The notes under the pieces were generated by a model that worked only from the letters and a program-made list of their open reading frames with translations, did not search any database and was not told the DNA's origin. Made by a program: the position numbers and the translations under genes. Shown here piece by piece: positions 1 to 64,000 of a DNA stretch of 64,000 bases. How positions within the stretch are numbered: position 1 is the first letter of the stretch; each line of letters opens with the position of its first letter. Source of the stretch: Actinophytocola algeriensis (GTDB lineage Bacteria; Actinomycetota; Actinomycetes; Mycobacteriales; Pseudonocardiaceae); the NCBI RefSeq assembly GCF_014203735.1, contig NZ_JACHJQ010000002.1, positions 682,001-746,000 on the forward strand, written 5' to 3'.

Positions 1-63
1 CCCGCACGCCAGTATCTCCACCCTCGTCTGGCGGGCCTCGGCAACTGACCGTCGCGGACTCAT
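1..63 (-). CDS. TetR-family regulator, N-terminal fragment (cut by window edge)
   Basis: Reading leftward from an ATG at 63, 21 codons are open to the window edge (MSPRRSVAEARQTRVEILAC, then G). The basic start followed by a helix of the AEARQTRVEIL type is how TetR/AcrR repressors begin before their helix-turn-helix, but the HTH itself lies outside the window. A TACTGT hexamer ends 7 nt before the ATG, which supports this start and suggests a leaderless mRNA. The gene diverges from the KAS III-like/PlsC operon, and a near-perfect palindrome lies between them, so it probably represses that operon and itself. The family call rests on a short segment and on context. Confidence 0.6.
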   Translation of the reverse strand, partial: MSPRRSVAEARQTRVEILACG

Positions 64-70
64 GGACGAC

Positions 71-76
71 ACAGTA
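71..76 (-). promoter_or_regulatory. -10-like hexamer TACTGT for the edge TetR gene
   Basis: On the minus strand TACTGT is followed by 7 nt and the ATG at 63. There is no Shine-Dalgarno sequence, so transcription would start at or next to the start codon (leaderless). No clear -35 is seen. Confidence 0.4.
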
Positions 77-83
77 GCATTTG

Positions 84-103
84 GCGACCGAACGTTCGGA
101 CGC
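84..103. promoter_or_regulatory. Palindromic operator between TetR fragment and KAS III-like gene
   Basis: GCGACCGAACGTTCGGACGC is a 20-bp inverted repeat with one mismatched position per arm and a perfect 12-bp core (CCGAACGTTCGG, 88-99). It is the only strong palindrome in the short divergent region and ends just before the AAAAGGAG ribosome-binding site of the next gene. Size and position fit a TetR-family operator. Confidence 0.6.
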
Positions 104-117
104 TAAAAGGAGCACTT

Positions 118-1056
118 GTGCCGGGATCCCGCATCGTCGCCATGGGCCACCACCAACCCGACCACGTCGTCACCAACGACGACCTCGCTCGCACCATCGA
201 CACCAGCGACGAGTGGATCCGCAGGCGGACCGGCATCGTGACGCGGCGGATCGCGCGCGAGGAAACAGTCACCGATCTCGCTGCCGCCGCCGCGGGCAAG
301 GCGCTCGCGGCGGCCGGCGTGGATCCCGCGGACGTCGGGCTCGTGCAGGTCGCCACCTGTTCGGCGATCGACCGCTGCCCCAGCATCGCCGCGCAGGTCG
401 CGGGGCGGCTCGGCATCCCCGCCGCCGCGGCCTTCGACGTGAACAACGCGTGCGCCGGCTTCTGCACCGTCCTCGCCACCGCCGACCACGCCATCCGCGC
501 GGGTGCCGCCCGGCACGCGCTGGTGATCGGCGCGGAGAAGATGAGCGACATCACCGACTGGACCGACCGGTCGACCTGCGTGCTGCTCGGCGACGGCGCG
601 GGCGCGGCGGTGCTGTCCGCGGACGCCACAGAGCACGTCGGGCCCGTCGTCTGGGGCTCGGATCCCGCACAGGGCAACGCGGTCCGCATCCTCGGCGACT
701 GGCACCCGTCGTTCGCACAGGACGGACAGACCGTTTTCCGTTGGGCCACAACGACTCTGGCACCACTGGCGCGCCAGGCCTGCGAGCGGGCGGGGATCGC
801 GCCGCGGGACCTCGGCGCCATCGTCACCCACCAGGCGAACCTGCGGATCATCGAGGCGATCGCAGCACAGCTCGACGTGCCGGACGTGCTGGTGGCCACG
901 GACGTCGTCGAGTCCGGCAACACCTCCGCCGCGTCGATCCCGATCGCGTTGTCGAAACTGTTGACGCGCAACGAGATCCAGCCGGGCACGAGGGCACTGC
1001 TGTTCGGGTTCGGCGGCGGCCTGTCGTGGGCGGGACAGGTCGTGACATGCCCCTGA
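118..1056 (+). CDS. KAS III (FabH-like) 3-oxoacyl-ACP synthase family protein
   Basis: A 312-aa thiolase-fold condensing enzyme. KAS III proteins join an acyl-CoA to malonyl-ACP by decarboxylative condensation in the cytoplasm. The full triad is visible: Cys112 in NNACAGF, His238 in THQANLRI and Asn268 in ESGNTSAAS, with the usual GDGAGAAVL motif and a C-terminal FGGGLSWAG. The GTG at 118 follows AAAAGGAG at good spacing. The gene overlaps the acyltransferase downstream by 10 nt, and a TetR gene diverges upstream, suggesting a regulated lipid-modifying operon rather than the housekeeping fabH of a fab cluster. It could also make a specialised acyl chain or act as an acyl/alkyl synthase; substrate cannot be read from the sequence. 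Confidence 0.88.
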   Translation: MPGSRIVAMGHHQPDHVVTNDDLARTIDTSDEWIRRRTGIVTRRIAREETVTDLAAAAAGKALAAAGVDPADVGLVQVATCSAIDRCPSIAAQVAGRLGIPAAAAFDVNNACAGFCTVLATADHAIRAGAARHALVIGAEKMSDITDWTDRSTCVLLGDGAGAAVLSADATEHVGPVVWGSDPAQGNAVRILGDWHPSFAQDGQTVFRWATTTLAPLARQACERAGIAPRDLGAIVTHQANLRIIEAIAAQLDVPDVLVATDVVESGNTSAASIPIALSKLLTRNEIQPGTRALLFGFGGGLSWAGQVVTCP

Positions 1057-1643
1057 TCCGGGTCGAAGGCCGGGAACACCTGCCGCGCACCGGCGCGGTC
1101 ATCATCGCCAGCAACCACCTGTCGTTCGTCGACAGCGTCGTCATCCGGCTCGCCGCGCCGCGCCGCGTCATGTTCCTCGCCAAGGACGAGTACTTCGTCA
1201 AAACGGGGCTGCGCGGGCGGATCATGCGGTGGTTCTTCACCGCCGCCGGCTCGGTGCCCGTCAGCCGCGGCAGCCACCGCGCGGCGCAGGCGGCGCTCGA
1301 CACCGCACGCGAGGTGCTCGCGGGCGGCAACGCGTTCGGCATCTACCCGGAGGGCACGCGGTCACTGGACGGCAAGCTGTACCGCGGCCGCACCGGCGTC
1401 GCGTGGCTCGCGCTCGCCGCCGGCGCACCCGTGGTGCCGGTGGCACTCGAAGGCACCGAACGCCTGCAGCCGGTCGGCAAACGGCTGCCCCGCCCGCACC
1501 GCGTGACGGTCCGGTTCGGGCCGCCGCTCACGTTCACCGGCGACCCGAAGTCGCCGCGTGCCCGGCGCGCGGTCACCGATGAGGTCATGCTGGCGATCGC
1601 CGGACTGTCCGGACAGGAGCGCGCCGACCGCTTCGCCGCGTAA
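1047..1643 (+). CDS. PlsC-type 1-acyl-glycerol-phosphate acyltransferase
   Basis: A 198-aa membrane-associated acyltransferase of the PlsC family, which transfers an acyl group to lysophosphatidic acid or a similar acceptor. The catalytic NHxxxxD box is NHLSFVD (His24, Asp29), and the substrate-binding block is PEGTRS around residues 101-106. The length is typical for a compact PlsC. The ATG at 1047 lies inside the end of the KAS III-like gene (10-nt overlap), so translation is coupled. Working with that gene it could build a particular phospholipid or attach an unusual acyl chain. The acceptor is not certain. Confidence 0.85.
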   Translation: MPLIRVEGREHLPRTGAVIIASNHLSFVDSVVIRLAAPRRVMFLAKDEYFVKTGLRGRIMRWFFTAAGSVPVSRGSHRAAQAALDTAREVLAGGNAFGIYPEGTRSLDGKLYRGRTGVAWLALAAGAPVVPVALEGTERLQPVGKRLPRPHRVTVRFGPPLTFTGDPKSPRARRAVTDEVMLAIAGLSGQERADRFAA

Positions 1644-1674
1644 GACACGTGAAACGCTGAGACGGCTGAACCGC

Positions 1675-2919
1675 CTAGAAGAGCGACCCGTTCCACGCCG
1701 GCCTGCCGACCGCGAACAGCCGGTCGGCGGCCGGCAACGCGGCCGGGTCGGCGACGGTGATCCGGCCGATGTCCGCGAGCACAGTGGACCGCCACGCGCC
1801 GAGATAGATCATGGCGAGCACCTCCACGTCCATGGTGAGCGCCGGCGCGCCCGTCGTCCGCTCCATCCCCTGTGGACTGACGCGGTACCGGCCGGAGTTG
1901 CCAGGCAGCAACGGATCCACGACCTCGATGACCACCGGCTCGGCGATGCCGTAGGTGCGGGCGGCGAGCGCGGCGGGCACGTCCACGATGCGCAGCCACA
2001 GCTCCGCCTCGCTCTCGTCGCGGACCGCGTAGGCGTCCTCGAGCATCGCCTCGATCGGGTCGTCCATCGGCCGGACGTACGCCACCACCTCGTCGATCAG
2101 GTCGATGCCGACGAGGTAGCCCCACAGGGCGTTGGCGACGTGCTGGTCGGCGGCCTGGAAGTCGAGGACGTAGAGGTTGCCCCGGGCGCGGATGTCGCGG
2201 GACTCCGGTTCCGCGGGCTTGTAGGCGACCCAGCCGTCGATGTCGCCGGACGGCGAGTAGTGCGCGGCGACGAGCAGGTGGTCGGTCTTGAGCCGGCGCG
2301 TGTAACTGAGCACCCACCACTCGTCGCTGCGTCCCATCAGCCCGGTGCGCGTGGGCAGCAGCGCCGGATACGCGGCCCGGAGCGCGGGGAGCACCTCGTC
2401 GCCGTCGAGCAGCCGGACGGTGCCGGTCACCGGCACCTCAGCACGCAACCGCGCGCGCTTCGACCGGACCCGGATGTCGCGGGTGACGGTGCCGACGCCG
2501 TACCCGAAACGGCCGTAGATCACCGGTTCCGACGCGTGCAGCATGGAGAACGCGTCACCGCGCGCGGCCATGTCCTCGAGCTGGGCACGCATCATCCCGG
2601 TGAGCGCACCGCGGCGGCGGTAGTCGCTGCGCACGCCGACGTAGGTGACACCGGCCGCGGGCAGGATCGCCCCGCCGGGCACGGTGAGGCTGGCCGGGAA
2701 CGAGGTCGCGGTGCCGACCTGGCGTTCCCCGTCGAAGGCGCCGAAGGTCCGGTCGGCGACGTAGGCGTCGCGCATGACGTCCCACAGCTCGTCCGACGCC
2801 GGCTTGGCGTGCAGCGCGGTGAGGAACAGGTCGTGGGCACCACGCAGCCGGTCCTCCGCCACGGAGCGGAACATGAGCCCGGTGGGCAGCAGAGTCTGAG
2901 TCACCGCCCGATGATGCAC
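1675..2919 (-). CDS. Eis-family GNAT N-acetyltransferase
   Basis: A protein of about 414 aa matching the Eis family (enhanced intracellular survival; acetyl-CoA-dependent, multi-site acetylation of amines including aminoglycosides). The acetyl-CoA loop is RSDYRRRGAL (97-106), followed by the Eis signature HASEPVIYGRFGYG (128-141). A second GNAT-like region and an SCP2-like C-terminal domain (LWLRIVDVPAALAARTY, YLGAWRSTVL) follow. The chain ends in Phe, as in Eis, where the terminal carboxylate acts in catalysis. The annotated start is GTG 2919; GTG 2904 is an alternative. It converges on the PlsC operon. The natural substrate is unknown. Confidence 0.88.
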   Translation of the reverse strand: MHHRAVTQTLLPTGLMFRSVAEDRLRGAHDLFLTALHAKPASDELWDVMRDAYVADRTFGAFDGERQVGTATSFPASLTVPGGAILPAAGVTYVGVRSDYRRRGALTGMMRAQLEDMAARGDAFSMLHASEPVIYGRFGYGVGTVTRDIRVRSKRARLRAEVPVTGTVRLLDGDEVLPALRAAYPALLPTRTGLMGRSDEWWVLSYTRRLKTDHLLVAAHYSPSGDIDGWVAYKPAEPESRDIRARGNLYVLDFQAADQHVANALWGYLVGIDLIDEVVAYVRPMDDPIEAMLEDAYAVRDESEAELWLRIVDVPAALAARTYGIAEPVVIEVVDPLLPGNSGRYRVSPQGMERTTGAPALTMDVEVLAMIYLGAWRSTVLADIGRITVADPAALPAADRLFAVGRPAWNGSLF

Positions 2920-2943
2920 ACCGGACGCCAGGAACGCGACCGA

Positions 2944-3291
2944 TTACTTCGGTTCGCTGACCTGGATGCCGCCGTTCTCGTTGAGGACGCTCACCTCGAC
3001 CGTGCGTTCCTCGCCCGCGACGACGACGGTGCAGTCGAACGTGGCGCCCTTCTCGAAGCTCAGCGACGGGGTCGGCGGGCAGTCGACGCTGCCGACGTCG
3101 GTCAGCTGGTACTCCTCCCGCAGCACCTTCGCGATGCCGTCCGCGCCCTCCAGCGCGCCCTCGGAGAGGCTCTCCAGCGTCGGGACGTCCGGCACGTCGG
3201 GCACGTCGACCTCGGGCAGTTCGGAGCAACCGGCCAGGGCGAGGACAGGGACCACGGCAAGGGCGAGGCGAAAGCGCACGAAGTTCCTCAT
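2944..3291 (-). CDS. DUF4333 lipoprotein
   Basis: A 115-aa secreted lipoprotein: basic start (MRNFVRFR), hydrophobic segment and lipobox LALAGC with Cys22 as the lipidated residue. The mature part begins with a Pro/Val/Asp-rich spacer and ends with a DUF4333 domain holding two conserved cysteines (SVDCPPTPSLSFEKGATFDC), probably a disulfide. ATG 3291 is chosen because the signal peptide starts there; the longer open frame upstream runs through a terminator. The neighbour at 3386-4030 carries the same domain on a transmembrane anchor, so this is a paralogous pair. Function of DUF4333 is unknown. Confidence 0.8.
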   Translation of the reverse strand: MRNFVRFRLALAVVPVLALAGCSELPEVDVPDVPDVPTLESLSEGALEGADGIAKVLREEYQLTDVGSVDCPPTPSLSFEKGATFDCTVVVAGEERTVEVSVLNENGGIQVSEPK

Positions 3292-3328
3292 CTGAAGTGT
3301 GATGTCGGATTTGTCCCTTCCAGTGTAC

Positions 3329-3378
3329 GGAAAAGCCCCGGGTGGGTGACAGCAACCTGCCACCGCCCCGGGGCTTCC
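3329..3378 (-). terminator. Rho-independent terminator downstream of DUF4333 membrane gene
   Basis: AAGCCCCGGG (3333-3342) pairs perfectly with CCCGGGGCTT (3367-3376), with further partial pairing inside. On the minus strand the hairpin is followed by TTTT. It ends transcription of the 3386-4030 gene before the lipoprotein gene begins. Confidence 0.75.
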
Positions 3379-3385
3379 GAAGTTC

Positions 3386-4030
3386 TTACTCCGGCAGAGA
3401 AACCTGGTACTCGGCGTTCTCCTCGTTGGTGATCGTGATGGTGACCTTGACCTCCTTGGGGTCGTCACCGCCGATCTTCACCGTGCAGTCGAACTTGTTG
3501 CCCTGCTTGACCTCCTGGTCAGCGGGGCAGGAAACCGACTCGACGTTCTCGACCTTGTACTCGTCGACGAGCACCTTCTTGACGCCGTCGTCGCCCTGCA
3601 GCGCGGCCTGGTCCAGCACCTTGGTGTTCAGGAAGCCCGGGGTCACCAGGCCGAGCACCAGGAACGCCGCGGCGGCCAGCACGACGACCACCATGGTGAT
3701 CCAGATCCAGGCACCGCCGCCCTTCTTCTGCGGCTGTTGCTGCTGGTACGGGTGCTGGTAGGGGTTCGGGAACTCGCCCGACGGCGGCTGCTGGCCGTAC
3801 TGGGGCTGCTGCCCGTACTGCGGCTGGCCGTACTGCTGCGTCGGCTGGGGCTGCTGCGGCGGCTGGCCGTAACCCCCGTACGGCTGCTGCTGACCAGGCT
3901 GCTGGGGGTAACCACCCTGCGCAGGCATCCCACCGGACGGTGTGCCGGGTGTGGGACCACCGCCGTAGGGTTGCTGTCCCCACTGCTGCTGCGGGTCGTT
4001 CCCACCGGGCGGCCCGTAAGGGCTGGTCAT
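3386..4030 (-). CDS. Single-pass membrane protein, Q/P/G/Y-rich N-terminus plus DUF4333
   Basis: A 214-aa protein in three parts: a disordered, repetitive Gln/Pro/Gly/Tyr-rich N-terminus (about 1-100) with many YGQQP-like units, one transmembrane helix (IWITMVVVVLAAAAFLVLGL, about 110-130), and an extracellular DUF4333 domain. The domain has the two-Cys pattern SVSCPADQEVKQGNKFDCTV. The ATG at 4030 has a GGAGG ribosome-binding site. It shares the DUF4333 domain with the lipoprotein at 2944-3291 and the overall plan with the cluster at 25995-30763. Role unknown; a sensor or scaffold at the cell envelope is a guess. Confidence 0.8.
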   Translation of the reverse strand: MTSPYGPPGGNDPQQQWGQQPYGGGPTPGTPSGGMPAQGGYPQQPGQQQPYGGYGQPPQQPQPTQQYGQPQYGQQPQYGQQPPSGEFPNPYQHPYQQQQPQKKGGGAWIWITMVVVVLAAAAFLVLGLVTPGFLNTKVLDQAALQGDDGVKKVLVDEYKVENVESVSCPADQEVKQGNKFDCTVKIGGDDPKEVKVTITITNEENAEYQVSLPE

Positions 4031-4168
4031 TGTTCGCCTCCGCGAAATCGAGGTCGTGCCAGGGCGCGATCAAACCATAGCGGGAGGTGGGCAGGGCGTG
4101 TGGTCCGCCACGCGAAATCGAACCCCGGTGGACCAGTCCAGGGCCGATGGTTCACGCGCGGGCTTCGC

Positions 4169-6961
4169 TCAGACGGTGCCCAGGGCGACCACGCCGCGCC
4201 GCATCGCCTTCACGGCCTCCTTCGCCGCCGCGCCGACGGGTGCGTCCGAGCCGACCACGTCCCGCAACTGCTCCAGCAGGTCGATGACCTGGCGGCACCA
4301 CCGCACGAAGTCGCCCGCCGAGAACTCGCTGCCCGCCGACTCCGCCGCGGTCATCACGCGTTCGAGGGTCTCGCCGCGCGCCCAGCGGAACACGGTCCAC
4401 GCGAAACCCGCGTCGGGCTGGCGGGTGCGTTCCAGCTTGTGCCGCCGCTCATCGGCCTCCAGCGACGCCCAGAGCCGCGCGGTCTCGGCCAGCGCGTCGG
4501 TGACCAGGCCGACGGGCACGCGTGCCTCGCTCGGCCCGTCGCGGCGCGCCTCGTACACCAGCGACGACACGACAGCGGCCAGCTCCGGTGGCGGCAGCCG
4601 GTCCCACACGCCGTGCCGCAGGCACTCCGCGGCCAGCAGGTCCGACTCGCTGTACAGCCGCGCGAGGCGCCTGCCGTCGTCGGTGACCGTGTCGGCGCCG
4701 TCGGCGCTGCCCGCCAGGTAGCCGCGTTCGACCAGCAGTCTGCGGATGCGGTCGAACGCGCGCGCCAGCGAGTGGGTCTGTGTGGCCACTTTCTGTTCCA
4801 GCGCTTGTGTTTCCGCCTTGAGCCGCCGGTGCCGCTCTGCCCACCGCGCGTGTGCCTCGCGGTCGCTGCAGCCGTGGCACGGGTGGTTTCGCAGCGCCCT
4901 GCGCAGGGCCGCGATCTCACCGTCCTCGTCGGCGCCGCCGCCGCTGCGCCTGCCCCTGCCCGGCGCCTCGATGCCGGTGTTGCGCAGCGTGGACGCGAGG
5001 TCCCGGCGCGAACGCGGTGAGCGGAGGTCGACCTGCTTCGGCAGCTTCACGCGGCCGAGCGCCTCGACCGGCGTCGGGAAGTCGGCCACGGACAGCCTGC
5101 CCGCCCAGCGGTCCTCGGTGACCACGAGCGGGCGCGCGTCACCCGTCGGGTCCAGCCCGGGGTCGACGACGATCGCGAGCCCCGCGCGGCGCCCGGACGG
5201 CACCGCGATCACGTCACCCTTGCGCAGCGACTCCAGCGACCGGGCCGCCTCCGCGCGACGGGCCGCGGAGTTCTTGCGGGACAACGCCTTCTCGCGTTCG
5301 TTCAGCTTCGCGCGCAGTTCCGCGTACTCGGTGAAGTCGCCGAGGTGGCAGGTCATGGACTCCTGGTAGCCCGCGAGCGCCTCGCGGTTGCGCTCGATCC
5401 GCCGCGCCAGCCCGACGACGCCGCGGTCGGCCTGGAACTGCGCGAACGACTGCTCCAGCATCTCGCGGGCCGCCGTGGCGCCCAGGCGGTCGACCAGGTT
5501 CACCGCCATGTTGTAGGCGGGCCGGAACGACGACCGGAGCGGGTAGGTGCGGGTGGAGGCGAGCCCACCGACCTGGCGCGGGTCCACCCCGGGCTGCCAG
5601 ATGACGACCGCGTGCCCCTCCACGTCGATGCCCCGGCGACCCGCACGGCCGGTGAGCTGCGTGTACTCCCCCGGCGTCAGGTCGACGTGGGCCTCGCCGT
5701 TGTACTTGACGAGCCGTTCCAGCACGACCGTGCGCGCAGGCATGTTGATGCCGAGCGCCAGCGTCTCGGTCGCGAACACCACCTTCACGAGGCCGCGGAC
5801 GAACAGTTCCTCGACGGTCTCCTTGAACGCGGGCAGCAGCCCGGCGTGGTGGCTCGCGAAGCCGCGCTCGAGTGCCTCGCGCCACTCCCAGAACCCGAGG
5901 ACGCGCAGGTCGGCGTCGTTGAGGTCCTTGGTGCGGGCGTCGACGATCCGCCGGATCTCCGCGACCTCGGTCTCGGTGTTCATGCGGAGGCCGGACCGTG
6001 CGCACTGGGAGACGGCGGCCTCGCAGCCGATCCGGCTGAACACGAACACGATCGCGGGCAGCAGCCCGGCCGCGTCGAGGCGGGTGATCACGTCGACGCG
6101 CGACGGCGGCCGGAAGCGCGGGCCCCGGGGGGCACCGGAGCGCCTGCCGTTGCGGCCTGACCTCGGGCCCCAGGTGTCCTGGCTGCGGCTCTCGTTCTCC
6201 GTACGGCGCAGCAGTTCGGGGTTGATGCGCGGCTCGCCGTCCGGGCCCTCGCCGGTGAACAGGTCGAGCATGCGGTTGTTGACCTGCATGTGCTGCCACA
6301 GCGGCACGGGCCGGTGCTCGTCGACCACGACGGTCGTATCGCCGCGGACCTCGACGAGCCAGTCGCCGAACTCCTCGGCGTTGCTGACGGTGGCGGAGAG
6401 GCTGATCAGCCGCACCGACTCGGGCAGGTGCAGGATGACCTCCTCCCACACGGCGCCGCGGAAGCGGTCGGCGAGGTAGTGCACCTCGTCCATGACCACG
6501 TAGCCGAGCCCGTCGAGCGTCGGGGAGCCCGCGTACAGCATGTTGCGGAGCACCTCGGTGGTCATCACGACGATCGGCGCGTTGCCGTTGACCGAGGTGT
6601 CGCCGGTGAGGAGCCCGACGGACTTGGCGCCGTAGCGTTGGACGAGGTCGGTGTACTTCTGGTTCGACAGCGCCTTGATGGGTGTCGTGTAGAAGCACTT
6701 CTGGCCCTGCTCGAGCGCGAGGTGCACGGCGAACTCGCCGACCACGGTCTTGCCCGCGCCGGTCGGCGCGCACACGAGCACGCCGTGCCCGTCCTCGAGC
6801 GCGGCGCACGCCTGGACCTGGAACGGGTCGAGCGTGAACGACAGCACCGAGGTGAACTCGGTCAGCTTCGGGTGGCTCGCACGCCTGCGGGCGGCCGTGT
6901 AGGACTCGGCGGGCGAGTGCTCGGGCGAAGACCCGGATGCGGGAGAAGGGCTGGCAGCCAC
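4169..6961 (-). CDS. helY: HelY-like Ski2/Mtr4-family DEVH-box RNA helicase
   Basis: A 930-aa ATP-dependent superfamily 2 helicase, close in length to mycobacterial HelY. Visible motifs: Walker A APTGAGKT (65-72), motif II DEVH (158-161), motif III SATVSNAEEFGDW, ETLALGINMPARTVV and motif VI QLTGRAGRRGID. The C-terminal half has the long arm and DSHCT-type helical domain of Mtr4/Ski2 enzymes, implying a role in RNA processing or turnover. GTG 6961 is chosen because the upstream frame overlaps the lipid kinase gene; no strong ribosome-binding site is seen. It is the last gene of a leftward run with tatA, tatC and the lipid kinase, the order seen in mycobacteria apart from the kinase. Confidence 0.92.
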   Translation of the reverse strand: MAASPSPASGSSPEHSPAESYTAARRRASHPKLTEFTSVLSFTLDPFQVQACAALEDGHGVLVCAPTGAGKTVVGEFAVHLALEQGQKCFYTTPIKALSNQKYTDLVQRYGAKSVGLLTGDTSVNGNAPIVVMTTEVLRNMLYAGSPTLDGLGYVVMDEVHYLADRFRGAVWEEVILHLPESVRLISLSATVSNAEEFGDWLVEVRGDTTVVVDEHRPVPLWQHMQVNNRMLDLFTGEGPDGEPRINPELLRRTENESRSQDTWGPRSGRNGRRSGAPRGPRFRPPSRVDVITRLDAAGLLPAIVFVFSRIGCEAAVSQCARSGLRMNTETEVAEIRRIVDARTKDLNDADLRVLGFWEWREALERGFASHHAGLLPAFKETVEELFVRGLVKVVFATETLALGINMPARTVVLERLVKYNGEAHVDLTPGEYTQLTGRAGRRGIDVEGHAVVIWQPGVDPRQVGGLASTRTYPLRSSFRPAYNMAVNLVDRLGATAAREMLEQSFAQFQADRGVVGLARRIERNREALAGYQESMTCHLGDFTEYAELRAKLNEREKALSRKNSAARRAEAARSLESLRKGDVIAVPSGRRAGLAIVVDPGLDPTGDARPLVVTEDRWAGRLSVADFPTPVEALGRVKLPKQVDLRSPRSRRDLASTLRNTGIEAPGRGRRSGGGADEDGEIAALRRALRNHPCHGCSDREAHARWAERHRRLKAETQALEQKVATQTHSLARAFDRIRRLLVERGYLAGSADGADTVTDDGRRLARLYSESDLLAAECLRHGVWDRLPPPELAAVVSSLVYEARRDGPSEARVPVGLVTDALAETARLWASLEADERRHKLERTRQPDAGFAWTVFRWARGETLERVMTAAESAGSEFSAGDFVRWCRQVIDLLEQLRDVVGSDAPVGAAAKEAVKAMRRGVVALGTV

Positions 6962-6990
6962 GTGTCCAAGGTTGTCACACGAGTCGTGGG

Positions 6991-7884
6991 TCACGCGGTC
7001 CGGCCGACCACCTTCAGCGCGTTCGGGACGCAGGTCACCTCGACGGGCAGGGGTCCGATGCGCTCGCCGTCGGCGTAGGCGACCCAGCCGTTGGCCTCGC
7101 CGATGCGGATCTTCGTGGTCCGCGACGTGGTGACCATGGGGTGGTGGACGTGTTTGCCGGTGCGCAGGCCGGGGAGCATCTTCACCAGGTCGAACCGGCT
7201 GGCCGCGCGGACGAGCGTCACGTCGAACAACCCGTCGGCGGGGTCGGCGTCCGGGCAGATGGGGATGCCGCCGCCGTAGAACGGGATGTTGCCGATCGCG
7301 ATCTGGGTGGCGTCCAGCTCGGTCCGGTCGCCGTCCGCTTCCACGGTGAGCCGCCCGGCACGCAGCTTCGCCAGTTCGGCGAGGATCGCTAGGTCGTAGC
7401 GGCGGGGTCCGGACGGCCAGCGCATCCGGTTGGCGCGTTCGTTGACCGCGGAGTCGAACCCGGCGCACAGGACGCCGGCGAACCAGGGCCCGCCGTCGAC
7501 CCGGCCGAGGTCGATGGTGGTCTGCTCGCCGTCCTTGATGGCCCTGACCAGGTGGTCCGTCGCCTTCAGCGGGTCCTCGGGCACGCCGGCGAGGGTGCGC
7601 GCGAGGTCGTTGCCGGTGCCTGCCGGGACGACCGCCAGCGCGACGCCGGTGTCGGCGCAGAACTGGACGCCCTGGTGGGCGGACCCGTCGCCGCCGACCA
7701 CGACCACCAGGTCGAGGCCGGCGTCGCGGGCCTTGTGCATGAGACGGCGTGAGTCCTCGACCGTGTTCGCCTCGACCGTGACGAGGTCGTCGACCGCGGT
7801 CCGCAGCCGGTCGGCGACGGTGCCCGCGATGCGCCCCGCCCGGCCGAGCCCGGACGCGGGATGCACGACCATGGCGGCGCGCAT
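6991..7884 (-). CDS. Diacylglycerol kinase-family lipid kinase
   Basis: A 297-aa protein of the DAGK/YegS/BmrU family, which phosphorylates lipid hydroxyl groups with ATP. The catalytic glycine loop is VVGGDGSAHQG and the second signature VPAGTGNDLART; the C-terminal beta-sandwich carries IGNIPFYGGGI and FDVTLVRA. The start ATG lies one base after the tatC stop, so the two are translationally coupled. It probably recycles diacylglycerol or modifies another polyprenyl/glycerolipid; the substrate cannot be fixed from the sequence. Confidence 0.87.
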   Translation of the reverse strand: MRAAMVVHPASGLGRAGRIAGTVADRLRTAVDDLVTVEANTVEDSRRLMHKARDAGLDLVVVVGGDGSAHQGVQFCADTGVALAVVPAGTGNDLARTLAGVPEDPLKATDHLVRAIKDGEQTTIDLGRVDGGPWFAGVLCAGFDSAVNERANRMRWPSGPRRYDLAILAELAKLRAGRLTVEADGDRTELDATQIAIGNIPFYGGGIPICPDADPADGLFDVTLVRAASRFDLVKMLPGLRTGKHVHHPMVTTSRTTKIRIGEANGWVAYADGERIGPLPVEVTCVPNALKVVGRTA

Positions 7885-7885
7885 G

Positions 7886-8812
7886 TCAGGTCACGTCGTC
7901 GACGTTGGCCTTGCCCGAGTTGGCCGGCTCGACGTCGTAGTCCTCGTCCGGACGCCAGCCATCGGCGATGGCCTCCCGGTCCTTCTTGCGGTCGTGGATG
8001 CGCGCGATCTGCACGGCGACCTCGAACAGGACCGTCATGGCGCCAGCGAGGGCGAGCATGCCGATCGGGTCGGTGCCGGGCGTCGCGATCGCCGCGAACA
8101 CGAACAGCGTGAAGATGAGCCCGCGGCGCCACTTCTTGAGGTTGCGGTACGGGAGCATGCCGATCCGGTTCAGCATGGTGATCAGCAGCGGCAGCTCGAA
8201 GCTCACGCCGAAGATCAGCAGCATCACCAGGACGAACGAGATGTACTCGTTGGCCACCAGTGTTGTCGCGAACTGGTCCCCACCGAAGCTGACCAGCACC
8301 TGGAGGCCCTTGGGGACCACGTAGTAGGCCAGGAGCGCGCCGCAGAGGAACAGGAACGAGGCAAGCACCACGAAGACGCGGGTGAACTTGCGCTCGTTGT
8401 CGTACAGGCCGGGAGTGATGAACGCCCAGATCTGGTAGAGCCAGAACGGGCTGGTGAAGACCGCGCCCGCGGCCAGACCCACCTTGAACTGGACGAGGAA
8501 AGCCTCGAACGGCTGGGTCTGGAGCAGCTGGCACTTGCCCGGCTCGAGCTCCACCCGGGGTGGGGATGACAGCTCGCAGTACGGACCCGTCATCAGGCTG
8601 CCGAGAGAAGGGACCGGGCCGACCCGCCACTGGAACCACAGGAACCCGAGGACGCAGCCGACGAACAGGGCGAGCAACGCCAAGCCCAGCCGGTGCTTCA
8701 GTTCGTACAGGTGATCCCGAAGGGTCATAGTGCCGTCGGGATTGTGCCGTCGGCTACGAAGCTTCTTCTTCTCGCGACGGCCGTCGTCCCGGCGGTGCGG
8801 TTTGCGCGCCAC
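7886..8812 (-). CDS. tatC: Twin-arginine translocase subunit TatC
   Basis: A 308-aa polytopic membrane protein, the receptor of the Tat system, which exports folded proteins with RR signal peptides. The start of the TatC fold is clear (TLRDHLYELKHRLG), with six hydrophobic segments and the family motif FITPGLYDNERKF followed by FGVSFELP. A basic N-terminal extension of about 28 aa and a charged C-terminal tail of about 45 aa go beyond the core. It lies 18 nt downstream of tatA. TatB is not encoded here. Confidence 0.95.
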   Translation of the reverse strand: MARKPHRRDDGRREKKKLRSRRHNPDGTMTLRDHLYELKHRLGLALLALFVGCVLGFLWFQWRVGPVPSLGSLMTGPYCELSSPPRVELEPGKCQLLQTQPFEAFLVQFKVGLAAGAVFTSPFWLYQIWAFITPGLYDNERKFTRVFVVLASFLFLCGALLAYYVVPKGLQVLVSFGGDQFATTLVANEYISFVLVMLLIFGVSFELPLLITMLNRIGMLPYRNLKKWRRGLIFTLFVFAAIATPGTDPIGMLALAGAMTVLFEVAVQIARIHDRKKDREAIADGWRPDEDYDVEPANSGKANVDDVT

Positions 8813-8830
8813 CGTCTAGGACCTGTTCTC

Positions 8831-9103
8831 TCAGCTTGCGTTCTTGTTCTGCTGCTCGACAGACTGCGGCGTGACGCCGTTCGTCTGCGGCGGCTGGGTC
8901 GGGGGAAGCTGCTGCTGCTGGATCGGCTGAGCGGCAGGCTTCTCTTCCTCGTCCGACTCGCCGCGCATGCCCTTGGTCTCTTCCTTGAAGGCCTTGGCGG
9001 ACTTGCCGAGCGAACGCGCCATCTCGGGCAGCTTTCGCGCCCCGAAGAGCAGAATGATCACACCCGCGATGATCAGCAGCTCGGGCACACCCAGGTTACC
9101 CAC
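8831..9103 (-). CDS. tatA: Twin-arginine translocase subunit TatA
   Basis: A 90-aa protein: a short N-terminal transmembrane helix (LLIIAGVIILLFG), the hinge GARKLPEMARSLGKSAKAFK and an amphipathic helix, then a Gln/Pro-rich polar tail. TatA oligomerises to form the Tat pore with TatC. Its ATG lies within the end of the upstream small membrane protein (8-nt overlap), and tatC follows. Confidence 0.95.
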   Translation of the reverse strand: MGNLGVPELLIIAGVIILLFGARKLPEMARSLGKSAKAFKEETKGMRGESDEEEKPAAQPIQQQQLPPTQPPQTNGVTPQSVEQQNKNAS

Positions 9104-9359
9104 GGTCTTCCTCCTGTCTCCCCCGGCTGTTCGATGGTACGTCAGCCGGAGCGTGCTTCACCCGTGCCCGGGTCTCTCTCATCGCCACCCGCAGGGCCGC
9201 GGACCGCGCCTTGAGAGTGCCGGTCTCGTGGGTGAAGTGGGCTCCGGTCGAGCCCGCGGCCCGGTTGAACCGCCGCACATGGCGGAGCACCCGGACCGAC
9301 ACCCAACAGAGCAACAACGACCCCACGACGACCGCGATCCAGGTCGGCAGGTACGACAT
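9096..9359 (-). CDS. Small single-pass membrane protein upstream of tatA
   Basis: An 87-aa protein starting MSYLPTWIAVVVGSLLLCWV: one N-terminal transmembrane helix followed by a basic cytoplasmic tail rich in Arg (VRVLRHVRRFNRA, RVAMRETRARVKHA). The ATG at 9359 puts the helix at the N-terminus; a GTG at 9413 would add 18 residues. The 8-nt overlap with tatA implies co-translation, so it may assist the Tat system, but I do not recognise the family and no domain is visible. Confidence 0.6.
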   Translation of the reverse strand: MSYLPTWIAVVVGSLLLCWVSVRVLRHVRRFNRAAGSTGAHFTHETGTLKARSAALRVAMRETRARVKHAPADVPSNSRGRQEEDRG

Positions 9360-9413
9360 CACGTTTTCTACCGTAGTGGGCGTGTGGTGGAAGTACGACG
9401 CCCGCGTCGTCAC

Positions 9414-9800
9414 TTAACACAGATCACACATCGGCTGGTGACTGGCTTGTGCGGCTGAGTGGCGTGTGACCTGGGCGGAGATGGCCGGCTCCGGGTGCCG
9501 GGGGTGTCGAGGCAGGTCAGGGAGAGGTCAGGACGGCACTAGGACGGCGCCGCTGGGTGCGGTCGCGGTGGACGTCGGGATGCCTCGGGGTGGGTCGACA
9601 CGCCCGGCGGGGGCTGCGGGCGGAGGGACGGGGCAGAGCGGTCCGACGACGCGGGGCCAGGCGGCTCCGCACCACGGCGGAGCGGCGGAACCGGACGAAG
9701 CGGGCCGGGCAGCGCGGCGAAGTTATGCAGAGCCGCAGCGAGCGACGCCGCGTGGAAGGTAAGGGCACAAAGCCTCCCGCGACCCGCCCGGCCGTGAACC
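9414..9800. other. Gene-free gap between pafC and the tatA operon
   Basis: No open frame here has coding character: the open frames are Arg/Gly/Pro-rich translations or extensions of pafC shadows. A 16-bp inverted repeat with 7-bp arms (ACGACGC/GCGTCGT, 9395-9410) lies at its tatA-proximal edge, 36 nt upstream of the chosen start of the small membrane protein, and may belong to the tat promoter. I see no tRNA, terminator with U-tract or mobile element. Confidence 0.5.
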
Positions 9801-10757
9801 TCACCGATAACGAGCCAACGCCCGCACCGCCCGCTCTCGCAACGCAGACACCAGATCCGCCGGTCCCTCGACCACCGCGTCGCCGCCCAGCCCGAGCAAC
9901 AGCCGGACCATCCACGACAGGTCCGCGTACCGCATCCACACCCGCAGATGACCGCCGTCCAGTTCGGCTGATTCCTCCACCGGGTAGTACTCCGACACCC
10001 AGCGGGCGTCCGGGGACAGCACGAGCTGTGCCACCGGCTGGTCGGGCTGCGGGTGGAAGAGGCCTGCTGTCGTGTCGGTCTGTTCCGCATAGGGAGGCGG
10101 GGCCGCGGGCTCGTCCAGTTCTGTCACGTCGTCGATGCGGTCCATGCGGAACAGGCGGACGCCCTCCGCTCGGCGGCACCACGCTTCCAGGTAGCCGCGG
10201 CCCTCGACGATCAGCATGCGCATCGGGTCGACCGTGCGCTCCGTGATCTCGTCTTTGGACGCCGTGTAGTACGTCATCCGCAGAGCCCGGTTGCCGCGCA
10301 GTGCTTTCTGGACCACCTCGCGCGCCTTGGCCGTCGTCGCGCCTTCCCGGACGCCAAGGCCCACCGCCACGCCGGCCGGTTGGGCCTGGCCTGCCGCCGC
10401 CTCGATCTTGGCCACCGCTCTGCGGACCGCGTCCGCGTCGGCTACGCCCGGGGCGTCGAGCAGGGTGCGCAGGGCCACCAGCAGCGCCGTCGCTTCCGAG
10501 CCCGTGAGCCGCAGGGGGCGGCTCATGCCCGCGTCGAAGTTGACGGAGATCGTGTCGCCTTCGAAGGACAGGTCGATGAGGTCGCCCGGGCCGTAGCCCG
10601 GGAGACCGCACATCCACAGCAGTTCCAGGTCCTTGCGCAGCTGTTTGGCGCTGACCCCGAAGTCGTTCGCCGCCTCGTCGACGGCGATGCCCGGACGGGC
10701 GATGAGGTACGGCACCAGCGCGAGCAGCCTCGGCAGCCGGTCGGTCGAGGTGTTCAC
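9801..10757 (-). CDS. pafC: WYL-domain regulator PafC
   Basis: A 318-aa transcriptional regulator. An N-terminal winged-helix region (TDRLPRLLALVPYLIARPGI..., FGVSAKQLRKDLELLWMCGL) is followed by a WYL domain (about 150-230; NRALRMTYYTA..., RGYLEAWCRRAEGVRLFRMDRI) and a WCX C-terminal region. In mycobacteria PafB and PafC act together as the non-SOS DNA-damage activator. GTG 10757 overlaps the pafB stop (GTGA), so the two are co-translated. The gene follows pafB as expected but is not adjacent to pafA here. Confidence 0.9.
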   Translation of the reverse strand: MNTSTDRLPRLLALVPYLIARPGIAVDEAANDFGVSAKQLRKDLELLWMCGLPGYGPGDLIDLSFEGDTISVNFDAGMSRPLRLTGSEATALLVALRTLLDAPGVADADAVRRAVAKIEAAAGQAQPAGVAVGLGVREGATTAKAREVVQKALRGNRALRMTYYTASKDEITERTVDPMRMLIVEGRGYLEAWCRRAEGVRLFRMDRIDDVTELDEPAAPPPYAEQTDTTAGLFHPQPDQPVAQLVLSPDARWVSEYYPVEESAELDGGHLRVWMRYADLSWMVRLLLGLGGDAVVEGPADLVSALRERAVRALARYR

Positions 10758-11725
10758 GTCGCCTCCGCCACGGCGAGCAGCCGTTCGTGCACTGCCTTGC
10801 GCAGCACGTCCGGTTCCAGCACCACCGCGTCCTGGCCGTAGCCCGCGATCCAGCTCGCCGCCGAGTCGGTGTGCAGCACCTCCAGCTCGACCAGGTCGCC
10901 CTGCTCGCCGTCCAGTTCGCGCTCCCCCACCACGGTCGCGCGCCTGCGCAGTCCCGCCGCGCGGTGTTTCGCCAGCCACAGCTGCACGGTCGACGTCTCC
11001 GGTGGCTCGTTGCTGGAACTGGCCACGAACTTCAGCAGGTCTACCTCCTCCGGGCGGCGGACCGTGCCGGGCCTGCCCACCAACCGCACGTCACCGACGA
11101 TGCGGGACAGGCGGAAGCACCGGGGCGCGTGGCGGTCGCGGTCGTGCCCGACCACGTACCAGCGGCCACGCCACGACACCACGCCCCACGGCTCCAGCGT
11201 GCGGCCGCGCAGTTCGGCGGGTGACGGCCTGCGGTAGTCGAAGCTGACCGCCTGCCCGGTCTGCACGGCGGCCAGCAGCGGACCGAACGCGGGCTCGGTC
11301 GTGCGCACCTTCGGCTCCACCACCGCGGGCACACCCTGGTCGACGTCCACACCCGCGGCCCGCAGCTTCAGCAACGCGCCGTGCGCGGCTCCGGTCAGTT
11401 CCGGGGAGTCCCACAGGCGGACGGCCAGCGCGACGGCCGCCGCCTCGTCCGGTTCCAGCTCGATGTCGCCGAGCTCGTAGTCGCGCCGTGCGATGCGGTA
11501 GCCGTCGACCCTGTCGAACGACCAGTTGCGCCCGGTCTCGAGCGGGATGCCCAGCTCCCGTAACTCGGTTTTGTCGCGCTCGAACATGCGGAAGAACGCC
11601 TCGTCATTGGGCGCGTCTTTGTAGCCGGGGACAATCTTGCGAATGCTCTCGGCGGGCAGGTACTGGCGTGTGGACAGCAGGCACAGCACCAGGTTCACGA
11701 GTCTTTCTGCGCGGACGACGGACAC
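10754..11725 (-). CDS. pafB: WYL-domain regulator PafB
   Basis: A 323-aa partner of PafC with the same layout: N-terminal HTH (VVRAERLVNLVLCLLSTRQY..., then FFRMFERDKTELRELGIPLE), a central WYL domain (GQAVSFDYRRPSPAELRGRT, WYVVGHDRDRHAPRCFRLSR) and a WCX region. WYL domains sense ligands, probably single-stranded DNA in this family. GTG 11725 is chosen: a TAGAGT hexamer ends 7 nt upstream and no ribosome-binding site is seen, so the mRNA is probably leaderless. In M. tuberculosis pafA-pafB-pafC are contiguous; here five genes separate pafA from pafBC. Confidence 0.9.
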   Translation of the reverse strand: MSVVRAERLVNLVLCLLSTRQYLPAESIRKIVPGYKDAPNDEAFFRMFERDKTELRELGIPLETGRNWSFDRVDGYRIARRDYELGDIELEPDEAAAVALAVRLWDSPELTGAAHGALLKLRAAGVDVDQGVPAVVEPKVRTTEPAFGPLLAAVQTGQAVSFDYRRPSPAELRGRTLEPWGVVSWRGRWYVVGHDRDRHAPRCFRLSRIVGDVRLVGRPGTVRRPEEVDLLKFVASSSNEPPETSTVQLWLAKHRAAGLRRRATVVGERELDGEQGDLVELEVLHTDSAASWIAGYGQDAVVLEPDVLRKAVHERLLAVAEAT

Positions 11726-11732
11726 GTTTCGA

Positions 11733-11738
11733 ACTCTA
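11733..11738 (-). promoter_or_regulatory. -10-like hexamer TAGAGT for pafBC
   Basis: Minus-strand TAGAGT, then 7 nt, then the pafB GTG. No Shine-Dalgarno sequence lies between. The spacing fits a leaderless start. No canonical -35 is visible. Confidence 0.4.
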
Positions 11739-11823
11739 GCCCGACTGGGCGAGGGGAGTCCCGTTGGCGCGCCAGGGTGTTCGTGCGAACGGTCCATTGA
11801 CTCGGTCAAGAAGCAAAATCGAC

Positions 11824-11864
11824 TGGTATGACCACTTGACCTCTAGTCTCTGACCAGGTAGTTC
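11824..11864 (+). promoter_or_regulatory. FadR/GntR operator and promoter of the hydroxylase operon
   Basis: TGGTATGACCA (11824-11834) fits the FadR-subfamily operator pattern TNGTNNNACNA. It directly precedes TTGACC (11836-11841, -35-like), a 17-nt spacer and TAGTTC (11859-11864, -10-like). The ATG follows 6 nt later, so the mRNA is probably leaderless. The arrangement suggests autoregulation by the FadR-type protein. Confidence 0.55.
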
Positions 11865-11870
11865 TTGAGC

Positions 11871-12593
11871 ATGGCGCTCCAACCCGTTGCCCGGCGCTCG
11901 GTGCCGGACGAAGTGTTCGACCAGATTCTCGACGACGTGGTCAGTGGTGAGTTCACCCCCGGCGAGGCGCTGCCGAGCGAGCGAAGACTCGCCGAGGTCC
12001 TCGGTGTCTCCCGGCCCGCGGTCAGGGAGGCGCTGCAACGGGTCGCCCAGGCCGGGCTGGTCGAGGTGCGGCAGGGCGATTCGACGACCGTGCGGGACTA
12101 CCGCAGGCACGCGAGCCTCGACCTGCTCCCCCGCCTGCTCCTCCCCCGCGGCGAACTGGACCCGTCCGTCGCGCGCAGCATCCTCGAGGCCCGCCTGCTC
12201 ATCGGTCCCCGGGTCGCGCGGCTCGCGGCCGAACGCGCCGGTGCACGGCTCGAGGCGCGGCTGCTGACGGCCGTCGCCGCGATCGAGGCCGACCCGGACC
12301 CGGTGGCACGGCAGCGGCACGCGCTCGTGTTCTGGGACCACATCGTCGACGGCGCGGACTCGATCGTGTTCCGGCTGATGTTCAACAGCCTCCGCGCCGC
12401 CTACGAACCGGCGCTCGGCGCGCTCGCCACGCTCATGGCCAACGAGGTCGACCAGGTCGACGTGTACCGCGCGCTCGCGGGCCGGATCACCGGCGGCGAC
12501 GCCGACGGGGCGGACCGTGCCGCGCACGACCTGCTCGCACCGGCGACGGACGCCCTGCTCACCGCCATCCGACAACTCGAGGAGCTCCCGTGA
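11871..12593 (+). CDS. GntR family (FadR subfamily) transcriptional regulator
   Basis: A 240-aa regulator. The N-terminal winged HTH is classic GntR ([54 protein letters not shown]). The C-terminal all-helical FCD-like domain (about 90-235) would bind an effector; FadR-type proteins often sense acyl-CoA or organic acids. ATG 11871 is preferred over a TTG two codons upstream because the promoter spacing fits a leaderless start. The stop overlaps the hydroxylase start (GTGA, 4 nt), so the regulator controls a lipid-modifying enzyme in the same transcript. Confidence 0.88.
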
Positions 12594-13306
12594 CGGACAT
12601 GGACCGGCTCGCGAAGCAACGCCTCGCAGCGGACGAGGCGGCGCTCACCGCCGCCAAGCGCCGCCCGGTCGGCATCGGCGACGCGGCGAGGGCGTTCTGG
12701 CGCCACCCGTCCCCCTGGCTGATCGCCACGCTCCTGGTGTGCGCCGCCACCGCGCGTGGCCTGGTCGGCGACTGGCGGCTGTCGGACCTGTGGACACCGC
12801 TGGTCATGCTCGCGGTCTTCCCGTTCTTCGAGTGGGCCGTGCACGTCTGCGTCCTGCACTGGCGGCCCCGGCACGTAGGCCGGATCACCATCGACCCGCT
12901 GCTGTCCCGCAAGCACCGCGCCCACCACGTCGACCCGCGTGACACGCCGCTCGTGTTCATCCCGTGGCAGGTGCAGCTGTGGCTGGTGCCGCTGATCGCG
13001 GCGATCGGGCTGCTCGCCTTCCCCCGCGCGGGCCTCGGGCTCACCTTCATGACCGTCGTCGGACTGCTGGGGCTCGGCTACGAGTGGACCCACTACCTGA
13101 TCCACAGCGACTACCGGCCCAAGTCGCGCGTCTACCGCGCCATCTGGCGCAACCACCGCCTGCACCACTACAAGAACGAGCACTACTGGTTCACCGTCAC
13201 CAGCTCGGGCACGGCCGACCGCGTGCTCGGCACCTACCCGGACGCGACGACGGTAACGACCTCCCCCACCGTGCGTGACCTGCACGCCCGGGAGGCGGGC
13301 GCCTAG
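12590..13306 (+). CDS. Fatty acid hydroxylase/sterol desaturase-family membrane di-iron enzyme
   Basis: A 238-aa membrane enzyme with the histidine clusters that bind two irons in this superfamily: [30 protein letters not shown] and [13 protein letters not shown]. Hydrophobic segments lie before and between them. Such enzymes hydroxylate fatty acids, sterols or carotenoids using O2 and an electron donor. The GTG has GGAG upstream and overlaps the FadR stop. The shared CTAG at 13303-13306 is the stop of this gene and, on the other strand, of the TetR gene. Confidence 0.85.
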
Positions 13307-13995
13307 CTCAGCTCGGTCAGCTCTTCTGTCAGCAGTGACTCCTGCTCCTTGTTCAGGCCGTTGCCCTTCAGGCCGTGGCCGAGCACGAGCATGCTCCGCA
13401 CGACCACCTCGTCGCGCATGTTCGCAGGCAGGTCGGCCAGTGGCCCGTTGAGCAGTGTGGCGAGGCCGTGCACCATCGCCCACGCGGTGAACTCCGTGAT
13501 CGGCCTGCGGTCCGGCGTGAGGTAGCCGACCGCGACCAGGTCGTCCAGCGCGCTGACCAGCAGCTGGTACGGGCTCGTCTCGGTGCGTTCGAACGGCGGC
13601 GGCGACTGGCTCGACGCGGACGCGGACGCGAACACGGTGTGGAACAGGCCGGGCTCCTCCTGGGCGAACGTGAGGTAGCCGCGGCCGAACGCGCCGAAGC
13701 GGGCCAGCGCGTGGCGCACCGCGTCGCCCTCGGTCGCCGGGCGGTCGGCGACCGCCTTGGTCATCGCCGTCGTCAGCTCCTCGAGCGCGCGTTCCTTCGC
13801 CGCGGTCAGCAGTTCCTCATGACCGGCGAAGTGGCGGTACGCCGCGGTCGGCGTCACGCCGACCTCCCTGGCCGCCGCCCTGATGGTCACGGACGCGGGC
13901 CCACCCTTCGCCGCGAGCTCCGCGGCCGCCGCGACCAGGGCGTTCCGCAGGTCGCCATGGTGGTAGCCGCGCTTGCTCGACGCTGAGTCGTCCAT
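13303..13995 (-). CDS. TetR-family regulator (TetR/AcrR, TetR_C_13-like)
   Basis: A 230-aa repressor. The HTH is at the N-terminus (YHHGDLRNALVAAAAELAAK, then VTIRAAAREVGVTPTAAYRH). The remainder is a helical ligand-binding domain ending in a polar tail. ATG 13995 is chosen because the HTH start fits; the upstream frame crosses the palindrome. It diverges from the MMPL transporter, and a palindrome with flanking repeats lies between them, so it probably represses the transporter and itself. Confidence 0.88.
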   Translation of the reverse strand: MDDSASSKRGYHHGDLRNALVAAAAELAAKGGPASVTIRAAAREVGVTPTAAYRHFAGHEELLTAAKERALEELTTAMTKAVADRPATEGDAVRHALARFGAFGRGYLTFAQEEPGLFHTVFASASASSQSPPPFERTETSPYQLLVSALDDLVAVGYLTPDRRPITEFTAWAMVHGLATLLNGPLADLPANMRDEVVVRSMLVLGHGLKGNGLNKEQESLLTEELTELS

Positions 13996-14002
13996 GCAGG
14001 CA

Positions 14003-14052
14003 ATGTTGACAGCAGTAAACATCCATGGCAAGTTAACACCCGACAAGTTTAC
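14003..14052. promoter_or_regulatory. TetR operator region: palindrome plus direct repeats
   Basis: ATGTTGACAGCAGTAAACAT (14003-14022) is an imperfect 20-bp palindrome. Two further half-site-like direct repeats follow, CAAGTTAAC (14029-14037) and CAAGTTTAC (14044-14052), 15 nt apart. All lie in the 92-nt space between the divergent TetR and MMPL starts, so binding could control both promoters. Confidence 0.5.
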
Positions 14053-14087
14053 GGTCGCACACATTCGGGTGAAGCAAGGGGAACGCC

Positions 14088-16238
14088 ATGTTCGGACGGA
14101 TCGGGCGGTTCGCCGCATCCCATGCGAAGGGGGTGCTGCTGGTCACCGCGCTGCTCGCGGTCGCCGCCGCCGCCCTGGGGGTCACCGCGTTCGGCAAGCT
14201 CCAGACAGAGGGGTTCGACGACCCGAACTCGGAGTCGAGCCAGGCGAAGGCGCTGATCGAGAGCCAGTTCGGCGGCGAGAACGACGTCGTGTTCCTGTTC
14301 TCGTCCGACACCGGCTCGGTCGACGACCCGGCCGCGATGAACGCCGCGGCCGACCTGGCCGACCGCCTCGCCACCGACCCCGGAATCACCGGTTTCACCT
14401 CGTACTTCACGACGAAGGCGCCGCCGATGATCTCGGCGGACGGCCAGTACGCGATCGGCGCCGCGCGGCTCACCGACGAGGGCCACGTCAAGGACCTGCG
14501 GGCCGAGTACAGCGACGGCAACGGCCCGATCAACGTCCAGGTGGGTGGTGCGGACGCGATCGGCGTCGACATCAGCGGCCAGGTCGCGAAGGACCTGGCT
14601 CTGGCCGAGGCGATCGCGGTGCCGATCATCCTGGTGCTGCTGGTCGTGGTGTTCGGCAGCGTGATCGCGGCGCTGCTGCCGCTGGCGATCGGCACGATTG
14701 CCGTGTTCGGCACGTTCGCACTGCTCGCGGTCCTCGGCTCGGTCACCGACGTGTCCGTGTTCGCGATCAACCTGACCACCGCGCTCGGGCTCGGGCTCGC
14801 CATCGACTACGCCCTGCTGATGGTGTCCCGGTTCCGCGAGGAGCTGGCGAAGGGCAAGGACACGCCGGAGGCGGTGGTCAACACCGTGGAGACGGCGGGC
14901 CGGACGATCGTGTTCAGCGCGCTGACCGTGGCGGTCGCACTCGGTGCGCTGGCGCTGTTCCCGCTGTACTTCCTGCGGTCCTTCGCCTACGCGGGCATGG
15001 GCGTGGTGATCATCGCGATGGTGAGCGCGCTGTTCGCACTCCCGGCGATGCTCGCGCTGCTGGGCGAGCGGGTGAACTCGCTGCGCCTGCCGTGGGCGAA
15101 GCGGACGCCGACGTCGGTGTCCGCGCTGTGGGCGAAGGTCGCGGGGGCCGCGCTGAAGCGCCCGGTGCTGATGGGCGCGCCGGTGGTGCTCCTGCTGGTG
15201 CTGGCCGCGGTGCCGCTGCTGAAGGTGGAGTTCGGCACGCCGGACGACCGGGTGCTGACCGGCTCGGTGGAGACACGGGCGGTCGGCGACGTGCTGCGCG
15301 CGGACTTCCCCGGCGACGAGGCGAAGGCCATCCAGCTGGTGACCAGGCACCCGGCGGGGACGACGATCGTCGGCGACTACGCGCTGGAGCTGTCGCGCCT
15401 GGCAGGCGTGGAGTCGGTGACGAGCAGCGTCGGCACCTACGCGGACGGGCGCGCGGTGGGCCCTGGCAACGCGGACTTCGCGGCGAAGGACCTGCACCAG
15501 CGCATGACGGTTCTGACCGAGTACGACTCGCACTCGACCGAGGGGCAGGCACTCGCGGAGCAGGTGCGCGACATGCCGTCGCGCGGCATGGAGGTGCTGG
15601 CGGGCGGTTCGGCGGCCCGGCTCGTGGACAGCAAGGACGCGATCGCGGACAAGCTGCCGCTGGCGGCGGGCATCATCGCGGTGAGCACGTTCATCCTGCT
15701 GTTCCTGTTCTCCGGCAGCGTGCTGCAGCCACTGCGCGCCCTGCTGTTCAACGTCATCGGCCTGTCGGCGACGATCGGCCTGATGGTGATGATCTTCCAG
15801 GAAGGCTGGCTGGCGTCCTGGCTGGGCTTCACACCGCTACCGCTCGACACGAGCATGCTGGTGCTGCTGTTCTGCGTGGTGTTCGGCCTGTCGATGGACT
15901 ACGAGGTGTTCGTGCTGAGCCGCATCAAGGAGATGCGTGACCAGGGCGCGGACCTGGGCGAGTCGGTGAAGCAGGGCCTGTCGCGCACAGGCAGGCTGGT
16001 GACGATGGCCGCGGTGCTGCTGGCGGTGAGCCTCCTCGCCTTCGGCACGAGTGGGGTCAGCTTCGTCCAGATGTTCGGCATCGGCAGCGGCCTGGCGATC
16101 CTCGTCGACGCGACGCTCATCCGGGGCGTGCTGGTGCCGGTCGGCATGCGTGCGCTCGGCAAGGCGGCGTGGTGGTCGCCACCGTTCATGCGGAAGATCC
16201 ACGACCGCATCGGCCTGCGCGAACACGAACCGGTCTAA
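14088..16238 (+). CDS. MMPL/RND-family transporter
   Basis: A 716-aa inner-membrane exporter of the MMPL group of RND pumps, which in actinobacteria export lipids and other hydrophobic compounds. It has two halves, each with a transmembrane helix, a large extracellular loop and five more helices. The proton-relay motifs are GLGLAIDYALLMVSRFREEL in the first half and FGLSMDYEVFVLSRIKEM in the second. The ATG follows AAGGGGAA. It diverges from a TetR gene and overlaps the downstream ArsR gene by 4 nt tail to tail. The substrate is unknown; the nearby fatty-acid hydroxylase hints at a lipid. Confidence 0.9.
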   Translation: MFGRIGRFAASHAKGVLLVTALLAVAAAALGVTAFGKLQTEGFDDPNSESSQAKALIESQFGGENDVVFLFSSDTGSVDDPAAMNAAADLADRLATDPGITGFTSYFTTKAPPMISADGQYAIGAARLTDEGHVKDLRAEYSDGNGPINVQVGGADAIGVDISGQVAKDLALAEAIAVPIILVLLVVVFGSVIAALLPLAIGTIAVFGTFALLAVLGSVTDVSVFAINLTTALGLGLAIDYALLMVSRFREELAKGKDTPEAVVNTVETAGRTIVFSALTVAVALGALALFPLYFLRSFAYAGMGVVIIAMVSALFALPAMLALLGERVNSLRLPWAKRTPTSVSALWAKVAGAALKRPVLMGAPVVLLLVLAAVPLLKVEFGTPDDRVLTGSVETRAVGDVLRADFPGDEAKAIQLVTRHPAGTTIVGDYALELSRLAGVESVTSSVGTYADGRAVGPGNADFAAKDLHQRMTVLTEYDSHSTEGQALAEQVRDMPSRGMEVLAGGSAARLVDSKDAIADKLPLAAGIIAVSTFILLFLFSGSVLQPLRALLFNVIGLSATIGLMVMIFQEGWLASWLGFTPLPLDTSMLVLLFCVVFGLSMDYEVFVLSRIKEMRDQGADLGESVKQGLSRTGRLVTMAAVLLAVSLLAFGTSGVSFVQMFGIGSGLAILVDATLIRGVLVPVGMRALGKAAWWSPPFMRKIHDRIGLREHEPV

Positions 16239-16915
16239 GGAGCCAGCGCGGCGCCCAGGGTCTGCGGACTCTGGGCGCCGAGCTGTTCGAGCCAGGCGGT
16301 GTCGTGGACGGTGACCGCCCGGTGCGAGTCGCGGCTGAGCCACCCCGCGTCCTGTGCCCGGCTCAGGATCGCGGCCGGCAGTGCGCCTGCGAGGTGCTCA
16401 CGACGTTCCGTCCAGTCGAGGCATTCCCGGAGCAGCGCTCGCCGCGGCCGCTGGACCTCGATCCCGAGCGAGGCGAAGGTGGCCCACCCGCGCTCGGTGA
16501 CCGCGAGCCCGTCCCGGTCGCTGATCAGGCCGTCGCCGACGAGCCCGTCCCGCAACGCGACGCCCAGTCGCCCGGCGAGATGGTCGTAGCAGGTGCGGGC
16601 GTGGGCCAGTCGACGAGCACGCACGCTTTGCCTGAGCCCACGCGGCGGCTCGGGCCCGGCGAGGTTGGCGAGCCGCTCGATGACGTCGGCGACCTGCGGG
16701 CCTGACAGGCGAACGTAGCGGTGGCGGCCTTGCTTGAGAGTGCGGACAAACCCGGCGTCGTGGAGGACGCGGACGTGCTCACTGGCGGTGGAGGTGGCGA
16801 TGCGGGCGGCGTGCGCCAGCTCGCTGACGGTCCAGGCCCGCCCGTCGATGAGCGCCATACACATCGTCGCGCGGCTCTCATCAGCGAGAACGGCAGCGAC
16901 TGAGGCAACCGACAT
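16235..16915 (-). CDS. ArsR-type winged-helix regulator
   Basis: A 226-aa regulator with an N-terminal winged helix of the ArsR type (SVASVAAVLADESRATMCMA, WTVSELAHAARIATSTASEH, LKQGRHRYVRL) and a C-terminal region of about 120 aa of unknown function, so it is longer than simple ArsR sensors. There is no CxC metal motif. A TACCAT hexamer ends 7 nt before ATG 16915, fitting a leaderless start. It converges on the MMPL gene. Confidence 0.8.
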   Translation of the reverse strand: MSVASVAAVLADESRATMCMALIDGRAWTVSELAHAARIATSTASEHVRVLHDAGFVRTLKQGRHRYVRLSGPQVADVIERLANLAGPEPPRGLRQSVRARRLAHARTCYDHLAGRLGVALRDGLVGDGLISDRDGLAVTERGWATFASLGIEVQRPRRALLRECLDWTERREHLAGALPAAILSRAQDAGWLSRDSHRAVTVHDTAWLEQLGAQSPQTLGAALAP

Positions 16916-16922
16916 GGTGTCG

Positions 16923-16928
16923 ATGGTA
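16923..16928 (-). promoter_or_regulatory. -10-like hexamer TACCAT for the ArsR-type gene
   Basis: Minus-strand TACCAT is followed by 7 nt and the ATG at 16915, with no Shine-Dalgarno sequence. Confidence 0.35.
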
Positions 16929-17066
16929 GGCAGCCGACGCGTCGGCGACGGCCGAAGTGTGGGGCGCAAGCACATCAATCAACCACCAAGGGGTTGGCGA
17001 CGATCCATGCCAACCCCCAGCCACACCTCTTCCCGGCGGCCCAGTCCTGGCCCGGACCGGACCCGC

Positions 17067-18425
17067 TCACAGAGAAGCGATCAACCGCTCCACACGCTCG
17101 TCCACCGCACGGAACGGGTCCTTGCACAGCACCGTCCGCTGTGCCTGGTCGTTCAGCTTGAGGTGCACCCAGTCCACCGTGAAGTCGCGGCCGGCCTGTT
17201 GAGCGGCGGCGATGAAGTCGCCGCGTAGCTTCGCCCGGGTGGTCTGTGGCGGGGTGTCCTTGGCGGCCTCGATCTCGCCGTCATCGGTCACGCGCGCCAC
17301 GAGGTCCTTGCGCTGCAACAGGTCGAAGATGCCGCGGCCACGGCGGATGTCGTGGTACGCCAGGTCGAGTTGGGCGATGCGCGGGGAGGACAGCTCCATG
17401 CCGTGCTTGGCCTGGTAGCGCTCGACCAGCCGGTGTTTGATGGCCCAGTCGATCTCGCGGTCGATGCGGGACAGGTCCTGGGCCTCGACCGCGTCGAGGG
17501 TGCGGCCCCACAGTTCGATGACGCGGTCGGCTATCGGGTCCGGGCCGCGCTTCTCGACGTGCTCCTTCGCGCGGGAGAAGTACTCGCGCTGGATGTCCAG
17601 GGCCGATGCCTCGCGGCCGCCTGCCAGGCGGACCAGGCGGCGACCGGTGAGGTCGTGGCTGATCTCGCGGATGGCGCGGATCGGGTTGTCCAGGCTGAAG
17701 TCCCGGAACTGGACGCCGTCCTCGATCATCTCCAGGACCAGGTTCGCGCTGCCGACCTTCAGCAGCGTGGTGGCCTCGGCCATGTTCGAGTCGCCCACGA
17801 TGACGTGGAGCCTGCGGTAGCGCTCGGCGTCCGCGTGGGGTTCGTCACGGGTGTTGATGATCGGGCGGGACCTCGTCGTCGCCGAGGACACGCCTTCCCA
17901 GATGTGTTCCGCGCGCTGCGACAGGCAGTACACGGCGCCACGCGGGGTCTGCAGGACCTTGCCCGCGCCGCAGATCAGCTGGCGCGTGACCAGGAACGGC
18001 AGGAGCACGTCCGCGATCCGCGAGAACTCACCCGCGCGGGTGACCAGATAGTTCTCGTGGCAGCCGTACGAGTTGCCCGCCGAGTCGGTGTTGTTCTTGA
18101 ACAGGAAGATGTCGCCGCCGATGCCCTCGTCCGCCAGCCGCCGCTCGGCGTCGACGAGCAGGTCCTCGAGGATCCGCTCACCCGCCTTGTCGTGCGTGAC
18201 CAGCTGTACCAGGTCGTCGCACTCCGCGGTGGCGTACTCGGGGTGCGAGCCGACATCGAGGTAGAGACGCGAGCCGTTGCGCAGGAACACGTTCGAGGAA
18301 CGTCCCCAGGACACCACTCGCCGAAACAGGTACCGCGCGACCTCATCCGGGCTCAGCCTGCGCTGTCCGTGGAAGGTACAGGTCACGCCGAACTCGGTTT
18401 CGATGCCGAAGATCCGCCGCTGCAT
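17067..18425 (-). CDS. pafA: Proteasome accessory factor PafA (Pup ligase)
   Basis: A 452-aa glutamine-synthetase-like ligase. It phosphorylates the C-terminal Glu of Pup and joins it to lysines of target proteins, marking them for Mpa and the proteasome. The start [14 protein letters not shown] carries the ATP/Mg-binding glutamates, and the catalytic aspartate is Asp57 in [16 protein letters not shown]. Later blocks [11 protein letters not shown] and [20 protein letters not shown] are shared with Dop. Length matches the family. It is the last gene of the proteasome locus. A TAGGCT hexamer ends 6 nt before the ATG, so it may also have its own promoter. Confidence 0.96.
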
Positions 18426-18431
18426 CCCTTC

Positions 18432-18466
18432 AGCCTAGGCGCTTCCCGGCCGGAGATCTCCTGGCC
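18432..18466 (-). promoter_or_regulatory. Putative pafA promoter with palindrome at the -35 position
   Basis: Minus-strand TAGGCT (18432-18437) ends 6 nt before the pafA ATG. The perfect 10-bp palindrome GGAGATCTCC (18452-18461), flanked by GGCC on both sides, is centred where a -35 element would lie. It may be an operator; no regulator can be named. Confidence 0.4.
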
Positions 18467-18506
18467 GCTCCGAGGTGAGATGAACGCGTCATCGAATAAC
18501 TCCTCA

Positions 18507-19262
18507 TCAGGCCTCGTCGGATCCGGTCGGCTCCGACTCGGTGGGTTCTTCCGGCTGCTCCGCCGACTCGGATGATTCGGACGGCAGCAGGGCGGTGAGC
18601 GCGGCACCCTCGATGCGGCGGAACGCCCGCTTGGGGCGGCCCCGGTCGAGGACCGCGACCTCGAGCTTGCCGATGCCGTTGTCGCCGTTGGTGACCCCGG
18701 CGGACAGCGCCGCGACCGCGAACGCGAGCGCGGCCTCCAACGACATGTCCTCCTCGTAGGTCTCCTTCATCTTGTTCGAGATCGGCTCCGTCTGACCGCC
18801 CATGACCAGGTACGACGGCTCGTCCACGATCGAACCGTCGTAGGTCAGGCGGTACAGCTGGTCGCCTGCCGCGGTCGCCCCGACCTCGGCAACGCACAGC
18901 TCCACCTCGAACGGCTTGAGCTGGTCGGAGAACACCGAGGCCAGGGTCTGGGCGTACACGTTGGCGAGCTGGCGCGCCGACACGTCCCGCGGGTCGTTCG
19001 CGAGGCCCCACAGGTCGACGTGGCGGATGCCACCCCTGCGCAGGCCGTCGTACTCGCTGTAGCGGCCGGTGGCGGCGAAGCCGATCCGGTCGTAGATCTC
19101 GGAGACCTTGTGCAGCGTCGCCGACGGATTCTCGGCGACGAACAGCACGCCGCCCGAGTACTTGAGCGCCACCACACTGCGGCCCCGGGCGATGCCCTTG
19201 CGGGCATACTCCGAGCGGTCCCGCATCAACTGCTCGGGTGAGGCGTACAGCGGCATCGTCAC
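18507..19262 (-). CDS. prcA: Proteasome alpha subunit PrcA
   Basis: A 251-aa subunit of the outer rings of the 20S core, which gate the chamber and bind Mpa. It begins [20 protein letters not shown] with the alpha-type N-terminal gate and helix H0, then [20 protein letters not shown]. It has no catalytic Thr, as expected. The acidic Ser/Glu/Pro-rich tail (from about 225) is typical of actinobacterial PrcA. GTG 19262 has GAGGAG upstream; ATG 19256 is possible. prcB lies 40 nt upstream. Confidence 0.96.
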
Positions 19263-19302
19263 GGTGGGGGCTCCTCGTCTCTCTTGTCTCGGGTCGGCCG
19301 CG

Positions 19303-20184
19303 TCAGCCGCGCGGCTGGCTGGTCCGCTCGGCCACGACGGCCTCGGCGACCGCGGCCGCCTCTTCCTCGGGCACCGGGACCGCGCCCTCGGCCGCCGTGA
19401 TGGTCACGATGCTCGGGTAGATCTTGCGTGCCAGGTCGGGGCCGCCGGTCGCCGAGTCGTCGTCGGCGGCGTCGTAGAGCGCCTCGACCGCGTTGTGGAT
19501 CGCGGTGTCCTTGTCGCTGTCCGGGTCCCACAGCTTCTTGAGCGCCGAGCGCGCGAACAGCGAACCGGAACCCACGCCGTGGAAGCCCGCCCGCTCCTCG
19601 TACCGGCCGCCGACCACGTCGAACGACACGATCCGCCCCGCGGTGTCCGGGTCGGGCGCGTCGACGTCGAAGCCGACGAACAGCGGCAGCACGGCGAGGC
19701 CCGCCATGGCGCCGTCGAGGTTGCCGCGGACCAGCGCCGCGAGCTTGTTCGTCTTGCCGTCCAGGGACAGCGGGACGCCCTCGATCTTCTCGTAGTGCGA
19801 CAGCTCCACCTGGTAGACGCGGACCATCTCCAGCGCGAGCCCCGCCGTGCCCGCGATGCCCACCGCGGAGTAGGAGTCGGTCACGACGACCTTGTCCATG
19901 TTGCGGTGGGAGATGAGGTTGCCCGACGTGGCACGCCGGTCACCGGCGATCAGCACGCCGCCCTTGAACGTGATCGCGACGATCGTGGTGCCGTGCGGCG
20001 GCTGCTGGGCCAGGTCCGCCGCGTTCCGCACGCGTACCGGCTCCTCGATGCCCAGGCCGGAGGTCCCCGGCAGCAGGTGCGGAGCCTGCACACGCAGGAA
20101 GTCGATGAACGAGGACGTCTCGGCGGTCATGTAGGCAGCCGGGAGCGCGGCGCCCGGCATGGCGCGGGATGAGGTGTTTTCCAT
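19303..20184 (-). CDS. prcB: Proteasome beta subunit PrcB (catalytic)
   Basis: A 293-aa precursor of the catalytic inner-ring subunit. A propeptide of 65 aa precedes the cleavage site [14 protein letters not shown], which leaves Thr66 as the N-terminal nucleophile. The support residues of the Ntn-hydrolase fold ([12 protein letters not shown], Lys in MDKVVV) follow. The ATG is preceded by AGAAAGAGG. Order pup-prcB-prcA is the usual one. Confidence 0.97.
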
Positions 20185-20235
20185 GCCTCTTTCTGTCCTG
20201 TCGGCGGGGAGGAGGACGGTGCGGGAACTACCCCG

Positions 20236-20430
20236 CTACTCGCCGCCCTTTTGCACGTACGCGCGGACGAAGTCTTCGGCGTTCTCCTCGAGCACGTCGT
20301 CGATCTCGTCCAGGATGGTGTCGACGTCCTCGCCGAGCTTCTCCCTGCGTTCCTGGCCGGCAGGGGCCGCGCCGTCGACGTCTTCGTCGCCGTCACCGCC
20401 GCCTTGCCGCTGAGTCTGTTCCTGAGCCAT
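20236..20430 (-). CDS. pup: Prokaryotic ubiquitin-like protein Pup (GGE-ending form)
   Basis: A 64-aa disordered protein modifier. It has the acidic/Gln-rich start, the central helix EDVDTILDEIDDVLEENAED that binds the Mpa coiled coil, and the C-terminus FVRAYVQKGGE. M. tuberculosis Pup ends in GGQ and must be deamidated by Dop; this one is encoded with Glu already in place, so it can go straight to PafA. The ATG follows GGGAGG. The gene sits between dop and prcB. Confidence 0.97.
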   Translation of the reverse strand: MAQEQTQRQGGGDGDEDVDGAAPAGQERREKLGEDVDTILDEIDDVLEENAEDFVRAYVQKGGE

Positions 20431-20568
20431 CTCGCCTCCCGGTATCGGGACTGGTTGCCGTCAAGATTACCGACCGGCACTGACATTTTCGCGGACCATC
20501 CGGCTGATGATCAGGTTCGCTGTACGCGAACTGTGCTCGATGGCTCGCTCCGCATGCTCCGCTCCCGG

Positions 20569-22077
20569 CTATTTCCGCGTGGTTCCGGTGAGCGCGTCGA
20601 CCAGTTCCTCCGCGGTCGCGGACGCCTCGATGAGCTCGCCGACGTGCGACTTGGTGCCCCGGAGCGGCTCCAGCGTCGGGATCCGCACCAGCGACTCCCT
20701 GCCGAGATCGAAGATCACCGAGTCCCACGACGCCGCCGCGATCGCGTTCGGGTAGCGCTCGAGGCAGCGGCCGCGGAAGAACGCCCTGGTGTCGTGCGGC
20801 GGCGTGGTGATGGCCGCCTGGACCTCCTCCTCGGTGACGAGCCGCTTCATCGACCCCCGGGTGACGAGCCGGTTGTACAGGCCCTTGGCCAGCCGGACGT
20901 CGGAATACTGCAGGTCGACGAGGTGCAGGCGGGGCGAGTTCCAGTTGAGGCCGTCGCGGGCGCGGAAGCCCTCGAGCAGCCGGAGCTTGGCCGGCCAGTC
21001 GAGCCGGTCGGCGCACTCCATGGGGTCGCGGCCGAGCGCGTCGAGGATGTCGCCCCACGTCTGCAGGACGTTCATCGACACCTCGTCCTGCTCGGTGCGC
21101 TCGATGTTCTGCGTGATCATCTCGTGGTAGGCGGCCTGGATGTCGAGACCCGTGAACTTGCGCCCGTTGGCCAGTTCGACGGTCGCCTTCAACGTGGGAT
21201 CGTGACTCAGCGTGTGCACCGCGCGGACCGGGTCCGCGAGCTTCAAAGCGTCGAAACGGACTCCAGCCTCGATCAAGTCGAGCACCAGCGCCGTTGTACC
21301 GACCTTCAAGTACGTGGACGTTTCGGCCAGGTTCGCGTCGCCGATGATGACGTGCAGACGGCGGTACTTGTCCGCGTCGGCGTGCGGCTCGTCGCGCGTG
21401 TTGATGATGCCGCGCTTCAGCGTGGTCTCCAGGCCGACCTCGACCTCGATGTAGTCGGCGCGCTGGGAAAGCTGGAAGCCGGCCTCCTCCCCCGCCGCGC
21501 CGACGCCGACGCGGCCCGACCCGACCACGACCTGCCGCGAGGCGAAGAACGGCGTGAGGCCCGCGATGACGGCCGTGAACGGGGTGTTGCGGGCCATCAG
21601 GTAGTTCTCGTGGGTGCCGTAGCTCGCGCCCTTGCCGTCCACGTTGTTCTTGTACAGCTGCAGCCGCGGCTGGCCGGGCACGGTGGCGGCCCGCATGGCC
21701 GCCTCCTCCATGACCCGTTCGCCCGCCTTGTCCCAGATGACGGCGTCGCGGGCGTTGGTGACCTCGGGCGCGGAGTACTCCGGGTGCGCGTGGTCGACGT
21801 AGAGGCGGGCGCCGTTGGTGAGGATGACGTTGGCCGCGCCGAGGTCCTCGACCTCGGGGTCGGTCGGCGGCATGCCGGGTGCGCCGAGGTCGAAGCCCCT
21901 GGCGTCACGCAAGGGGGACTCGACCTCGTAGTCCCAGCGGGCCCGGCGGGCGCGGGGGATGTCCGCGGCGGCCGCGTAGGCGAGTACGACCTGGGTGGAG
22001 GTCAGTACCGGGTTGGCGGCGGCATCCCCTGGCACGGCGATGCCGTATTCGACCTCGGTACCCATGATCCTGCGCAT
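20569..22077 (-). CDS. dop: Dop, Pup deamidase/depupylase
   Basis: A 502-aa PafA paralogue with the family fold: [20 protein letters not shown] at the start, catalytic Asp95 in [34 protein letters not shown] near the middle. The inserted stretch between about 40 and 80 is the Dop loop absent from PafA. Because Pup here ends in Glu, the main job should be removing Pup from substrates rather than deamidation. A TAGGCT hexamer ends 6 nt before the ATG, suggesting a separate leaderless transcript that begins just after the lipoprotein gene. A gap of 138 nt follows before pup. Confidence 0.95.
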
Positions 22078-22083
22078 GTCACC

Positions 22084-22089
22084 AGCCTA
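22084..22089 (-). promoter_or_regulatory. -10-like hexamer TAGGCT for dop
   Basis: Minus-strand TAGGCT, then 6 nt, then the dop ATG. It lies in the 23-nt space after the lipoprotein stop. The same hexamer and spacing occur at pafA. Confidence 0.4.
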
Positions 22090-22100
22090 CGGGGACGTAC

Positions 22101-23024
22101 TCACTCCGCGTCGACAGCCACGCATTCGGTGCGGCCGCTGGTGAGGTGGAACCGCACGCCGTCAGGCCTGTCGGGCCGGTCCGGCTGGGCCCAGAAGCTG
22201 ATGTGGACCGTGAACGTCGTTCCGCTCGCGCGCGACCGCAGCTCCAGGTCGACCTCCCGATGACCCCTGCTGTCGACGCCCTCCTCGCGTGTGACGACCT
22301 CCCAGACCGGCACGGCGTCGACGAGCCGGTCGGCGGTCGGGCCGAGGTCGTCGTCGCTGGTCGCCTCCGCGAGGACCACGTCGTACTGGGACCACCTGGC
22401 GCCACTGCGCTCACCCGCGGCACAGCCCGAGTACGTGCGCGGCTCCTCCTCCGCGACGTACCTGCCCTCCTTCGGGCGAAGCCGCAGGTCACGAGTGATG
22501 CCGGCGAGTGTCTCCTCGACCTCGTCGAGCATCTCGCCGAGCCGTTCGCCCTGCGTGCCGGTCGGCTCCGGCACCGACACGGCGGGCAGGTCCATCTCGG
22601 CGCGCCGGTAGCCGGTGCAGTCCTTCTCCACCATCATCCGCGCGGTGCCGTCCCGCACGACGACGTCGACGGTCTCGCCGAACTGGTGGTGGTTGACCAT
22701 GACGAGCGTGCCGTCCTCGGCGCGTTCCGGCTGCCAGCCGAGCTTCGCCCCGGCCGCCCGCACGGCCTCCGGCGACCCGTCGAAACGTGCCTCCAGGCGC
22801 CAGCGGTGGTCGTCCGGCGGGTCGGCGAGCGGGTCGGTGTTGCACGTCTCACCCGTGAACGTCGCGTCCACGTCCGGGTCGACGGCCGTCAGCAGCGCCA
22901 GAACGCCCTGCTGGACGTGCTCCGGCACGTCGATCGGCTTCTCTTCCTCGGTACAACCCGCGAGTGCTGTGACCGCGAGCATCGCCATGACCAGTGATTT
23001 CCCCCTGCGCACCGGGGGATCCAA
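22101..23024 (-). CDS. Predicted lipoprotein inside the proteasome locus
   Basis: A 307-aa secreted lipoprotein. The signal peptide VRRGKSLVMAMLAVTALAGC ends in a lipobox with Cys as the lipid-anchored residue; the mature chain begins TEEEKPIDVPEHVQQG. I see no known domain. Several Cys (ETCNTDP, EKDCTGYR, SGCAAGE) could form disulfides outside the cell. The ATG follows the AKR stop directly, so it is coupled to that gene; GTG 23012 is an alternative start. It has no obvious link to cytoplasmic proteolysis. Confidence 0.7.
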   Translation of the reverse strand: MDPPVRRGKSLVMAMLAVTALAGCTEEEKPIDVPEHVQQGVLALLTAVDPDVDATFTGETCNTDPLADPPDDHRWRLEARFDGSPEAVRAAGAKLGWQPERAEDGTLVMVNHHQFGETVDVVVRDGTARMMVEKDCTGYRRAEMDLPAVSVPEPTGTQGERLGEMLDEVEETLAGITRDLRLRPKEGRYVAEEEPRTYSGCAAGERSGARWSQYDVVLAEATSDDDLGPTADRLVDAVPVWEVVTREEGVDSRGHREVDLELRSRASGTTFTVHISFWAQPDRPDRPDGVRFHLTSGRTECVAVDAE

Positions 23025-23924
23025 TCACGCCCAGGCGAGATCCGAGCGGTGTTTCCAGTAGTCGGCGGGCGCCTCGGCGAGCTCGGGCAGCGCCGCGTGC
23101 GGCACCGACTCCGCCGCGAGGTTGCTCGCGAGCTGGTGGGTGCCCGCCGCGCCGGACAACACGGTGTCGGCCCACGGCTGTGCCAGCACGGCGGCCAGTG
23201 CGACCGCGTCCGGGCCCACGTCCAGGGACTTCGCCAGCGCGGCCACCGGTTCCGGCGGTTCGACCGCGAGCCTGCCGTTGGCCAGCGCCTCCTTGACGAG
23301 CACGTGCGCGCCCGCGGCGTGCGCCTCGGCGAGGGCGGGGCCCGCGGAGGGCTCCAGGAGGTTCCAGGTCGACTGTACCGCGGTGAAGACGGGCTTCCCG
23401 TGGCGTTCCAGCGCCAGCGCCCTGCGCACCACGGACGCCTGCTCGGGGCCGGACGTCGAGAAGCCGACCCGCACCGGCAAGGCCGCCAGCGCGTCCTGCA
23501 GCGCCAGGTCGTCGAACAGCGGGCTGTCCGGGGTCAGCGAGTGCACCTGGTACAGCGCGAGCCGGTCGCCGAGCAGGGCGGTGCTCTCCGTCCACTGCGT
23601 GCGGAACCGGTCGAGCGTGTGGGACTTCTCCTCGTGCACGGCCGCGTCGAGCCGCCAGCCACCCACGTAGGCGTAGCCCCACTTGCTGGACACCGTCACA
23701 CCGGACGGCGCCCTGGAGTCCAGCCAGCCCGCCAGGAACTCCTCAGCCAGCCCGTAGGAGCGGGCCACGTCCACCCAGCGGACACCGGCGGCGTACGCGG
23801 CGTCCAGCACCGCCCACGACGCGTCCCGCATGGCCGCCACAGAACGAGAAGGCGGCAGCTCGGACCGGCCGACGTTGATGTACGCCGGCCGGCCGAGTGC
23901 CGCCAATCCCAGTCCGAGCCGCAC
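23025..23924 (-). CDS. Aldo/keto reductase downstream of mpa
   Basis: A 299-aa NADPH-type oxidoreductase of the AKR (TIM barrel) superfamily. Catalytic residues are visible in order: Asp in RWVDVARSYG with Tyr four residues later, Lys in VSSKWGYAY, and His in LYQVHSLTPD. The N-terminus (MRLGLGLAALGRPAYINVGR) resembles the AKR group that acts on small sugars or aldehydes. GTG 23924 begins immediately after the mpa stop and the lipoprotein follows directly, so all three share a transcript. Substrate unknown. Confidence 0.85.
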   Translation of the reverse strand: MRLGLGLAALGRPAYINVGRSELPPSRSVAAMRDASWAVLDAAYAAGVRWVDVARSYGLAEEFLAGWLDSRAPSGVTVSSKWGYAYVGGWRLDAAVHEEKSHTLDRFRTQWTESTALLGDRLALYQVHSLTPDSPLFDDLALQDALAALPVRVGFSTSGPEQASVVRRALALERHGKPVFTAVQSTWNLLEPSAGPALAEAHAAGAHVLVKEALANGRLAVEPPEPVAALAKSLDVGPDAVALAAVLAQPWADTVLSGAAGTHQLASNLAAESVPHAALPELAEAPADYWKHRSDLAWA

Positions 23925-25739
23925 CTACAGGTACTGCCCCGTGTTCGTCGCCGTGTCGATCGCCCGACCCGACTCCTGGTTCTTCCCCGTGACGAGGGTG
24001 CGGATGTACACGATCCGCTCCCCCTTCTTGCCGGAGATACGCGCCCAGTCGTCCGGGTTCGTGGTGTTCGGCAGGTCCTCGTTCTCCGCGAACTCGTCAA
24101 CGATCGCGTCCAGCAGGTGCTGCACGCGCAGGCCGGGCTGCTTGGTCTCCAGCACCGACTTGATCGCCGCCTTCTTCGCCCGGTCCACGATGTTCTGGAT
24201 CATCGCGCCCGAGTTGAAGTCACGGAAGTACAGGACCTCCTTGTCCCCGTTGGCGTACGTGACCTCGAGGAACCGGTTCTCCTCCGTCTCCTCGTACATG
24301 CGCTCGACGGTGTGCTGGATCATCGCGTCGATCGTGGCCTTCGGGTCCCCGCCGAACTCGGCGAGGTCCTCGGCGTGGATCGGCAGGTTCCGCGTCAGGT
24401 ACTTCGTGAAGATGTCCCGCGCGGCTTCCGCGTCCGGCCGCTCGATCTTGATCTTGACGTCCAGCCGGCCTGGCCGCAGGATCGCCGGGTCGATCATGTC
24501 CTCGCGGTTGGAGGCACCGATCACGATGACGTTCTCGAGGCCCTCGACACCGTCGATCTCGCTGAGCAGCTGCGGCACGATCGTGGTCTCGACGTCCGAG
24601 GAGACACCGCTGCCGCGGGTCCGGAAGATCGAGTCCATCTCGTCGAAGAACACGATGACCGGTGTGCCCTCCGATGCCTTCTCCCGCGCCCGCTGGAAGA
24701 TCAGGCGGATGTGCCGCTCGGTCTCACCGACGAACTTGTTGAGCAGCTCAGGGCCCTTGATGTTGAGGAAGTACGACTTGGCCTCGTGCGCCTTGCCGTC
24801 ACCCCGCGCCGCCGCCACCTGCTTGGCCAGCGAGTTCGCCACCGCCTTCGCGATGAGCGTCTTGCCGCAGCCGGGCGGACCGTAGAGCAGGACGCCCTTC
24901 GGCGGCCGCAGCTCGTACTCGCGGAACAGGTCCGCGTGCAGGAACGGCAGCTCCACCGCGTCGCGGATCTGTTCGATCTGCCGGAACAGGCCACCGATGT
25001 CCTCGTAGCGGACGTCCGGCACCTCCTCCAGCACCAGGTCCTCGACCTCGGCCTTCGGCACCCGCTCGTAGGCGTAGCCCGACTTCGAGTCCACCAGCAG
25101 CGAGTCACCCGGCTTCAGGGGGGCGTCCCGCAACGGGTCGGCGAGCCAGACCACGCGCTCCTCGTCGGCGTGCCCGACCACGAGCGCGCGCATCGGCGGC
25201 GAGTCGTCCGCCTCCGCGAGCAGTTCCCGCAGTGTGGACACCTCGCCGATGCGCTCGAACGAGCCTGCCTCGACGATGGTGAGCGCCTCGTTCAGCCGCA
25301 CGGACTGCCCTCGGCGCAGGTCACCCACCTCGACCGCGGGTGAGCAGGCCACCCGCATCTTCCGGCCTGCCGTGAACACGTCCACGGTGCCGTCCTCGTG
25401 TCCCTGCAGGAACACGCCATAGCCGCTGGGCGGCTGCGCGAGGCGGTCGACCTCCTCCCGGAGCGCGAGGAGCTGACTCCTCGCCTCCCGTAGGGTCTCG
25501 ACCAGCTTGGAGTTACGCTCAGTCAACTGGCTGACCCGCTCCGACGCCTCGGCGAGCCGCTGCTCAAGCAGGCGGGCATGCCGAGGCGAGTCCGTCAGTT
25601 TCCGGCGCAGCAGCGCTACTTCCTCTTCGAGGAACCGGATCTGGGCAGCTTCCGACGGTTCGTGCCCAGAAGCCGCCTCCGGTCCAGCGCCGTGCTCGTC
25701 AGCCTCCTCTGGCCGACCACCGGGACGATCGTGCTGCAT
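23925..25739 (-). CDS. mpa: Proteasomal ATPase Mpa/ARC
   Basis: A 604-aa AAA+ ring ATPase that recognises pupylated proteins, unfolds them and threads them into the 20S core. Domains: N-terminal coiled coil (about 30-105), two OB folds, then the AAA domain with Walker A GPPGCGKT, Walker [13 protein letters not shown] and the arginine-finger region RPGRLDVKI. It ends in GQYL, the tail that docks into the PrcA ring. ATG 25739 is chosen over an upstream frame because GGAGGAGG lies 7 nt before it. It heads the proteasome locus. Confidence 0.97.
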
Positions 25740-25994
25740 GTCGGCACCTCCTCCCGAAATTCTTCCTACCCCCACGGTACCGGTGTAGACCGACAAAGTA
25801 AGACCATCCACATCTCGGAACCGTCGCGTAGCACCGTGGAAACGGTCACCGTCGGAAGTGGATTAGGCCATCTCGGCGCATAGCGGCACCACCCACCCGC
25901 TACGGTGCGTCAGGTAGTCGTCCGATGATGGAGCCGTCGGCGGCAACTCGGAGACTTGGCGATGGGGTCGCCACGGAAAAGGGAGATACACGCG

Positions 25995-26690
25995 ATGTCG
26001 CAACCGCCGCAGCAGCCGGGGCAATGGGGCGGGCAGCCCGGGTGGGGACAGCAGCCCGGCCCAGGTCAGCAGCCTGGCGGCTACCCGCAGCAGGGTGGTT
26101 ACCCACAGCAGGGCGGATATCCGCAGCAGGGCGGCTACCCCCAGTCCGGGCCGCAGCCGCAGCAGCAGAACCCGTACGGGCAACAGCCGCAATTCGGACA
26201 GCAGCAGCCCTACGGTCAACAGGGTGGCTACGGTTACCCGCCGCAGAAGAAGAGCCCCATGCCGTGGATCCTCGCCGGTGGCGGCGTGGTCGTGGTGGCC
26301 GTCGTGGTGGTGCTCATCATCGTCCTCACCGGTGGCGGCGGCTCCAGCAGTCCTCAAGAGCTGGCCGACTCGGCCGTCAGCGCGGTGAACGGCGAGGACT
26401 ACGACGCCCTCGCCGACCTGACCTGCGCCGCGAACAAGGAAGACGTCAAGCAGAACGTCGACCCCGGTGAGATCGACCCGGCGCTCAAGGACGTCAAGGT
26501 CGAGTACACCTTGGGTGAGGTGCAGGAAAACGGTGACTCGGCGACCGCCGACGTCTCGATGAAGCTCACCAACCTGCCCGAGGAGTACGCCAGCGCGATG
26601 CCGGAGAGCATCTCCGCGACCTTGAACATGAAGAAGGACGGCGGGGACTGGTGCATCACCGGCCTCGACATGGGCGGCGCGGACGGCTGA
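25995..26690 (+). CDS. Q/P/G/Y-rich single-pass membrane protein (paralogue 1)
   Basis: A 231-aa protein with a low-complexity cytoplasmic N-terminus (MSQPPQQPGQWGGQPGWGQQ and tandem GGYPQQ units, about 1-85), one transmembrane helix (ILAGGGVVVVAVVVVLIIVL) and an outside domain of about 110 aa with DUF4878-like character. The domain has one Cys near the front (ADLTCAANKED) and one near the end (DWCITGLD). ATG 25995 has GGGAG upstream and fits the family start; the frame is open 39 nt further up. It diverges from mpa. Function unknown. Confidence 0.78.
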   Translation: MSQPPQQPGQWGGQPGWGQQPGPGQQPGGYPQQGGYPQQGGYPQQGGYPQSGPQPQQQNPYGQQPQFGQQQPYGQQGGYGYPPQKKSPMPWILAGGGVVVVAVVVVLIIVLTGGGGSSSPQELADSAVSAVNGEDYDALADLTCAANKEDVKQNVDPGEIDPALKDVKVEYTLGEVQENGDSATADVSMKLTNLPEEYASAMPESISATLNMKKDGGDWCITGLDMGGADG

Positions 26691-26706
26691 CGTAACGAAA
26701 TGATCA

Positions 26707-26744
26707 AGCGGCCGTCGTCCGGGCGTGTCCCGGCGGCGGCCGCT
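26707..26744 (+). terminator. Hairpin terminator after paralogue 1
   Basis: A long GC-rich stem: AGCGGCCGTCGTCCGGG (26707-26723) pairs with CCCGGCGGCGGCCGCT (26729-26744) with one bulge and G-U pairs, around a 5-nt loop. Downstream, TGTCTTGGGTCTTG is moderately T-rich. Confidence 0.65.
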
Positions 26745-26852
26745 GTCTTGGGTCTTGCTTACGATGGGCACCGTCGACGGAATTGTCGGGAACGGACGGC
26801 GCGCCGGCTCCGTCTCTAGTGCAGCACGTGCGTGAGGAGTTCGGGGCCGAAG

Positions 26853-27527
26853 ATGACGTATCCACCGCAACAGCCGGGCCAGCAGGGCCAGCCGGGCCAG
26901 TACGGCCAGTCGTCCTACCAGGGTCTCGGCAGCTACTCCGGTGGTGGTCAGGGCGGGCCGGCCGGGCCGGGCGGGCGGAACACCGGCAAGATCATCGCGA
27001 TCGTCGTGATCGCGGTCCTGGTGCTCGGCGGCGGCGGTGTCGCGACCTACTTCCTCACCAGGGACAGCGGGAGTTCGAGCAACGACGCGTCCTCCGATCG
27101 GACCAACCGCGACAACTCGAACAACACGGGCAGCGACCAGACCCCGTCCGACGACGCGTCATCGGATCGTGACCAGGATCAAGAGTCCGACGAGTCTGAC
27201 GCGAGCAACACTCCGGACGACGTGCGCGATGACTACATGGCCGCATACGAGAACAAGGACTTCGCCGACGTGGTCGACAGCGCCTGCCGGGCGTACAAGA
27301 CCAAGTTCGGCACCGACACCTCGGAGCTGGAGACCAAGCTCGAGGGCTATGACATCTCCGCGTCGCCGGACGGGGAAGCGGAGATCGACAGCGAACACCC
27401 GGACACCGCCACCGCGAAGATCGACCTGACGCTCGTCGGCGACGGTCAGACGCAGGAGCCGAAGATCCTCATCAAGATCGTGCAGGAGAGCGGCGAGTGG
27501 CGGTTCTGCGGCGAAGGCACCGCCTGA
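26853..27527 (+). CDS. Q/P/G-rich single-pass membrane protein (paralogue 2)
   Basis: A 224-aa protein: short MTYPPQQPGQQGQPGQYGQS N-terminus, transmembrane helix (IIAIVVIAVLVLGGGGVATY), a Ser/Asp/Asn-rich acidic linker (about 70-125), and a C-terminal domain with Cys in VVDSACRAYKTKF and FCGEGTA. The domain pattern follows paralogue 1. Start ATG 26853 is chosen by matching the MTYPPQ start shared by two neighbours. Function unknown. Confidence 0.75.
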   Translation: MTYPPQQPGQQGQPGQYGQSSYQGLGSYSGGGQGGPAGPGGRNTGKIIAIVVIAVLVLGGGGVATYFLTRDSGSSSNDASSDRTNRDNSNNTGSDQTPSDDASSDRDQDQESDESDASNTPDDVRDDYMAAYENKDFADVVDSACRAYKTKFGTDTSELETKLEGYDISASPDGEAEIDSEHPDTATAKIDLTLVGDGQTQEPKILIKIVQESGEWRFCGEGTA

Positions 27528-27557
27528 CCATCTGTACCCGACCATCGGAGCCCAGTA

Positions 27558-28370
27558 ATGACGTACCCGCCGCAGCCGGGACAGCCCGACCCGTACGGCC
27601 AGCAGAACCCGTACGGCCAGCAAGGACAGCCCGGCCAGGGTCAGCCGGGACAGTACGGTCAGCAGCCGGGCCAGCCGGGCCAGCCGGGCCAGCCGGGCCA
27701 GCCGGGACAATACGGTCAGCCGGGTCAGCAAGGTCAGCCGGGCCAGTACGGCCAGCAGCCCCAGCAGCAGGGCGGACAGTACGGTCAGTACGGCCAGACC
27801 AGCCAGTTCGGCACGGACCCCTACGGCCAGCAGCAGCAGTACGGCGGCCAGCCCGGCTACCCGGGCGGTGAGCCGCCGAAGAGCAAGCGCGGCATGATCA
27901 TCGCGATCGTCGTGGCCGCGGTGCTGCTGATCGGCGGCGGCCTCACCGCGTTCCTCCTGCTCAACAAGGACGACGAGGGCGGCGGGAACGCGACGCAGAA
28001 CACCGAGAGCACGCAGACGGACGAGCCGTCCGAGGAGCCCACCGCCGAGGAGCCCACGTCCGAGGACGCGCCCACCTCCGAGGAGGAGCCGAGCGGCGGC
28101 GACGAGGCCGAGCTGACCGCGACCGCCCAGGAGTACGCGGACGCGGTCAACAACTCCGACGAGGCCGCGGCGACCGCGCTGACCTGCGCGAAGACCGGCG
28201 GGGGCACGATGTACGACACCCTCGCGGGCCAGGCGACCGCAGAGGTCGGCAAGGTCACCACGATCAGCGAGGGCCTGGCCACCGTCGACATGACCGTGGC
28301 GGGTGCCTCCGGGCAGGCGATCCCGCTGCCGTTCGAGTACAAGGACGGAGCCTGGTGTGTCACGATCTGA
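27558..28370 (+). CDS. Q/P/G/Y-rich single-pass membrane protein (paralogue 3)
   Basis: A 270-aa protein. The first about 110 residues are PGQPGQ and YGQ repeats, followed by a transmembrane helix (GMIIAIVVAAVLLIGGGLTA), an acidic TSEEPTAEEPTSEDAP linker and a C-terminal domain with Cys in AATALTCAKTGGG and AWCVTI at the very end. The ATG has GGAG upstream. The next gene starts 14 nt before this stop, so the two are coupled. Confidence 0.77.
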   Translation: MTYPPQPGQPDPYGQQNPYGQQGQPGQGQPGQYGQQPGQPGQPGQPGQPGQYGQPGQQGQPGQYGQQPQQQGGQYGQYGQTSQFGTDPYGQQQQYGGQPGYPGGEPPKSKRGMIIAIVVAAVLLIGGGLTAFLLLNKDDEGGGNATQNTESTQTDEPSEEPTAEEPTSEDAPTSEEEPSGGDEAELTATAQEYADAVNNSDEAAATALTCAKTGGGTMYDTLAGQATAEVGKVTTISEGLATVDMTVAGASGQAIPLPFEYKDGAWCVTI

Positions 28371-28965
28371 CGAGGACCCGAAGGAGTCCCCGGCAGAGAC
28401 TGAGACAGCGACCACCGGGACAACGACCACCGGGACAACGACAGAACCCGCGCCCGCGGGGCGGAACAAGGTTCTGCTCGCGTCCGTGGCCGCGGTGGTC
28501 GTGCTCGTCGTGGCCGGTGTCGTCGTCTACCTGCTGACCAGGGACGACTCACCCGAGAACGCGGCAGAGGGCGGGGACGTCCCGACCATCACCGGCTCGG
28601 CCGCACCGACGACCCCGGGCGACACCACGGGCGCCTCCGTGGCGCCGCCTGCCACCGCGACCGGGGCGACCGGAGCGCCGGGAACCCCGGCGGAGGCCGA
28701 CGCGGCCGGGACGGTCGCCGAGCAGGCCGCGGCGGCGATCTCCACCGCCGACATCGACGCGCTCAACAAGATGTCGTGCGACCCGTCCAACCCCGCGACG
28801 GAGGAAACCTTCCCCGCCGACGCGAGGGCCAAGGTCGTGGGTGAGCCCAAGATCAACGGCGACACGGCGACCATCGACCTCGAGCTGACCATCGCGAACA
28901 GTGAGCCCGCCGTCGTGCCCATGCCGCTGACCAAGAAAGACGGGCGCTGGTGCATCCCGTCCTGA
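28357..28965 (+). CDS. Single-pass membrane protein, Thr/Ala/Pro-rich (paralogue 4)
   Basis: A 202-aa protein lacking the Gln-rich repeat: a Thr/Glu-rich N-terminus (about 1-35), a transmembrane helix (VLLASVAAVVVLVVAGVVVY), a Gly/Ala/Thr/Pro-rich linker, then the same kind of end domain (LNKMSCDPSN and RWCIPS at the terminus). GTG 28357, with GGAG upstream, overlaps paralogue 3 by 14 nt. A strong terminator follows. Confidence 0.72.
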   Translation: MSRSDEDPKESPAETETATTGTTTTGTTTEPAPAGRNKVLLASVAAVVVLVVAGVVVYLLTRDDSPENAAEGGDVPTITGSAAPTTPGDTTGASVAPPATATGATGAPGTPAEADAAGTVAEQAAAAISTADIDALNKMSCDPSNPATEETFPADARAKVVGEPKINGDTATIDLELTIANSEPAVVPMPLTKKDGRWCIPS

Positions 28966-28980
28966 CGAGCTGCCCATAAC

Positions 28981-29021
28981 AACACTGCCGCCGGTCCTGG
29001 CCCTGGGGTCAGGACCGGCGG

Positions 29022-29028
<7 letters not shown>
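28981..29028. terminator. Bidirectional terminator between paralogue 4 and trmI
   Basis: A perfect 19-bp stem: AACACTGCCGCCGGTCCTG (28981-28999) with its exact complement at 29010-29028 and a 10-nt loop. The outer AACACTG/CAGTGTT ends give each direction an A/T-containing tail. It separates convergent genes. Confidence 0.85.
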
Positions 29029-29916
<888 letters not shown>

Positions 29917-30019
29917 TTACCAACCGCGAGATAGTCGCAGAGACCCGCGACGGTCCGTTGTCGGGGACCGCTACTACCCTGGCGAGCGCCCACGCAGCCG
30001 GTGATCATCAGGGGAGATC

Positions 30020-30763
30020 ATGACGTACCCACCGCAGCAGCCCGGCCCGTACGGTCCACAGGACCCGTACGGTCAGCAGAACCCGTACGGCCAGCAACCC
30101 CAGTACGGGCAGCAACCGCAGTACGGGCAGCAACCGCAGCAGTGGGGTCAGCAGCCGGAGTGGGGCCAGCAGCCCGGCTTCCCGGCCGGCCCACCGCCGA
30201 AGAAGTCGAAGACCGGGCTGATCGTCACGCTGGTGATCGTGGGCGTGCTGGTGCTGGGTGGTGGCGGTGTCGCCGCGTTCCTGCTGCTCAAGGACGACGG
30301 CGGCGGCGGGGGCGGGAGCGAGGCGAGCCCGCGCGCGGCGGCGGACTCGTTCGTCAAGGAGCTGGGTACCGCGGTCAGCATGAGCCCGGCGGACGCGACC
30401 CTGGACAAGGTCAAGCCGCTGATGTGCGCCGACGACTACGACGAGCTGAACAGCGAGCTGCAGGACGCGAAGAAGGAAGGCGACGCGAAAGAGAAGCCGG
30501 ACAAGACGACCTTCGCCGTCTCCAACTTCAAGGAGGAGGGCGAGGGCGCCACGTTCGACATGACGCAGAAGCGCGGCGACGACGAGCGCGACCCGATGAA
30601 GATGGACGTCAAGAAGGAGGACGGTCACTTCGTCGTCTGCGGCCTCTACCAGCGGGACAGCCCCGGCGGCAGCGAGGGCACGGACAGCACGTCGAGCGGC
30701 AGCGAGGACGGACCGGCCAACACCGGCTCGATCCCGAACCCGATCCCGAAGTCGAGCAACTAG
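30020..30763 (+). CDS. Q/P/Y-rich single-pass membrane protein (paralogue 5)
   Basis: A 247-aa protein: MTYPPQQPGPYGPQDPYGQQ repeats (about 1-55), a transmembrane helix (LIVTLVIVGVLVLGGGGVAA), and an outside domain with Cys in VKPLMCADDYDE and FVVCGLYQRD, ending in a Ser/Gly-rich tail. AGGGGAG precedes the ATG. It diverges from trmI and shares its CTAG stop (30760-30763) with the M50 gene on the other strand. Same layout as the four paralogues at 25995-28965. Confidence 0.77.
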   Translation: MTYPPQQPGPYGPQDPYGQQNPYGQQPQYGQQPQYGQQPQQWGQQPEWGQQPGFPAGPPPKKSKTGLIVTLVIVGVLVLGGGGVAAFLLLKDDGGGGGGSEASPRAAADSFVKELGTAVSMSPADATLDKVKPLMCADDYDELNSELQDAKKEGDAKEKPDKTTFAVSNFKEEGEGATFDMTQKRGDDERDPMKMDVKKEDGHFVVCGLYQRDSPGGSEGTDSTSSGSEDGPANTGSIPNPIPKSSN

Positions 30764-31890
30764 TAGCGGTGGCGCGGGGTCAGGCTGGCCCGCAGGTCGT
30801 CCCTGTGCAGGACACCGGCCGGCCTGCCCTCCGCGTCGACCACCAGGAACTGCCACGCCGCTGTCTCCTGGACGCGCTCGGCGATGTCCTCGCCCGGATC
30901 CGAGTCCAGGAGCACCGACTCGGGCCGGATCGGCTCGGCCGCCTGTTCGGCGGGCGCCATCGGGGACCGTTCCGCCAGGCGTTCGGCGGCGACCGGGTCC
31001 AGCAGGCCCGCCGCGACCCCGTCGGCGCGCACCAGCACCACGCCTCGGCCCGCGGCGGCACTGAGCGCGTCGGCCACCGGGCTCTCGGCCGGTAGCTGGA
31101 GGATCGGGCGGACGAGGTCGGCGAGCGCGAGCCCGTCCGGCCAGGTCCTGCGCTGGTCGGCGGCGAGCTCACCCCGCGCCCCGGACACCACGAACCACGC
31201 GGTGAGCGCACATACGCCCAAGCGCAGCCAGCGGTCCGGGCTCTCGTTGGCGAGCCCCCACAGGGCCCACAGCATCAGCAGGCCGGCGACGAGCCAGCCG
31301 CCGACGACCGCGGCGCGGGTGCCGATCCCCCGATCCCCCGACACGGCCCAGACACCCGCGCGGAGCAGGCGGCCGCCGTCCAGCGGAAGGCCGGGGAGGA
31401 TGTTGAACACGGCGACGGCCACGTTGGCGACCGCGCACTCGAGCACCAGCAGCCAGACCGGTCCCTCGGCGGGCATGAACAGCAGCACCAGACCGCAGAG
31501 CCCGGCGAGGACCGCGGACACAGCGGGGCCCGCGGCCGCGATCAGGCCTTCCTGGGACGGTTTGCGCGGCGTCCTGCTGATCTCGGCGAGCCCGCCGAGC
31601 AGGAACAGCCGGAGCCTGCGGACCGGGATGCCCAGGTGCAGGGCGACGACGCAGTGCCCCAGCTCGTGGGCGAGCACGGAAGCGCCGAGGAGTACGGCGA
31701 ACGCCGCCGCGAGCGAGATCGACACGACCGCGTCCGCGTTCGGCAGGAAGCGCTCGACCAGCGGCGCGTAGAGCACGATGATCGCGACCGACCCGACCCA
31801 CCACGACGGGGACAGGAGCACGGGCACGCCACGGAACCGGAAGAGCACCAGGCCCGGATCGCGCTCCGCCCAGTCCGGTCCGTTGGTCAT
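30760..31890 (-). CDS. Site-2 protease family zinc metalloprotease (M50) with CBS domains
   Basis: A 376-aa intramembrane protease. The zinc site is HELGH (75-79), with the third ligand in NILPGLPLDGGRLL, both within hydrophobic segments. From about 245 on are two CBS motifs (LALADLVRPILQLPAESPVA..., DIAERVQETAAWQFLVVDAE...), the layout of Rip3-type S2P enzymes, which cut membrane proteins such as anti-sigma factors and may be gated by nucleotides. ATG 31890 is chosen because TACCCT ends 7 nt upstream. It diverges from the RecB-like gene. The substrate is unknown; neighbouring single-pass proteins are candidates. Confidence 0.88.
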   Translation of the reverse strand: MTNGPDWAERDPGLVLFRFRGVPVLLSPSWWVGSVAIIVLYAPLVERFLPNADAVVSISLAAAFAVLLGASVLAHELGHCVVALHLGIPVRRLRLFLLGGLAEISRTPRKPSQEGLIAAAGPAVSAVLAGLCGLVLLFMPAEGPVWLLVLECAVANVAVAVFNILPGLPLDGGRLLRAGVWAVSGDRGIGTRAAVVGGWLVAGLLMLWALWGLANESPDRWLRLGVCALTAWFVVSGARGELAADQRRTWPDGLALADLVRPILQLPAESPVADALSAAAGRGVVLVRADGVAAGLLDPVAAERLAERSPMAPAEQAAEPIRPESVLLDSDPGEDIAERVQETAAWQFLVVDAEGRPAGVLHRDDLRASLTPRHRY

Positions 31891-31897
31891 GCGAAGC

Positions 31898-31903
31898 AGG
31901 GTA
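31898..31903 (-). promoter_or_regulatory. -10-like hexamer TACCCT for the M50 protease gene
   Basis: Minus-strand TACCCT, then 7 nt, then ATG 31890. No Shine-Dalgarno sequence; supports the chosen start. Confidence 0.35.
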
Positions 31904-31977
31904 TGCGGAATCGTGTGGGAAAGCCGTGTGAGGGACATACCTGGTACACCTCCGCCGGGATTGTCGGTGGTACGGCC

Positions 31978-31983
31978 TAGGGT
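31978..31983 (+). promoter_or_regulatory. -10-like hexamer TAGGGT for the RecB-like gene
   Basis: TAGGGT is followed by 7 nt and ATG 31991 without a clear ribosome-binding site, indicating a leaderless start. Confidence 0.4.
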
Positions 31984-31990
31984 CTTGGGC

Positions 31991-32869
31991 ATGACGGAAA
32001 CCCCAGCCGCGATCCTCGAGGAGGTCGTGCCGCGACCGCGGCGGCCCGCGTTGTCGCCGTCGCGGGCCGGTGACTTCAAGCAGTGCCCGTTGCTCTACCG
32101 CTTCCGCGCGGTGGACCGGTTGCCGGAGACGCCGTCGGTCGCGCAGGTGCGCGGGATCGTCGTGCACGCGGTGCTGGAGGAGCTGTTCGCGTTGCCCGCG
32201 GCGGAGCGGGTGCCCGCCCGGGCGCACGCGCTGCTCGGCCCGGTGTGGGAGCGGCTGAGGGAGGAGCGGCAGGAGTTCGCCGACCTGTTCCCCACCGACG
32301 ACAGCCAGGACCACTGGCTGGAGACGGCGGCACGGTTGATCGACGGGTACTTCACGCTGGAGGACCCGCGCCGCCTGGACCCCGAGGCGCGTGAGCTGCT
32401 GGTGGAGACCGAGCTGGCGTCGGGGGTGCTGCTGCGCGGCTACATCGACCGGCTGGACGTCGCGCCGACGGGTGAGATCCGGGTCGTCGACTACAAGACC
32501 GGCACGGCGCCCCGCGAGATCGGCGAGGCGAAGGCGCTGTTCCAGATGAAGTTCTACGCGCTGGTGCTGTGGCGGCTGCGCGGCGTGGTGCCCAAGCAGC
32601 TGCAGCTGATGTACCTTGCCGACCGCCAGTCCCTGCGGTACACCCCGGACGAGGCGGAGCTGCAACGCTTCGAACGCACCCTCGACGCGGTGTGGCAGGC
32701 CATTCTCCGCGCCGGCAAGACGGGTGACTTCCGCCCGAACAAGAGCAGGCTGTGCGACTGGTGCTCACACCAGGCCCTGTGCCCGGAGTTCGGCGGCACC
32801 CCACCCGACTACCCGGGCTGGCCGGAACCCGACCCGGGCGAGGAAACCGTTGTGGACAGGGCGGACTGA
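31991..32869 (+). CDS. RecB-like PD-(D/E)XK exonuclease with Fe-S cluster motif
   Basis: A 292-aa nuclease of the RecB/Cas4-like family. The nuclease core is visible as GYIDRLDVAPTGEIRVVDYK followed by TG (the D...DxK motif). Cys32 in FKQCPLLYRFR and the triplet CDWCSHQALCP near the end form the four-Cys iron-sulfur staple known from AddB and Cas4. No helicase domain is present. There are no CRISPR genes nearby, and the M. tuberculosis homologue lies in the same neighbourhood next to trmI, so a DNA-repair role is likelier. Its stop overlaps the next start (TGATG). Confidence 0.85.
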   Translation: MTETPAAILEEVVPRPRRPALSPSRAGDFKQCPLLYRFRAVDRLPETPSVAQVRGIVVHAVLEELFALPAAERVPARAHALLGPVWERLREERQEFADLFPTDDSQDHWLETAARLIDGYFTLEDPRRLDPEARELLVETELASGVLLRGYIDRLDVAPTGEIRVVDYKTGTAPREIGEAKALFQMKFYALVLWRLRGVVPKQLQLMYLADRQSLRYTPDEAELQRFERTLDAVWQAILRAGKTGDFRPNKSRLCDWCSHQALCPEFGGTPPDYPGWPEPDPGEETVVDRAD

Positions 32870-33636
32870 TGTTCTACGAACCACTCGGCGACGGCCGGTA
32901 CCAGTCCACTGTGCACACCACGGGTCCGTGGTCGCCGCTCACCCAGCACCTCGGCCCGCCGTCGGCGCTGCTGGTGCGCGCGATGGAACAGCTGCCGTCC
33001 GCGGCGCCCATGTCGATCGCGCGGGTCACGGTGGAGATCCTGGGCCCGGTGCCGGTGGCGGAGCTGACGGTCACCGCGGCCGTGGACCGCCCCGGCCGAT
33101 CGGTGGAACTGCTGAGCGCCGAGTTGTCCGCCGACGGACGGGTCGCGGTGCGTGCGCGGGCATGGCGGATCGTCCGTTCGGACACGACCGCGGTGGCCGC
33201 GGAGATCGACACGCGGCTGCCGCCGCCCGAGGACGGGCGAGTGATGACGCGGCCGGAAGGCTGGGGCGCCGGGTACCTGGACGTCATGGAGTGGCGGGCG
33301 TTGAAGGGTTCGCTCGGTGAGCCGGGGCCCGCGACGGTGTGGGCCCGGCAGGGTGTTCCTCTGGTGGGCACCGAGGAACCGACGGGCCTGCAGCGGTTGC
33401 TGACGGTGGCGGATTCGGGGAACGGGGTGTCCAACCGGTTGGATCCGCGGAAGTGGCTGTTCATCAACTCCGATCTGACGGTGCACGTGCACCGGGAGCC
33501 TGTCGGTGAGTGGATCGCGTTGGACGCGGCTACGGCCATCGGGCCGGACGGTTTTGGGACCGCGGTGTCCGTCCTGCATGACGTGCAGGGGGCGGTGGGG
33601 CGGGGGGCGCAGGCTTTGCTGGTGCGGCCTCAGTGA
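32869..33636 (+). CDS. Acyl-CoA thioesterase-like (double hot-dog) family protein
   Basis: A 255-aa protein matching thioesterase-family proteins with a TesB-like double hot-dog fold: an N-terminal half with TVHTTGPWSPLTQHLGPPSA and a C-terminal half with WLFINSDLTVHVHREPVGEW followed by ALDAAT. These hydrolyse acyl-CoA thioesters, but the catalytic residues are not certain from the sequence and some members have no demonstrated activity. It is co-translated with the RecB-like gene through a 1-nt overlap. A strong terminator follows. Confidence 0.72.
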   Translation: MFYEPLGDGRYQSTVHTTGPWSPLTQHLGPPSALLVRAMEQLPSAAPMSIARVTVEILGPVPVAELTVTAAVDRPGRSVELLSAELSADGRVAVRARAWRIVRSDTTAVAAEIDTRLPPPEDGRVMTRPEGWGAGYLDVMEWRALKGSLGEPGPATVWARQGVPLVGTEEPTGLQRLLTVADSGNGVSNRLDPRKWLFINSDLTVHVHREPVGEWIALDAATAIGPDGFGTAVSVLHDVQGAVGRGAQALLVRPQ

Positions 33637-33655
33637 TTTTGAGGTGCCTTCGCAA

Positions 33656-33687
33656 CGGAGGCCGGGCCCTCGTCGGCCCGGCCTCCG
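33656..33687. terminator. Bidirectional terminator between thioesterase and hisG
   Basis: A perfect 13-bp stem (CGGAGGCCGGGCC with GGCCCGGCCTCCG) and a 6-nt loop (CTCGTC) lie between convergent genes. Confidence 0.8.
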
Positions 33688-33702
33688 GTCACGTCAGGAG
33701 CG

Positions 33703-34548
33703 TCAGAGGCGGCAGGAACGGATGTCCGACGCCAGAACCGCCCTCGCGCCCAGTGCGGCCAACCGGTCCATCACCACGTTGGCCTCCTTCCGGGAGACCA
33801 TCGCTCGCACGGCCACCCAGTCCGGCGAGGCCAGCGGCGCCACCGTCGGCGACTCGAGCCCAGGAGTCACCGTGATGGCTTCGTCCAGCAGGGACTTCGG
33901 GCAGTCGTAGTCGAGCATCATGTACTGCTGCGCGAACACGACGCCCTGCAGCCGGCCGGTCAGCTGGTCCTTCGCCGGGGAGTCGGCGGCGTTCGTGCCG
34001 TGCACCAGGACGCCTTCGGACTCGCAGATCGGGTCGCCGAAGACGGTCAGGTTGTGCTGGCGGAGGGTGCGGCCCGAATCCACCACGTCGGCCACCGCGT
34101 CCGCCACGCCCAGTTGGACCGAGATCTCCACGGCACCGTCCAGGCGAATGACCGTCGCTGTGATGCCGCGGGCAGCCAGGTCCTGCTTCACCAGGTTCGG
34201 GTACGACGTGGCCAGGCGCTTGCCCTCCAGGTCGCCGACCTTCCAGTCCGTGCCCGCGGGGGCGGCGTACCGGAATGTGGACGCGCCGAAGCCCAGCGGG
34301 AGGCGTTCGGCCACCTGGGCGCGGGACTCCAGAGCCTGGTCGCGGCCCGTGATGCCCAGGTCCAGCTCGCCGGAGCCGACGTAGATGGGAATGTCCTTGG
34401 GCCTCAGGAAGAAGAACTCGACGTCGTTGGCGGGGTCGAGGACGGTCAGGTCGCGCTGGTCATGGCGTTTCCGGTAGCCCGCCTCGGACAGCATCTCGGC
34501 GGCGGGTGCGGCAAGCGCACCCTTGTTCGGCACGGCGACCCGGAGCAT
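33703..34548 (-). CDS. hisG: ATP phosphoribosyltransferase HisG (long form)
   Basis: A 281-aa enzyme of the first step of histidine synthesis: ATP + PRPP to phosphoribosyl-ATP. It begins [12 protein letters not shown]. The catalytic half includes [12 protein letters not shown] and the PRPP loop [18 protein letters not shown]. The C-terminal 75 residues (from about [20 protein letters not shown]) are the regulatory domain that binds histidine in long-form HisG. It lies 45 nt downstream of hisE, in the same operon. Confidence 0.95.
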
Positions 34549-34565
34549 CGATGAACTCTCCTCAG

Positions 34566-34600
34566 CAGTGATGTTCTCTCCGGCAAGCTCCGCTCAGAGG
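34566..34600 (-). repeat. Single copy of the GCGGAGCTTGC-type repeat between hisE and hisG
   Basis: On the minus strand TGAGCGGAGCTTGC is identical to the start of the 31-bp units at 42263-42442, followed by a diverged CGGAGAGAACATCA. The TGA of the repeat is the hisE stop. It fills most of the 45-nt hisE-hisG gap, showing that the unit is a dispersed repeat in this genome. Confidence 0.6.
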
Positions 34601-34857
34601 TGCCGGTAGACGTCGTCGAGGGTGAGGCCGCGGCCCAGCATCAGCACCTGCACTCGGTAGAGGAGCTGGGACACCTCCTCGGCGAGGCGCTCGTCGGACT
34701 CGTGTTCAGCGGCGATCCACACCTCGCCCGCTTCCTCGAGTACCTTCTTGCCCTGCGCGTGCACCCCCGCGTCGAGCGCGGCGACGGTGCCGGAGCCCTC
34801 GGGACGGTTGACCGCCCGATCGCGGAGTTCGGCGAACAGCTCGTCGAACGTCTTCAC
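34594..34857 (-). CDS. hisE: Phosphoribosyl-ATP pyrophosphatase HisE
   Basis: An 87-aa MazG-like all-helical enzyme of the second step of histidine synthesis, hydrolysing PR-ATP to PR-AMP and pyrophosphate. The metal-binding acidic signature is [20 protein letters not shown] and [17 protein letters not shown] 34857 gives [15 protein letters not shown], the usual family start; a TTG at 34884 would add nine residues. It precedes hisG as in mycobacteria. Confidence 0.93.
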
Positions 34858-34896
34858 GACGATGATCCTGCCATCACCCGCCAACCCACTTTCGGG

Positions 34897-35589
34897 TCAG
34901 CCCACCAACGCCGTGAGGTCGGCCACGGTCAGGCCCTCCAGCGAGGTGCGGAACACGCGGCGCTCGCCCTGGTCCACGTCCACTTCACACGGCACGACCA
35001 GCACCGTCGCGCCCGCTGCCACCGCCGACGACACGCCCGTCGGGGAGTCCTCGATCGCGACGCAGCCGACCGGGTCCACGGCCAGCAGGCGACACGCCTT
35101 CAGGTACGGCTCCGGCAGTGGCTTGTTGCGGCCGCCGACCTCGTCGCCGCAGACGGTGACGTCGAAGTTCTCCCGGCCGATCGTGTCGAGGGCGATCTCC
35201 ACGAGGTCGCGTTCGGTGGAGGTGACCAGCGCGGTCGGGAAACCGGCGGCCCGCACCGTGGCCAGGGCCGCTGCCGCGCCGGGCCGCCACGGCAGGTCAC
35301 CGCGGAACACCTCGGCCATCCGGCGGTCGATCCAGGCGGCGCTGTCGGCGACCTGCTCCGGGGTCGGGTCGGTGATCCCGACCTCGGCGTACAGCAGGCG
35401 CAGGGTCACCATGACGTTCGTGCCGACCATGGCCTGCCGGGTCGCGATGGACAGCTGACCACCGAGTTTCTCGGTCAGCTCGTACAGCGGGATGTCCCAG
35501 AGCTTCTCCGAGTCGAGGATGGTGCCGTCCAGGTCCCACAGGACCGCGGCCGGGGCGTGCGGGGACCTCGGTTCGGTCTCGGCTGGCAT
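34897..35589 (-). CDS. HAD-superfamily phosphatase (beta-phosphoglucomutase-like)
   Basis: A 230-aa hydrolase of HAD subfamily I. The nucleophile motif I is WDLDGTILDSEKLW (first Asp nucleophile, second acid/base), motif II is ALVTSTERD, motif III is the Lys in GRNKPLPEPYLKA, and motif IV is AIEDSPTGVSSA. The helical cap lies between motifs I and II. Substrates of this type are sugar phosphates or similar small molecules. ATG 35589 is chosen because TAGGCT ends 7 nt upstream. It precedes hisE in the same direction by 39 nt and diverges from PAC2. Confidence 0.85.
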   Translation of the reverse strand: MPAETEPRSPHAPAAVLWDLDGTILDSEKLWDIPLYELTEKLGGQLSIATRQAMVGTNVMVTLRLLYAEVGITDPTPEQVADSAAWIDRRMAEVFRGDLPWRPGAAAALATVRAAGFPTALVTSTERDLVEIALDTIGRENFDVTVCGDEVGGRNKPLPEPYLKACRLLAVDPVGCVAIEDSPTGVSSAVAAGATVLVVPCEVDVDQGERRVFRTSLEGLTVADLTALVG

Positions 35590-35596
35590 GTCGACC

Positions 35597-35635
35597 AGCC
35601 TACGATCTCCGGCCGAAGCCCTCGGGTCGTAGGCT
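35597..35635. promoter_or_regulatory. Mirror-image divergent promoter for HAD and PAC2 genes
   Basis: A perfect 9-bp inverted repeat, AGCCTACGA (35597-35605) and TCGTAGGCT (35627-35635), separated by 21 nt. Each arm holds the same -10-like TAGGCT in the outward direction. It ends 7 nt before the HAD ATG and 6 nt before the PAC2 GTG. Both mRNAs are probably leaderless and the promoters overlap. Confidence 0.55.
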
Positions 35636-35641
35636 TGCCCG

Positions 35642-36541
35642 GTGACCGATCCGGACCAGCAGCCGACCGCACCCGACGTCCCAGCCGACGAGCCGCTCGT
35701 CGAGCCAGTGATGATCTGTGCCTTCGAGGGGTGGAACGACGCGGGCGACGCCGCGACAGCTGCCATCGAACACCTGCAGCTGACCTGGGAGGCCAACGCG
35801 CTCTCCGAGGTCGACCCGGACGACTACTACGACTTCCAGGTCACGCGCCCCACCGTCCGCATGGTCGACGGGGTGACGCGCCGGGTCGAGTGGCCGACCA
35901 CGAGGCTGTCGGTGTGCAGGCCGCCCGGTGCGACCAGAGACGTCGTCCTGATGCACGGCATCGAGCCGAACATGCGCTGGCGCAAGTTCTGCTCGGAGCT
36001 GATCGAGCAGATCGACGAACTGGGCATCAGCACCGTGATCACGCTCGGTGCGCTGCTCGCCGACACCCCGCACACCCGCCCGGTCCCGGTGACCGGCACC
36101 GCCTACGACGCGGCGTCCGCCGCCCGGTTCGGCCTCGAACGCTCCCGGTACGAAGGCCCGACGGGCATCGTCGGCGTGCTGCAGGACGCGTGCGTGCAGG
36201 CCGGGGTGCCCGCGATCTCCATCTGGGCCGCGGTGCCGCACTACGTGTCGCAGCCGCCGTCGCCCAAGGCCACACTCGCGCTGCTGCACCGCGTCGAGGA
36301 GGTCCTGGACATCGAGGTCCCGCTCGGTGACCTGCCCGACCAGGCCGAGGAGTGGCAGCGCACGGTCAGCGAGATGGCCGAGGAGGACGAGGACGTCCGC
36401 AACTACGTCCGCGCACTCGAGGAGCGCGGCGACGCGGACCTGGCGCTGAACGAGACCAGCGGCGACGCGATCGCCGCCGAGTTCGAGCGCTACCTGCGGC
36501 GGCGTCGGCCGGGTCCTGGCCGGGGCCCCTCCGGTGTGTGA
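35642..36541 (+). CDS. PAC2-family protein
   Basis: A 299-aa protein of the PAC2 family, named after a eukaryotic proteasome-assembly chaperone; the bacterial proteins have no proven role. The family start is PVMICAFEGWNDAGDAATAA, followed by LMHGIEPNMRWRKFCSELIE, ITLGALLADTPHTRPVPVTG and a Glu-rich helical end with an RRRR tail. The GTG at 35642 fits a leaderless start. Its presence about 10 kb from the proteasome genes matches M. tuberculosis (Rv2125). A link to the proteasome is unproven. Confidence 0.88.
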   Translation: MTDPDQQPTAPDVPADEPLVEPVMICAFEGWNDAGDAATAAIEHLQLTWEANALSEVDPDDYYDFQVTRPTVRMVDGVTRRVEWPTTRLSVCRPPGATRDVVLMHGIEPNMRWRKFCSELIEQIDELGISTVITLGALLADTPHTRPVPVTGTAYDAASAARFGLERSRYEGPTGIVGVLQDACVQAGVPAISIWAAVPHYVSQPPSPKATLALLHRVEEVLDIEVPLGDLPDQAEEWQRTVSEMAEEDEDVRNYVRALEERGDADLALNETSGDAIAAEFERYLRRRRPGPGRGPSGV

Positions 36542-36556
36542 TGCGCGTCTGACCTG

Positions 36557-37702
36557 GTGCCACTGACCGACCGCGCCCGGATCACACGCGCCGGACTGCA
36601 CGCGGGCGGGTTCCTGGGACCGTTCGGCGGCGGCGTCACCGCCTCGATGCTGCCGGAGCTGGGCAACGACTTCGGCGTCTCGACGTCGGTGGCCTCGGCC
36701 ACCATCACGGCCTACCTGGTGCCGTTCGCCGCGTTCATGCTGTTCTCCGGCACGCTCGGCGCGCGCTGGGGCAGGCGGCGCAGCGTGCTGGGCGCGTACG
36801 TGGTGTCGTTCGCGGGCTCGGTGCTGTGCGTGGTCTCGACCACGTTCCCGCTGCTTCTGGTGGGCCGGGGCGTGCAGGGCATCGCGAACGCGTTCACCAC
36901 TCCCCTGCTGCTGGCGACACTCGCCGCCACCACACCGCGCGACCGGCTGTCGCGGTCGCTCGGGCTGTTCGCGTCGCTGCAGGCGGCAGGCCAGACGAGC
37001 GGGCCGCTGGTCGGTGGGCTGGCCGCGGAGGCGACGTGGCGGCTGGCGTTCGTGGGGGTCGGGGTGGCGGCCGTGGTGCTGGCGATGATCGGCGTGCCGC
37101 GCGACGACCACGGCGGCCGTCCACCGGAGCCGGTCAGCCTGCGTTCGGCGTGGCGCCCGGAGGTGCTGCGGGCCGCGGCCGTGGCGCTCGTGGGCTGGGG
37201 CTGTCTCGGCGGGCTGACGTTCCTGGTCGCGTTCCGCACCGACGACGGCTTCGGCCTGACCGCCGGCCAGCGCGGACTGCTGCTGACGGCGTTCGGCGTG
37301 GTCGGCATGCTCACCGCCGGGCTCGTCGGCCGCGTCGTGGAACGCATCGGCGGGCGCAGAGGCGCACTGATCGGCGCGGTGGCGGGCGCGGTCCCGGTGG
37401 CGCTGATCGGCATGGTGCCGTGGGTGGGTGCCGTCGGGGTGCTGTGGGCACTGGGCGGTTTCTGCGCGCAGTTCATCCAGGTCGGTCTCAATACGCTCGT
37501 ACTGACAAGCGACCACAACCCGGCGGGTGCGGTGTCGGTCGTACAGGCGTTCCGGTTCATCGGCGCGGCGGCGGCCCCGATCGCGATCACGCCGATCTAC
37601 CACCACTCGGCGGTGCTGGGCTTCCTGATCCCGGCAGTGCTGCTGGTGGTGACGGCACCCGTGGCACTGATGAGCCGCGGCTACGCGAAGGTGAGCCGCT
37701 GA
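36557..37702 (+). CDS. MFS transporter
   Basis: A 381-aa major facilitator with 12 predicted helices. The loop 2-3 signature is [20 protein letters not shown], and [20 protein letters not shown] is its counterpart in the second half. The length is on the short side. GTG 36557 lies 15 nt after the PAC2 stop, so it may share that transcript. Substrate unknown; sugar or drug efflux are possible. Confidence 0.85.
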
Positions 37703-37703
37703 C

Positions 37704-37733
37704 GTAGCACCGGTGGCTACCCGGGGCTACACT
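37704..37733 (+). promoter_or_regulatory. Toxin-antitoxin promoter and operator
   Basis: GTAGCACCGGTGGCTAC (37704-37720) is a near-palindrome just after the MFS stop. A third GCTAC half-site overlaps the -10-like TACACT (37728-37733), which ends 6 nt before the antitoxin GTG. This fits autoregulation by a Phd-type antitoxin and a leaderless mRNA. Confidence 0.5.
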
Positions 37734-37739
37734 GGCGCG

Positions 37740-38018
37740 GTGAAGGTCATCACGCAGCGGGAGTTCCGGAACAACTCCGCCGCGATCATGGACGCGGTCG
37801 AGGCCGGCGAGACCTACCAGGTAACGCGCAACGGCGTCATGGTCGCCGAGCTACGCCCGGTTTCCCGCAGGCGCAAGCTGAGCGCCGAGGAACTGGTGGA
37901 GCGGCACAAGAAACTGCTCAGTGTCGACTACGCCGAGATGCGGCGGGAAGCCGACGAGTTCTTCGGCACCGAGGACCGCGTCGGCCAGCACGATCCATGG
38001 GAGCGTGCCCGTGGCTGA
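37740..38018 (+). CDS. Phd/YefM-type antitoxin
   Basis: A 92-aa antitoxin. The N-terminal DNA-binding fold is clear: [40 protein letters not shown]. The C-terminal half is a charged helix region ([20 protein letters not shown]) that would wrap the toxin. GTG 37740 is chosen by family start and promoter position. It overlaps the toxin gene by 8 nt. Confidence 0.88.
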
Positions 38019-38415
38019 TCGTCACGAGTCAGGCGTACTGAACACCTGCGTGTACATCGATCTTGAACGACTCGACGCGACCGCGCTGCCGTCGATCCCG
38101 GAAATCACCGCGATCACGATGGCTGAGCTGCACCAGGGCGTCGCGATGGCCAAGAGCGCGGCGGCCCGAGCGGCCCGAGCCGAGAAGCTGGGCGTTGCCA
38201 TCGTCGACTTCGATCCCCTGCCGTTCGACGGCGACGCCGCGACTCGTTACGGCTCGCTCGTGGCCCTGACCCTGGAGGCCGACCGGGACCCCAGGCCACG
38301 CAAGCTCGATCTGATGATCGCCGCGATCGCGTCGTCGCGGGGCCTGCCGCTCTACACCCGCGACATCGACGACTTCGCAGGCCTCGACGACATGGTGACG
38401 GTCATCGCGGTCTGA
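38011..38415 (+). CDS. PIN-domain (VapC-like) toxin with altered first acidic residue
   Basis: A 134-aa PIN-domain protein; active members are Mg-dependent RNases that cut tRNA or other RNA. Acidic sites seen: Glu39 in [12 protein letters not shown], Asp100 in [11 protein letters not shown] and Asp118/121 in LYTRDIDDF. The first catalytic Asp, which normally sits in a LDTxxxID-type motif, is Asn11 here (VLNTCVYID), so activity may be lost or reduced; Asp17 nearby could compensate. GTG 38011 overlaps the antitoxin stop. Confidence 0.85.
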
Positions 38416-38416
38416 G

Positions 38417-38448
38417 CGGTGGCCCCGATCGTGCGGCCGGGGCCACCG
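38417..38448. terminator. Bidirectional terminator between PIN toxin and mshC
   Basis: An 11-bp perfect stem: CGGTGGCCCCG (38417-38427) with CGGGGCCACCG (38438-38448) and a 10-nt loop, lying between convergent genes. No U-tract. Confidence 0.65.
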
Positions 38449-38455
38449 GCGGATG

Positions 38456-39694
38456 TCAGAGCAGAACGCCGAGCAGGGCGTCCACCGCGGTGCGGACCAG
38501 TGCGCCGCTGTCCGCGTCGGAACCGCCCGTCGACAGGGCCTCCGCCGCCCACGCGTCCACGGCCGCCAAGGCCGCCGGGCTGTCCAGGTCGTTCGACAGG
38601 TGTGACCGCAGCCTGCCGACCAGGTCCGCCGCGGGCGGTGCGGCGTCCAGGGCCACCGCGGCCCGCCAGCGCGCGAGGCGTTCCTGTGCGGTCGACAGCA
38701 CCTCGCCGGTCCACGGGCGGTCGTCGCGGTAGTGGCCGGACAGCAGGCCGAGGCGGACGGCCATCGGGTCGATCTTGTCCGCGCGCAGGCGGGACACGAA
38801 CACGAGGTTCCCCCGCGACTTGGACATCTTCTCGCCGTCCAGGCCGATCATCCCGGCGTGCGTGTAGTGCCTGGCGAACGGCTGCTCGCCGGTCAGCGCC
38901 TCGGCGTGCGCTGCGCTGAACTCGTGGTGCGGGAAGATCAGGTCCGACCCGCCGCCCTGCAGGTCGAAGCGCATCCCGAGCCGGTTCAGCGCGATGACGC
39001 TGCACTCGACGTGCCAGCCGGGACGGCCAGGACCCAGCTCGCTCTCCCAGCTCGGCTCGTCGGGCCGCGCCGCGCGCCACAGCAGCGCGTCGAGCGGGTG
39101 CCGCTTCCCCGCGCGGTCCGGGTCGCCGCCGCGCTCGGCGAAGTAGGTGGCCATCTCGTCGGGCGAGTAGTGCGACACCGTGCCGAACCGGCCGGACGCC
39201 AGGTGCGAGAAGTAGATGTCCGGGAACTCGGGGTCGTCGACGCGGTAGGCGATGCCGTCGGTCAGCAGCTTCGCGACCGCCTCCACGATCTCCGGGATCG
39301 ACTCGACGGCACCGAGGTAGTCCCTCGGCGGCAACACGCGCAGCGCCGTCATGTCCTCGCGGAACAGCGCCGTCTCGCGCATGGCCAGCACGACCCAGTC
39401 GTCCTGGTCCCGTTCGGCGCGTTCCAGCAGCGGGTCGTCCACGTCGGTGACGTTCTGCACGTAGTGCACGTCGTGTCCGTTGTCGAGCCACTGCCGGTGC
39501 ACCAGGTCGAACGCGAGGTAGGTCGCCGCGTGCCCGAGGTGGGTCGCGTCGTACGGGGTGATGCCGCACACGTACATGGTCGCGACCGGGCCGGGGGCCG
39601 TCGGGCGGATCTCGCGCGCCGCGGTGTCGTAAAGCCGCAGCGGACGGGGGGTACCGGGTACCCGGGGCACCGGGGTGGATGGCCAGCTCTGCAT
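38456..39694 (-). CDS. mshC: Mycothiol ligase MshC (Cys:GlcN-Ins ligase)
   Basis: A 412-aa enzyme that joins cysteine to GlcN-Ins with ATP, the third step of mycothiol synthesis. It is a class I cysteinyl-tRNA synthetase relative: the zinc/HIGH region is [20 protein letters not shown], further zinc ligands are in [10 protein letters not shown] and [12 protein letters not shown], and the KMSKS loop is intact ([12 protein letters not shown]). It lacks the CysRS anticodon domain, which distinguishes MshC. TAGGGT ends 7 nt before the ATG, suggesting a leaderless mRNA. Confidence 0.95.
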
Positions 39695-39701
39695 GCTTCC
39701 G

Positions 39702-39707
39702 ACCCTA
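39702..39707 (-). promoter_or_regulatory. -10-like hexamer TAGGGT for mshC
   Basis: Minus-strand TAGGGT, then 7 nt, then the mshC ATG; no Shine-Dalgarno sequence. Confidence 0.4.
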
Positions 39708-39823
39708 AACGTCCGACTGGATGGGGTCCGTACGACGGGATCATGTGACGCCCGTTACACCGCGTCATCGGAGCGCGACCTACCAAGTACGCGAGCCGAG
39801 CGAACGAGAAGAAGGTGGCGGCC

Positions 39824-40999
39824 ATGACAGCGGCTGCAGACGGGACGACAGGACGGTATCTGGTCCTGCTCGAGGACGACTGGACCGACGCGACCAGCGA
39901 GCTGAACCGGGTGGCGGGCATCCGCACCGCGGACACCGCGGACGGTGAGGCGGCGGCGCTGTGGGAAGCGGACGGTCTGCTGATGAACGAACTGGGGGTC
40001 GCGCTGGTCAGCGCCGACGGCGACCAGGTCGCCGCACTCGCGCGGGCCGCCGACGAGCCGGGCCCGATCGCGCTGATCGAACCGGAGCGCTACGTGGAGG
40101 CGATCGAGCCGTCCACGCCGGTGGCGGACACCGACACCCAGACGGTCGACGAGTCGGTGTTCACCTGGGGTCTGCAGGCCACGGGCGCGCAGAACAGCCT
40201 GGCGACCGGCGAGGGCATCAAGGTGGCCGTGCTGGACACCGGCTTCGACCTCCAGCACCCGGACTTCGGGGGCCGGACCGTGGTGTCCCAGTCCTTCGTC
40301 CAGGGCGAGGAGGCGCAGGACGGCCACGGTCACGGCACGCACTGCGTCGGCACGTCCTGCGGCCCCCGCGAGGTCGACGACGGCCCCGGCTACGGGGTGG
40401 CCCACAAGGCGGACATCTACGTGGGCAAGGTACTGAGCAACCGGGGCTCCGGCGCGGACGGCGGCATCCTGTCCGGCATCGACTGGGCGATCACGAACGG
40501 CTGCTCGGTCGTGTCGATGTCGCTCGGCGCGCCGACCCAGCCGGGGCAGGCGTACTCCCGCACGTTCGAGCGGGTCGCGACCAGGGCGCTGGAGAAGGGC
40601 ACGCTGATCATCGCGGCCGCGGGCAACGAGAGCGACCGGCGGTCGGACCGGATCAACCCGGTCGGGCACCCCGCGAACTGCCCGTCGATCATGGCGATCA
40701 GCGCGGTCGACGTGGCCGGGAAGATGGCGTACTTCTCGTGCGGGACGGTGGACGCGATCGGTGCCATCGACCTGACCGGCCCCGGCGTCGACGTGCACTC
40801 CAGCTGGCCGATGCCATTGCGGTACAAGAGGATCTCCGGCACCAGCATGGCGACCCCGCACTCGGCCGGCGTCGCGGCGCTCATCGCGCAGGCCACCGGC
40901 GCACGGGGACTGGAGCTGTGGGCCCGGTTGTCGCAGTACGCGCGGCGGCTGCCTTTGCCTGCCACCGACGTTGGTGCAGGATTGATGCAAGCGCCCTGA
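39824..40999 (+). CDS. Subtilisin-like serine peptidase (S8)
   Basis: A 391-aa protease. The catalytic triad is Asp138 (VAVLDTGFDLQHPD), His170 (GHGHGTHCVG) and Ser341 (SGTSMATPHSAG), with oxyanion Asn268 (AAAGNES). Residues about 10-95 form an I9-like prodomain (RYLVLLEDDW...IEPERYVEAI). No signal peptide is visible, so it may be cytoplasmic or exported in an unusual way. ATG 39824 follows GAAGAAGG; GTG 39815 is possible. The next gene encodes a second, separate I9-like domain, a likely partner. Confidence 0.9.
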   Translation: MTAAADGTTGRYLVLLEDDWTDATSELNRVAGIRTADTADGEAAALWEADGLLMNELGVALVSADGDQVAALARAADEPGPIALIEPERYVEAIEPSTPVADTDTQTVDESVFTWGLQATGAQNSLATGEGIKVAVLDTGFDLQHPDFGGRTVVSQSFVQGEEAQDGHGHGTHCVGTSCGPREVDDGPGYGVAHKADIYVGKVLSNRGSGADGGILSGIDWAITNGCSVVSMSLGAPTQPGQAYSRTFERVATRALEKGTLIIAAAGNESDRRSDRINPVGHPANCPSIMAISAVDVAGKMAYFSCGTVDAIGAIDLTGPGVDVHSSWPMPLRYKRISGTSMATPHSAGVAALIAQATGARGLELWARLSQYARRLPLPATDVGAGLMQAP

Positions 41000-41017
41000 G
41001 AAAGTCGAGGAGGCCTG

Positions 41018-41257
41018 GTGGCGGACGAGCAGGTGGTCATCTCGGTGGCCGACGACCAGGTCGACGACATGTCCACCGTGGTGGACGCGCTGCGGGCCGC
41101 CGGCCTGCGGGTGAGCGAGGTGCTCGGCAGTGCCGGAGTCGTGACCGGCACGGTCGACGGGGCGGCGCTGGCCTCCCTGTCGACCGTGCCCGGTGTCGTC
41201 GACGTGGAACGGTCCCGGGTGTACCAGGCGCCGCCGCCCGACTCACCCGTGCAGTAG
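41018..41257 (+). CDS. Small I9-inhibitor-like protein paired with the subtilase
   Basis: A 79-aa protein: VVISVADDQVDDMSTVVDAL, RAAGLRVSEVLGSAGVVTGT, then ALASLSTVPGVVDVERSR. This beta-alpha-beta-beta-alpha-beta pattern resembles the I9 inhibitor/propeptide fold of subtilisins. It starts 18 nt after the subtilase stop, with GAGGAGG upstream, so both are co-expressed. Likely roles are an intramolecular-chaperone-like folding aid or an inhibitor in trans. Its end overlaps the convergent AKR by 15 nt. Confidence 0.72.
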   Translation: MADEQVVISVADDQVDDMSTVVDALRAAGLRVSEVLGSAGVVTGTVDGAALASLSTVPGVVDVERSRVYQAPPPDSPVQ

Positions 41258-42211
41258 GCGCGCGACCTCGGCCATCTGCTCCGGACGCAGTGGGCCGTGT
41301 GCGAGCGCGCCCGCGTTGTCCTTCGCCTGGGTAACGTTGCGGAAACCCGGGATCGGGATGGTCCGCCCGCTGCGGGCCCACAGCCACGCCAGCGCGCCCT
41401 GTGCGAGGGTGCGGCCGTCGCTGGTGAGGATGTCGCGCAGGCCGTCCACCACCGCCGCCCACTCGGCGGTCGGCACACCGTCGCTGAAGAACCGCAGCCA
41501 CTCCGGCGCGGCCGAGCGGATGTCCGCGCCGGTCGCGGGCCTGCTGCCGTCCCGTCGGCCGAGCAGGCCCATGGCGAGCGGGGTGCGGTTGACGCTCGCG
41601 AGACCGTGCCGCTCGCACAGGTCGAGGATCTCCGGCGCGTCGTGCAGCACGGACAGCTCGTGCTGCACGGCGACGTGACCCGGCCTGCCCGCCCAGGCCG
41701 CCGCCCGCTCCGGGTCGTCGGTGCTCCACGCGAAGCCGAGGATGAGCCCCTCCTTGACCAGGTCCTCGGCCGCGTCGGCGAGCGGCGCGGCCTCCTCGAC
41801 GGTGGGTCCGGTGTGGAGCTGGTAGAGGTCGAGGTGGTCGGTGCCGAGCCGGGTGAGCGTGGCCCGGATGGCCCTGTTCATGTACTCGACGGTCTGGTCG
41901 GTGCCGGTGAGCACCTTCGTGTCCTCGTCGAACACGTTGCCCCACTTGCTCGCGATCACCACCTCGTCGCGCCGCTTGCCGAGTGCCCGCCCGAGCACCC
42001 GCTCGCTGCGGCCCGCGCCGTAGACGTCGGCCGTGTCGAAGAAGGTGACCCCGAGGTCGAGCGCGGCGTGGATGGCGGCGACCGACTCGTCGTCGTCGAC
42101 CTCGCCCCAGCCGAGTGGTTTGCCCTCCGTGTCGGAGAAGGGGCCGCCGATGGCCCAGCACCCGAAGCCGAGTGCGCTGACCTCGCGGTCCCCCAGTGGT
42201 CGTGTCGTCAT
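41243..42211 (-). CDS. Aldo/keto reductase (second copy in the window)
   Basis: A 322-aa NADPH-dependent oxidoreductase of the AKR superfamily (yeast Kvbeta/AKR11-like group). Catalytic Asp and Tyr are in FFDTADVYGAGRSER, Lys in VIASKWGNVF, and His in DLYQLHTGP; the cofactor-binding end is IPIPGFRNVTQAKDNAGAL. ATG 42211 is chosen because the AKR fold starts there; the longer open frame upstream only reads through the 31-bp repeats. It is not closely similar to the AKR in the proteasome locus. Substrate unknown. Confidence 0.9.
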   Translation of the reverse strand: MTTRPLGDREVSALGFGCWAIGGPFSDTEGKPLGWGEVDDDESVAAIHAALDLGVTFFDTADVYGAGRSERVLGRALGKRRDEVVIASKWGNVFDEDTKVLTGTDQTVEYMNRAIRATLTRLGTDHLDLYQLHTGPTVEEAAPLADAAEDLVKEGLILGFAWSTDDPERAAAWAGRPGHVAVQHELSVLHDAPEILDLCERHGLASVNRTPLAMGLLGRRDGSRPATGADIRSAAPEWLRFFSDGVPTAEWAAVVDGLRDILTSDGRTLAQGALAWLWARSGRTIPIPGFRNVTQAKDNAGALAHGPLRPEQMAEVARLLHG

Positions 42212-42262
42212 GTCTGACCATCGTGGTACGTGGAGCGCGCTCCAGGTCCAGAGTAAATTTCT

Positions 42263-42442
42263 ACTGAGCGGAGCTTGCGGAGCGAACAATGTGACTGAGC
42301 GGAGCTTGCGGAGCGAACAATGTGACTGAGCGGAGCTTGCGGAGCGAACATCGGAACTGAGCGGAGCTTGCGGAGCGAACATCGGAACTGAGCGGAGCTT
42401 GCGGAGCGAACATCGGAACTGAGCGGAGCTTGCGGAGCGAAC
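42263..42442 (+). repeat. 31-bp tandem repeat array, five full copies and one partial, ending at a start codon
   Basis: Units start at 42263, 42294, 42325, 42356, 42387 and 42418. The first 26 bases, with core GCGGAGCTTGCGGAGCGAAC, are identical in all; the last five vary (ATGTG, ATGTG, TCGGA, TCGGA, TCGGA, TGGGA). The sixth unit runs into the DUF427 gene and supplies its GGAG ribosome-binding site and ATG. In units 1 and 2 the same GGAG precedes ATG-TGA, a start codon followed at once by a stop. No spacers, so not CRISPR. Confidence 0.9.
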
Positions 42443-43111
42443 ATGGGAGGCCGCGTGCGCAAAGAGGTGAGCCCCAAGCGGGTCCGGGTGTATGCGGGTG
42501 GCCGGCTGGTCGCCGACAGCAAGGCGCCGGTGCTGGTGTGGGAGATCCCGCACTACCCGACCTACTACCTGCCCGCGGCGGACGTCCTCGCCGAGGTCAC
42601 GCCAGACGGCGACGTGGTGGTCGGTGACGTGACGTTGCCGGGGGCGGCCACGCGCGTCGACGACCTGGTGCGGCTGGAGTTCTCGGCCATGGACGAGTGG
42701 CTGGAGGAGGACGAGCCGATCTACGTGCACCCGCGCGACCCGTACAAGCGGGTGGACATCCTCGCCAGCTCGCGGCACGTGGAGGTGCGGATCGACGGGG
42801 AGACCGTCGCGTCGTCGCGGCAGCCGAGGATCCTCTTCGAGACCTCGCTGCCGCCTCGGTACTACCTGCCGCTGTCGGACGTGCGGATGGAACTGCTGCG
42901 GCCTTCGGCGACCTCGACGTCCTGTCCGTACAAGGGGACGGCGTCGTACTGGAGCGTCGGCGACCACGAGGACATCGTGTGGATCTACCGCAGCCCGTTG
43001 CCGGAGAGCCAGAAGATCACGGGCATGGCGTGCTTCTACAACGAGAAGGTGGACCTGTACGTCGACGGCGAGCAGCAGGAGCGGCCGCGGTCACCGTTCA
43101 GCGATGCGTGA
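42443..43111 (+). CDS. Tandem DUF427 protein
   Basis: A 222-aa protein with two DUF427 domains. The first (about 15-90) has VRVYAGGRLVADSKAPVLVW and YPTYYLPAADVLAEV; the second (about 95-205) has VEVRIDGETVASSRQPRILF, YYLPLSDVRMELL and the family signature CPYKGTASYWSV. DUF427 function is not established. ATG 42443 is set by the GGAG in the last repeat unit; GTG 42455 (VRKEVSPKRV) is a possible alternative. It diverges from the AKR gene. Confidence 0.85.
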   Translation: MGGRVRKEVSPKRVRVYAGGRLVADSKAPVLVWEIPHYPTYYLPAADVLAEVTPDGDVVVGDVTLPGAATRVDDLVRLEFSAMDEWLEEDEPIYVHPRDPYKRVDILASSRHVEVRIDGETVASSRQPRILFETSLPPRYYLPLSDVRMELLRPSATSTSCPYKGTASYWSVGDHEDIVWIYRSPLPESQKITGMACFYNEKVDLYVDGEQQERPRSPFSDA

Positions 43112-43131
43112 GCCTGCCCGGCGGTCGCGCG

Positions 43132-46100
43132 TCAGTAACCCAGGGCCTCGTCGATGACGCGGTAGATGCGTTTCTCCGAGACGGGGTACGCGGTCTTGAG
43201 GGTCTGCGCGAAGTAGCTGATGCGCAGTTCCTCGATCATCCAGCGGACCTCGCGCAGCCTCGGGTCGTCGGCGCCCAGCTGGCCCACGGCCTCCTCGTAC
43301 GCCTCCCACACGCCCTGCACGGCGTACGCCCAGTCGGCGTCGCGGGCCGGGCGTTCCGGGAGCTTGTCGAGCCTGCGGAGGATGCCGCCCAGGTAGCGCT
43401 CCACATCGGACAGGTGGCGGTAGCCGGTGGCCGTCACGAAACCGTCGAACACCAGCGCGTTCCGCTGGGCGTGCATGTCGGCCATCGACTCGGCGAACAC
43501 CTTGCCCGTCATCGGCGACATCGCCGCGTCCAGGGTCGCGTTCACCGTCAGCGCGCCGCGGGTCCTGGCCAGCACGTCGTACAGGACGTCGTGCAGGTCC
43601 GCTCGCACCTTGTCGCACAGCGCCGTGAAGGCGTCCGCCGTCCACACCGGACCGCCCGCGGCGGTGACGAGGTGGTCGGCCGCGCAGTTGAGGCAGTCTT
43701 CCAGCAGAGCAGGCACGCTGCCGTGCGGGTTGGCCGACAGGGCCAGCTTCGCGGCGTTGTCCAGGCGGCGCACCACCTGCTTCACCGGCGACGGCACCGT
43801 CAACAGCACCAGCCGCCGCGTGCCGCGCCACATCGCCGACGCCTGTTCGCGCTCGTTGTCATACAGGCGTATCGCCACCGACGTGCCCTCGTCGACCAGC
43901 GCGGGGTAGGCCGTGACCTGCTGGCCCGCGCGGCGCAGCGACACCGACTTCGGCAGTTCATCGAAGTCCCACGAAGTGATGCCGGTTCTTGTGATGCCCT
44001 CGGCGCCGGTCGAGAGCGACTCGCGCACCCGGTCGGCCAGCTCCCGCTTCAGCGCGCCGAGGTCCTTGCCCTCGACGATCGGCTTGCCGTCGGACTCCTC
44101 AACGACCTGGAACGTGGTCTTCAGGTGCTGCGGCACCTGGTCGAGCTGCCACGCGTCCGGCGGCACGACCACGCCGGTCAGCTCACGCAGGATCGCGCCG
44201 ACGTCGTCGACCGTGGGTTCCGGGCCCAGCCGGGCCAGCACCGCGGCCACGTAGTCCGGCACCGGGACGAAGTTGCGGCGCACCGGCTTGGGCAGCGACC
44301 GGATCAGCGCCGTCACCAGCTCGGTGCGCATGCCGGGCACCTGCCACGGCAGACCGTCCGCGCTCACCCGGTTCAGCAGCGGCAGCGGCACCCGCACGGT
44401 CACCCCGTCGGTCGCCTCGCCCGGCTCGAACCGGTACGACAGGGGGAGCTGGATGTCGCCTGACCGCACGGCATCCGGGAAGTCCGCCGCGGTGACGCCG
44501 ACGTCCGGGTTCACCAGCAGGTCGCGGGTGAACGTCAGCAGCTCGGGCTGGGACTCCCTGGTCTTCTTCCACCACGTGTCGAAGTGCCGCCCGGACACCA
44601 CGTCCTGGCCGACCCGTTCGTCGTAGAAGGCGAACAGCGTCTCCTCGTCGACGACGATGTCGCGCCGCCGCGCCTTGTGCTCCAGCTCCTCGGCCTCGGC
44701 GAGCAGCTCGGCGTTGCGCTTGAGGAACTTGTGCCTGCTCTCCCACTCCCCCTGGACCAGGGCGTGGCGGATGAACAGCTCCCGCGCCACCGGCGGGTCG
44801 ATGCGGCCGTAGTTCACCGTCCGGTCCACCACGATCGGCACGCCGAGCAGCGTGACCCGTTCGGTCGCCACGACCGCGCCGCGCTTCTTCTCCCAGCGCG
44901 GTTCGCTGTAGTTGCGGCGCACGAGGTGCCCAGCGAGCGGTTCGATCCACTCGGGTTCGATCTTCGCGACGATCCGGCCCCACAGCCGGGTCGTCTCCAC
45001 CAGCTCGGCGGCCATGATCCAGCGCGGCTGCTTCTTGAACAGGGCGGAACCGGGGAAGATGCCGAACCGCGCGTTGCGGGCACCGAGGTAGTCGTGCTTG
45101 GACTCCTTGACGTCCTTCAGGCCGATGTGTGACAGCAGGCCCGCGAGCAGCGACATGTGCACCTGTTTGGCCGGCGCTGGTGACTCGTTCGGCACCACGT
45201 CCAGGCTCCTGGTCATCTGCTTCAGCTGACCGGCCACGTCCTGCCACTCCCGCACCCGCAGGTAGTTCAGGTACTCGGCGCGGCACAGCTTGCGGAACCG
45301 GTTGGCCGACAGGTCGCGCTTCTGCTCGGTCAGGTACTCCCAGAGCTTGAGGTAGGACATGAAGTCCGACTCCGGGTCCCGGAACCGGGCGTGCTGCTGG
45401 TCGGCCTGGGTCTGCTTGTCGACGGGCCGTTCCCGGGGGTCCTGGATGGACAGCGCGGCGGCGATGACCGTGACCTCGGTGACGCAGCCGTTCTTGTCCG
45501 CTTCCAGGACCATGCGCGCGAGGCGCGGGTCAACGGGGAGGCGGGAGAGCTTGTGCCCCAACGGGGTCAGCCGCGGTGTCGTGTCCTTCGTGGACGTCTC
45601 GAGCGCGCCCAGCTCGTGCAGCAGGTTCATGCCGTCGGTGATGTTGCGGCGGTCCGGCGGCTCGACGAACGGGAACTCGGCGATGTCGCCCAGGTCGGCG
45701 GCGGCCATCTGGAGGATGACCGACGCGAGGTTGGTCCGCAGGATCTCCGGGTCGGTGAACTCGGGCCGCGCGTCGAAGTCGTCCTCGGGGTACAGCCGGA
45801 TGCAGATGCCGTCCGAGGTGCGGCCGCAGCGGCCCTTGCGCTGGTTCGCCGACGCCTGGGAGATCGGCTCGATCGGCAGCCGCTGGACCTTCAACCGGTT
45901 GCTGTACCGGGAGATCCGCGCGAAGCCGGGGTCGATGACGTACTTGATGCCGGGCACCGTCAGCGACGTCTCCGCCACGTTCGTGGCCAGGACGACGCGG
46001 CGCCCACGATGTCGCTGGAAGACCCGGCGTTGCTCGCCGGAGGACAGCCGGGCATACAGCGGCAGGATCTCCAGGCCCGGTTTCTCCATCGCCACCAGCG

Positions 46101-47067
46101 CGTCCGTGGTGTCGCGGATCTCCCGTTCGCCGGAGAGGAACACGAGGATGTCGCCGGGGCCCTCGGTGGACAGCTCGTCGACCGCGTCGAGGATCGCCTG
46201 CGTCTGGTCACGGTCCGGATCGGCGTCGGGATCGTCGGGGTCCACGATCGGGCGGTAGCGCACCTCGACCGGGTAGGTCCGGCCGGAGACCTCGACGATC
46301 GGGGCGTCGTCACTGTGTTGTCCTCCGGGGGACGATCCCCCCAACCCCCGAAAATGCCGCGAGAACCGCTCCGCATCTATCGTGGCGGAGGTGATGATCA
46401 CCTTGAGGTCGGGGCGGCGCGGCAGGAGGCGCTTGAGGTAGCCGAGGATGAAGTCGATGTTGAGGCTGCGCTCGTGCGCCTCGTCGATGATCAGCGTGTC
46501 GTACTGGCGCAGCATCCGGTCGGACTGCAGCTCGGCGAGCAGGATGCCGTCGGTCATCAGCTTGACGTAGGTCTTGTCGCTGACCTGGTCGGTGAACCGG
46601 ATCTTCCAGCCGACGGCGTCACCGAGCTTGACGTCCAGCTCCTCGGAGATCCGTTCCGCCACGGTGCGGGCGGCGATCCGGCGCGGCTGGGTGTGCCCGA
46701 TCAGGCCGCGGACCCCTCGGCCCAGCTCCAGGCAGATCTTCGGCAGCTGGGTCGTCTTGCCGGAGCCGGTCTCCCCGGCCACGATCACGACCTGGTGTTC
46801 CTCGATGGCCTTGCGGATGTCGTCGCGCCGCTGGCTGATCGGCAGCTCGCCGGGATAGGAGACCTTCGGGATCGACGCGGCGCGGGCGGCCACGCGGCCC
46901 TCGGCCTTGTCGATCTCGTCGGCGATCTCCGCGGCCCGCGCGTCCCGGACGTCGGCGTTCTTGATCTTCCCCAGACCGTCGATGCGGCGGCGCAGCCTGC
47001 GCTCGTCCCGGAGCATCAGCTCGGACAGGCGCGCGCGGAGGTCATGGGTGCGGGTGGGCGTACTCAT
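43132..47067 (-). CDS. hrpA: ATP-dependent RNA helicase HrpA
   Basis: A 1311-aa DEAH-box helicase, the usual size for HrpA. Motifs: Walker A GETGSGKTTQLPK, HTQPRRIAARTVA, motif II DEAHERSLN, motif III SATIDAERFSRHF, NVAETSLTVPGIKYV, motif VI QRKGRCGRTSDG, then helicase-associated and OB domains and the long HrpA-specific DUF3418 C-terminus (ending ISYFAQTLKTAYPVSEKRIY). HrpA acts on mRNA and on collided ribosomes in E. coli. ATG 47067 is chosen; TAGGCT lies 10 nt upstream and GGAG lies in between. Confidence 0.95.
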   Translation of the reverse strand: MSTPTRTHDLRARLSELMLRDERRLRRRIDGLGKIKNADVRDARAAEIADEIDKAEGRVAARAASIPKVSYPGELPISQRRDDIRKAIEEHQVVIVAGETGSGKTTQLPKICLELGRGVRGLIGHTQPRRIAARTVAERISEELDVKLGDAVGWKIRFTDQVSDKTYVKLMTDGILLAELQSDRMLRQYDTLIIDEAHERSLNIDFILGYLKRLLPRRPDLKVIITSATIDAERFSRHFRGLGGSSPGGQHSDDAPIVEVSGRTYPVEVRYRPIVDPDDPDADPDRDQTQAILDAVDELSTEGPGDILVFLSGEREIRDTTDALVAMEKPGLEILPLYARLSSGEQRRVFQRHRGRRVVLATNVAETSLTVPGIKYVIDPGFARISRYSNRLKVQRLPIEPISQASANQRKGRCGRTSDGICIRLYPEDDFDARPEFTDPEILRTNLASVILQMAAADLGDIAEFPFVEPPDRRNITDGMNLLHELGALETSTKDTTPRLTPLGHKLSRLPVDPRLARMVLEADKNGCVTEVTVIAAALSIQDPRERPVDKQTQADQQHARFRDPESDFMSYLKLWEYLTEQKRDLSANRFRKLCRAEYLNYLRVREWQDVAGQLKQMTRSLDVVPNESPAPAKQVHMSLLAGLLSHIGLKDVKESKHDYLGARNARFGIFPGSALFKKQPRWIMAAELVETTRLWGRIVAKIEPEWIEPLAGHLVRRNYSEPRWEKKRGAVVATERVTLLGVPIVVDRTVNYGRIDPPVARELFIRHALVQGEWESRHKFLKRNAELLAEAEELEHKARRRDIVVDEETLFAFYDERVGQDVVSGRHFDTWWKKTRESQPELLTFTRDLLVNPDVGVTAADFPDAVRSGDIQLPLSYRFEPGEATDGVTVRVPLPLLNRVSADGLPWQVPGMRTELVTALIRSLPKPVRRNFVPVPDYVAAVLARLGPEPTVDDVGAILRELTGVVVPPDAWQLDQVPQHLKTTFQVVEESDGKPIVEGKDLGALKRELADRVRESLSTGAEGITRTGITSWDFDELPKSVSLRRAGQQVTAYPALVDEGTSVAIRLYDNEREQASAMWRGTRRLVLLTVPSPVKQVVRRLDNAAKLALSANPHGSVPALLEDCLNCAADHLVTAAGGPVWTADAFTALCDKVRADLHDVLYDVLARTRGALTVNATLDAAMSPMTGKVFAESMADMHAQRNALVFDGFVTATGYRHLSDVERYLGGILRRLDKLPERPARDADWAYAVQGVWEAYEEAVGQLGADDPRLREVRWMIEELRISYFAQTLKTAYPVSEKRIYRVIDEALGY

Positions 47068-47154
47068 CTCGTCTCCGAGCCTAACCGCGTGGACCAGCGG
47101 GTTATTTCCCCGGGCGCCGGGAATAGACGCGCAGCGTGGCCGGTTGGTGGCGAC

Positions 47155-47532
47155 ATGACCAAGAAGTTGAGCCCTCAAGAACTTGAGCTGCTGAACGAGC
47201 CCCAGATCGCGACCGTCGCGACCGTGATGGCCGACGGTTCGCCCCAGCTGACCCCGGTGTGGATCGACACCGACGGCGAGGCGATCCTGTTCAACACCGC
47301 GAAGGGGCGCGTGAAGCACCGCAACCTGGTGCGCAACCCGAAGGTCGCCGTGACGGTGGTCGACAAGGACGACTTCTACCGCCTCGTCAACGTGCGCGGC
47401 ACTGCCGAGATCGTCGAAGAGGGCGCCGACGACCACATCGACAAGCTCGCGAAGAAGTACCTCGGCGCCGACAGCTACCCGTGGCGCAAGGCCGACGAGC
47501 AGCGGGTCATCGTCCGCGTCATCCCGGACTGA
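47155..47532 (+). CDS. PPOX-class F420-dependent (pyridoxamine 5'-phosphate oxidase-like) protein
   Basis: A 125-aa split-barrel flavin/F420-binding protein. The fold is recognisable from LLNEPQIATVATVMADGSPQ, LTPVWIDTDGEAILFNTAKG, RVKHRNLVRNPKVAVTVVDK and VRGTAEIVEEGADDHIDKLA. Actinobacterial members often use F420 to reduce enones, biliverdin or similar compounds. It diverges from hrpA and is followed after 12 nt by the convergent YciO gene. Cofactor and substrate are inferred. Confidence 0.88.
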   Translation: MTKKLSPQELELLNEPQIATVATVMADGSPQLTPVWIDTDGEAILFNTAKGRVKHRNLVRNPKVAVTVVDKDDFYRLVNVRGTAEIVEEGADDHIDKLAKKYLGADSYPWRKADEQRVIVRVIPD

Positions 47533-47544
47533 GCGGACCCGGCC

Positions 47545-48171
47545 TCAGGCCAGGCCGAACCTGGCCAGGTCGCCGGCGCCCTCGCGGATGACCTCGGCCT
47601 CGTCCTCCGAGAAGTCGAGCACCGTGGTCGGCTCGGTGCCGCAGTCGCCGGAGTCGATCACGGCGTCGACCACGTGGTCGAGCGCCTCCTTGATCTCCCA
47701 GCCCTGCGTCATCGGCTCCTCCTCACCCGGCATGAGCAGGGTGCTCGACAGCAACGGCTCCCCCAGCTCGGCGAGGATGGCCCGCGTGGCCACGTGGTCG
47801 GGGATCCGCACGCCGACGGTCTTCTTCTTGGCGTGCATCAGCCTGCGCGGCACCTCCTTCGTGGCGGGCAGGATGAACGTGTACGGCCCCGGCGTGGACG
47901 CCTTGACCGCGCGGAACACCGTGTTGCTGAGGTAGACGAACTGGCCCAGCTGCGCGAAGTCGTGGCACACGAGCGTGAAGTGGTGGCGGTCGTCGAGCTG
48001 CCGGATCGTCTTGATCCGCTCCAGCCCCTCCTTGTTGCCGAGCTGGCAGCCCAGCGCGAAGCACGAGTCGGTCGGGTACGCGATCAGCCCACCGGACCGC
48101 ACCAGGTCGACGATCTGGCCGATCGAGCGCCGCTGCGGGTTGTCGGGATGCACGTCGAAGTACTTCGCCAC
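47545..48171 (-). CDS. YciO/YrdC/Sua5-family protein
   Basis: A 208-aa protein of the threonylcarbamoyl-AMP synthase superfamily. The nucleotide-binding region is GGLIAYPTDSCFALGCQLGN with KTIRQLDDRHHFTLVCHDFA, then PGPYTFILPATKEVPRRLMH and KKKTVGVRIPDH. The length and HHFTLVCHD element suit the YciO branch, whose own function is less clear than that of TsaC/Sua5. GTG 48171 follows TAAGCT by 6 nt (leaderless). Confidence 0.86.
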   Translation of the reverse strand: MAKYFDVHPDNPQRRSIGQIVDLVRSGGLIAYPTDSCFALGCQLGNKEGLERIKTIRQLDDRHHFTLVCHDFAQLGQFVYLSNTVFRAVKASTPGPYTFILPATKEVPRRLMHAKKKTVGVRIPDHVATRAILAELGEPLLSSTLLMPGEEEPMTQGWEIKEALDHVVDAVIDSGDCGTEPTTVLDFSEDEAEVIREGAGDLARFGLA

Positions 48172-48177
48172 CCGGCG

Positions 48178-48183
48178 AGCTTA
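48178..48183 (-). promoter_or_regulatory. -10-like hexamer TAAGCT for the YciO-family gene
   Basis: Minus-strand TAAGCT, then 6 nt, then GTG 48171; no Shine-Dalgarno sequence. Confidence 0.35.
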
Positions 48184-48272
48184 GGGTGATCGTCGTTCCG
48201 CACACCTGTTCACACGCCGGCCGCCGCCCGAGGGGCAGGCGTCACGCGGTGGACCGTCCTCGACGTCCCGCG

Positions 48273-48644
48273 TCAGAGGCGGACCTGGGTGGTCACCAGG
48301 CGGTCCAGCTCGGCGGCCGGGTCGTCGGTCAGGCCGGTGTGGGCCGGGGACGTCTGCAGGATGGTGCTGCGGGGGGCGGTCAGCCAGCGGAAGCGCTGGC
48401 CGACGCTGGTGCCCGCCATGGGGCCGGTGCCCTCGCAGGCCTGGCACATCGACTGGAGGGCCGCGTCCAGGGTGTCCAGGTCCAGGTCCGGGTCGAGGGC
48501 GCGCAGGCGGTCCCGGTCCACCGCCACCGCGCAGCGCAGAAAACGGAGCTTGGCGCAGTAGACGATCGCGCCCACGTTCATGAACTCGCCGCGTTCCTGG
48601 CGGGGCACGGCGCGTACGAGGGCGTACTCAAACACGTGCGGCAC
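48273..48644 (-). CDS. DUF3037 protein partnered with HipA-like kinase
   Basis: A 123-aa protein of the DUF3037 family: PHVFEYALVRAVPRQERGEF, MNVGAIVYCAKLRFLRCAVA, then a helical DLDTLDAALQSMCQACEG region. GTG 48644 is chosen because GGAGGAG lies 4 nt upstream; it lies inside the kinase gene (17-nt overlap). GTG 48635 is an alternative. The overlapping pair with a HipA-like kinase suggests a two-component module, perhaps regulator and kinase. Function unknown. Confidence 0.78.
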   Translation of the reverse strand: MPHVFEYALVRAVPRQERGEFMNVGAIVYCAKLRFLRCAVAVDRDRLRALDPDLDLDTLDAALQSMCQACEGTGPMAGTSVGQRFRWLTAPRSTILQTSPAHTGLTDDPAAELDRLVTTQVRL

Positions 48645-49413
48645 GGGTCTCCTCCAGTGCGGCGACCCAGTCGGGTGCGTCGGCGAGGCGCGCCGCGAAG
48701 TATGCCGCATAGGCGTCCCGGGCCGCCGCCGGCGACCCCAGCGCCGGGTCCAGCCACTCGTCCGGGACCAGGGACAGGATCTCGCTGATCAGCCTCGGGG
48801 TCACCTGCGGGCGCAGTGCCGCGTCCGCCTCCGCTATCGAGCCTGCCACCGGCATCATCACGTGGTCGGCGGCGTCGTAGCGGTACGTCGGCGCCGGGCG
48901 CCAGCCCGGTTGCCAGCGGTGGTGGAAGATCAGGGCCGCGCCGTGGTCGATCAGCCAGATCTGGCGGTGCCACAGGAGCATGTTCGGGTTGCGCCAGCTG
49001 CGGTCGACGTTGAGGACCAGGGAGTCCAGCCACAGCAGGCGTGCGGCCAGGTCGCTGCCCGGCTCCTTGACGCGCGGGTTGAAGTCGAACGAGCCCGGCA
49101 GGTAGTCCACACCGAGGTTGGTGCCCTGGCTCGCGCGGAGGAGGTCCTGGATCTCCTCGTCCGGCTCCGCACGGGACAGTTCCGGGTCCAGGTCCACGAG
49201 GACCAGCTCCGGCACGCGGAAACCCAACCGCCTAGCCAGTTCGCCGACGATGATCTCCGCCGTCAGCGCCTTCAGGCCCTGGCCGGCGCCGCGGAACTTG
49301 AGTACGTACATGCCGAGGTCGTCCGCCTCGACGAGACCGGGGAGCGACCCGCCCTCCCGGAACGGCGTCACGTAGCGGGTGGCCGCCACGGTACGCAGGC
49401 TGTGCTGATCCAC
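48628..49413 (-). CDS. HipA-like (PI3/4-kinase-fold) protein kinase
   Basis: A 261-aa protein with the catalytic features of HipA-family kinases: Lys39 in GMYVLKFRGAGQG, catalytic loop VLNVDRSWRNPN (Asp137, then Asn) and metal-binding Asp156 in WLIDHGAALIFHH. It is shorter than E. coli HipA (about 440 aa) and lacks the HipA N1 domain. GTG 49413 is the likely start. No HipB-like antitoxin is adjacent; the overlapping DUF3037 gene takes that position. Targets unknown. Confidence 0.82.
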   Translation of the reverse strand: MDQHSLRTVAATRYVTPFREGGSLPGLVEADDLGMYVLKFRGAGQGLKALTAEIIVGELARRLGFRVPELVLVDLDPELSRAEPDEEIQDLLRASQGTNLGVDYLPGSFDFNPRVKEPGSDLAARLLWLDSLVLNVDRSWRNPNMLLWHRQIWLIDHGAALIFHHRWQPGWRPAPTYRYDAADHVMMPVAGSIAEADAALRPQVTPRLISEILSLVPDEWLDPALGSPAAARDAYAAYFAARLADAPDWVAALEETRAARV

Positions 49414-49430
49414 ATCCGCATCATGGCAGG

Positions 49431-50807
49431 TCAGGACTTGACCCTCACACGGAGTTTCACGCCGGTCGCCGCGACCAGCAGCGCACCCGCCACGGACAGC
49501 GCCGCCGTGACGACCGCCGCCGTGTCCCAGCCCGCGATCAGCGCCGCCCGGTCGGCGTGGGCGGCGATCACCGCGACGATCGTGATCCCCAGCGCGGCGC
49601 CGACGTAGCGGGCGGTGTTGTTCGCGCCGCTGCCCACGCTCGCCTTGCCCGGCGGCACGCTCGTCACCGCGATCTGGCCGAGGGCGGCGTTCAGGACACC
49701 ACTGCCCACCCCCGCGACGAGCAGGCCCGGCAGCAGGTCCAGGGCCGACGTGCCGGTGTCGAGGCCGGTCAGCATCAGCTGCCCGGCCGCGATCACGATC
49801 AGGCCGGCGACGATCCTGGCCCGCGCGCTCCACCCGGCGGGCAGCCTGCGGGCGAGCAGCGCGACCACCGCGCTCGTCGCCGACCACGCGAGCAGCAGCA
49901 GCGCCGCGTCGAGCGTCGTGTAGTGGAAGGCGCGCTGGAAGAACGTGGGCGTGAACGACATCAGCGCGATGATGCCCACACCGGTGGCCGTGCCCGCGAC
50001 GACCGACGCCACGAACTCCGGGCGCCGGAACAGGCCGAGAGCGAGCATCGGCGCGCGGGCGCGGCGTTCCCACAGCACGAACGCGGCCAGCAGCACGGCC
50101 GCCGCCGCGAACAGCCCGGTCACGACCGGCCTGCCCCAGTCCTGCCGCCCTTCGACCAGAGCGGAGAGCAGCGCGACCAGCCCCGCGCCGAGCAGGACCG
50201 CGCCGGTGACGTCGACCGGGCGCGGCCGGTCGGCCCGCTCCTCGGTCAGGGTCAGCCGAGCAACTACCGCGAGGACCGCGGCGAACCCGGCCAGCAGCCA
50301 GTACCCCGCCCGCCACGAACCCGCGACCGCCAGCAGGCCCATCACGACCGGGCCCACCGCGATGCCGGCGCCGACGCTCGCGCCCCAGACACCGGTGGCG
50401 TGCGCGCGCCGAGGACCGGCCGGGAACTCGGCGGCGATGCAGCCGAGGCTGCACGACAGCACGGCCGCGCCGCCGATCCCCTGCCCGATCCGCGCGATCA
50501 CCAGCACCAGCGTGTCCGGGGTGACGGCGGCCAGCACCGAGGTCAGCGCGAGGAGCACCGTCCCGGCGACGAACACCTTGCGGCGGCCGTGGTCGTCGGC
50601 CACCGCGCCCGACACCAGCAGCGCGACCGCGAGGCCGACGGACATCGAACTGAGGATCCAGGCCTGCCCGCCCGGGTCGCTGTGCAGGGTCTCGGCCGTG
50701 TCCGCGAGGGACGCGAGCGGCGTGGTGAACGCGACGAGCACGAGAAAGGTCCCGCCCGCGGCGACGGCCAGTGTCCGGTTCACGATCGATCCCTTCAGTT
50801 CGGTCAT
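49431..50807 (-). CDS. MFS drug-efflux-type transporter (DHA2/EmrB-like)
   Basis: A 458-aa protein with about 14 hydrophobic segments. The loop 2-3 motif is SGAVADDHGRRKVFVAGTVL and motif C-like glycines lie in GVWGASVGAGIAVGPVVMG, the pattern of proton-coupled drug exporters. ATG 50807 is given; GTG 50783, with AAGGGA upstream, may be the real start. It diverges from an HxlR regulator across a 47-nt region with a perfect palindrome, so that regulator most likely controls it. Substrate unknown. Confidence 0.86.
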   Translation of the reverse strand: MTELKGSIVNRTLAVAAGGTFLVLVAFTTPLASLADTAETLHSDPGGQAWILSSMSVGLAVALLVSGAVADDHGRRKVFVAGTVLLALTSVLAAVTPDTLVLVIARIGQGIGGAAVLSCSLGCIAAEFPAGPRRAHATGVWGASVGAGIAVGPVVMGLLAVAGSWRAGYWLLAGFAAVLAVVARLTLTEERADRPRPVDVTGAVLLGAGLVALLSALVEGRQDWGRPVVTGLFAAAAVLLAAFVLWERRARAPMLALGLFRRPEFVASVVAGTATGVGIIALMSFTPTFFQRAFHYTTLDAALLLLAWSATSAVVALLARRLPAGWSARARIVAGLIVIAAGQLMLTGLDTGTSALDLLPGLLVAGVGSGVLNAALGQIAVTSVPPGKASVGSGANNTARYVGAALGITIVAVIAAHADRAALIAGWDTAAVVTAALSVAGALLVAATGVKLRVRVKS

Positions 50808-50824
50808 CGAACCGTAGCTCACTG

Positions 50825-50848
50825 GTTCAGTGACTGAACTGATAATCT
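50825..50848. promoter_or_regulatory. HxlR operator palindrome and promoter element in the MFS/HxlR divergent region
   Basis: GTTCAGTGACTGAAC (50825-50839) is a perfect palindrome with 7-bp arms around a central G. It is followed by TAATCT (50843-50848), which ends 6 nt before the HxlR GTG (leaderless). On the other strand TACGGT lies just before the MFS start. One bound dimer could control both genes. Confidence 0.6.
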
Positions 50849-50854
50849 CGTCAC

Positions 50855-51370
50855 GTGGGACTCGGGAAGAACTACGACGGCCAGGACTGTTCCCTGGCGC
50901 GCGCACTGGAGATCGTGGGCGAGCGCTGGACGATGCTCGTACTGCGGGACTGCTTCTTCGGCGTCCGCCGGTTCACCGACCTGCAGGCGCACCTGGACGT
51001 CCCCAGGGCCGTGCTCACCGAACGCCTGACGACACTCGTCGACGACGGCATCCTCGAACGCACCGAGTACCGCCGCGGCCGCCACGAGTACCGCCTCACC
51101 CAGCGCGGCCTCGACCTGTGGCCCGCACTGTTCGCACTCTCCCAGTGGGGCGAACGGCACCGCGCCCCGAACGGCCGCCGCCGGATCTTCACCCACGCCG
51201 CGTGCGACACCGCCCTCGAACCGACCGGTCTCTGCCCGGCCTGCGGCACGGTCCCGCCACCGGCGGACATCGACATGACCCCGGGCCCCGGCATGCGCCC
51301 GGTCCGCGACGACGCGGTGAGCGTCGCGCTGCGGTCCCGCCACCGCCTGCTGACCCCGCTCATGGCCTGA
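50855..51370 (+). CDS. HxlR-family transcriptional regulator
   Basis: A 171-aa winged-helix regulator. The family signature is at the N-terminus: QDCSLARALEIVGERWTMLV followed by LRDCFFGVRRFTDLQAHLDV and RAVLTERLTTLVDDGILERT. The Cys in QDCSLARA is conserved in HxlR proteins and senses electrophiles or oxidants in some. The C-terminal extension contains CPACG, a possible metal or redox site. Divergent from the MFS gene. Confidence 0.9.
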   Translation: MGLGKNYDGQDCSLARALEIVGERWTMLVLRDCFFGVRRFTDLQAHLDVPRAVLTERLTTLVDDGILERTEYRRGRHEYRLTQRGLDLWPALFALSQWGERHRAPNGRRRIFTHAACDTALEPTGLCPACGTVPPPADIDMTPGPGMRPVRDDAVSVALRSRHRLLTPLMA

Positions 51371-51393
51371 GCACGGCGGCACGGCGGTCCCCG

Positions 51394-52389
51394 CTAGCGG
51401 ATCGCGGCCGCGTGTTGCGGGATCAGGTCCGCGCGGAGGGACTCCTTCAGCTCCGGCATGCCCCGGCCGACGACCACGCCTTCCTTGCCGGTGCGCTGGG
51501 CGTACTCGACCACCCTGCGGTAGTGGTCCAGGTACAGGTTGGGGCGGTCCGGGCGGGTGGTGGGACGTGCCGACCAATGGCGGGTGACCGGCCACCGCGG
51601 GTGGTCGAGGATCGAGATGAACGCCTCCAGCTCGCTCGTGTCCGTGGCGCGGTAGGTGCCCACCAGGACGTCCGGCTGGCGCAGCAGCACCGTCAGGTAG
51701 CCAGTGGTCTGCGGCAGGGGGGACAGCTTCCCCGCGTACTTCTTCTCGTTGTGGCGCAGCACCCGCGCGATCTCCAGCGGGTCCAGCGTGGCGCCGGGAA
51801 CCAGGTCGACCGTGAGCGCCTCGTCGCCGTCCACCGTGCGGATGACCTGCCGCATGTTGTGCCTGCGTTTGCGCTTCATCGACTGCACCCACTCCATGAC
51901 CGACTGCCACGCCGACGTGCGCAGCACGCCCAGTGCCTCGGTCGGGCGGGAGACGCAGCGGCCCATCGCCTCGACCTCGGCCGTCGTCAGCTGGCGCAGC
52001 AGTGCGCCGCCGCAGCCGAGGCCCAGCTCGCGGCGCATGGCGGACGTGTAGTCGCGGAGGAAGTCGGTGACCGGGAGGTCGTTCGCCCACCAGCCGGTGA
52101 CCGAACCGGTGCCGGGGCTGCGCACATGCAGGACACCGACGAGCCTGCCCCGGCCGGTGCCGACGAAACCGTTGCGGCGCACCGGGAGTCCGGCCCAGTT
52201 CGCGAAGACCACGCCGTCCGCGGCCGGGCCGTTGCGCAGCACCGACACGAACAGCGGGACGCGGGACGTCCACGCCTGCGCCGCCAGCACCTCCCACGCC
52301 CAGTCCGCCCGCAGCGCGGCCCTCGCCCGGAGATCCCGCCAGTACGACGGTTCCTCGTCATAGCGCGGGTCGAGCACCTCCCAGCTCAC
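51394..52389 (-). CDS. FemAB/BioF2-like GNAT acyltransferase (first of a pair)
   Basis: A 331-aa protein of the GNAT-like Acetyltransf_6/FemAB group. The recognisable part is the basic helix SMKRKRRHNMRQVIRTVDGD, equivalent to the SRNRRKNVRR block of these enzymes, followed by a second GNAT half (LEIARVLRHNEKKYAGKLSP, then ELEAFISILDHPRWPVTRHW). Family members transfer an acyl or aminoacyl group to an amine. GTG 52389 lies 52 nt after the next paralogue's stop, in the same direction. Substrate unknown. Confidence 0.62.
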   Translation of the reverse strand: MSWEVLDPRYDEEPSYWRDLRARAALRADWAWEVLAAQAWTSRVPLFVSVLRNGPAADGVVFANWAGLPVRRNGFVGTGRGRLVGVLHVRSPGTGSVTGWWANDLPVTDFLRDYTSAMRRELGLGCGGALLRQLTTAEVEAMGRCVSRPTEALGVLRTSAWQSVMEWVQSMKRKRRHNMRQVIRTVDGDEALTVDLVPGATLDPLEIARVLRHNEKKYAGKLSPLPQTTGYLTVLLRQPDVLVGTYRATDTSELEAFISILDHPRWPVTRHWSARPTTRPDRPNLYLDHYRRVVEYAQRTGKEGVVVGRGMPELKESLRADLIPQHAAAIR

Positions 52390-52441
52390 GACTCCCCCTC
52401 GCAGGCACCGGGAAGTCCTCGCATCCGACGGTTCGCTCCGC

Positions 52442-53449
52442 TCATCGGCCCACCAGCGGTCCGGGAACCCCGACCACGCGCATCGGGTACGCGCCGAAAC
52501 CCAGTGACTCCTTCTGCTCGAACTTCGCCCGGCCCGCGGACAACTGCCTGCGGCCGGTCGCGATGACGTGCCGGATCGCGCGGGCGTGGCAGTCGAAGTA
52601 CAGGTGTCCCCGGTCCTCGCGGCTCGCCCAGAACTGGAGCACCGGGGTCACCGGGTGGTCGAGGTACGTGCTGAACGCCACCACCTGACCGTCCACATCG
52701 GAGTAGGTGAGCGTGTGGACGTCGGCACGCCGAACCGCGGCGGCCAGGTACGCGCCGGCGACCGGGGTACGCGGGTCGAACGGCTGCCCGCCGAACTTCG
52801 CGCGGTGCGTGCGGAGCAGACCGGCCAGCACCGTGCCGTCCACATCGGACCTCGCGGCTGCGAACCGGACCGCGAGCGAGGTGTCGGCCGCGATCAGCCG
52901 GTCGATGCGGCGGACGTTCTTGCGGCGGTTGCGGGACAGGCTCGCCAGCCACTCGTCCTCGTCGGCGAACCGGTTCTCCAGCACGGAGGCCGCCGGCGTC
53001 ACCGGGCGGACCAGCCGTCCCCTGCCGGCCACCATGGGCGCGAGCGAGGCCGGTACGTTCCGGTAGACCAGGCCCAACAGCGGCGGTCCCAGGCGGGCCC
53101 GCACCCCTTTCTCCAGCGCACGCACCACCTCCACGTCACCGGACGGGACCACGAACCCCTCGCCACCGAGCCACGGCTGGTACACCTGCGCCACCGTGGG
53201 TGTCAGCCGGTGCGTCCGCGGCGGTGCGTAGTTGTCGCCGCGGCCCGGCACGCACACCATCACGGCCATCGCGCCGACGACCTCGCCGTCCGCGTGTGCC
53301 ACCACCAGCAGCGGCGGGTTGCGGGACAGCCAGGCCTCGACGCCCATCAGCGCGTAGTCCCACGGCGCGTGGAGGTGGTGCCGAGCGACGAAACCGGACC
53401 AACCGGTCGGTGGGGGGTCGTGGCGGGGGTCGTGGACGGTCACGTTCAC
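52442..53449 (-). CDS. FemAB/BioF2-like GNAT acyltransferase (second of a pair)
   Basis: A 335-aa protein with the Acetyltransf_6 layout: two GNAT halves, the central basic helix SLSRNRRKNVRRIDRLIA, LLRTHRAKFGGQPFDPRTPV, a strand pair DVDGQVVAFSTYLDHP and the closing SAGRAKFEQKESLGFGAYPM. Such proteins N-acylate sugars or amino acids or add amino acids to cell-wall precursors. GTG 53449 overlaps the stop of the PaaK-like gene by 4 nt (GTGA), so both are co-translated. Confidence 0.72.
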   Translation of the reverse strand: MNVTVHDPRHDPPPTGWSGFVARHHLHAPWDYALMGVEAWLSRNPPLLVVAHADGEVVGAMAVMVCVPGRGDNYAPPRTHRLTPTVAQVYQPWLGGEGFVVPSGDVEVVRALEKGVRARLGPPLLGLVYRNVPASLAPMVAGRGRLVRPVTPAASVLENRFADEDEWLASLSRNRRKNVRRIDRLIAADTSLAVRFAAARSDVDGTVLAGLLRTHRAKFGGQPFDPRTPVAGAYLAAAVRRADVHTLTYSDVDGQVVAFSTYLDHPVTPVLQFWASREDRGHLYFDCHARAIRHVIATGRRQLSAGRAKFEQKESLGFGAYPMRVVGVPGPLVGR

Positions 53450-54297
53450 GGCAGCACCACCGGTGTCCCGTGCCGGGGGCAGCGGCCGAGCGCGGCCGAC
53501 CCGACCAGGATGTCGACGAGACACGGCGACCGTTGCGTCAGCAGGGTGACCGCGAGCCCGGCGTCGGTCTCCCGTGCGTACACGCGCCGCCAGTCCAGGT
53601 GCCATCGGCCGCATTGTCGCAACGCGCCAAGATATCCCAGCAGTGAATCGTGGAGAAGGCCGTGCGGACCACTGTCCAGCTCGTCCACCGTCCTCTTGGG
53701 AATAGCGTCGAGCCGGATCGCGAGGTCCTCCGGCAATTCCGCCACCAGTGCCGCGAGCTCCTTGTCGGCGCCGACGGCGAGCACCGGCATCGCACGTCCC
53801 AACGCGACGGTCAGTGCGCGCCACGCGCTCTCGGCGGGACCCGCGCTCAGGTCGAGGACGCAGCCGGTCACACCGCGTGGCAGATCATGTGGCGGCAATA
53901 CATCCGGTTTGTCCAGAACTACCACGAGTCCCGTGCCACGGAACGAGAAGCGGGCGTCGAGCGCCGGACCGAGCCCGCGGAGCGTTTCGACCAACGCCGT
54001 ACCGCCCTCCAGCGGAACGAGGTCGACCAAGCGGCGCAACGCCTCGGCCTTCTGAATCGCTCCACTGTGTACACCCGGCCGCCCGGGCACCACCACGGGG
54101 TCCGTGCGACCCGACAGCGCCCACCGTTCCCGGTAGAGCGGGACAGTGCGAAACGCGGAGGCCACCTTTCGCCGGTAAGCCATCCACCACCAGGGCTCGA
54201 TGTTCACGAGCCGGGAGTGTGCCACCCGTTTGCCTGCCCCGGCTCGCGGGTGCGATTCTGCGGCCGAACGCCCTAGCACCCCACACCTCCCACTCAT
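53446..54297 (-). CDS. Uncharacterised protein, PaaK-like in its N- and C-terminal parts
   Basis: A protein of up to 283 aa. I do not recognise the family with certainty. AYRRKVASAFRTVPLYRERW resembles the opening of phenylacetate-CoA-ligase-like adenylating enzymes, and HDSLLGYLGALRQCGRWHLD followed by WRRVYARETDAGLAVTLLTQ resembles their C-terminal end, but no ATP-binding P-loop is visible and the length is about two thirds of the family's. It may be a degenerate or minimal adenylate-forming protein. Start uncertain: ATG 54297, GTG 54207 and ATG 54183 are open and none has a strong ribosome-binding site. It heads the leftward block. Confidence 0.5.
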   Translation of the reverse strand: MSGRCGVLGRSAAESHPRAGAGKRVAHSRLVNIEPWWWMAYRRKVASAFRTVPLYRERWALSGRTDPVVVPGRPGVHSGAIQKAEALRRLVDLVPLEGGTALVETLRGLGPALDARFSFRGTGLVVVLDKPDVLPPHDLPRGVTGCVLDLSAGPAESAWRALTVALGRAMPVLAVGADKELAALVAELPEDLAIRLDAIPKRTVDELDSGPHGLLHDSLLGYLGALRQCGRWHLDWRRVYARETDAGLAVTLLTQRSPCLVDILVGSAALGRCPRHGTPVVLP

Positions 54298-54412
54298 CTG
54301 AACGGACGAATTACGTAGCGCTCACTGCCCATTACACGTTTCGCCTGCTAGGAAATGCGGCGTGCCACCACCCAAGGCACTTCGACAGTGGGACGGGATC
54401 GGAGATCCATCG

Positions 54413-55372
54413 ATGAAGGTTGGCGTCACGGGGGGTAACGGTTTCATCGGCCGTTATGTCTGCGAGGAGCTCATCAGCAGAGGTCACGAGCCGCTCGTGT
54501 TCGACCACTACGGTCGAACCGCAGGTCAGGACCATGCCGTGATGCTGGGCGACATCAGGGACGCGACGGCGATGGTGGAGCTCGCCGCGCACTGCGACGG
54601 CATCATCCACCTCGCGGCCGTGCTCGGCACCCAGGAGACGATCCGCAATCCGCGGCCGGCCGCGGAAACGAATCTGATCGGCGGCCTGAATTTCCTCGAG
54701 GCCGTCGCACAATATGATCTTCCTGGCGTGAACATCGCCGTCGGCAATCATTGGATGAACAACAGCTATTCGATCTCCAAGTCGGCCGTCGAGCGTTTTG
54801 TGCACATGTTCAACGCCGACCGGGGAACACGCGTGAACAATGTCCGCGTGGTCAACGCGTACGGCCCGAGGCAGCTCGCCGCCGCGCCGTTCGGCTCCGG
54901 CAAGGTGCGCAAGATAACCCCCGCCGTCATCTGCCGCGCACTCGCGGGGTGGCCTGTCGAACTGTACGGCGGCGGCCGCCAGATCTCCGACATGGTGTGG
55001 GTCGGCGACGTCGCCCGCGCGCTCGTGTCCGCGCTCGAGGTCGCCGCGCGCGGCGAGGTGCTCGACCGTGTCGTCGAGGTCGGGCCGCTGGAGTCGACGA
55101 GCATCCGGTCGGTCGCCGAGCTGATCATCGAGCTGTGCGTGGCACGCGGCTACTCCCCCGTGCCCGTCGAGGACCTGCCGATGCGGCCGGGTGAGCAGGC
55201 GGGCGCGGTCGTCACCGCCGACCCGGAGACGCTGCACGCGGTCGGCATCGACCCGGTCTCGCTGGTGTCGCTGCGCGAGGGCATGGCCCGCACGGTCGAC
55301 TGGTTCATCGAGCACGAGGGCATCCACTGGTCGGTCCCGGAAGGCGAACAGCTCGTCCGCACGGCCAACTAG
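54413..55372 (+). CDS. NAD-dependent sugar epimerase/dehydratase (extended SDR)
   Basis: A 319-aa Rossmann protein acting on nucleotide sugars. The NAD motif is GVTGGNGFIGRY (4-15), the catalytic pair Tyr119 and Lys123 is in NSYSISKSAVERF, and VNAYGPRQLAAAP is the substrate-binding stretch typical of UDP/dTDP-sugar epimerases. Near the end LESTSIRSVAELIIELC fits a UDP-glucose 4-epimerase-like group. ATG 54413 is chosen: it matches the fold start and follows GGAG at 8 nt. It is the first gene of the rightward glycoconjugate operon; the GT2 follows 10 nt later. Confidence 0.87.
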   Translation: MKVGVTGGNGFIGRYVCEELISRGHEPLVFDHYGRTAGQDHAVMLGDIRDATAMVELAAHCDGIIHLAAVLGTQETIRNPRPAAETNLIGGLNFLEAVAQYDLPGVNIAVGNHWMNNSYSISKSAVERFVHMFNADRGTRVNNVRVVNAYGPRQLAAAPFGSGKVRKITPAVICRALAGWPVELYGGGRQISDMVWVGDVARALVSALEVAARGEVLDRVVEVGPLESTSIRSVAELIIELCVARGYSPVPVEDLPMRPGEQAGAVVTADPETLHAVGIDPVSLVSLREGMARTVDWFIEHEGIHWSVPEGEQLVRTAN

Positions 55373-55382
55373 GGCGGCACGC

Positions 55383-56348
55383 ATGTCCGGTCCGGTCAGC
55401 ACGGGTATGACCGCGGTTGTGCCCTGTTTCAACGAGGCCGACAACGTCGAGCACGCGTACCGCGAGATCGTCACCGAACTCGGTGAGCACGACCTCGAGG
55501 TGCTGTTCGTCGACGACGGCAGCTCTGACGGCACGCTGGAGAAGGTGCGCGCACTCGCGCGCACCGACCCGCGCGTGCAGTACCTGTCGTTCACCCGCAA
55601 CTTCGGCTTCGAGGCGGCGTTCTCGGCCGGCTACCGGTACGCGAGCAGGTCGTGGATCCTGCACATCGACGCGGACGTGCAGTTTCCGGTGGCCGAGGCG
55701 CACAAACTCGTCGCGGCCGCGGAAGCCGGCCAGGACGCGGTGTTCGGCGTGCGCGAGACCAGGCACGACCCGCTGGTGCGGCGGGTCGGCGCGCGGTTCT
55801 ACCACTTCGTCGCCCGGCGGGTGCTCGGCATCGAGATCCCACCCGGCGCGACGACGTTCCGGCTCGTGCGTGCCGAACTGGCCCGCGCGATCGTGGACCT
55901 GCGCCTCGGCACGCCGTACTTCCTCGCCACCGTCCCCCGGCTGACCAACCGGTACTCGACGGTGCCGGTGGCGCACCGGGCACGGCAGCGCGGCGGGTCC
56001 AAGCTGCACTTCCGCTGGCTGGTCGGGCACGCGATGGGACTGTTCGTGGGTTTCTCCAACCGGATGGCGGCGGCCGCGTCGCTGCTCGCGTTGTTCGCGG
56101 CGGCGGTCACCGGGCTCGGCGCGGTCGGTGCCGCGGTCGGTCTACTGAGGACGGACGTGGTCACGACCGTGGTGCTGGGCGCGTTGCTCGCCGTGCTCAC
56201 CGTGCTGGCGGTCTCGGTCCGCTACCTCGTCGCCGTCGGTGCCGGACAGGCGAGACCAGCGTTGTTCTACGTCCGGGAGGCGACCATGCCGGTCGCCCCG
56301 GCGGACCGGCTGATGACCGAACAGCTCGGCGAGGAGGTCCGCTCGTGA
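55383..56348 (+). CDS. GT2 glycosyltransferase (polyprenyl-phosphate type, GtrB/Dpm1-like)
   Basis: A 321-aa GT-A enzyme. Nucleotide-binding residues are in VVPCFNEADN and FVDDGSSDG (42-50), the metal-binding DAD is at 96-98 (HIDADVQFP), and QRGGSKLHFRWLV is the acceptor-site motif of GtrB-type enzymes. Two C-terminal transmembrane helices (AASLLALFAAAVTGLGAVGA and VVTTVVLGALLAVLTVLAVS) anchor it. It would transfer a sugar to undecaprenyl or decaprenyl phosphate, making a lipid-linked donor. It overlaps the first ATP-grasp gene by GTGA. Confidence 0.86.
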   Translation: MSGPVSTGMTAVVPCFNEADNVEHAYREIVTELGEHDLEVLFVDDGSSDGTLEKVRALARTDPRVQYLSFTRNFGFEAAFSAGYRYASRSWILHIDADVQFPVAEAHKLVAAAEAGQDAVFGVRETRHDPLVRRVGARFYHFVARRVLGIEIPPGATTFRLVRAELARAIVDLRLGTPYFLATVPRLTNRYSTVPVAHRARQRGGSKLHFRWLVGHAMGLFVGFSNRMAAAASLLALFAAAVTGLGAVGAAVGLLRTDVVTTVVLGALLAVLTVLAVSVRYLVAVGAGQARPALFYVREATMPVAPADRLMTEQLGEEVRS

Positions 56349-57541
56349 CGTCACTGGTGGTCCTCGGCGCGGCCGACGGCGCGGTGCCGACCTACCAGCG
56401 GGCCGCGAAACTCGGTTACCGCACGATCTGCGTGGACATCCAGCCGGGCGCGCCGGGTGTGCCGTTCGCCGACGAGTACCTGCACATCAGCACGCGCGCG
56501 CCGGAACAGGTCGCCGCCGCGTTGGCAGGCCGCACGGACATCGTCGGCGTCCTCGCGCCCGCGAGCGACATCGCGTTGCCGTCCCAGCGCTGGCTCGCGA
56601 GGCACTGGGACCTGCCGGACCCGATCTCCGAGCAGGCCGTGCTGGCGTCGGCGGACAAGTCCGTGTTCCGGGAGGTGTGTGAGCGGCTCGGGTTCCCCGT
56701 CTACGGCGCGGTCGCGGGCACCGTCGGGTCGGGACTGCGGGAAGCCGCGCTGGGACTGCGGTTCCCGACGCTCGTGAAACCCGTGGACAGCACCGGCAGC
56801 CGCGGTGTGGTGCCGTGCGGTGAGCCGGGTGGGCTGACGGCCGCGATCCGGGCCGCGATCGAACACTCGCCGTCCGGCCGGGTGGTCGTCGAGGAGCACG
56901 TCACCGGCGAGCACCTGACCGTCGAGGCGGTCGTGTCCTCGGGCCGGGTCCTGTTCCACGCGGTGAGCGCGCGCACGCTGACCGCGCCGCCGTACTTCAT
57001 CACCGCCGAGCAGCTGTTGCCCGCGGACCTGCCGCCGGAGGTCGACCGCAGGCTCGTCACCATGCTCGACAAGCTGTGCGCCGAGCTGGGGTACGTCAGC
57101 GGGCCGCTGAACCTGGACGTGGTGCTCGCGCCGGACGGACAGCTGTACTTCGTCGAGATGGGTGCGCGGACCGGCGGGAACGGGCTCGCCGAGCTGATCG
57201 AGACGATGTGCGGCGTCGACACCCTGTCGGCGACGATCGCGCTGGCGGTCGGCGACCGGGTGGTGCTCGCGCCACGCCCGCCCCGGCCCGTGATGCTGCG
57301 GGTCATCGCAGCGGACCGGCCGGGCACCCTCGCGGCCGTCCACGGGATCCGGCAGGTCACGGCGTTGCCCGAGGTCGTGGACCTGCGGCTGTTCGCGCAG
57401 CCGGGTGACCACGTGCGGCCGTACACACAGGCCGCGCACAAGGTCGGGTACGTGGTGCTGTCGGCGGCGACCGCCAGCCGGCTGCGGGCCGCGGCCGCGG
57501 TGGTGGACCGGACGTTGCGGGTCGAGTTGGCCGGCCCATGA
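56345..57541 (+). CDS. ATP-grasp ligase 1
   Basis: A 398-aa ATP-grasp enzyme: N-terminal Rossmann-like part (SLVVLGAADGAVPTYQRAAK), central ATP-binding lysine and loop (FPTLVKPVDSTGSRGVVPCG, VVVEEHVTGEHLTVEAVVSS) and metal-binding end (LNLDVVLAPDGQLYFVEMGA followed by RTGGNG). It belongs to the carbamoyl-phosphate synthase/PylC-like group that forms amide bonds via acyl phosphates. It is a clear paralogue of the gene at 61238. The GTG overlaps the GT2 stop and its own stop overlaps the flippase (ATGA). Substrates unknown. Confidence 0.83.
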   Translation: MTSLVVLGAADGAVPTYQRAAKLGYRTICVDIQPGAPGVPFADEYLHISTRAPEQVAAALAGRTDIVGVLAPASDIALPSQRWLARHWDLPDPISEQAVLASADKSVFREVCERLGFPVYGAVAGTVGSGLREAALGLRFPTLVKPVDSTGSRGVVPCGEPGGLTAAIRAAIEHSPSGRVVVEEHVTGEHLTVEAVVSSGRVLFHAVSARTLTAPPYFITAEQLLPADLPPEVDRRLVTMLDKLCAELGYVSGPLNLDVVLAPDGQLYFVEMGARTGGNGLAELIETMCGVDTLSATIALAVGDRVVLAPRPPRPVMLRVIAADRPGTLAAVHGIRQVTALPEVVDLRLFAQPGDHVRPYTQAAHKVGYVVLSAATASRLRAAAAVVDRTLRVELAGP

Positions 57542-58782
57542 CCATCGCGTCCACGGCACCGCCCCGGCTGTCGGTGATGGTGCGCCTCGCGGCGGGCCGC
57601 GGGGTGTTCCGGCTGGCGAGCCAGCTGATGGCGGTGGCGCTGGCCGTGGTGTGGGGTGCCGAGTCGTTCGGCCGCTTCGCCAACGCCATGGGGTTGTGCG
57701 CGTGGCTGCTGTTCGTGCCGACGGCGGCGGAGAAGGCCGCGCTGAAGGTGTTGCCGCGCATGCGTTTCCTCACCGCGCAGGTGGCGCGGCTGGTGGTCCG
57801 GCTCGCGGCGGCACCGGTGCTGGCGCTGGTCGCGGCGTTCGCCGTGGCACTGCTCGTCGATCCACAGGGGACGGTCACGCTCTACCTCGTCACGGCGGCG
57901 TGGTCGGCGGCCACCGGGCTGCTGATGACCGTGTCCGGGCTGCAACGCCTGCGTGGCAGGCCGATGCTGGACGCGGCCGCGTTCGGCGCGATGACCGCGG
58001 TGGTGCTCGCCGGGACGGCGGTGACGTGGGTGGCGGGCTGGTCGCCGACCACCCACCTGTCGCTGCTGCTCGCCGGCCTGCTCGCGGTCACCGGCTACTC
58101 CCTGGCGGCACTCCCCCGCGACTGGGTGCTCGGCGTGCGGAGCGGGCGGCGGCTGCTGCCCGCGCTGGGCCGCAGCACCTGGCTGCTCGGCCTGTCCGAA
58201 CTGCTCGACGTCGCCGCACTGTCCACTGTGTACCTGGTGCTGGCGCTCACCGGGCAGACCACCGACAGCGGCCCGCTGTACCTCGCGGTGCTGGTGGCGA
58301 GCATGGCAGGCTCGCTCGTGCTGTACCAGTTGAAGCTCTACCAGCCCGCGACGTCGGCCCGGCTGCGTGGCGCGGGCGGCGCGGGTGGCCGGGCGCGGAC
58401 GTTCCGGCTGCTCCGGACCGCGGAGCGCGGCGGGTTCGCGTTCGCGGCGGTCGTGGCCGTGCTGGTCGCCTTCCCCGCGGGCCGGGACCTCCTGGCCACC
58501 GGGTCCTACGTCGTGCTCGGCGCGGTCCTCGCCGTCGAGGTCGCGGTGTCCACCCTGGTCATGTACGCGAACTTCCTGCTGGAGAACACGAACAGCAGCG
58601 TGCTCACGATCACCTCGGTCTCGGCCGTCGTCGGCCTGGTCGCCACCGCGCTGATCGCGCTCGCCGTCGTGCCGTGGCTCGGCGCGGCGGGCGGGCTCAC
58701 CGCGCTCGTCCTCGCCGCCGCCGTCAAGGCAGGCACCCTGCGCGGGCTGCTGCTGCGCAGGCACCCGGAACTCCATCCGTAA
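57538..58782 (+). CDS. Wzx-like flippase (MATE/MOP superfamily)
   Basis: A 414-aa protein with about 12 hydrophobic helices and few charged loops. The start, AGRGVFRLASQLMAVALAVV, followed by WGAESFGRFANAMGLCAWLL, is typical of polysaccharide flippases (LxxExxGxxxxA). Such proteins move lipid-linked glycans across the membrane. It overlaps ATP-grasp 1 by 4 nt. Its place directly after the GT2 and ATP-grasp genes suggests that it exports their product. Confidence 0.82.
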   Translation: MTIASTAPPRLSVMVRLAAGRGVFRLASQLMAVALAVVWGAESFGRFANAMGLCAWLLFVPTAAEKAALKVLPRMRFLTAQVARLVVRLAAAPVLALVAAFAVALLVDPQGTVTLYLVTAAWSAATGLLMTVSGLQRLRGRPMLDAAAFGAMTAVVLAGTAVTWVAGWSPTTHLSLLLAGLLAVTGYSLAALPRDWVLGVRSGRRLLPALGRSTWLLGLSELLDVAALSTVYLVLALTGQTTDSGPLYLAVLVASMAGSLVLYQLKLYQPATSARLRGAGGAGGRARTFRLLRTAERGGFAFAAVVAVLVAFPAGRDLLATGSYVVLGAVLAVEVAVSTLVMYANFLLENTNSSVLTITSVSAVVGLVATALIALAVVPWLGAAGGLTALVLAAAVKAGTLRGLLLRRHPELHP

Positions 58783-58806
58783 CACGAGAAGAACAGCGGA
58801 GCCACC

Positions 58807-60594
58807 ATGTACGTACTCGGTATCAGCCGCCACCACGACGCCGCCGCGGCGCTGGTGCGCGACGGCGAGATCATCGCCTTCGCCGAGCAGGAGCGGTTCA
58901 GCAGGGTCAAGCACGACGGCCGCTTCCCCACCGACGCCATCCGGTTCTGCCTGGAGCGGGCCGGCATCACGCTGTCCGAAGTGGACCACGTGGCGTACTT
59001 CTGGCAGCGCTGGCGCGAGCCGCTGCACGCGGCGAAGGTGTTCGCCCGGTACTTCCCCGCCACGCTCGAGGTGTTCCGCAACCAGGGCGACCAGGGCGCG
59101 AAGGCGTCCGGGTTGGTCGAGACGTTCCGGCACGGCGGCAAGGGTGTCGACAACTTCCACGTCGGCGGCGCGGTCCTCGGCCACGTCAAGCGCGGCTACA
59201 CCCTCGGCCGCGACGTGCGGGAGGCGCTCGGGTTCACGGGGCCGACCAGGTACAAGGTCCACCTGATCGACCACCACCGCGCGCACGCGGCGAGCGCGTT
59301 CTTCATCTCGCCGTGGGACGAGGCCGCGATCCTGACTCTCGACGGCATCGGCAGCGACGGCACCAGCACGTTCCTCGCGGTCGGCAAGGGCGACAGGATC
59401 ACCGACCTGCGACGGTTCAAGTTCCCGCATTCGCTGGGCGCGATGTACGCGGGCGTCACGAACTACCTCGGCTTCTACCCGACCATGGACGAGGGCAAGG
59501 TGATGGGCCTCGCCCCGTTCGGCAAGGACACCTACATCGAGCAGTTCAAGGACCTGGTGTACCTCGAGGACGACGGCGGGTACGAGCTGAACCTCGACTG
59601 GTTCCGCCACCACACGTCCGGCCGCCACCTCATGTCGGACAGGTTCATCGACACCTTCGGCCCGCCGCGCGAGCGCACGAAGGTCACCGCCGACAACCCG
59701 ATCCCCCAGCACTACATGGACATCGCGTACGCACTGCAGGTGCGCCTCGAGGAGGTCGGCCTCCACCTCGCGCGGTGGCTGCACCAGAAGACCGGGCTCA
59801 CCAAGCTGTGCGTGGCGGGCGGTGTCGCGCTGAACTCGGTGATGAACGGGCGGATCTTCCTGGAGACGCCGTTCGAGGACTTCTTCGCGCAGCCCGCGGC
59901 CGCCGACGACGGCTCGTCGCTGGGCGCCGCGCTCGCGGTCAGCGTCGGGAAGTACGGCAGGCCCCGGCCCACGGACGGGTACATGTACACCGGCCCGGAG
60001 TTCACCGAGGCGCAGATGGAGCAGGCGCTGCAGGACGCGGGCGTCCAGTACCAGCGCGTCGACGACATCGCGGCGCACACCGCGGCGCGCGTCGCGGACG
60101 GGCTGATCGTGGGCTGGTTCCAGGGTCGCATGGAGTGCGGGCCGCGGGCCCTCGGCAACCGGACGCTGCTCGCCGACCCACGCGACCCCGACTCCAAGAC
60201 CCGGATGAACGAGAAGGTCAAGCACCGCGAGGCGTTCCGGCCGTTCGCGCCGTCGTGCCTGGCCGAGAAGGCAGGCGAGTACTTCGCGAGCGGCTACCCG
60301 TCCGCGGTGATGCTGCTGGTGTTCGACGTGCTCGAGGACAAGCGGGACGTGGTGCCCGCGATCACGCACGTGGACGGCACCGCCCGCGTGCAGACCGTGA
60401 GCCGGGACGACAACCCGCGGTACTGGGACATGATCTCGCACTTCGAGCAGCTCACCGGCGTCCCGATGGTCCTCAACACGTCGTTCAACGACAACAACGA
60501 ACCGATCGTGTGCACGCCGGAGGACGCGATCAACTGTTTCCGCAAGACCGACGTGGACGCGCTCGCCCTTGGCCCGTTCTGGGTGGAGAAGTGA
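58807..60594 (+). CDS. NodU/CmcH-family O-carbamoyltransferase
   Basis: A 595-aa enzyme that transfers carbamoyl from carbamoyl phosphate to a hydroxyl group. The ASKHA/Kae1-like N-terminal part (ISRHHDAAAALVRDGEIIAF, EQERFSRVKHDGRFPTDAI) has the metal-binding HHRAHAASAFF; LTKLCVAGGVALNSVMNGRI closes that fold. The C-terminal YrdC-like domain carries the signature FQGRMECGPRALGNRTLLAD. Full length for the family. ATG 58807 follows GCGGAG. Relatives decorate Nod factors, cephalosporins and novobiocin; here the sugar of a glycoconjugate is the likely acceptor. Confidence 0.93.
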   Translation: MYVLGISRHHDAAAALVRDGEIIAFAEQERFSRVKHDGRFPTDAIRFCLERAGITLSEVDHVAYFWQRWREPLHAAKVFARYFPATLEVFRNQGDQGAKASGLVETFRHGGKGVDNFHVGGAVLGHVKRGYTLGRDVREALGFTGPTRYKVHLIDHHRAHAASAFFISPWDEAAILTLDGIGSDGTSTFLAVGKGDRITDLRRFKFPHSLGAMYAGVTNYLGFYPTMDEGKVMGLAPFGKDTYIEQFKDLVYLEDDGGYELNLDWFRHHTSGRHLMSDRFIDTFGPPRERTKVTADNPIPQHYMDIAYALQVRLEEVGLHLARWLHQKTGLTKLCVAGGVALNSVMNGRIFLETPFEDFFAQPAAADDGSSLGAALAVSVGKYGRPRPTDGYMYTGPEFTEAQMEQALQDAGVQYQRVDDIAAHTAARVADGLIVGWFQGRMECGPRALGNRTLLADPRDPDSKTRMNEKVKHREAFRPFAPSCLAEKAGEYFASGYPSAVMLLVFDVLEDKRDVVPAITHVDGTARVQTVSRDDNPRYWDMISHFEQLTGVPMVLNTSFNDNNEPIVCTPEDAINCFRKTDVDALALGPFWVEK

Positions 60595-61241
60595 CGGCGG
60601 CGCTCTATTCGGCCCGCCGGTGGCTGTGGCTCGCCGCCGCGGTCCCGGCGGCGGTGCTGGCCGGGCTGATCATGGTGGTGCTGCCGCCGGACCAGACGCT
60701 CGACAACCTCGCGGAGTGGCTGTTCAAGCTGAGCCCGTTCCTGTTCGCGGTGGCCGCGGTCGCGGTGTTCCCGCGCGGCCGGTTCGGGCCCGCACTGGTC
60801 GTGGTCGGCGTGCTGGCCTACATGGGATACCTGGACACGGCGCTGATCCTGCGGATCCTGGACTACCGCGCCGACGGCGAGTTCTCGGTGGTGTACCAGT
60901 TCCAGCTGTTCGTGGTCACCTACATCGTCCTCTTCGGACTGCTCGCGTTCCGGCTCGGCGGCGCGCGCACCGCGACCGTGCTGAAGGTCGGCGTCGCCGG
61001 GGTGCTGATCGTGATCTCCGGGTTGAACGACCTCGGGTTCTGGGTCATGAACGACTGGGGCGCCGACGGCCGCCCGTCCACACTGGACTGGGCGTCGCAC
61101 ATCATCGTGTTCACCGGCGGCCCGCCCAGTGTCCCGGGCGCGACGGTGTTCCTGGTGGTGCACCTGGTCCTGGCGGCCGCGGTGGTGACGGCGCCCGTGG
61201 AGCGCTGGGTGGACAGACGGCTGGCCAGGACGACACCGTGA
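60591..61241 (+). CDS. Polytopic membrane protein of the glycoconjugate operon
   Basis: A 216-aa protein with about six hydrophobic segments (WLWLAAAVPAAVLAGLIMVV, FLFAVAAVAVFPRGRFG, ALVVVGVLAYMGYLDTALIL, FVVTYIVLFGLLAFRLGG, VGVAGVLIVISGLNDLGFWV, VFLVVHLVLAAAVVTAPVE). I do not recognise the family. Conserved-looking polar stretches (LNDLGFWVMNDWGADG, DWASHI) between helices could form an active site. It overlaps its neighbours by GTGA at both ends, so it is part of the pathway. Confidence 0.72.
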   Translation: MTAALYSARRWLWLAAAVPAAVLAGLIMVVLPPDQTLDNLAEWLFKLSPFLFAVAAVAVFPRGRFGPALVVVGVLAYMGYLDTALILRILDYRADGEFSVVYQFQLFVVTYIVLFGLLAFRLGGARTATVLKVGVAGVLIVISGLNDLGFWVMNDWGADGRPSTLDWASHIIVFTGGPPSVPGATVFLVVHLVLAAAVVTAPVERWVDRRLARTTP

Positions 61242-62449
61242 AGGCGCTGGTGGTCCTGGGTGCGGCCGACGGTTCGCTGTCGACCTACCGGACCGCCCGC
61301 GCGCTCGGCTACCGCACGATCTGCGTCGACCGGTCGCCGGCCGCGCCCGGGGTGGCGCTCGCCGACGAGTTCCTGCCGCTGTCCACACGCGACACGGAGG
61401 CGATCGCGGCCGCGCTGGCCGGCCGCGACGACCTGGCGGGCGCGCTCGCCCCGTCCACCGACATCGCGCTGCCGACGCTGCTCGCGCTGACCGAACGGCT
61501 CGGGCTGCCGGTCACGATGACGCGGGAGGCGGCCCGCGCGTCGCTGGACAAGCGGCACTTCCGGCGTGTCTGCGAGGAGCTGGGCTTCCCGGCATATCGT
61601 TGGAGCGAGATCACCGACGCGGCGCAGTGGGAGTGGCGCGGCCCCGCCGTGGTGAAGCCGGTCGACGCGCAGAGCGGCCGCGGGGTCACGCGCTGCGTCG
61701 AGAAGTCCATGGTGGACGCCGCGGTCGCCGCGGCACGCGACCTCTCCTACAGCGGCGGTGTCGTGGTCGAGGACGAGGTACCTGGCACGCACTGTGGGTG
61801 CGAGTGCGTGATCTCCGGCGGCGAGGTGGCGTTCCTCGCGCTCACCACGCGCACGCTGTGCCCGCCGCCGCGAGCCGTCACGACCGCGCACCTGATGCCC
61901 TCGGAGGTCCCCGCCGAGGCGCGGCGCGCGGTGGTGACGATGGTCGAGCGGCTCTGCGCGCGACTGCGGTACCGGACCGGCCCGCTGAACCTGGACCTCG
62001 TCGTCGACCGGGACGGCGTGCCGTACCTGATCGAGATGGGCGCGCGGACCAGCGGGAACGGGCTCGACGAGCTGACGTTGCGCTGCCACGGCGTGGACAC
62101 GATCGCCGCCTCGGTGGCGGCGGCCGTGTACGAGCCGATGACGGTCACCCAGCACCCGCCGCGGCCGGCGCTGTGGCAGTCGCTGTCGAGCGACCACGCG
62201 GGCAGGCTCACCGCCGTCCACGGGCTGACCGAGGCGCTGGCGATGCCGGAGGTGGTGGACGTGCGGTTGTTCGCCGGGCCCGGCGACGAGGTCCGCGGGC
62301 ACGACAACGTGGCGGACAAGCTGGGGTACGCGGTGCTGAGCGCGCCGACCACGGCCGGGCTGCGTGCCGCCGCCGAGCGCCTGAACCGGACGCTCGTGTT
62401 CGAGGTGGCGCCGGTGAGCCCGGCGGCGCGAGGAAGGCGAGAGAGCTAG
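61238..62449 (+). CDS. ATP-grasp ligase 2
   Basis: A 403-aa paralogue of the ligase at 56345. The openings nearly match (KALVVLGAADGSLSTYRTAR, LGYRTICVD), as do the ends (LNLDLVVDRDGVPYLIEMGA followed by RTSGNG). The ATP-binding part is VVKPVDAQSGRGVTRC and VVVEDEVPGTHCGCECVISG. Different central residues suggest a different substrate. It likely adds a second group to the same molecule. GTG 61238 overlaps the membrane-protein stop. It is the last gene of the operon. Confidence 0.83.
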   Translation: MKALVVLGAADGSLSTYRTARALGYRTICVDRSPAAPGVALADEFLPLSTRDTEAIAAALAGRDDLAGALAPSTDIALPTLLALTERLGLPVTMTREAARASLDKRHFRRVCEELGFPAYRWSEITDAAQWEWRGPAVVKPVDAQSGRGVTRCVEKSMVDAAVAAARDLSYSGGVVVEDEVPGTHCGCECVISGGEVAFLALTTRTLCPPPRAVTTAHLMPSEVPAEARRAVVTMVERLCARLRYRTGPLNLDLVVDRDGVPYLIEMGARTSGNGLDELTLRCHGVDTIAASVAAAVYEPMTVTQHPPRPALWQSLSSDHAGRLTAVHGLTEALAMPEVVDVRLFAGPGDEVRGHDNVADKLGYAVLSAPTTAGLRAAAERLNRTLVFEVAPVSPAARGRRES

Positions 62450-62514
62450 ATCCTTAAAAGGGAGTGAGAGAAGGAAGCGCTCTCATTGCCTCGCACCGCC
62501 AGGCTACCGGCCGA

Positions 62515-64000
62515 TCACGCGGGCACCAACTGGTTTAGCGTGCCCAGGTCCAGCACCCGCGACCCCTCCGGCAGCCCGTCCGGACGGGTCAGCCCGACGT
62601 AGGTCACCGGCTCGGTCAGCACCAGGTCCGGCGTCCACGTGGTGACCGGGCCGGGCAGCAGGCCGAGCAGGTCGGAGACCATCAGGTACCGCCGCTCGAC
62701 GACCGCGCGGGTCAGCATGCCCGTGGTCAAGCGGTTGTTCTCGACCTGGTTGAAGTTGGGCGAACCGGTCAGGTACAGGTGGGTCCACAGCACCGACCAC
62801 CGCCCGGCCGCGTCCCGGCTGAACACCGCGGGCAGCGCGACCCGGCCGGTGCCGCGCAGGTCCGACCGCGTGCGCACGGTCCGCGCCTCGAAGGGTGCGC
62901 CCTTCTGCGCGCGGTCCCGCACCATCCAGCCGAACATCGACTCGGCGACCGTGTCGAACCCCTCGCCCGCGTAGACGTTCACCTGCGGCACGATCCGCGT
63001 CGCCCCGACCTTGTCGAGTGGCACGTCGATGAACTCGGTCGCGCCGTTCGCCGACTCGGTCAGGTCACCGGAGTACACGACCTCGCCGTCTCGCAGGTTG
63101 GTCCACGACACGTGGCCGCGGTAGCGGAAGTCGTCGTCCAGCAGCAACGCGGACAGGTCGTAGTCGGTGCGCCGCGCCTGCTCCCGCCAGTAGGCGAAGA
63201 ACCGCAGCACCTCACCGTCCACGACGGACCACGAGCCGCGCGGCAGCACCGCGAAGCCGTCCTCGGCCGCCTTGCCGGACAACGGCACCGCGACGGTCAG
63301 CACGGCCGGGTCGACGACGACCGGGCCGAACCCGGACAGCCGGGCGGCCAGCTCGGTGTCGACGATCCCGCGGACCCGGTCGATCACGTCGACCGGCAGC
63401 GGCAGCCGCGCGTCCACGGTGACCCACGCCCGCTTCGCCCGGCCCGCGAACACCCGCGCACTGTCCACACCGGACCGGTTGGCGACGTGCTCCCGCAGCG
63501 AGCACAGGACCCGCCCGGACACCTCACCCACCACGGACTCGAACCCGGTCAGCACCGCGCCGGTGTCGGTCGCCGTGCGCAGCAGCCGGTCCAGCGAACG
63601 CACCAGCATGCCCGGCGCCTTCGCGAGGATCCCGGCGGCGTCGGCCACCCGGCCCGCGCGGAAGGCGAACTCCGCGCGGCCCGCGATGGACCGCACGACC
63701 CGGTCGCCGCGCGCCACGTCGAACACCTCCCGCGCACGGACGAAGCGGTCGTCCTCGTACGGGTGCAGCCCCGCCGCGAGGCGCTTCCACACCTCGGCGT
63801 GCCGCGCGACGTCCCCGAGCTTGCCCTCGTTCGCCGACACGACCGCGTCGAGCGCGCCGAGCAGCACCCGCCGCTCGCTCCTGCGGAACGACCGGAACCG
63901 GGTCGGCGTCGCCAGCGTCACGTCACCACCGCTCGCCCGGCACGCGACCCGCAGCACGTCGACCACCGTGTCGACGGCGACGAGCGGCAGGCCGTGCGCG
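62515..64000 (-). CDS. TerD-like protein of the MXAN_6230/SCO0854 type, 5' part outside window
   Basis: At least 495 codons are open to the window edge with no start needed inside. The visible sequence (HGLPLVAVDTVVDVLRVACR, CRASGGDVTLATPTRFRSFR, then SERRVLLGALDAVVSANEGK) and the TerD-like C-terminal part (AYWREQARRTDYDLSALLLD, DDFRYRGHVSWTNLRDGEVV) match the large proteins called MXAN_6230/SCO0854 family, which carry an N-terminal RING-like zinc motif. That part would lie beyond 64000. Function unknown, with a tellurite/stress-type TerD link. It converges on the glycoconjugate operon. Confidence 0.75.
   Translation of the reverse strand, partial: AHGLPLVAVDTVVDVLRVACRASGGDVTLATPTRFRSFRRSERRVLLGALDAVVSANEGKLGDVARHAEVWKRLAAGLHPYEDDRFVRAREVFDVARGDRVVRSIAGRAEFAFRAGRVADAAGILAKAPGMLVRSLDRLLRTATDTGAVLTGFESVVGEVSGRVLCSLREHVANRSGVDSARVFAGRAKRAWVTVDARLPLPVDVIDRVRGIVDTELAARLSGFGPVVVDPAVLTVAVPLSGKAAEDGFAVLPRGSWSVVDGEVLRFFAYWREQARRTDYDLSALLLDDDFRYRGHVSWTNLRDGEVVYSGDLTESANGATEFIDVPLDKVGATRIVPQVNVYAGEGFDTVAESMFGWMVRDRAQKGAPFEARTVRTRSDLRGTGRVALPAVFSRDAAGRWSVLWTHLYLTGSPNFNQVENNRLTTGMLTRAVVERRYLMVSDLLGLLPGPVTTWTPDLVLTEPVTYVGLTRPDGLPEGSRVLDLGTLNQLVPA

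Follow-up and report, generated by a model that had tools for sequence, protein, structure and literature searches.

A block of ten linked genes in Actinophytocola algeriensis, most of which recur in a fixed order in many soil actinobacteria, couples a GT2 glycosyltransferase and an O-carbamoyltransferase with ATP-grasp ligases and proteins of a predicted FemX/MprF-type fold. We propose, with confidence and doubt in equal measure, that these genes form a pathway devoted to the envelope or to export, in which a lipid-carried sugar is carbamoylated and aminoacylated, akin to the PpgS and Arn routes. In the open-access PMC literature, only a fraction of what is published, we found no description of this gene set, in keeping with an earlier sequence-only reading that had named it a candidate undescribed pathway.

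Results

The window (the whole 64,000-nucleotide stretch analysed) belongs to a 9.7-Mb genome, and ten ORFs, with reading frames free of internal stops, were confirmed in 51394..62449. Seven form a rightward operon (54413 to 62449) and three a leftward block (54183 to 51394). Within the operon, four of the six joints are 4-nt overlaps (GT2/ATP-grasp ligase 1, ATP-grasp ligase 1/MOP-like protein, carbamoyltransferase/membrane protein, and membrane protein/ATP-grasp ligase 2) and the other two are gaps of 10 and 24 nt; the sequence-only reading had the operon and its short gaps right but counted five overlaps. The leftward genes are joined by one 4-nt overlap and one 52-nt gap. The epimerase, the GT2, both ATP-grasp ligases and the NodU/CmcH-type carbamoyltransferase, all named as such beforehand, exceed curated Pfam cut-offs; no family does so for the MOP-like protein, the 216-aa membrane protein, the FemABX-like protein F1 or the small 245-aa protein. 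The GT2 is the sole glycosyltransferase among the ten genes, which include no GT-C type enzyme, no polymerase (as had been said of Wzy) and no chain-length or priming gene; nor did the Pfam scan find a resistance gene, regulator or tailoring oxidase there.

Elsewhere in the window, the operon is followed by a leftward frame of at least 494 aa (62515-63999) that lacks a Pfam match and continues beyond the window (680 aa are called in locus L020). A HipA-like kinase domain protein (48628-49413, minus strand) lies ahead of an MFS/HxlR gene pair, and further upstream of the island, positions 17067-25526 form a Pup-proteasome locus that encodes a pair of Pup_ligase proteins together with a proteasomal ATPase.

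To describe conservation we scanned 37 loci in six frames: searching named genomes once with the membrane-protein family gave 35, from which the duplicates L021, L026, L035, L042 and L050 were dropped and to which the window and L012-L017 were added. The membrane protein, which was the selection criterion, and the carbamoyltransferase are present in all 37, FemAB-like genes in 36, ATP-grasp in 35, the GT2 and the MOP-like gene in 34 each and the small protein in 31; epimerase-family matches (5 loci, two of them distant copies in a second module), UDP-galactopyranose mutase (4) and full PaaK-like genes (4) are rare. In 29 of the 37, the GT2, ATP-grasp, MOP-like, carbamoyltransferase and membrane-protein genes are colinear, with the small protein and FemAB-like genes divergent. 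This shared order, set against flanking genes that mostly differ between loci compared across genera, is more than chance. Flanks are often alike, judged by gene size, among Amycolatopsis loci, and in most relatives no further gene is called inside the block. L036 contains just the carbamoyltransferase and membrane-protein genes, no MOP-like gene is present in L016, and L049 and L051-L055 are incomplete or rearranged. The second ATP-grasp gene, found in the operon of only the window and L017, and the epimerase are optional parts.

The loci are spread over Pseudonocardiaceae, Streptosporangiaceae (Nonomuraea, Acrocarpospora, Sphaerisporangium) and Kribbellaceae, with the family placement of the remaining genera being the one we assume, and two more lie in bins, one labelled Actinomycetes bacterium and one Herpetosiphonaceae. 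The latter contig (L054:1-14271; Chloroflexi), which carries the carbamoyltransferase (64% identical), the membrane protein (45%) and adjoining FemAB- and PaaK-like genes, reflects either inter-phylum transfer or contamination of the bin. A conserved gene of ~180 aa, with no Pfam match in the one member scanned, borders three clusters (L012:5326-5874, L016:18414-18953 and L017:820-1353).

Co-occurrence was assessed in 390 genomes of the family, with a carbamoyltransferase threshold of E 1e-200 or better. The membrane protein and the ATP-grasp ligase occur in an identical set of 56 genomes and the carbamoyltransferase in 47. In each of the 47, -10 to 71 bp separate the carbamoyltransferase from the membrane-protein gene, and its distance to the ATP-grasp gene is either 29 or 1263-1403 bp. 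Because one genus supplies 31 of the 47, these counts are inflated and not independent. The genes are thus linked rather than scattered, which is the co-occurrence that the sequence-only reading had asked for.

A second class of locus comprises ten loci, in G035, G049 and eight more genomes of genus g45. At E 1e-200 these genomes yielded no carbamoyltransferase except in G049, where the match belongs to its other cluster, and the five of these ten loci that were inspected all lack the enzyme. In two sister clusters with FemAB, GT2 and ATP-grasp genes, an extra class I lysyl-tRNA synthetase paralogue adjoins a FemAB-like gene (L095:1992-3404 and L096:1439-2980); none of the 37 loci has a relative of this synthetase, and no class I lysyl-tRNA synthetase was found in the home genome of the window. 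In a third context (L097-L100, L102-L104, L108 and L109; nine of 15 loci), a distant relative of the 216-aa membrane protein lies beside a GT2. The one such locus scanned, L098, continues with CofD-like, HAD, nucleotidyltransferase, GT4, Wzx (over cut-off) and GT4 genes, and these clusters look like another kind of glycolipid or polysaccharide cluster.

The carbamoyltransferase (58807..60594, plus strand; 595 aa) scores 210.1 bits for Carbam_trans_N (PF02543) and 239.9 bits for Carbam_trans_C (PF16861), against cut-offs of 24 and 27, and its profile matches in the PDB include NovN, GdmN and TobZ, the best at 4.7e-98. The HH..H residues H156, H157 and H160, which we take to be the conserved motif of NodU/CmcH O-carbamoyltransferases, are invariant in 11 of 11 rows, from the window through to the Chloroflexi bin. 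Both domains and the motif are shared with NodU, CmcH, TobZ, GdmN and NovN; unlike these, the window's enzyme sits beside an unclassified membrane protein (60591..61241, plus strand; 216 aa, six hydrophobic segments). The two genes adjoin in all 37 loci, which were selected by the membrane protein, and also in all 47 family genomes found via the enzyme, making the membrane protein a constant partner of the carbamoyltransferase. It has no Pfam family over cut-off and no PDB profile match, and its predicted structure (pLDDT 86) has no convincing fold match.

The GT2 (55383..56348, plus strand; 321 aa, PF00535) is of the GtrB/ArnC/PgfS type and carries two C-terminal hydrophobic segments at 234-277, where two helices had been predicted. 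It is not filed as PgfS, ArnC or PpgS, since it falls far short of the cut-offs of these equivalogs (117.8 bits against 500, 78.8 against 529 and 28.2 against 370, respectively), and it likewise misses the cut-off of every other named equivalog listed. The two ATP-grasp ligases (56345..57541, 398 aa, and 61238..62449, 403 aa; both plus strand) are paralogues, 50% identical, and both exceed the cut-offs for ATP-grasp_4 and LAL_C2. Ligase 1 matches PDB profiles 4dim and 3vot (E 1.2e-38 for 3vot). ATP-grasp_4 and LAL_C2 are common to the window ligases and the BL00235-type L-amino acid ligases (PDB 3vot); the window's differ in being encoded in a membrane-sugar operon.

The putative flippase (57538..58782, plus strand; 414 aa) is a polytopic membrane protein with nine hydrophobic segments by simple hydropathy. 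We call it only MOP-like because none of the eight members scanned has a MOP-family Pfam match. In hhalign against an untidy Wzx alignment it reached E 5e-6 over 256 columns (0.15-0.87 for other families), and against a cleaned alignment E 0.0024 over only 47 N-terminal columns (reversed control, 0.14). MOP-family assignment is thus weak, and of the flippase named in the sequence-only reading there remains a faint profile similarity to Wzx.

The two distal genes of the leftward block encode F1 (51394..52389, minus strand; 331 aa), the outermost, and F2 (52442..53449, minus strand; 335 aa), which is 28% identical to F1. Both had been read as Acetyltransf_6/FemAB-like. F2 exceeds the Acetyltransf_6 cut-off (26.3 bits against 22) and falls under that for FemAB_like (25.3 against 27); F1 has no Pfam match, but its predicted structure is FemX-like. 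The predicted structure has the double-GNAT FemX fold, with Sba18/Sbb17 in complex with streptothrisamine among the nearest folds, and F1 is only 8-14% identical to solved FemABX-type structures. Lys315, near the C-terminal GNAT active site, is kept in 135 of 135 rows and, judged from aligned ranges, would be the equivalent of FemX Lys305. Most blocks have two to four FemABX-like genes, and several loci end within them.

The third leftward gene (53446..54183, minus strand; 245 aa, alternative start 54297) encodes a small CxxxH/CxxH protein whose C191, H195, C235 and H238 are invariant in 30 of 30 rows and in another 11-row alignment. It has no PDB profile match. Its earlier label, PaaK-like, is not borne out, and we rejected a PaaK/CapK adenylating enzyme: the protein has only 245 aa, and none of the 11 family members scanned gives an AMP-binding match even at E 1. 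A distant link to PaaK is possible, since its profile matches the full PaaK-like proteins of sister clusters at E 0.0059, against 0.16-0.64 for unrelated families.

How is the sugar supplied? The window's NAD-dependent epimerase-like SDR (54413..55372, plus strand; 319 aa) scores 123.9 bits for PF01370, and its best PDB match is the UDP-glucose 4-epimerase 4zrm (8e-22). Clusters L049, L052 and L055 (by Pfam) and L053 (by HMM) contain a UDP-galactopyranose mutase, which in the genomes of the first three is the sole copy. Among 150 genomes of the family of G431, 31 have a mutase. The strong membrane-protein type is found in three of the 150, again the genomes of L052, L053 and L055, with the mutase at most 5 kb away in each; in 18 the weak type alone occurs, and one of these gives a weak match to the mutase. 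In each of eight Pseudonocardiaceae cluster genomes searched (G035 having only the second class), one mutase copy lies away from the cluster. For the Streptosporangiaceae versions galactofuranose has good support, and for the window it is plausible. It is not general, since the searched genomes of L036, L051 and L054 lack the mutase, and the window, L012 and L051 (a fragment, in place of the mutase) have an epimerase; sugar supply varies between loci.

Discussion

In the pathway that we envision, the GT2 would load one sugar onto polyprenyl phosphate, the presumed acceptor. This sugar would be galactofuranose where the cluster has a UDP-galactopyranose mutase and would otherwise derive from a housekeeping supply of UDP-Galf or from the epimerase in the block. 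It would be carbamoylated by the carbamoyltransferase and receive at least one amino acid from aminoacyl-tRNA through the FemABX-like proteins, and the ATP-grasp ligase or ligases would form a further amide, the order of these steps being our conjecture. The MOP-like protein, partnered by the 216-aa membrane protein, would flip the product, and the decorated sugar may be handed to a wall polymer or released. Against this proposal, the ten genes include neither a GT-C enzyme nor a polymerase to account for the final transfer. Also weighing against it are the weak MOP assignment, GT2 scores far under the PgfS, ArnC and PpgS cut-offs, the genomes without a UDP-galactopyranose mutase, the confinement of the lysyl-tRNA synthetase to sister clusters, the missing genes of L036 and L016 and the dominance of one genus in the counts. 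The conserved, linked gene set contains the parts for the lipid-linked, carbamoylated, amide-modified sugar of the sequence-only reading (amide or ester), except that amino-acid attachment is probably tRNA-dependent, by the FemABX-like genes, with a second route through the ATP-grasp ligases.

Several known systems share features with this proposal. Arn (Ara4N) and GtrB three-component systems employ a GT2 with C-terminal membrane helices, a lipid-linked monosaccharide and flipping. The window has an ArnC/GtrB-type GT2 with such segments, and the other two features are ones we propose; unlike Arn, it has no ArnT/GT-C gene among the ten, and carbamoyl and amino-acid decoration would be added. 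For the lipid-linked route of M. tuberculosis and C. glutamicum, PMC9671496 describes an epimerase, a GT2, a helper and the transferase of the last step, but identifies no flippase. This PpgS/Rv3632/Rv3634c/Rv3779 pathway, which adds galactosamine to arabinogalactan in Mycobacterium and Corynebacterium, resembles the one we propose in its UDP-sugar epimerase, polyprenyl-phosphate GT2, accessory protein, unidentified flipping step and wall decoration; it differs in that the window links carbamoyltransferase, FemABX-like and ATP-grasp genes and has no Rv3779-like transferase among the ten. With FemABX, MprF/A-PGS and BD-12 Orf11/Sba18, the FemABX-like proteins share the two-GNAT-domain fold, a conserved C-terminal lysine and, usually, several paralogues per cluster. 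They differ in their low identity to the solved members and in an acceptor that is probably a lipid-linked sugar.

Could the product instead be a small secreted natural product, either a streptothricin/BD-12-like sugar bearing amino acids and a carbamoyl group or a moenomycin-like phosphoglycolipid, for whose assembly and export the GT2 and membrane proteins would be used? We consider this rather unlikely. A FemX-type enzyme acting on sugars, Orf11, is known from BD-12 (PMC12945691). Streptothrisamine-bound Sba18/Sbb17 is among the nearest folds, the PDB relatives of the carbamoyltransferase include antibiotic enzymes, the distribution is patchy (56 of 390 genomes), and one sister cluster fuses a PaaK-like protein (AMP-binding under the Pfam cut-off) to a HalD-type halogenase domain (PF23169; L095:5550-7613). 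However, the ten genes offer no resistance, regulatory or tailoring-oxidase function, and a gene order so constant across genera suits an envelope function equally well or better. In the available portion of a review of Amycolatopsis metabolites to 2021 (PMC8037709), moreover, "glycolipid" does not occur and "carbamoyl" appears only in the name of a naphthoquinone.

A further doubt concerns the leftward genes, since the FemABX-like proteins could be GNATs that use acyl-CoA or acyl carriers, in which case the sugar would be acylated rather than aminoacylated; we judge this unlikely. Least probable, in our estimation, is that the block is a fragment of an ordinary capsule or exopolysaccharide system, its sugar being one unit of a polymer whose other glycosyltransferases are encoded elsewhere. 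The third-context clusters, which place the membrane-protein relative beside a GT2 and in L098 add two GT4s and Wzx, would fit such a fragment, as would the co-location of FemAB-like and PaaK-like genes (AMP-binding absent or under cut-off) in L052, L053, L054 and L055. Against it stand the single glycosyltransferase without polymerase, chain-length or priming genes, the lack of other called genes within the block in most relatives and the differing flanks.

Returning to the envelope pathway, we can tentatively envision a more specific form, to which we give less than even credence: polyprenyl-phosphate-linked sugars, galactofuranose in some lineages, would receive a carbamoyl group and a short amino-acid chain, built one residue at a time from aminoacyl-tRNA by mostly two to four FemABX-like enzymes, and then be flipped as a building block. 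This would be an undescribed envelope modification of Pseudonocardiaceae, Streptosporangiaceae and Kribbellaceae and perhaps, from one binned contig, of Chloroflexi, and would link chemistry of the MprF/FemX kind to a lipid-linked sugar pathway resembling PpgS/Arn.

If the proposal is correct, many Amycolatopsis, Prauserella and Saccharomonospora and some Actinophytocola, members of a family studied for its antibiotics, would make an unknown surface or secreted glycoconjugate. The route would combine tRNA-dependent aminoacylation, carbamoylation and lipid-linked sugar export, and would provide a setting for three families without a Pfam model in our scans (the MOP-like, 216-aa membrane and small CxxxH/CxxH proteins). 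As the whole gene set lies within ~11 kb, it would also lend itself to a simple genetic test.
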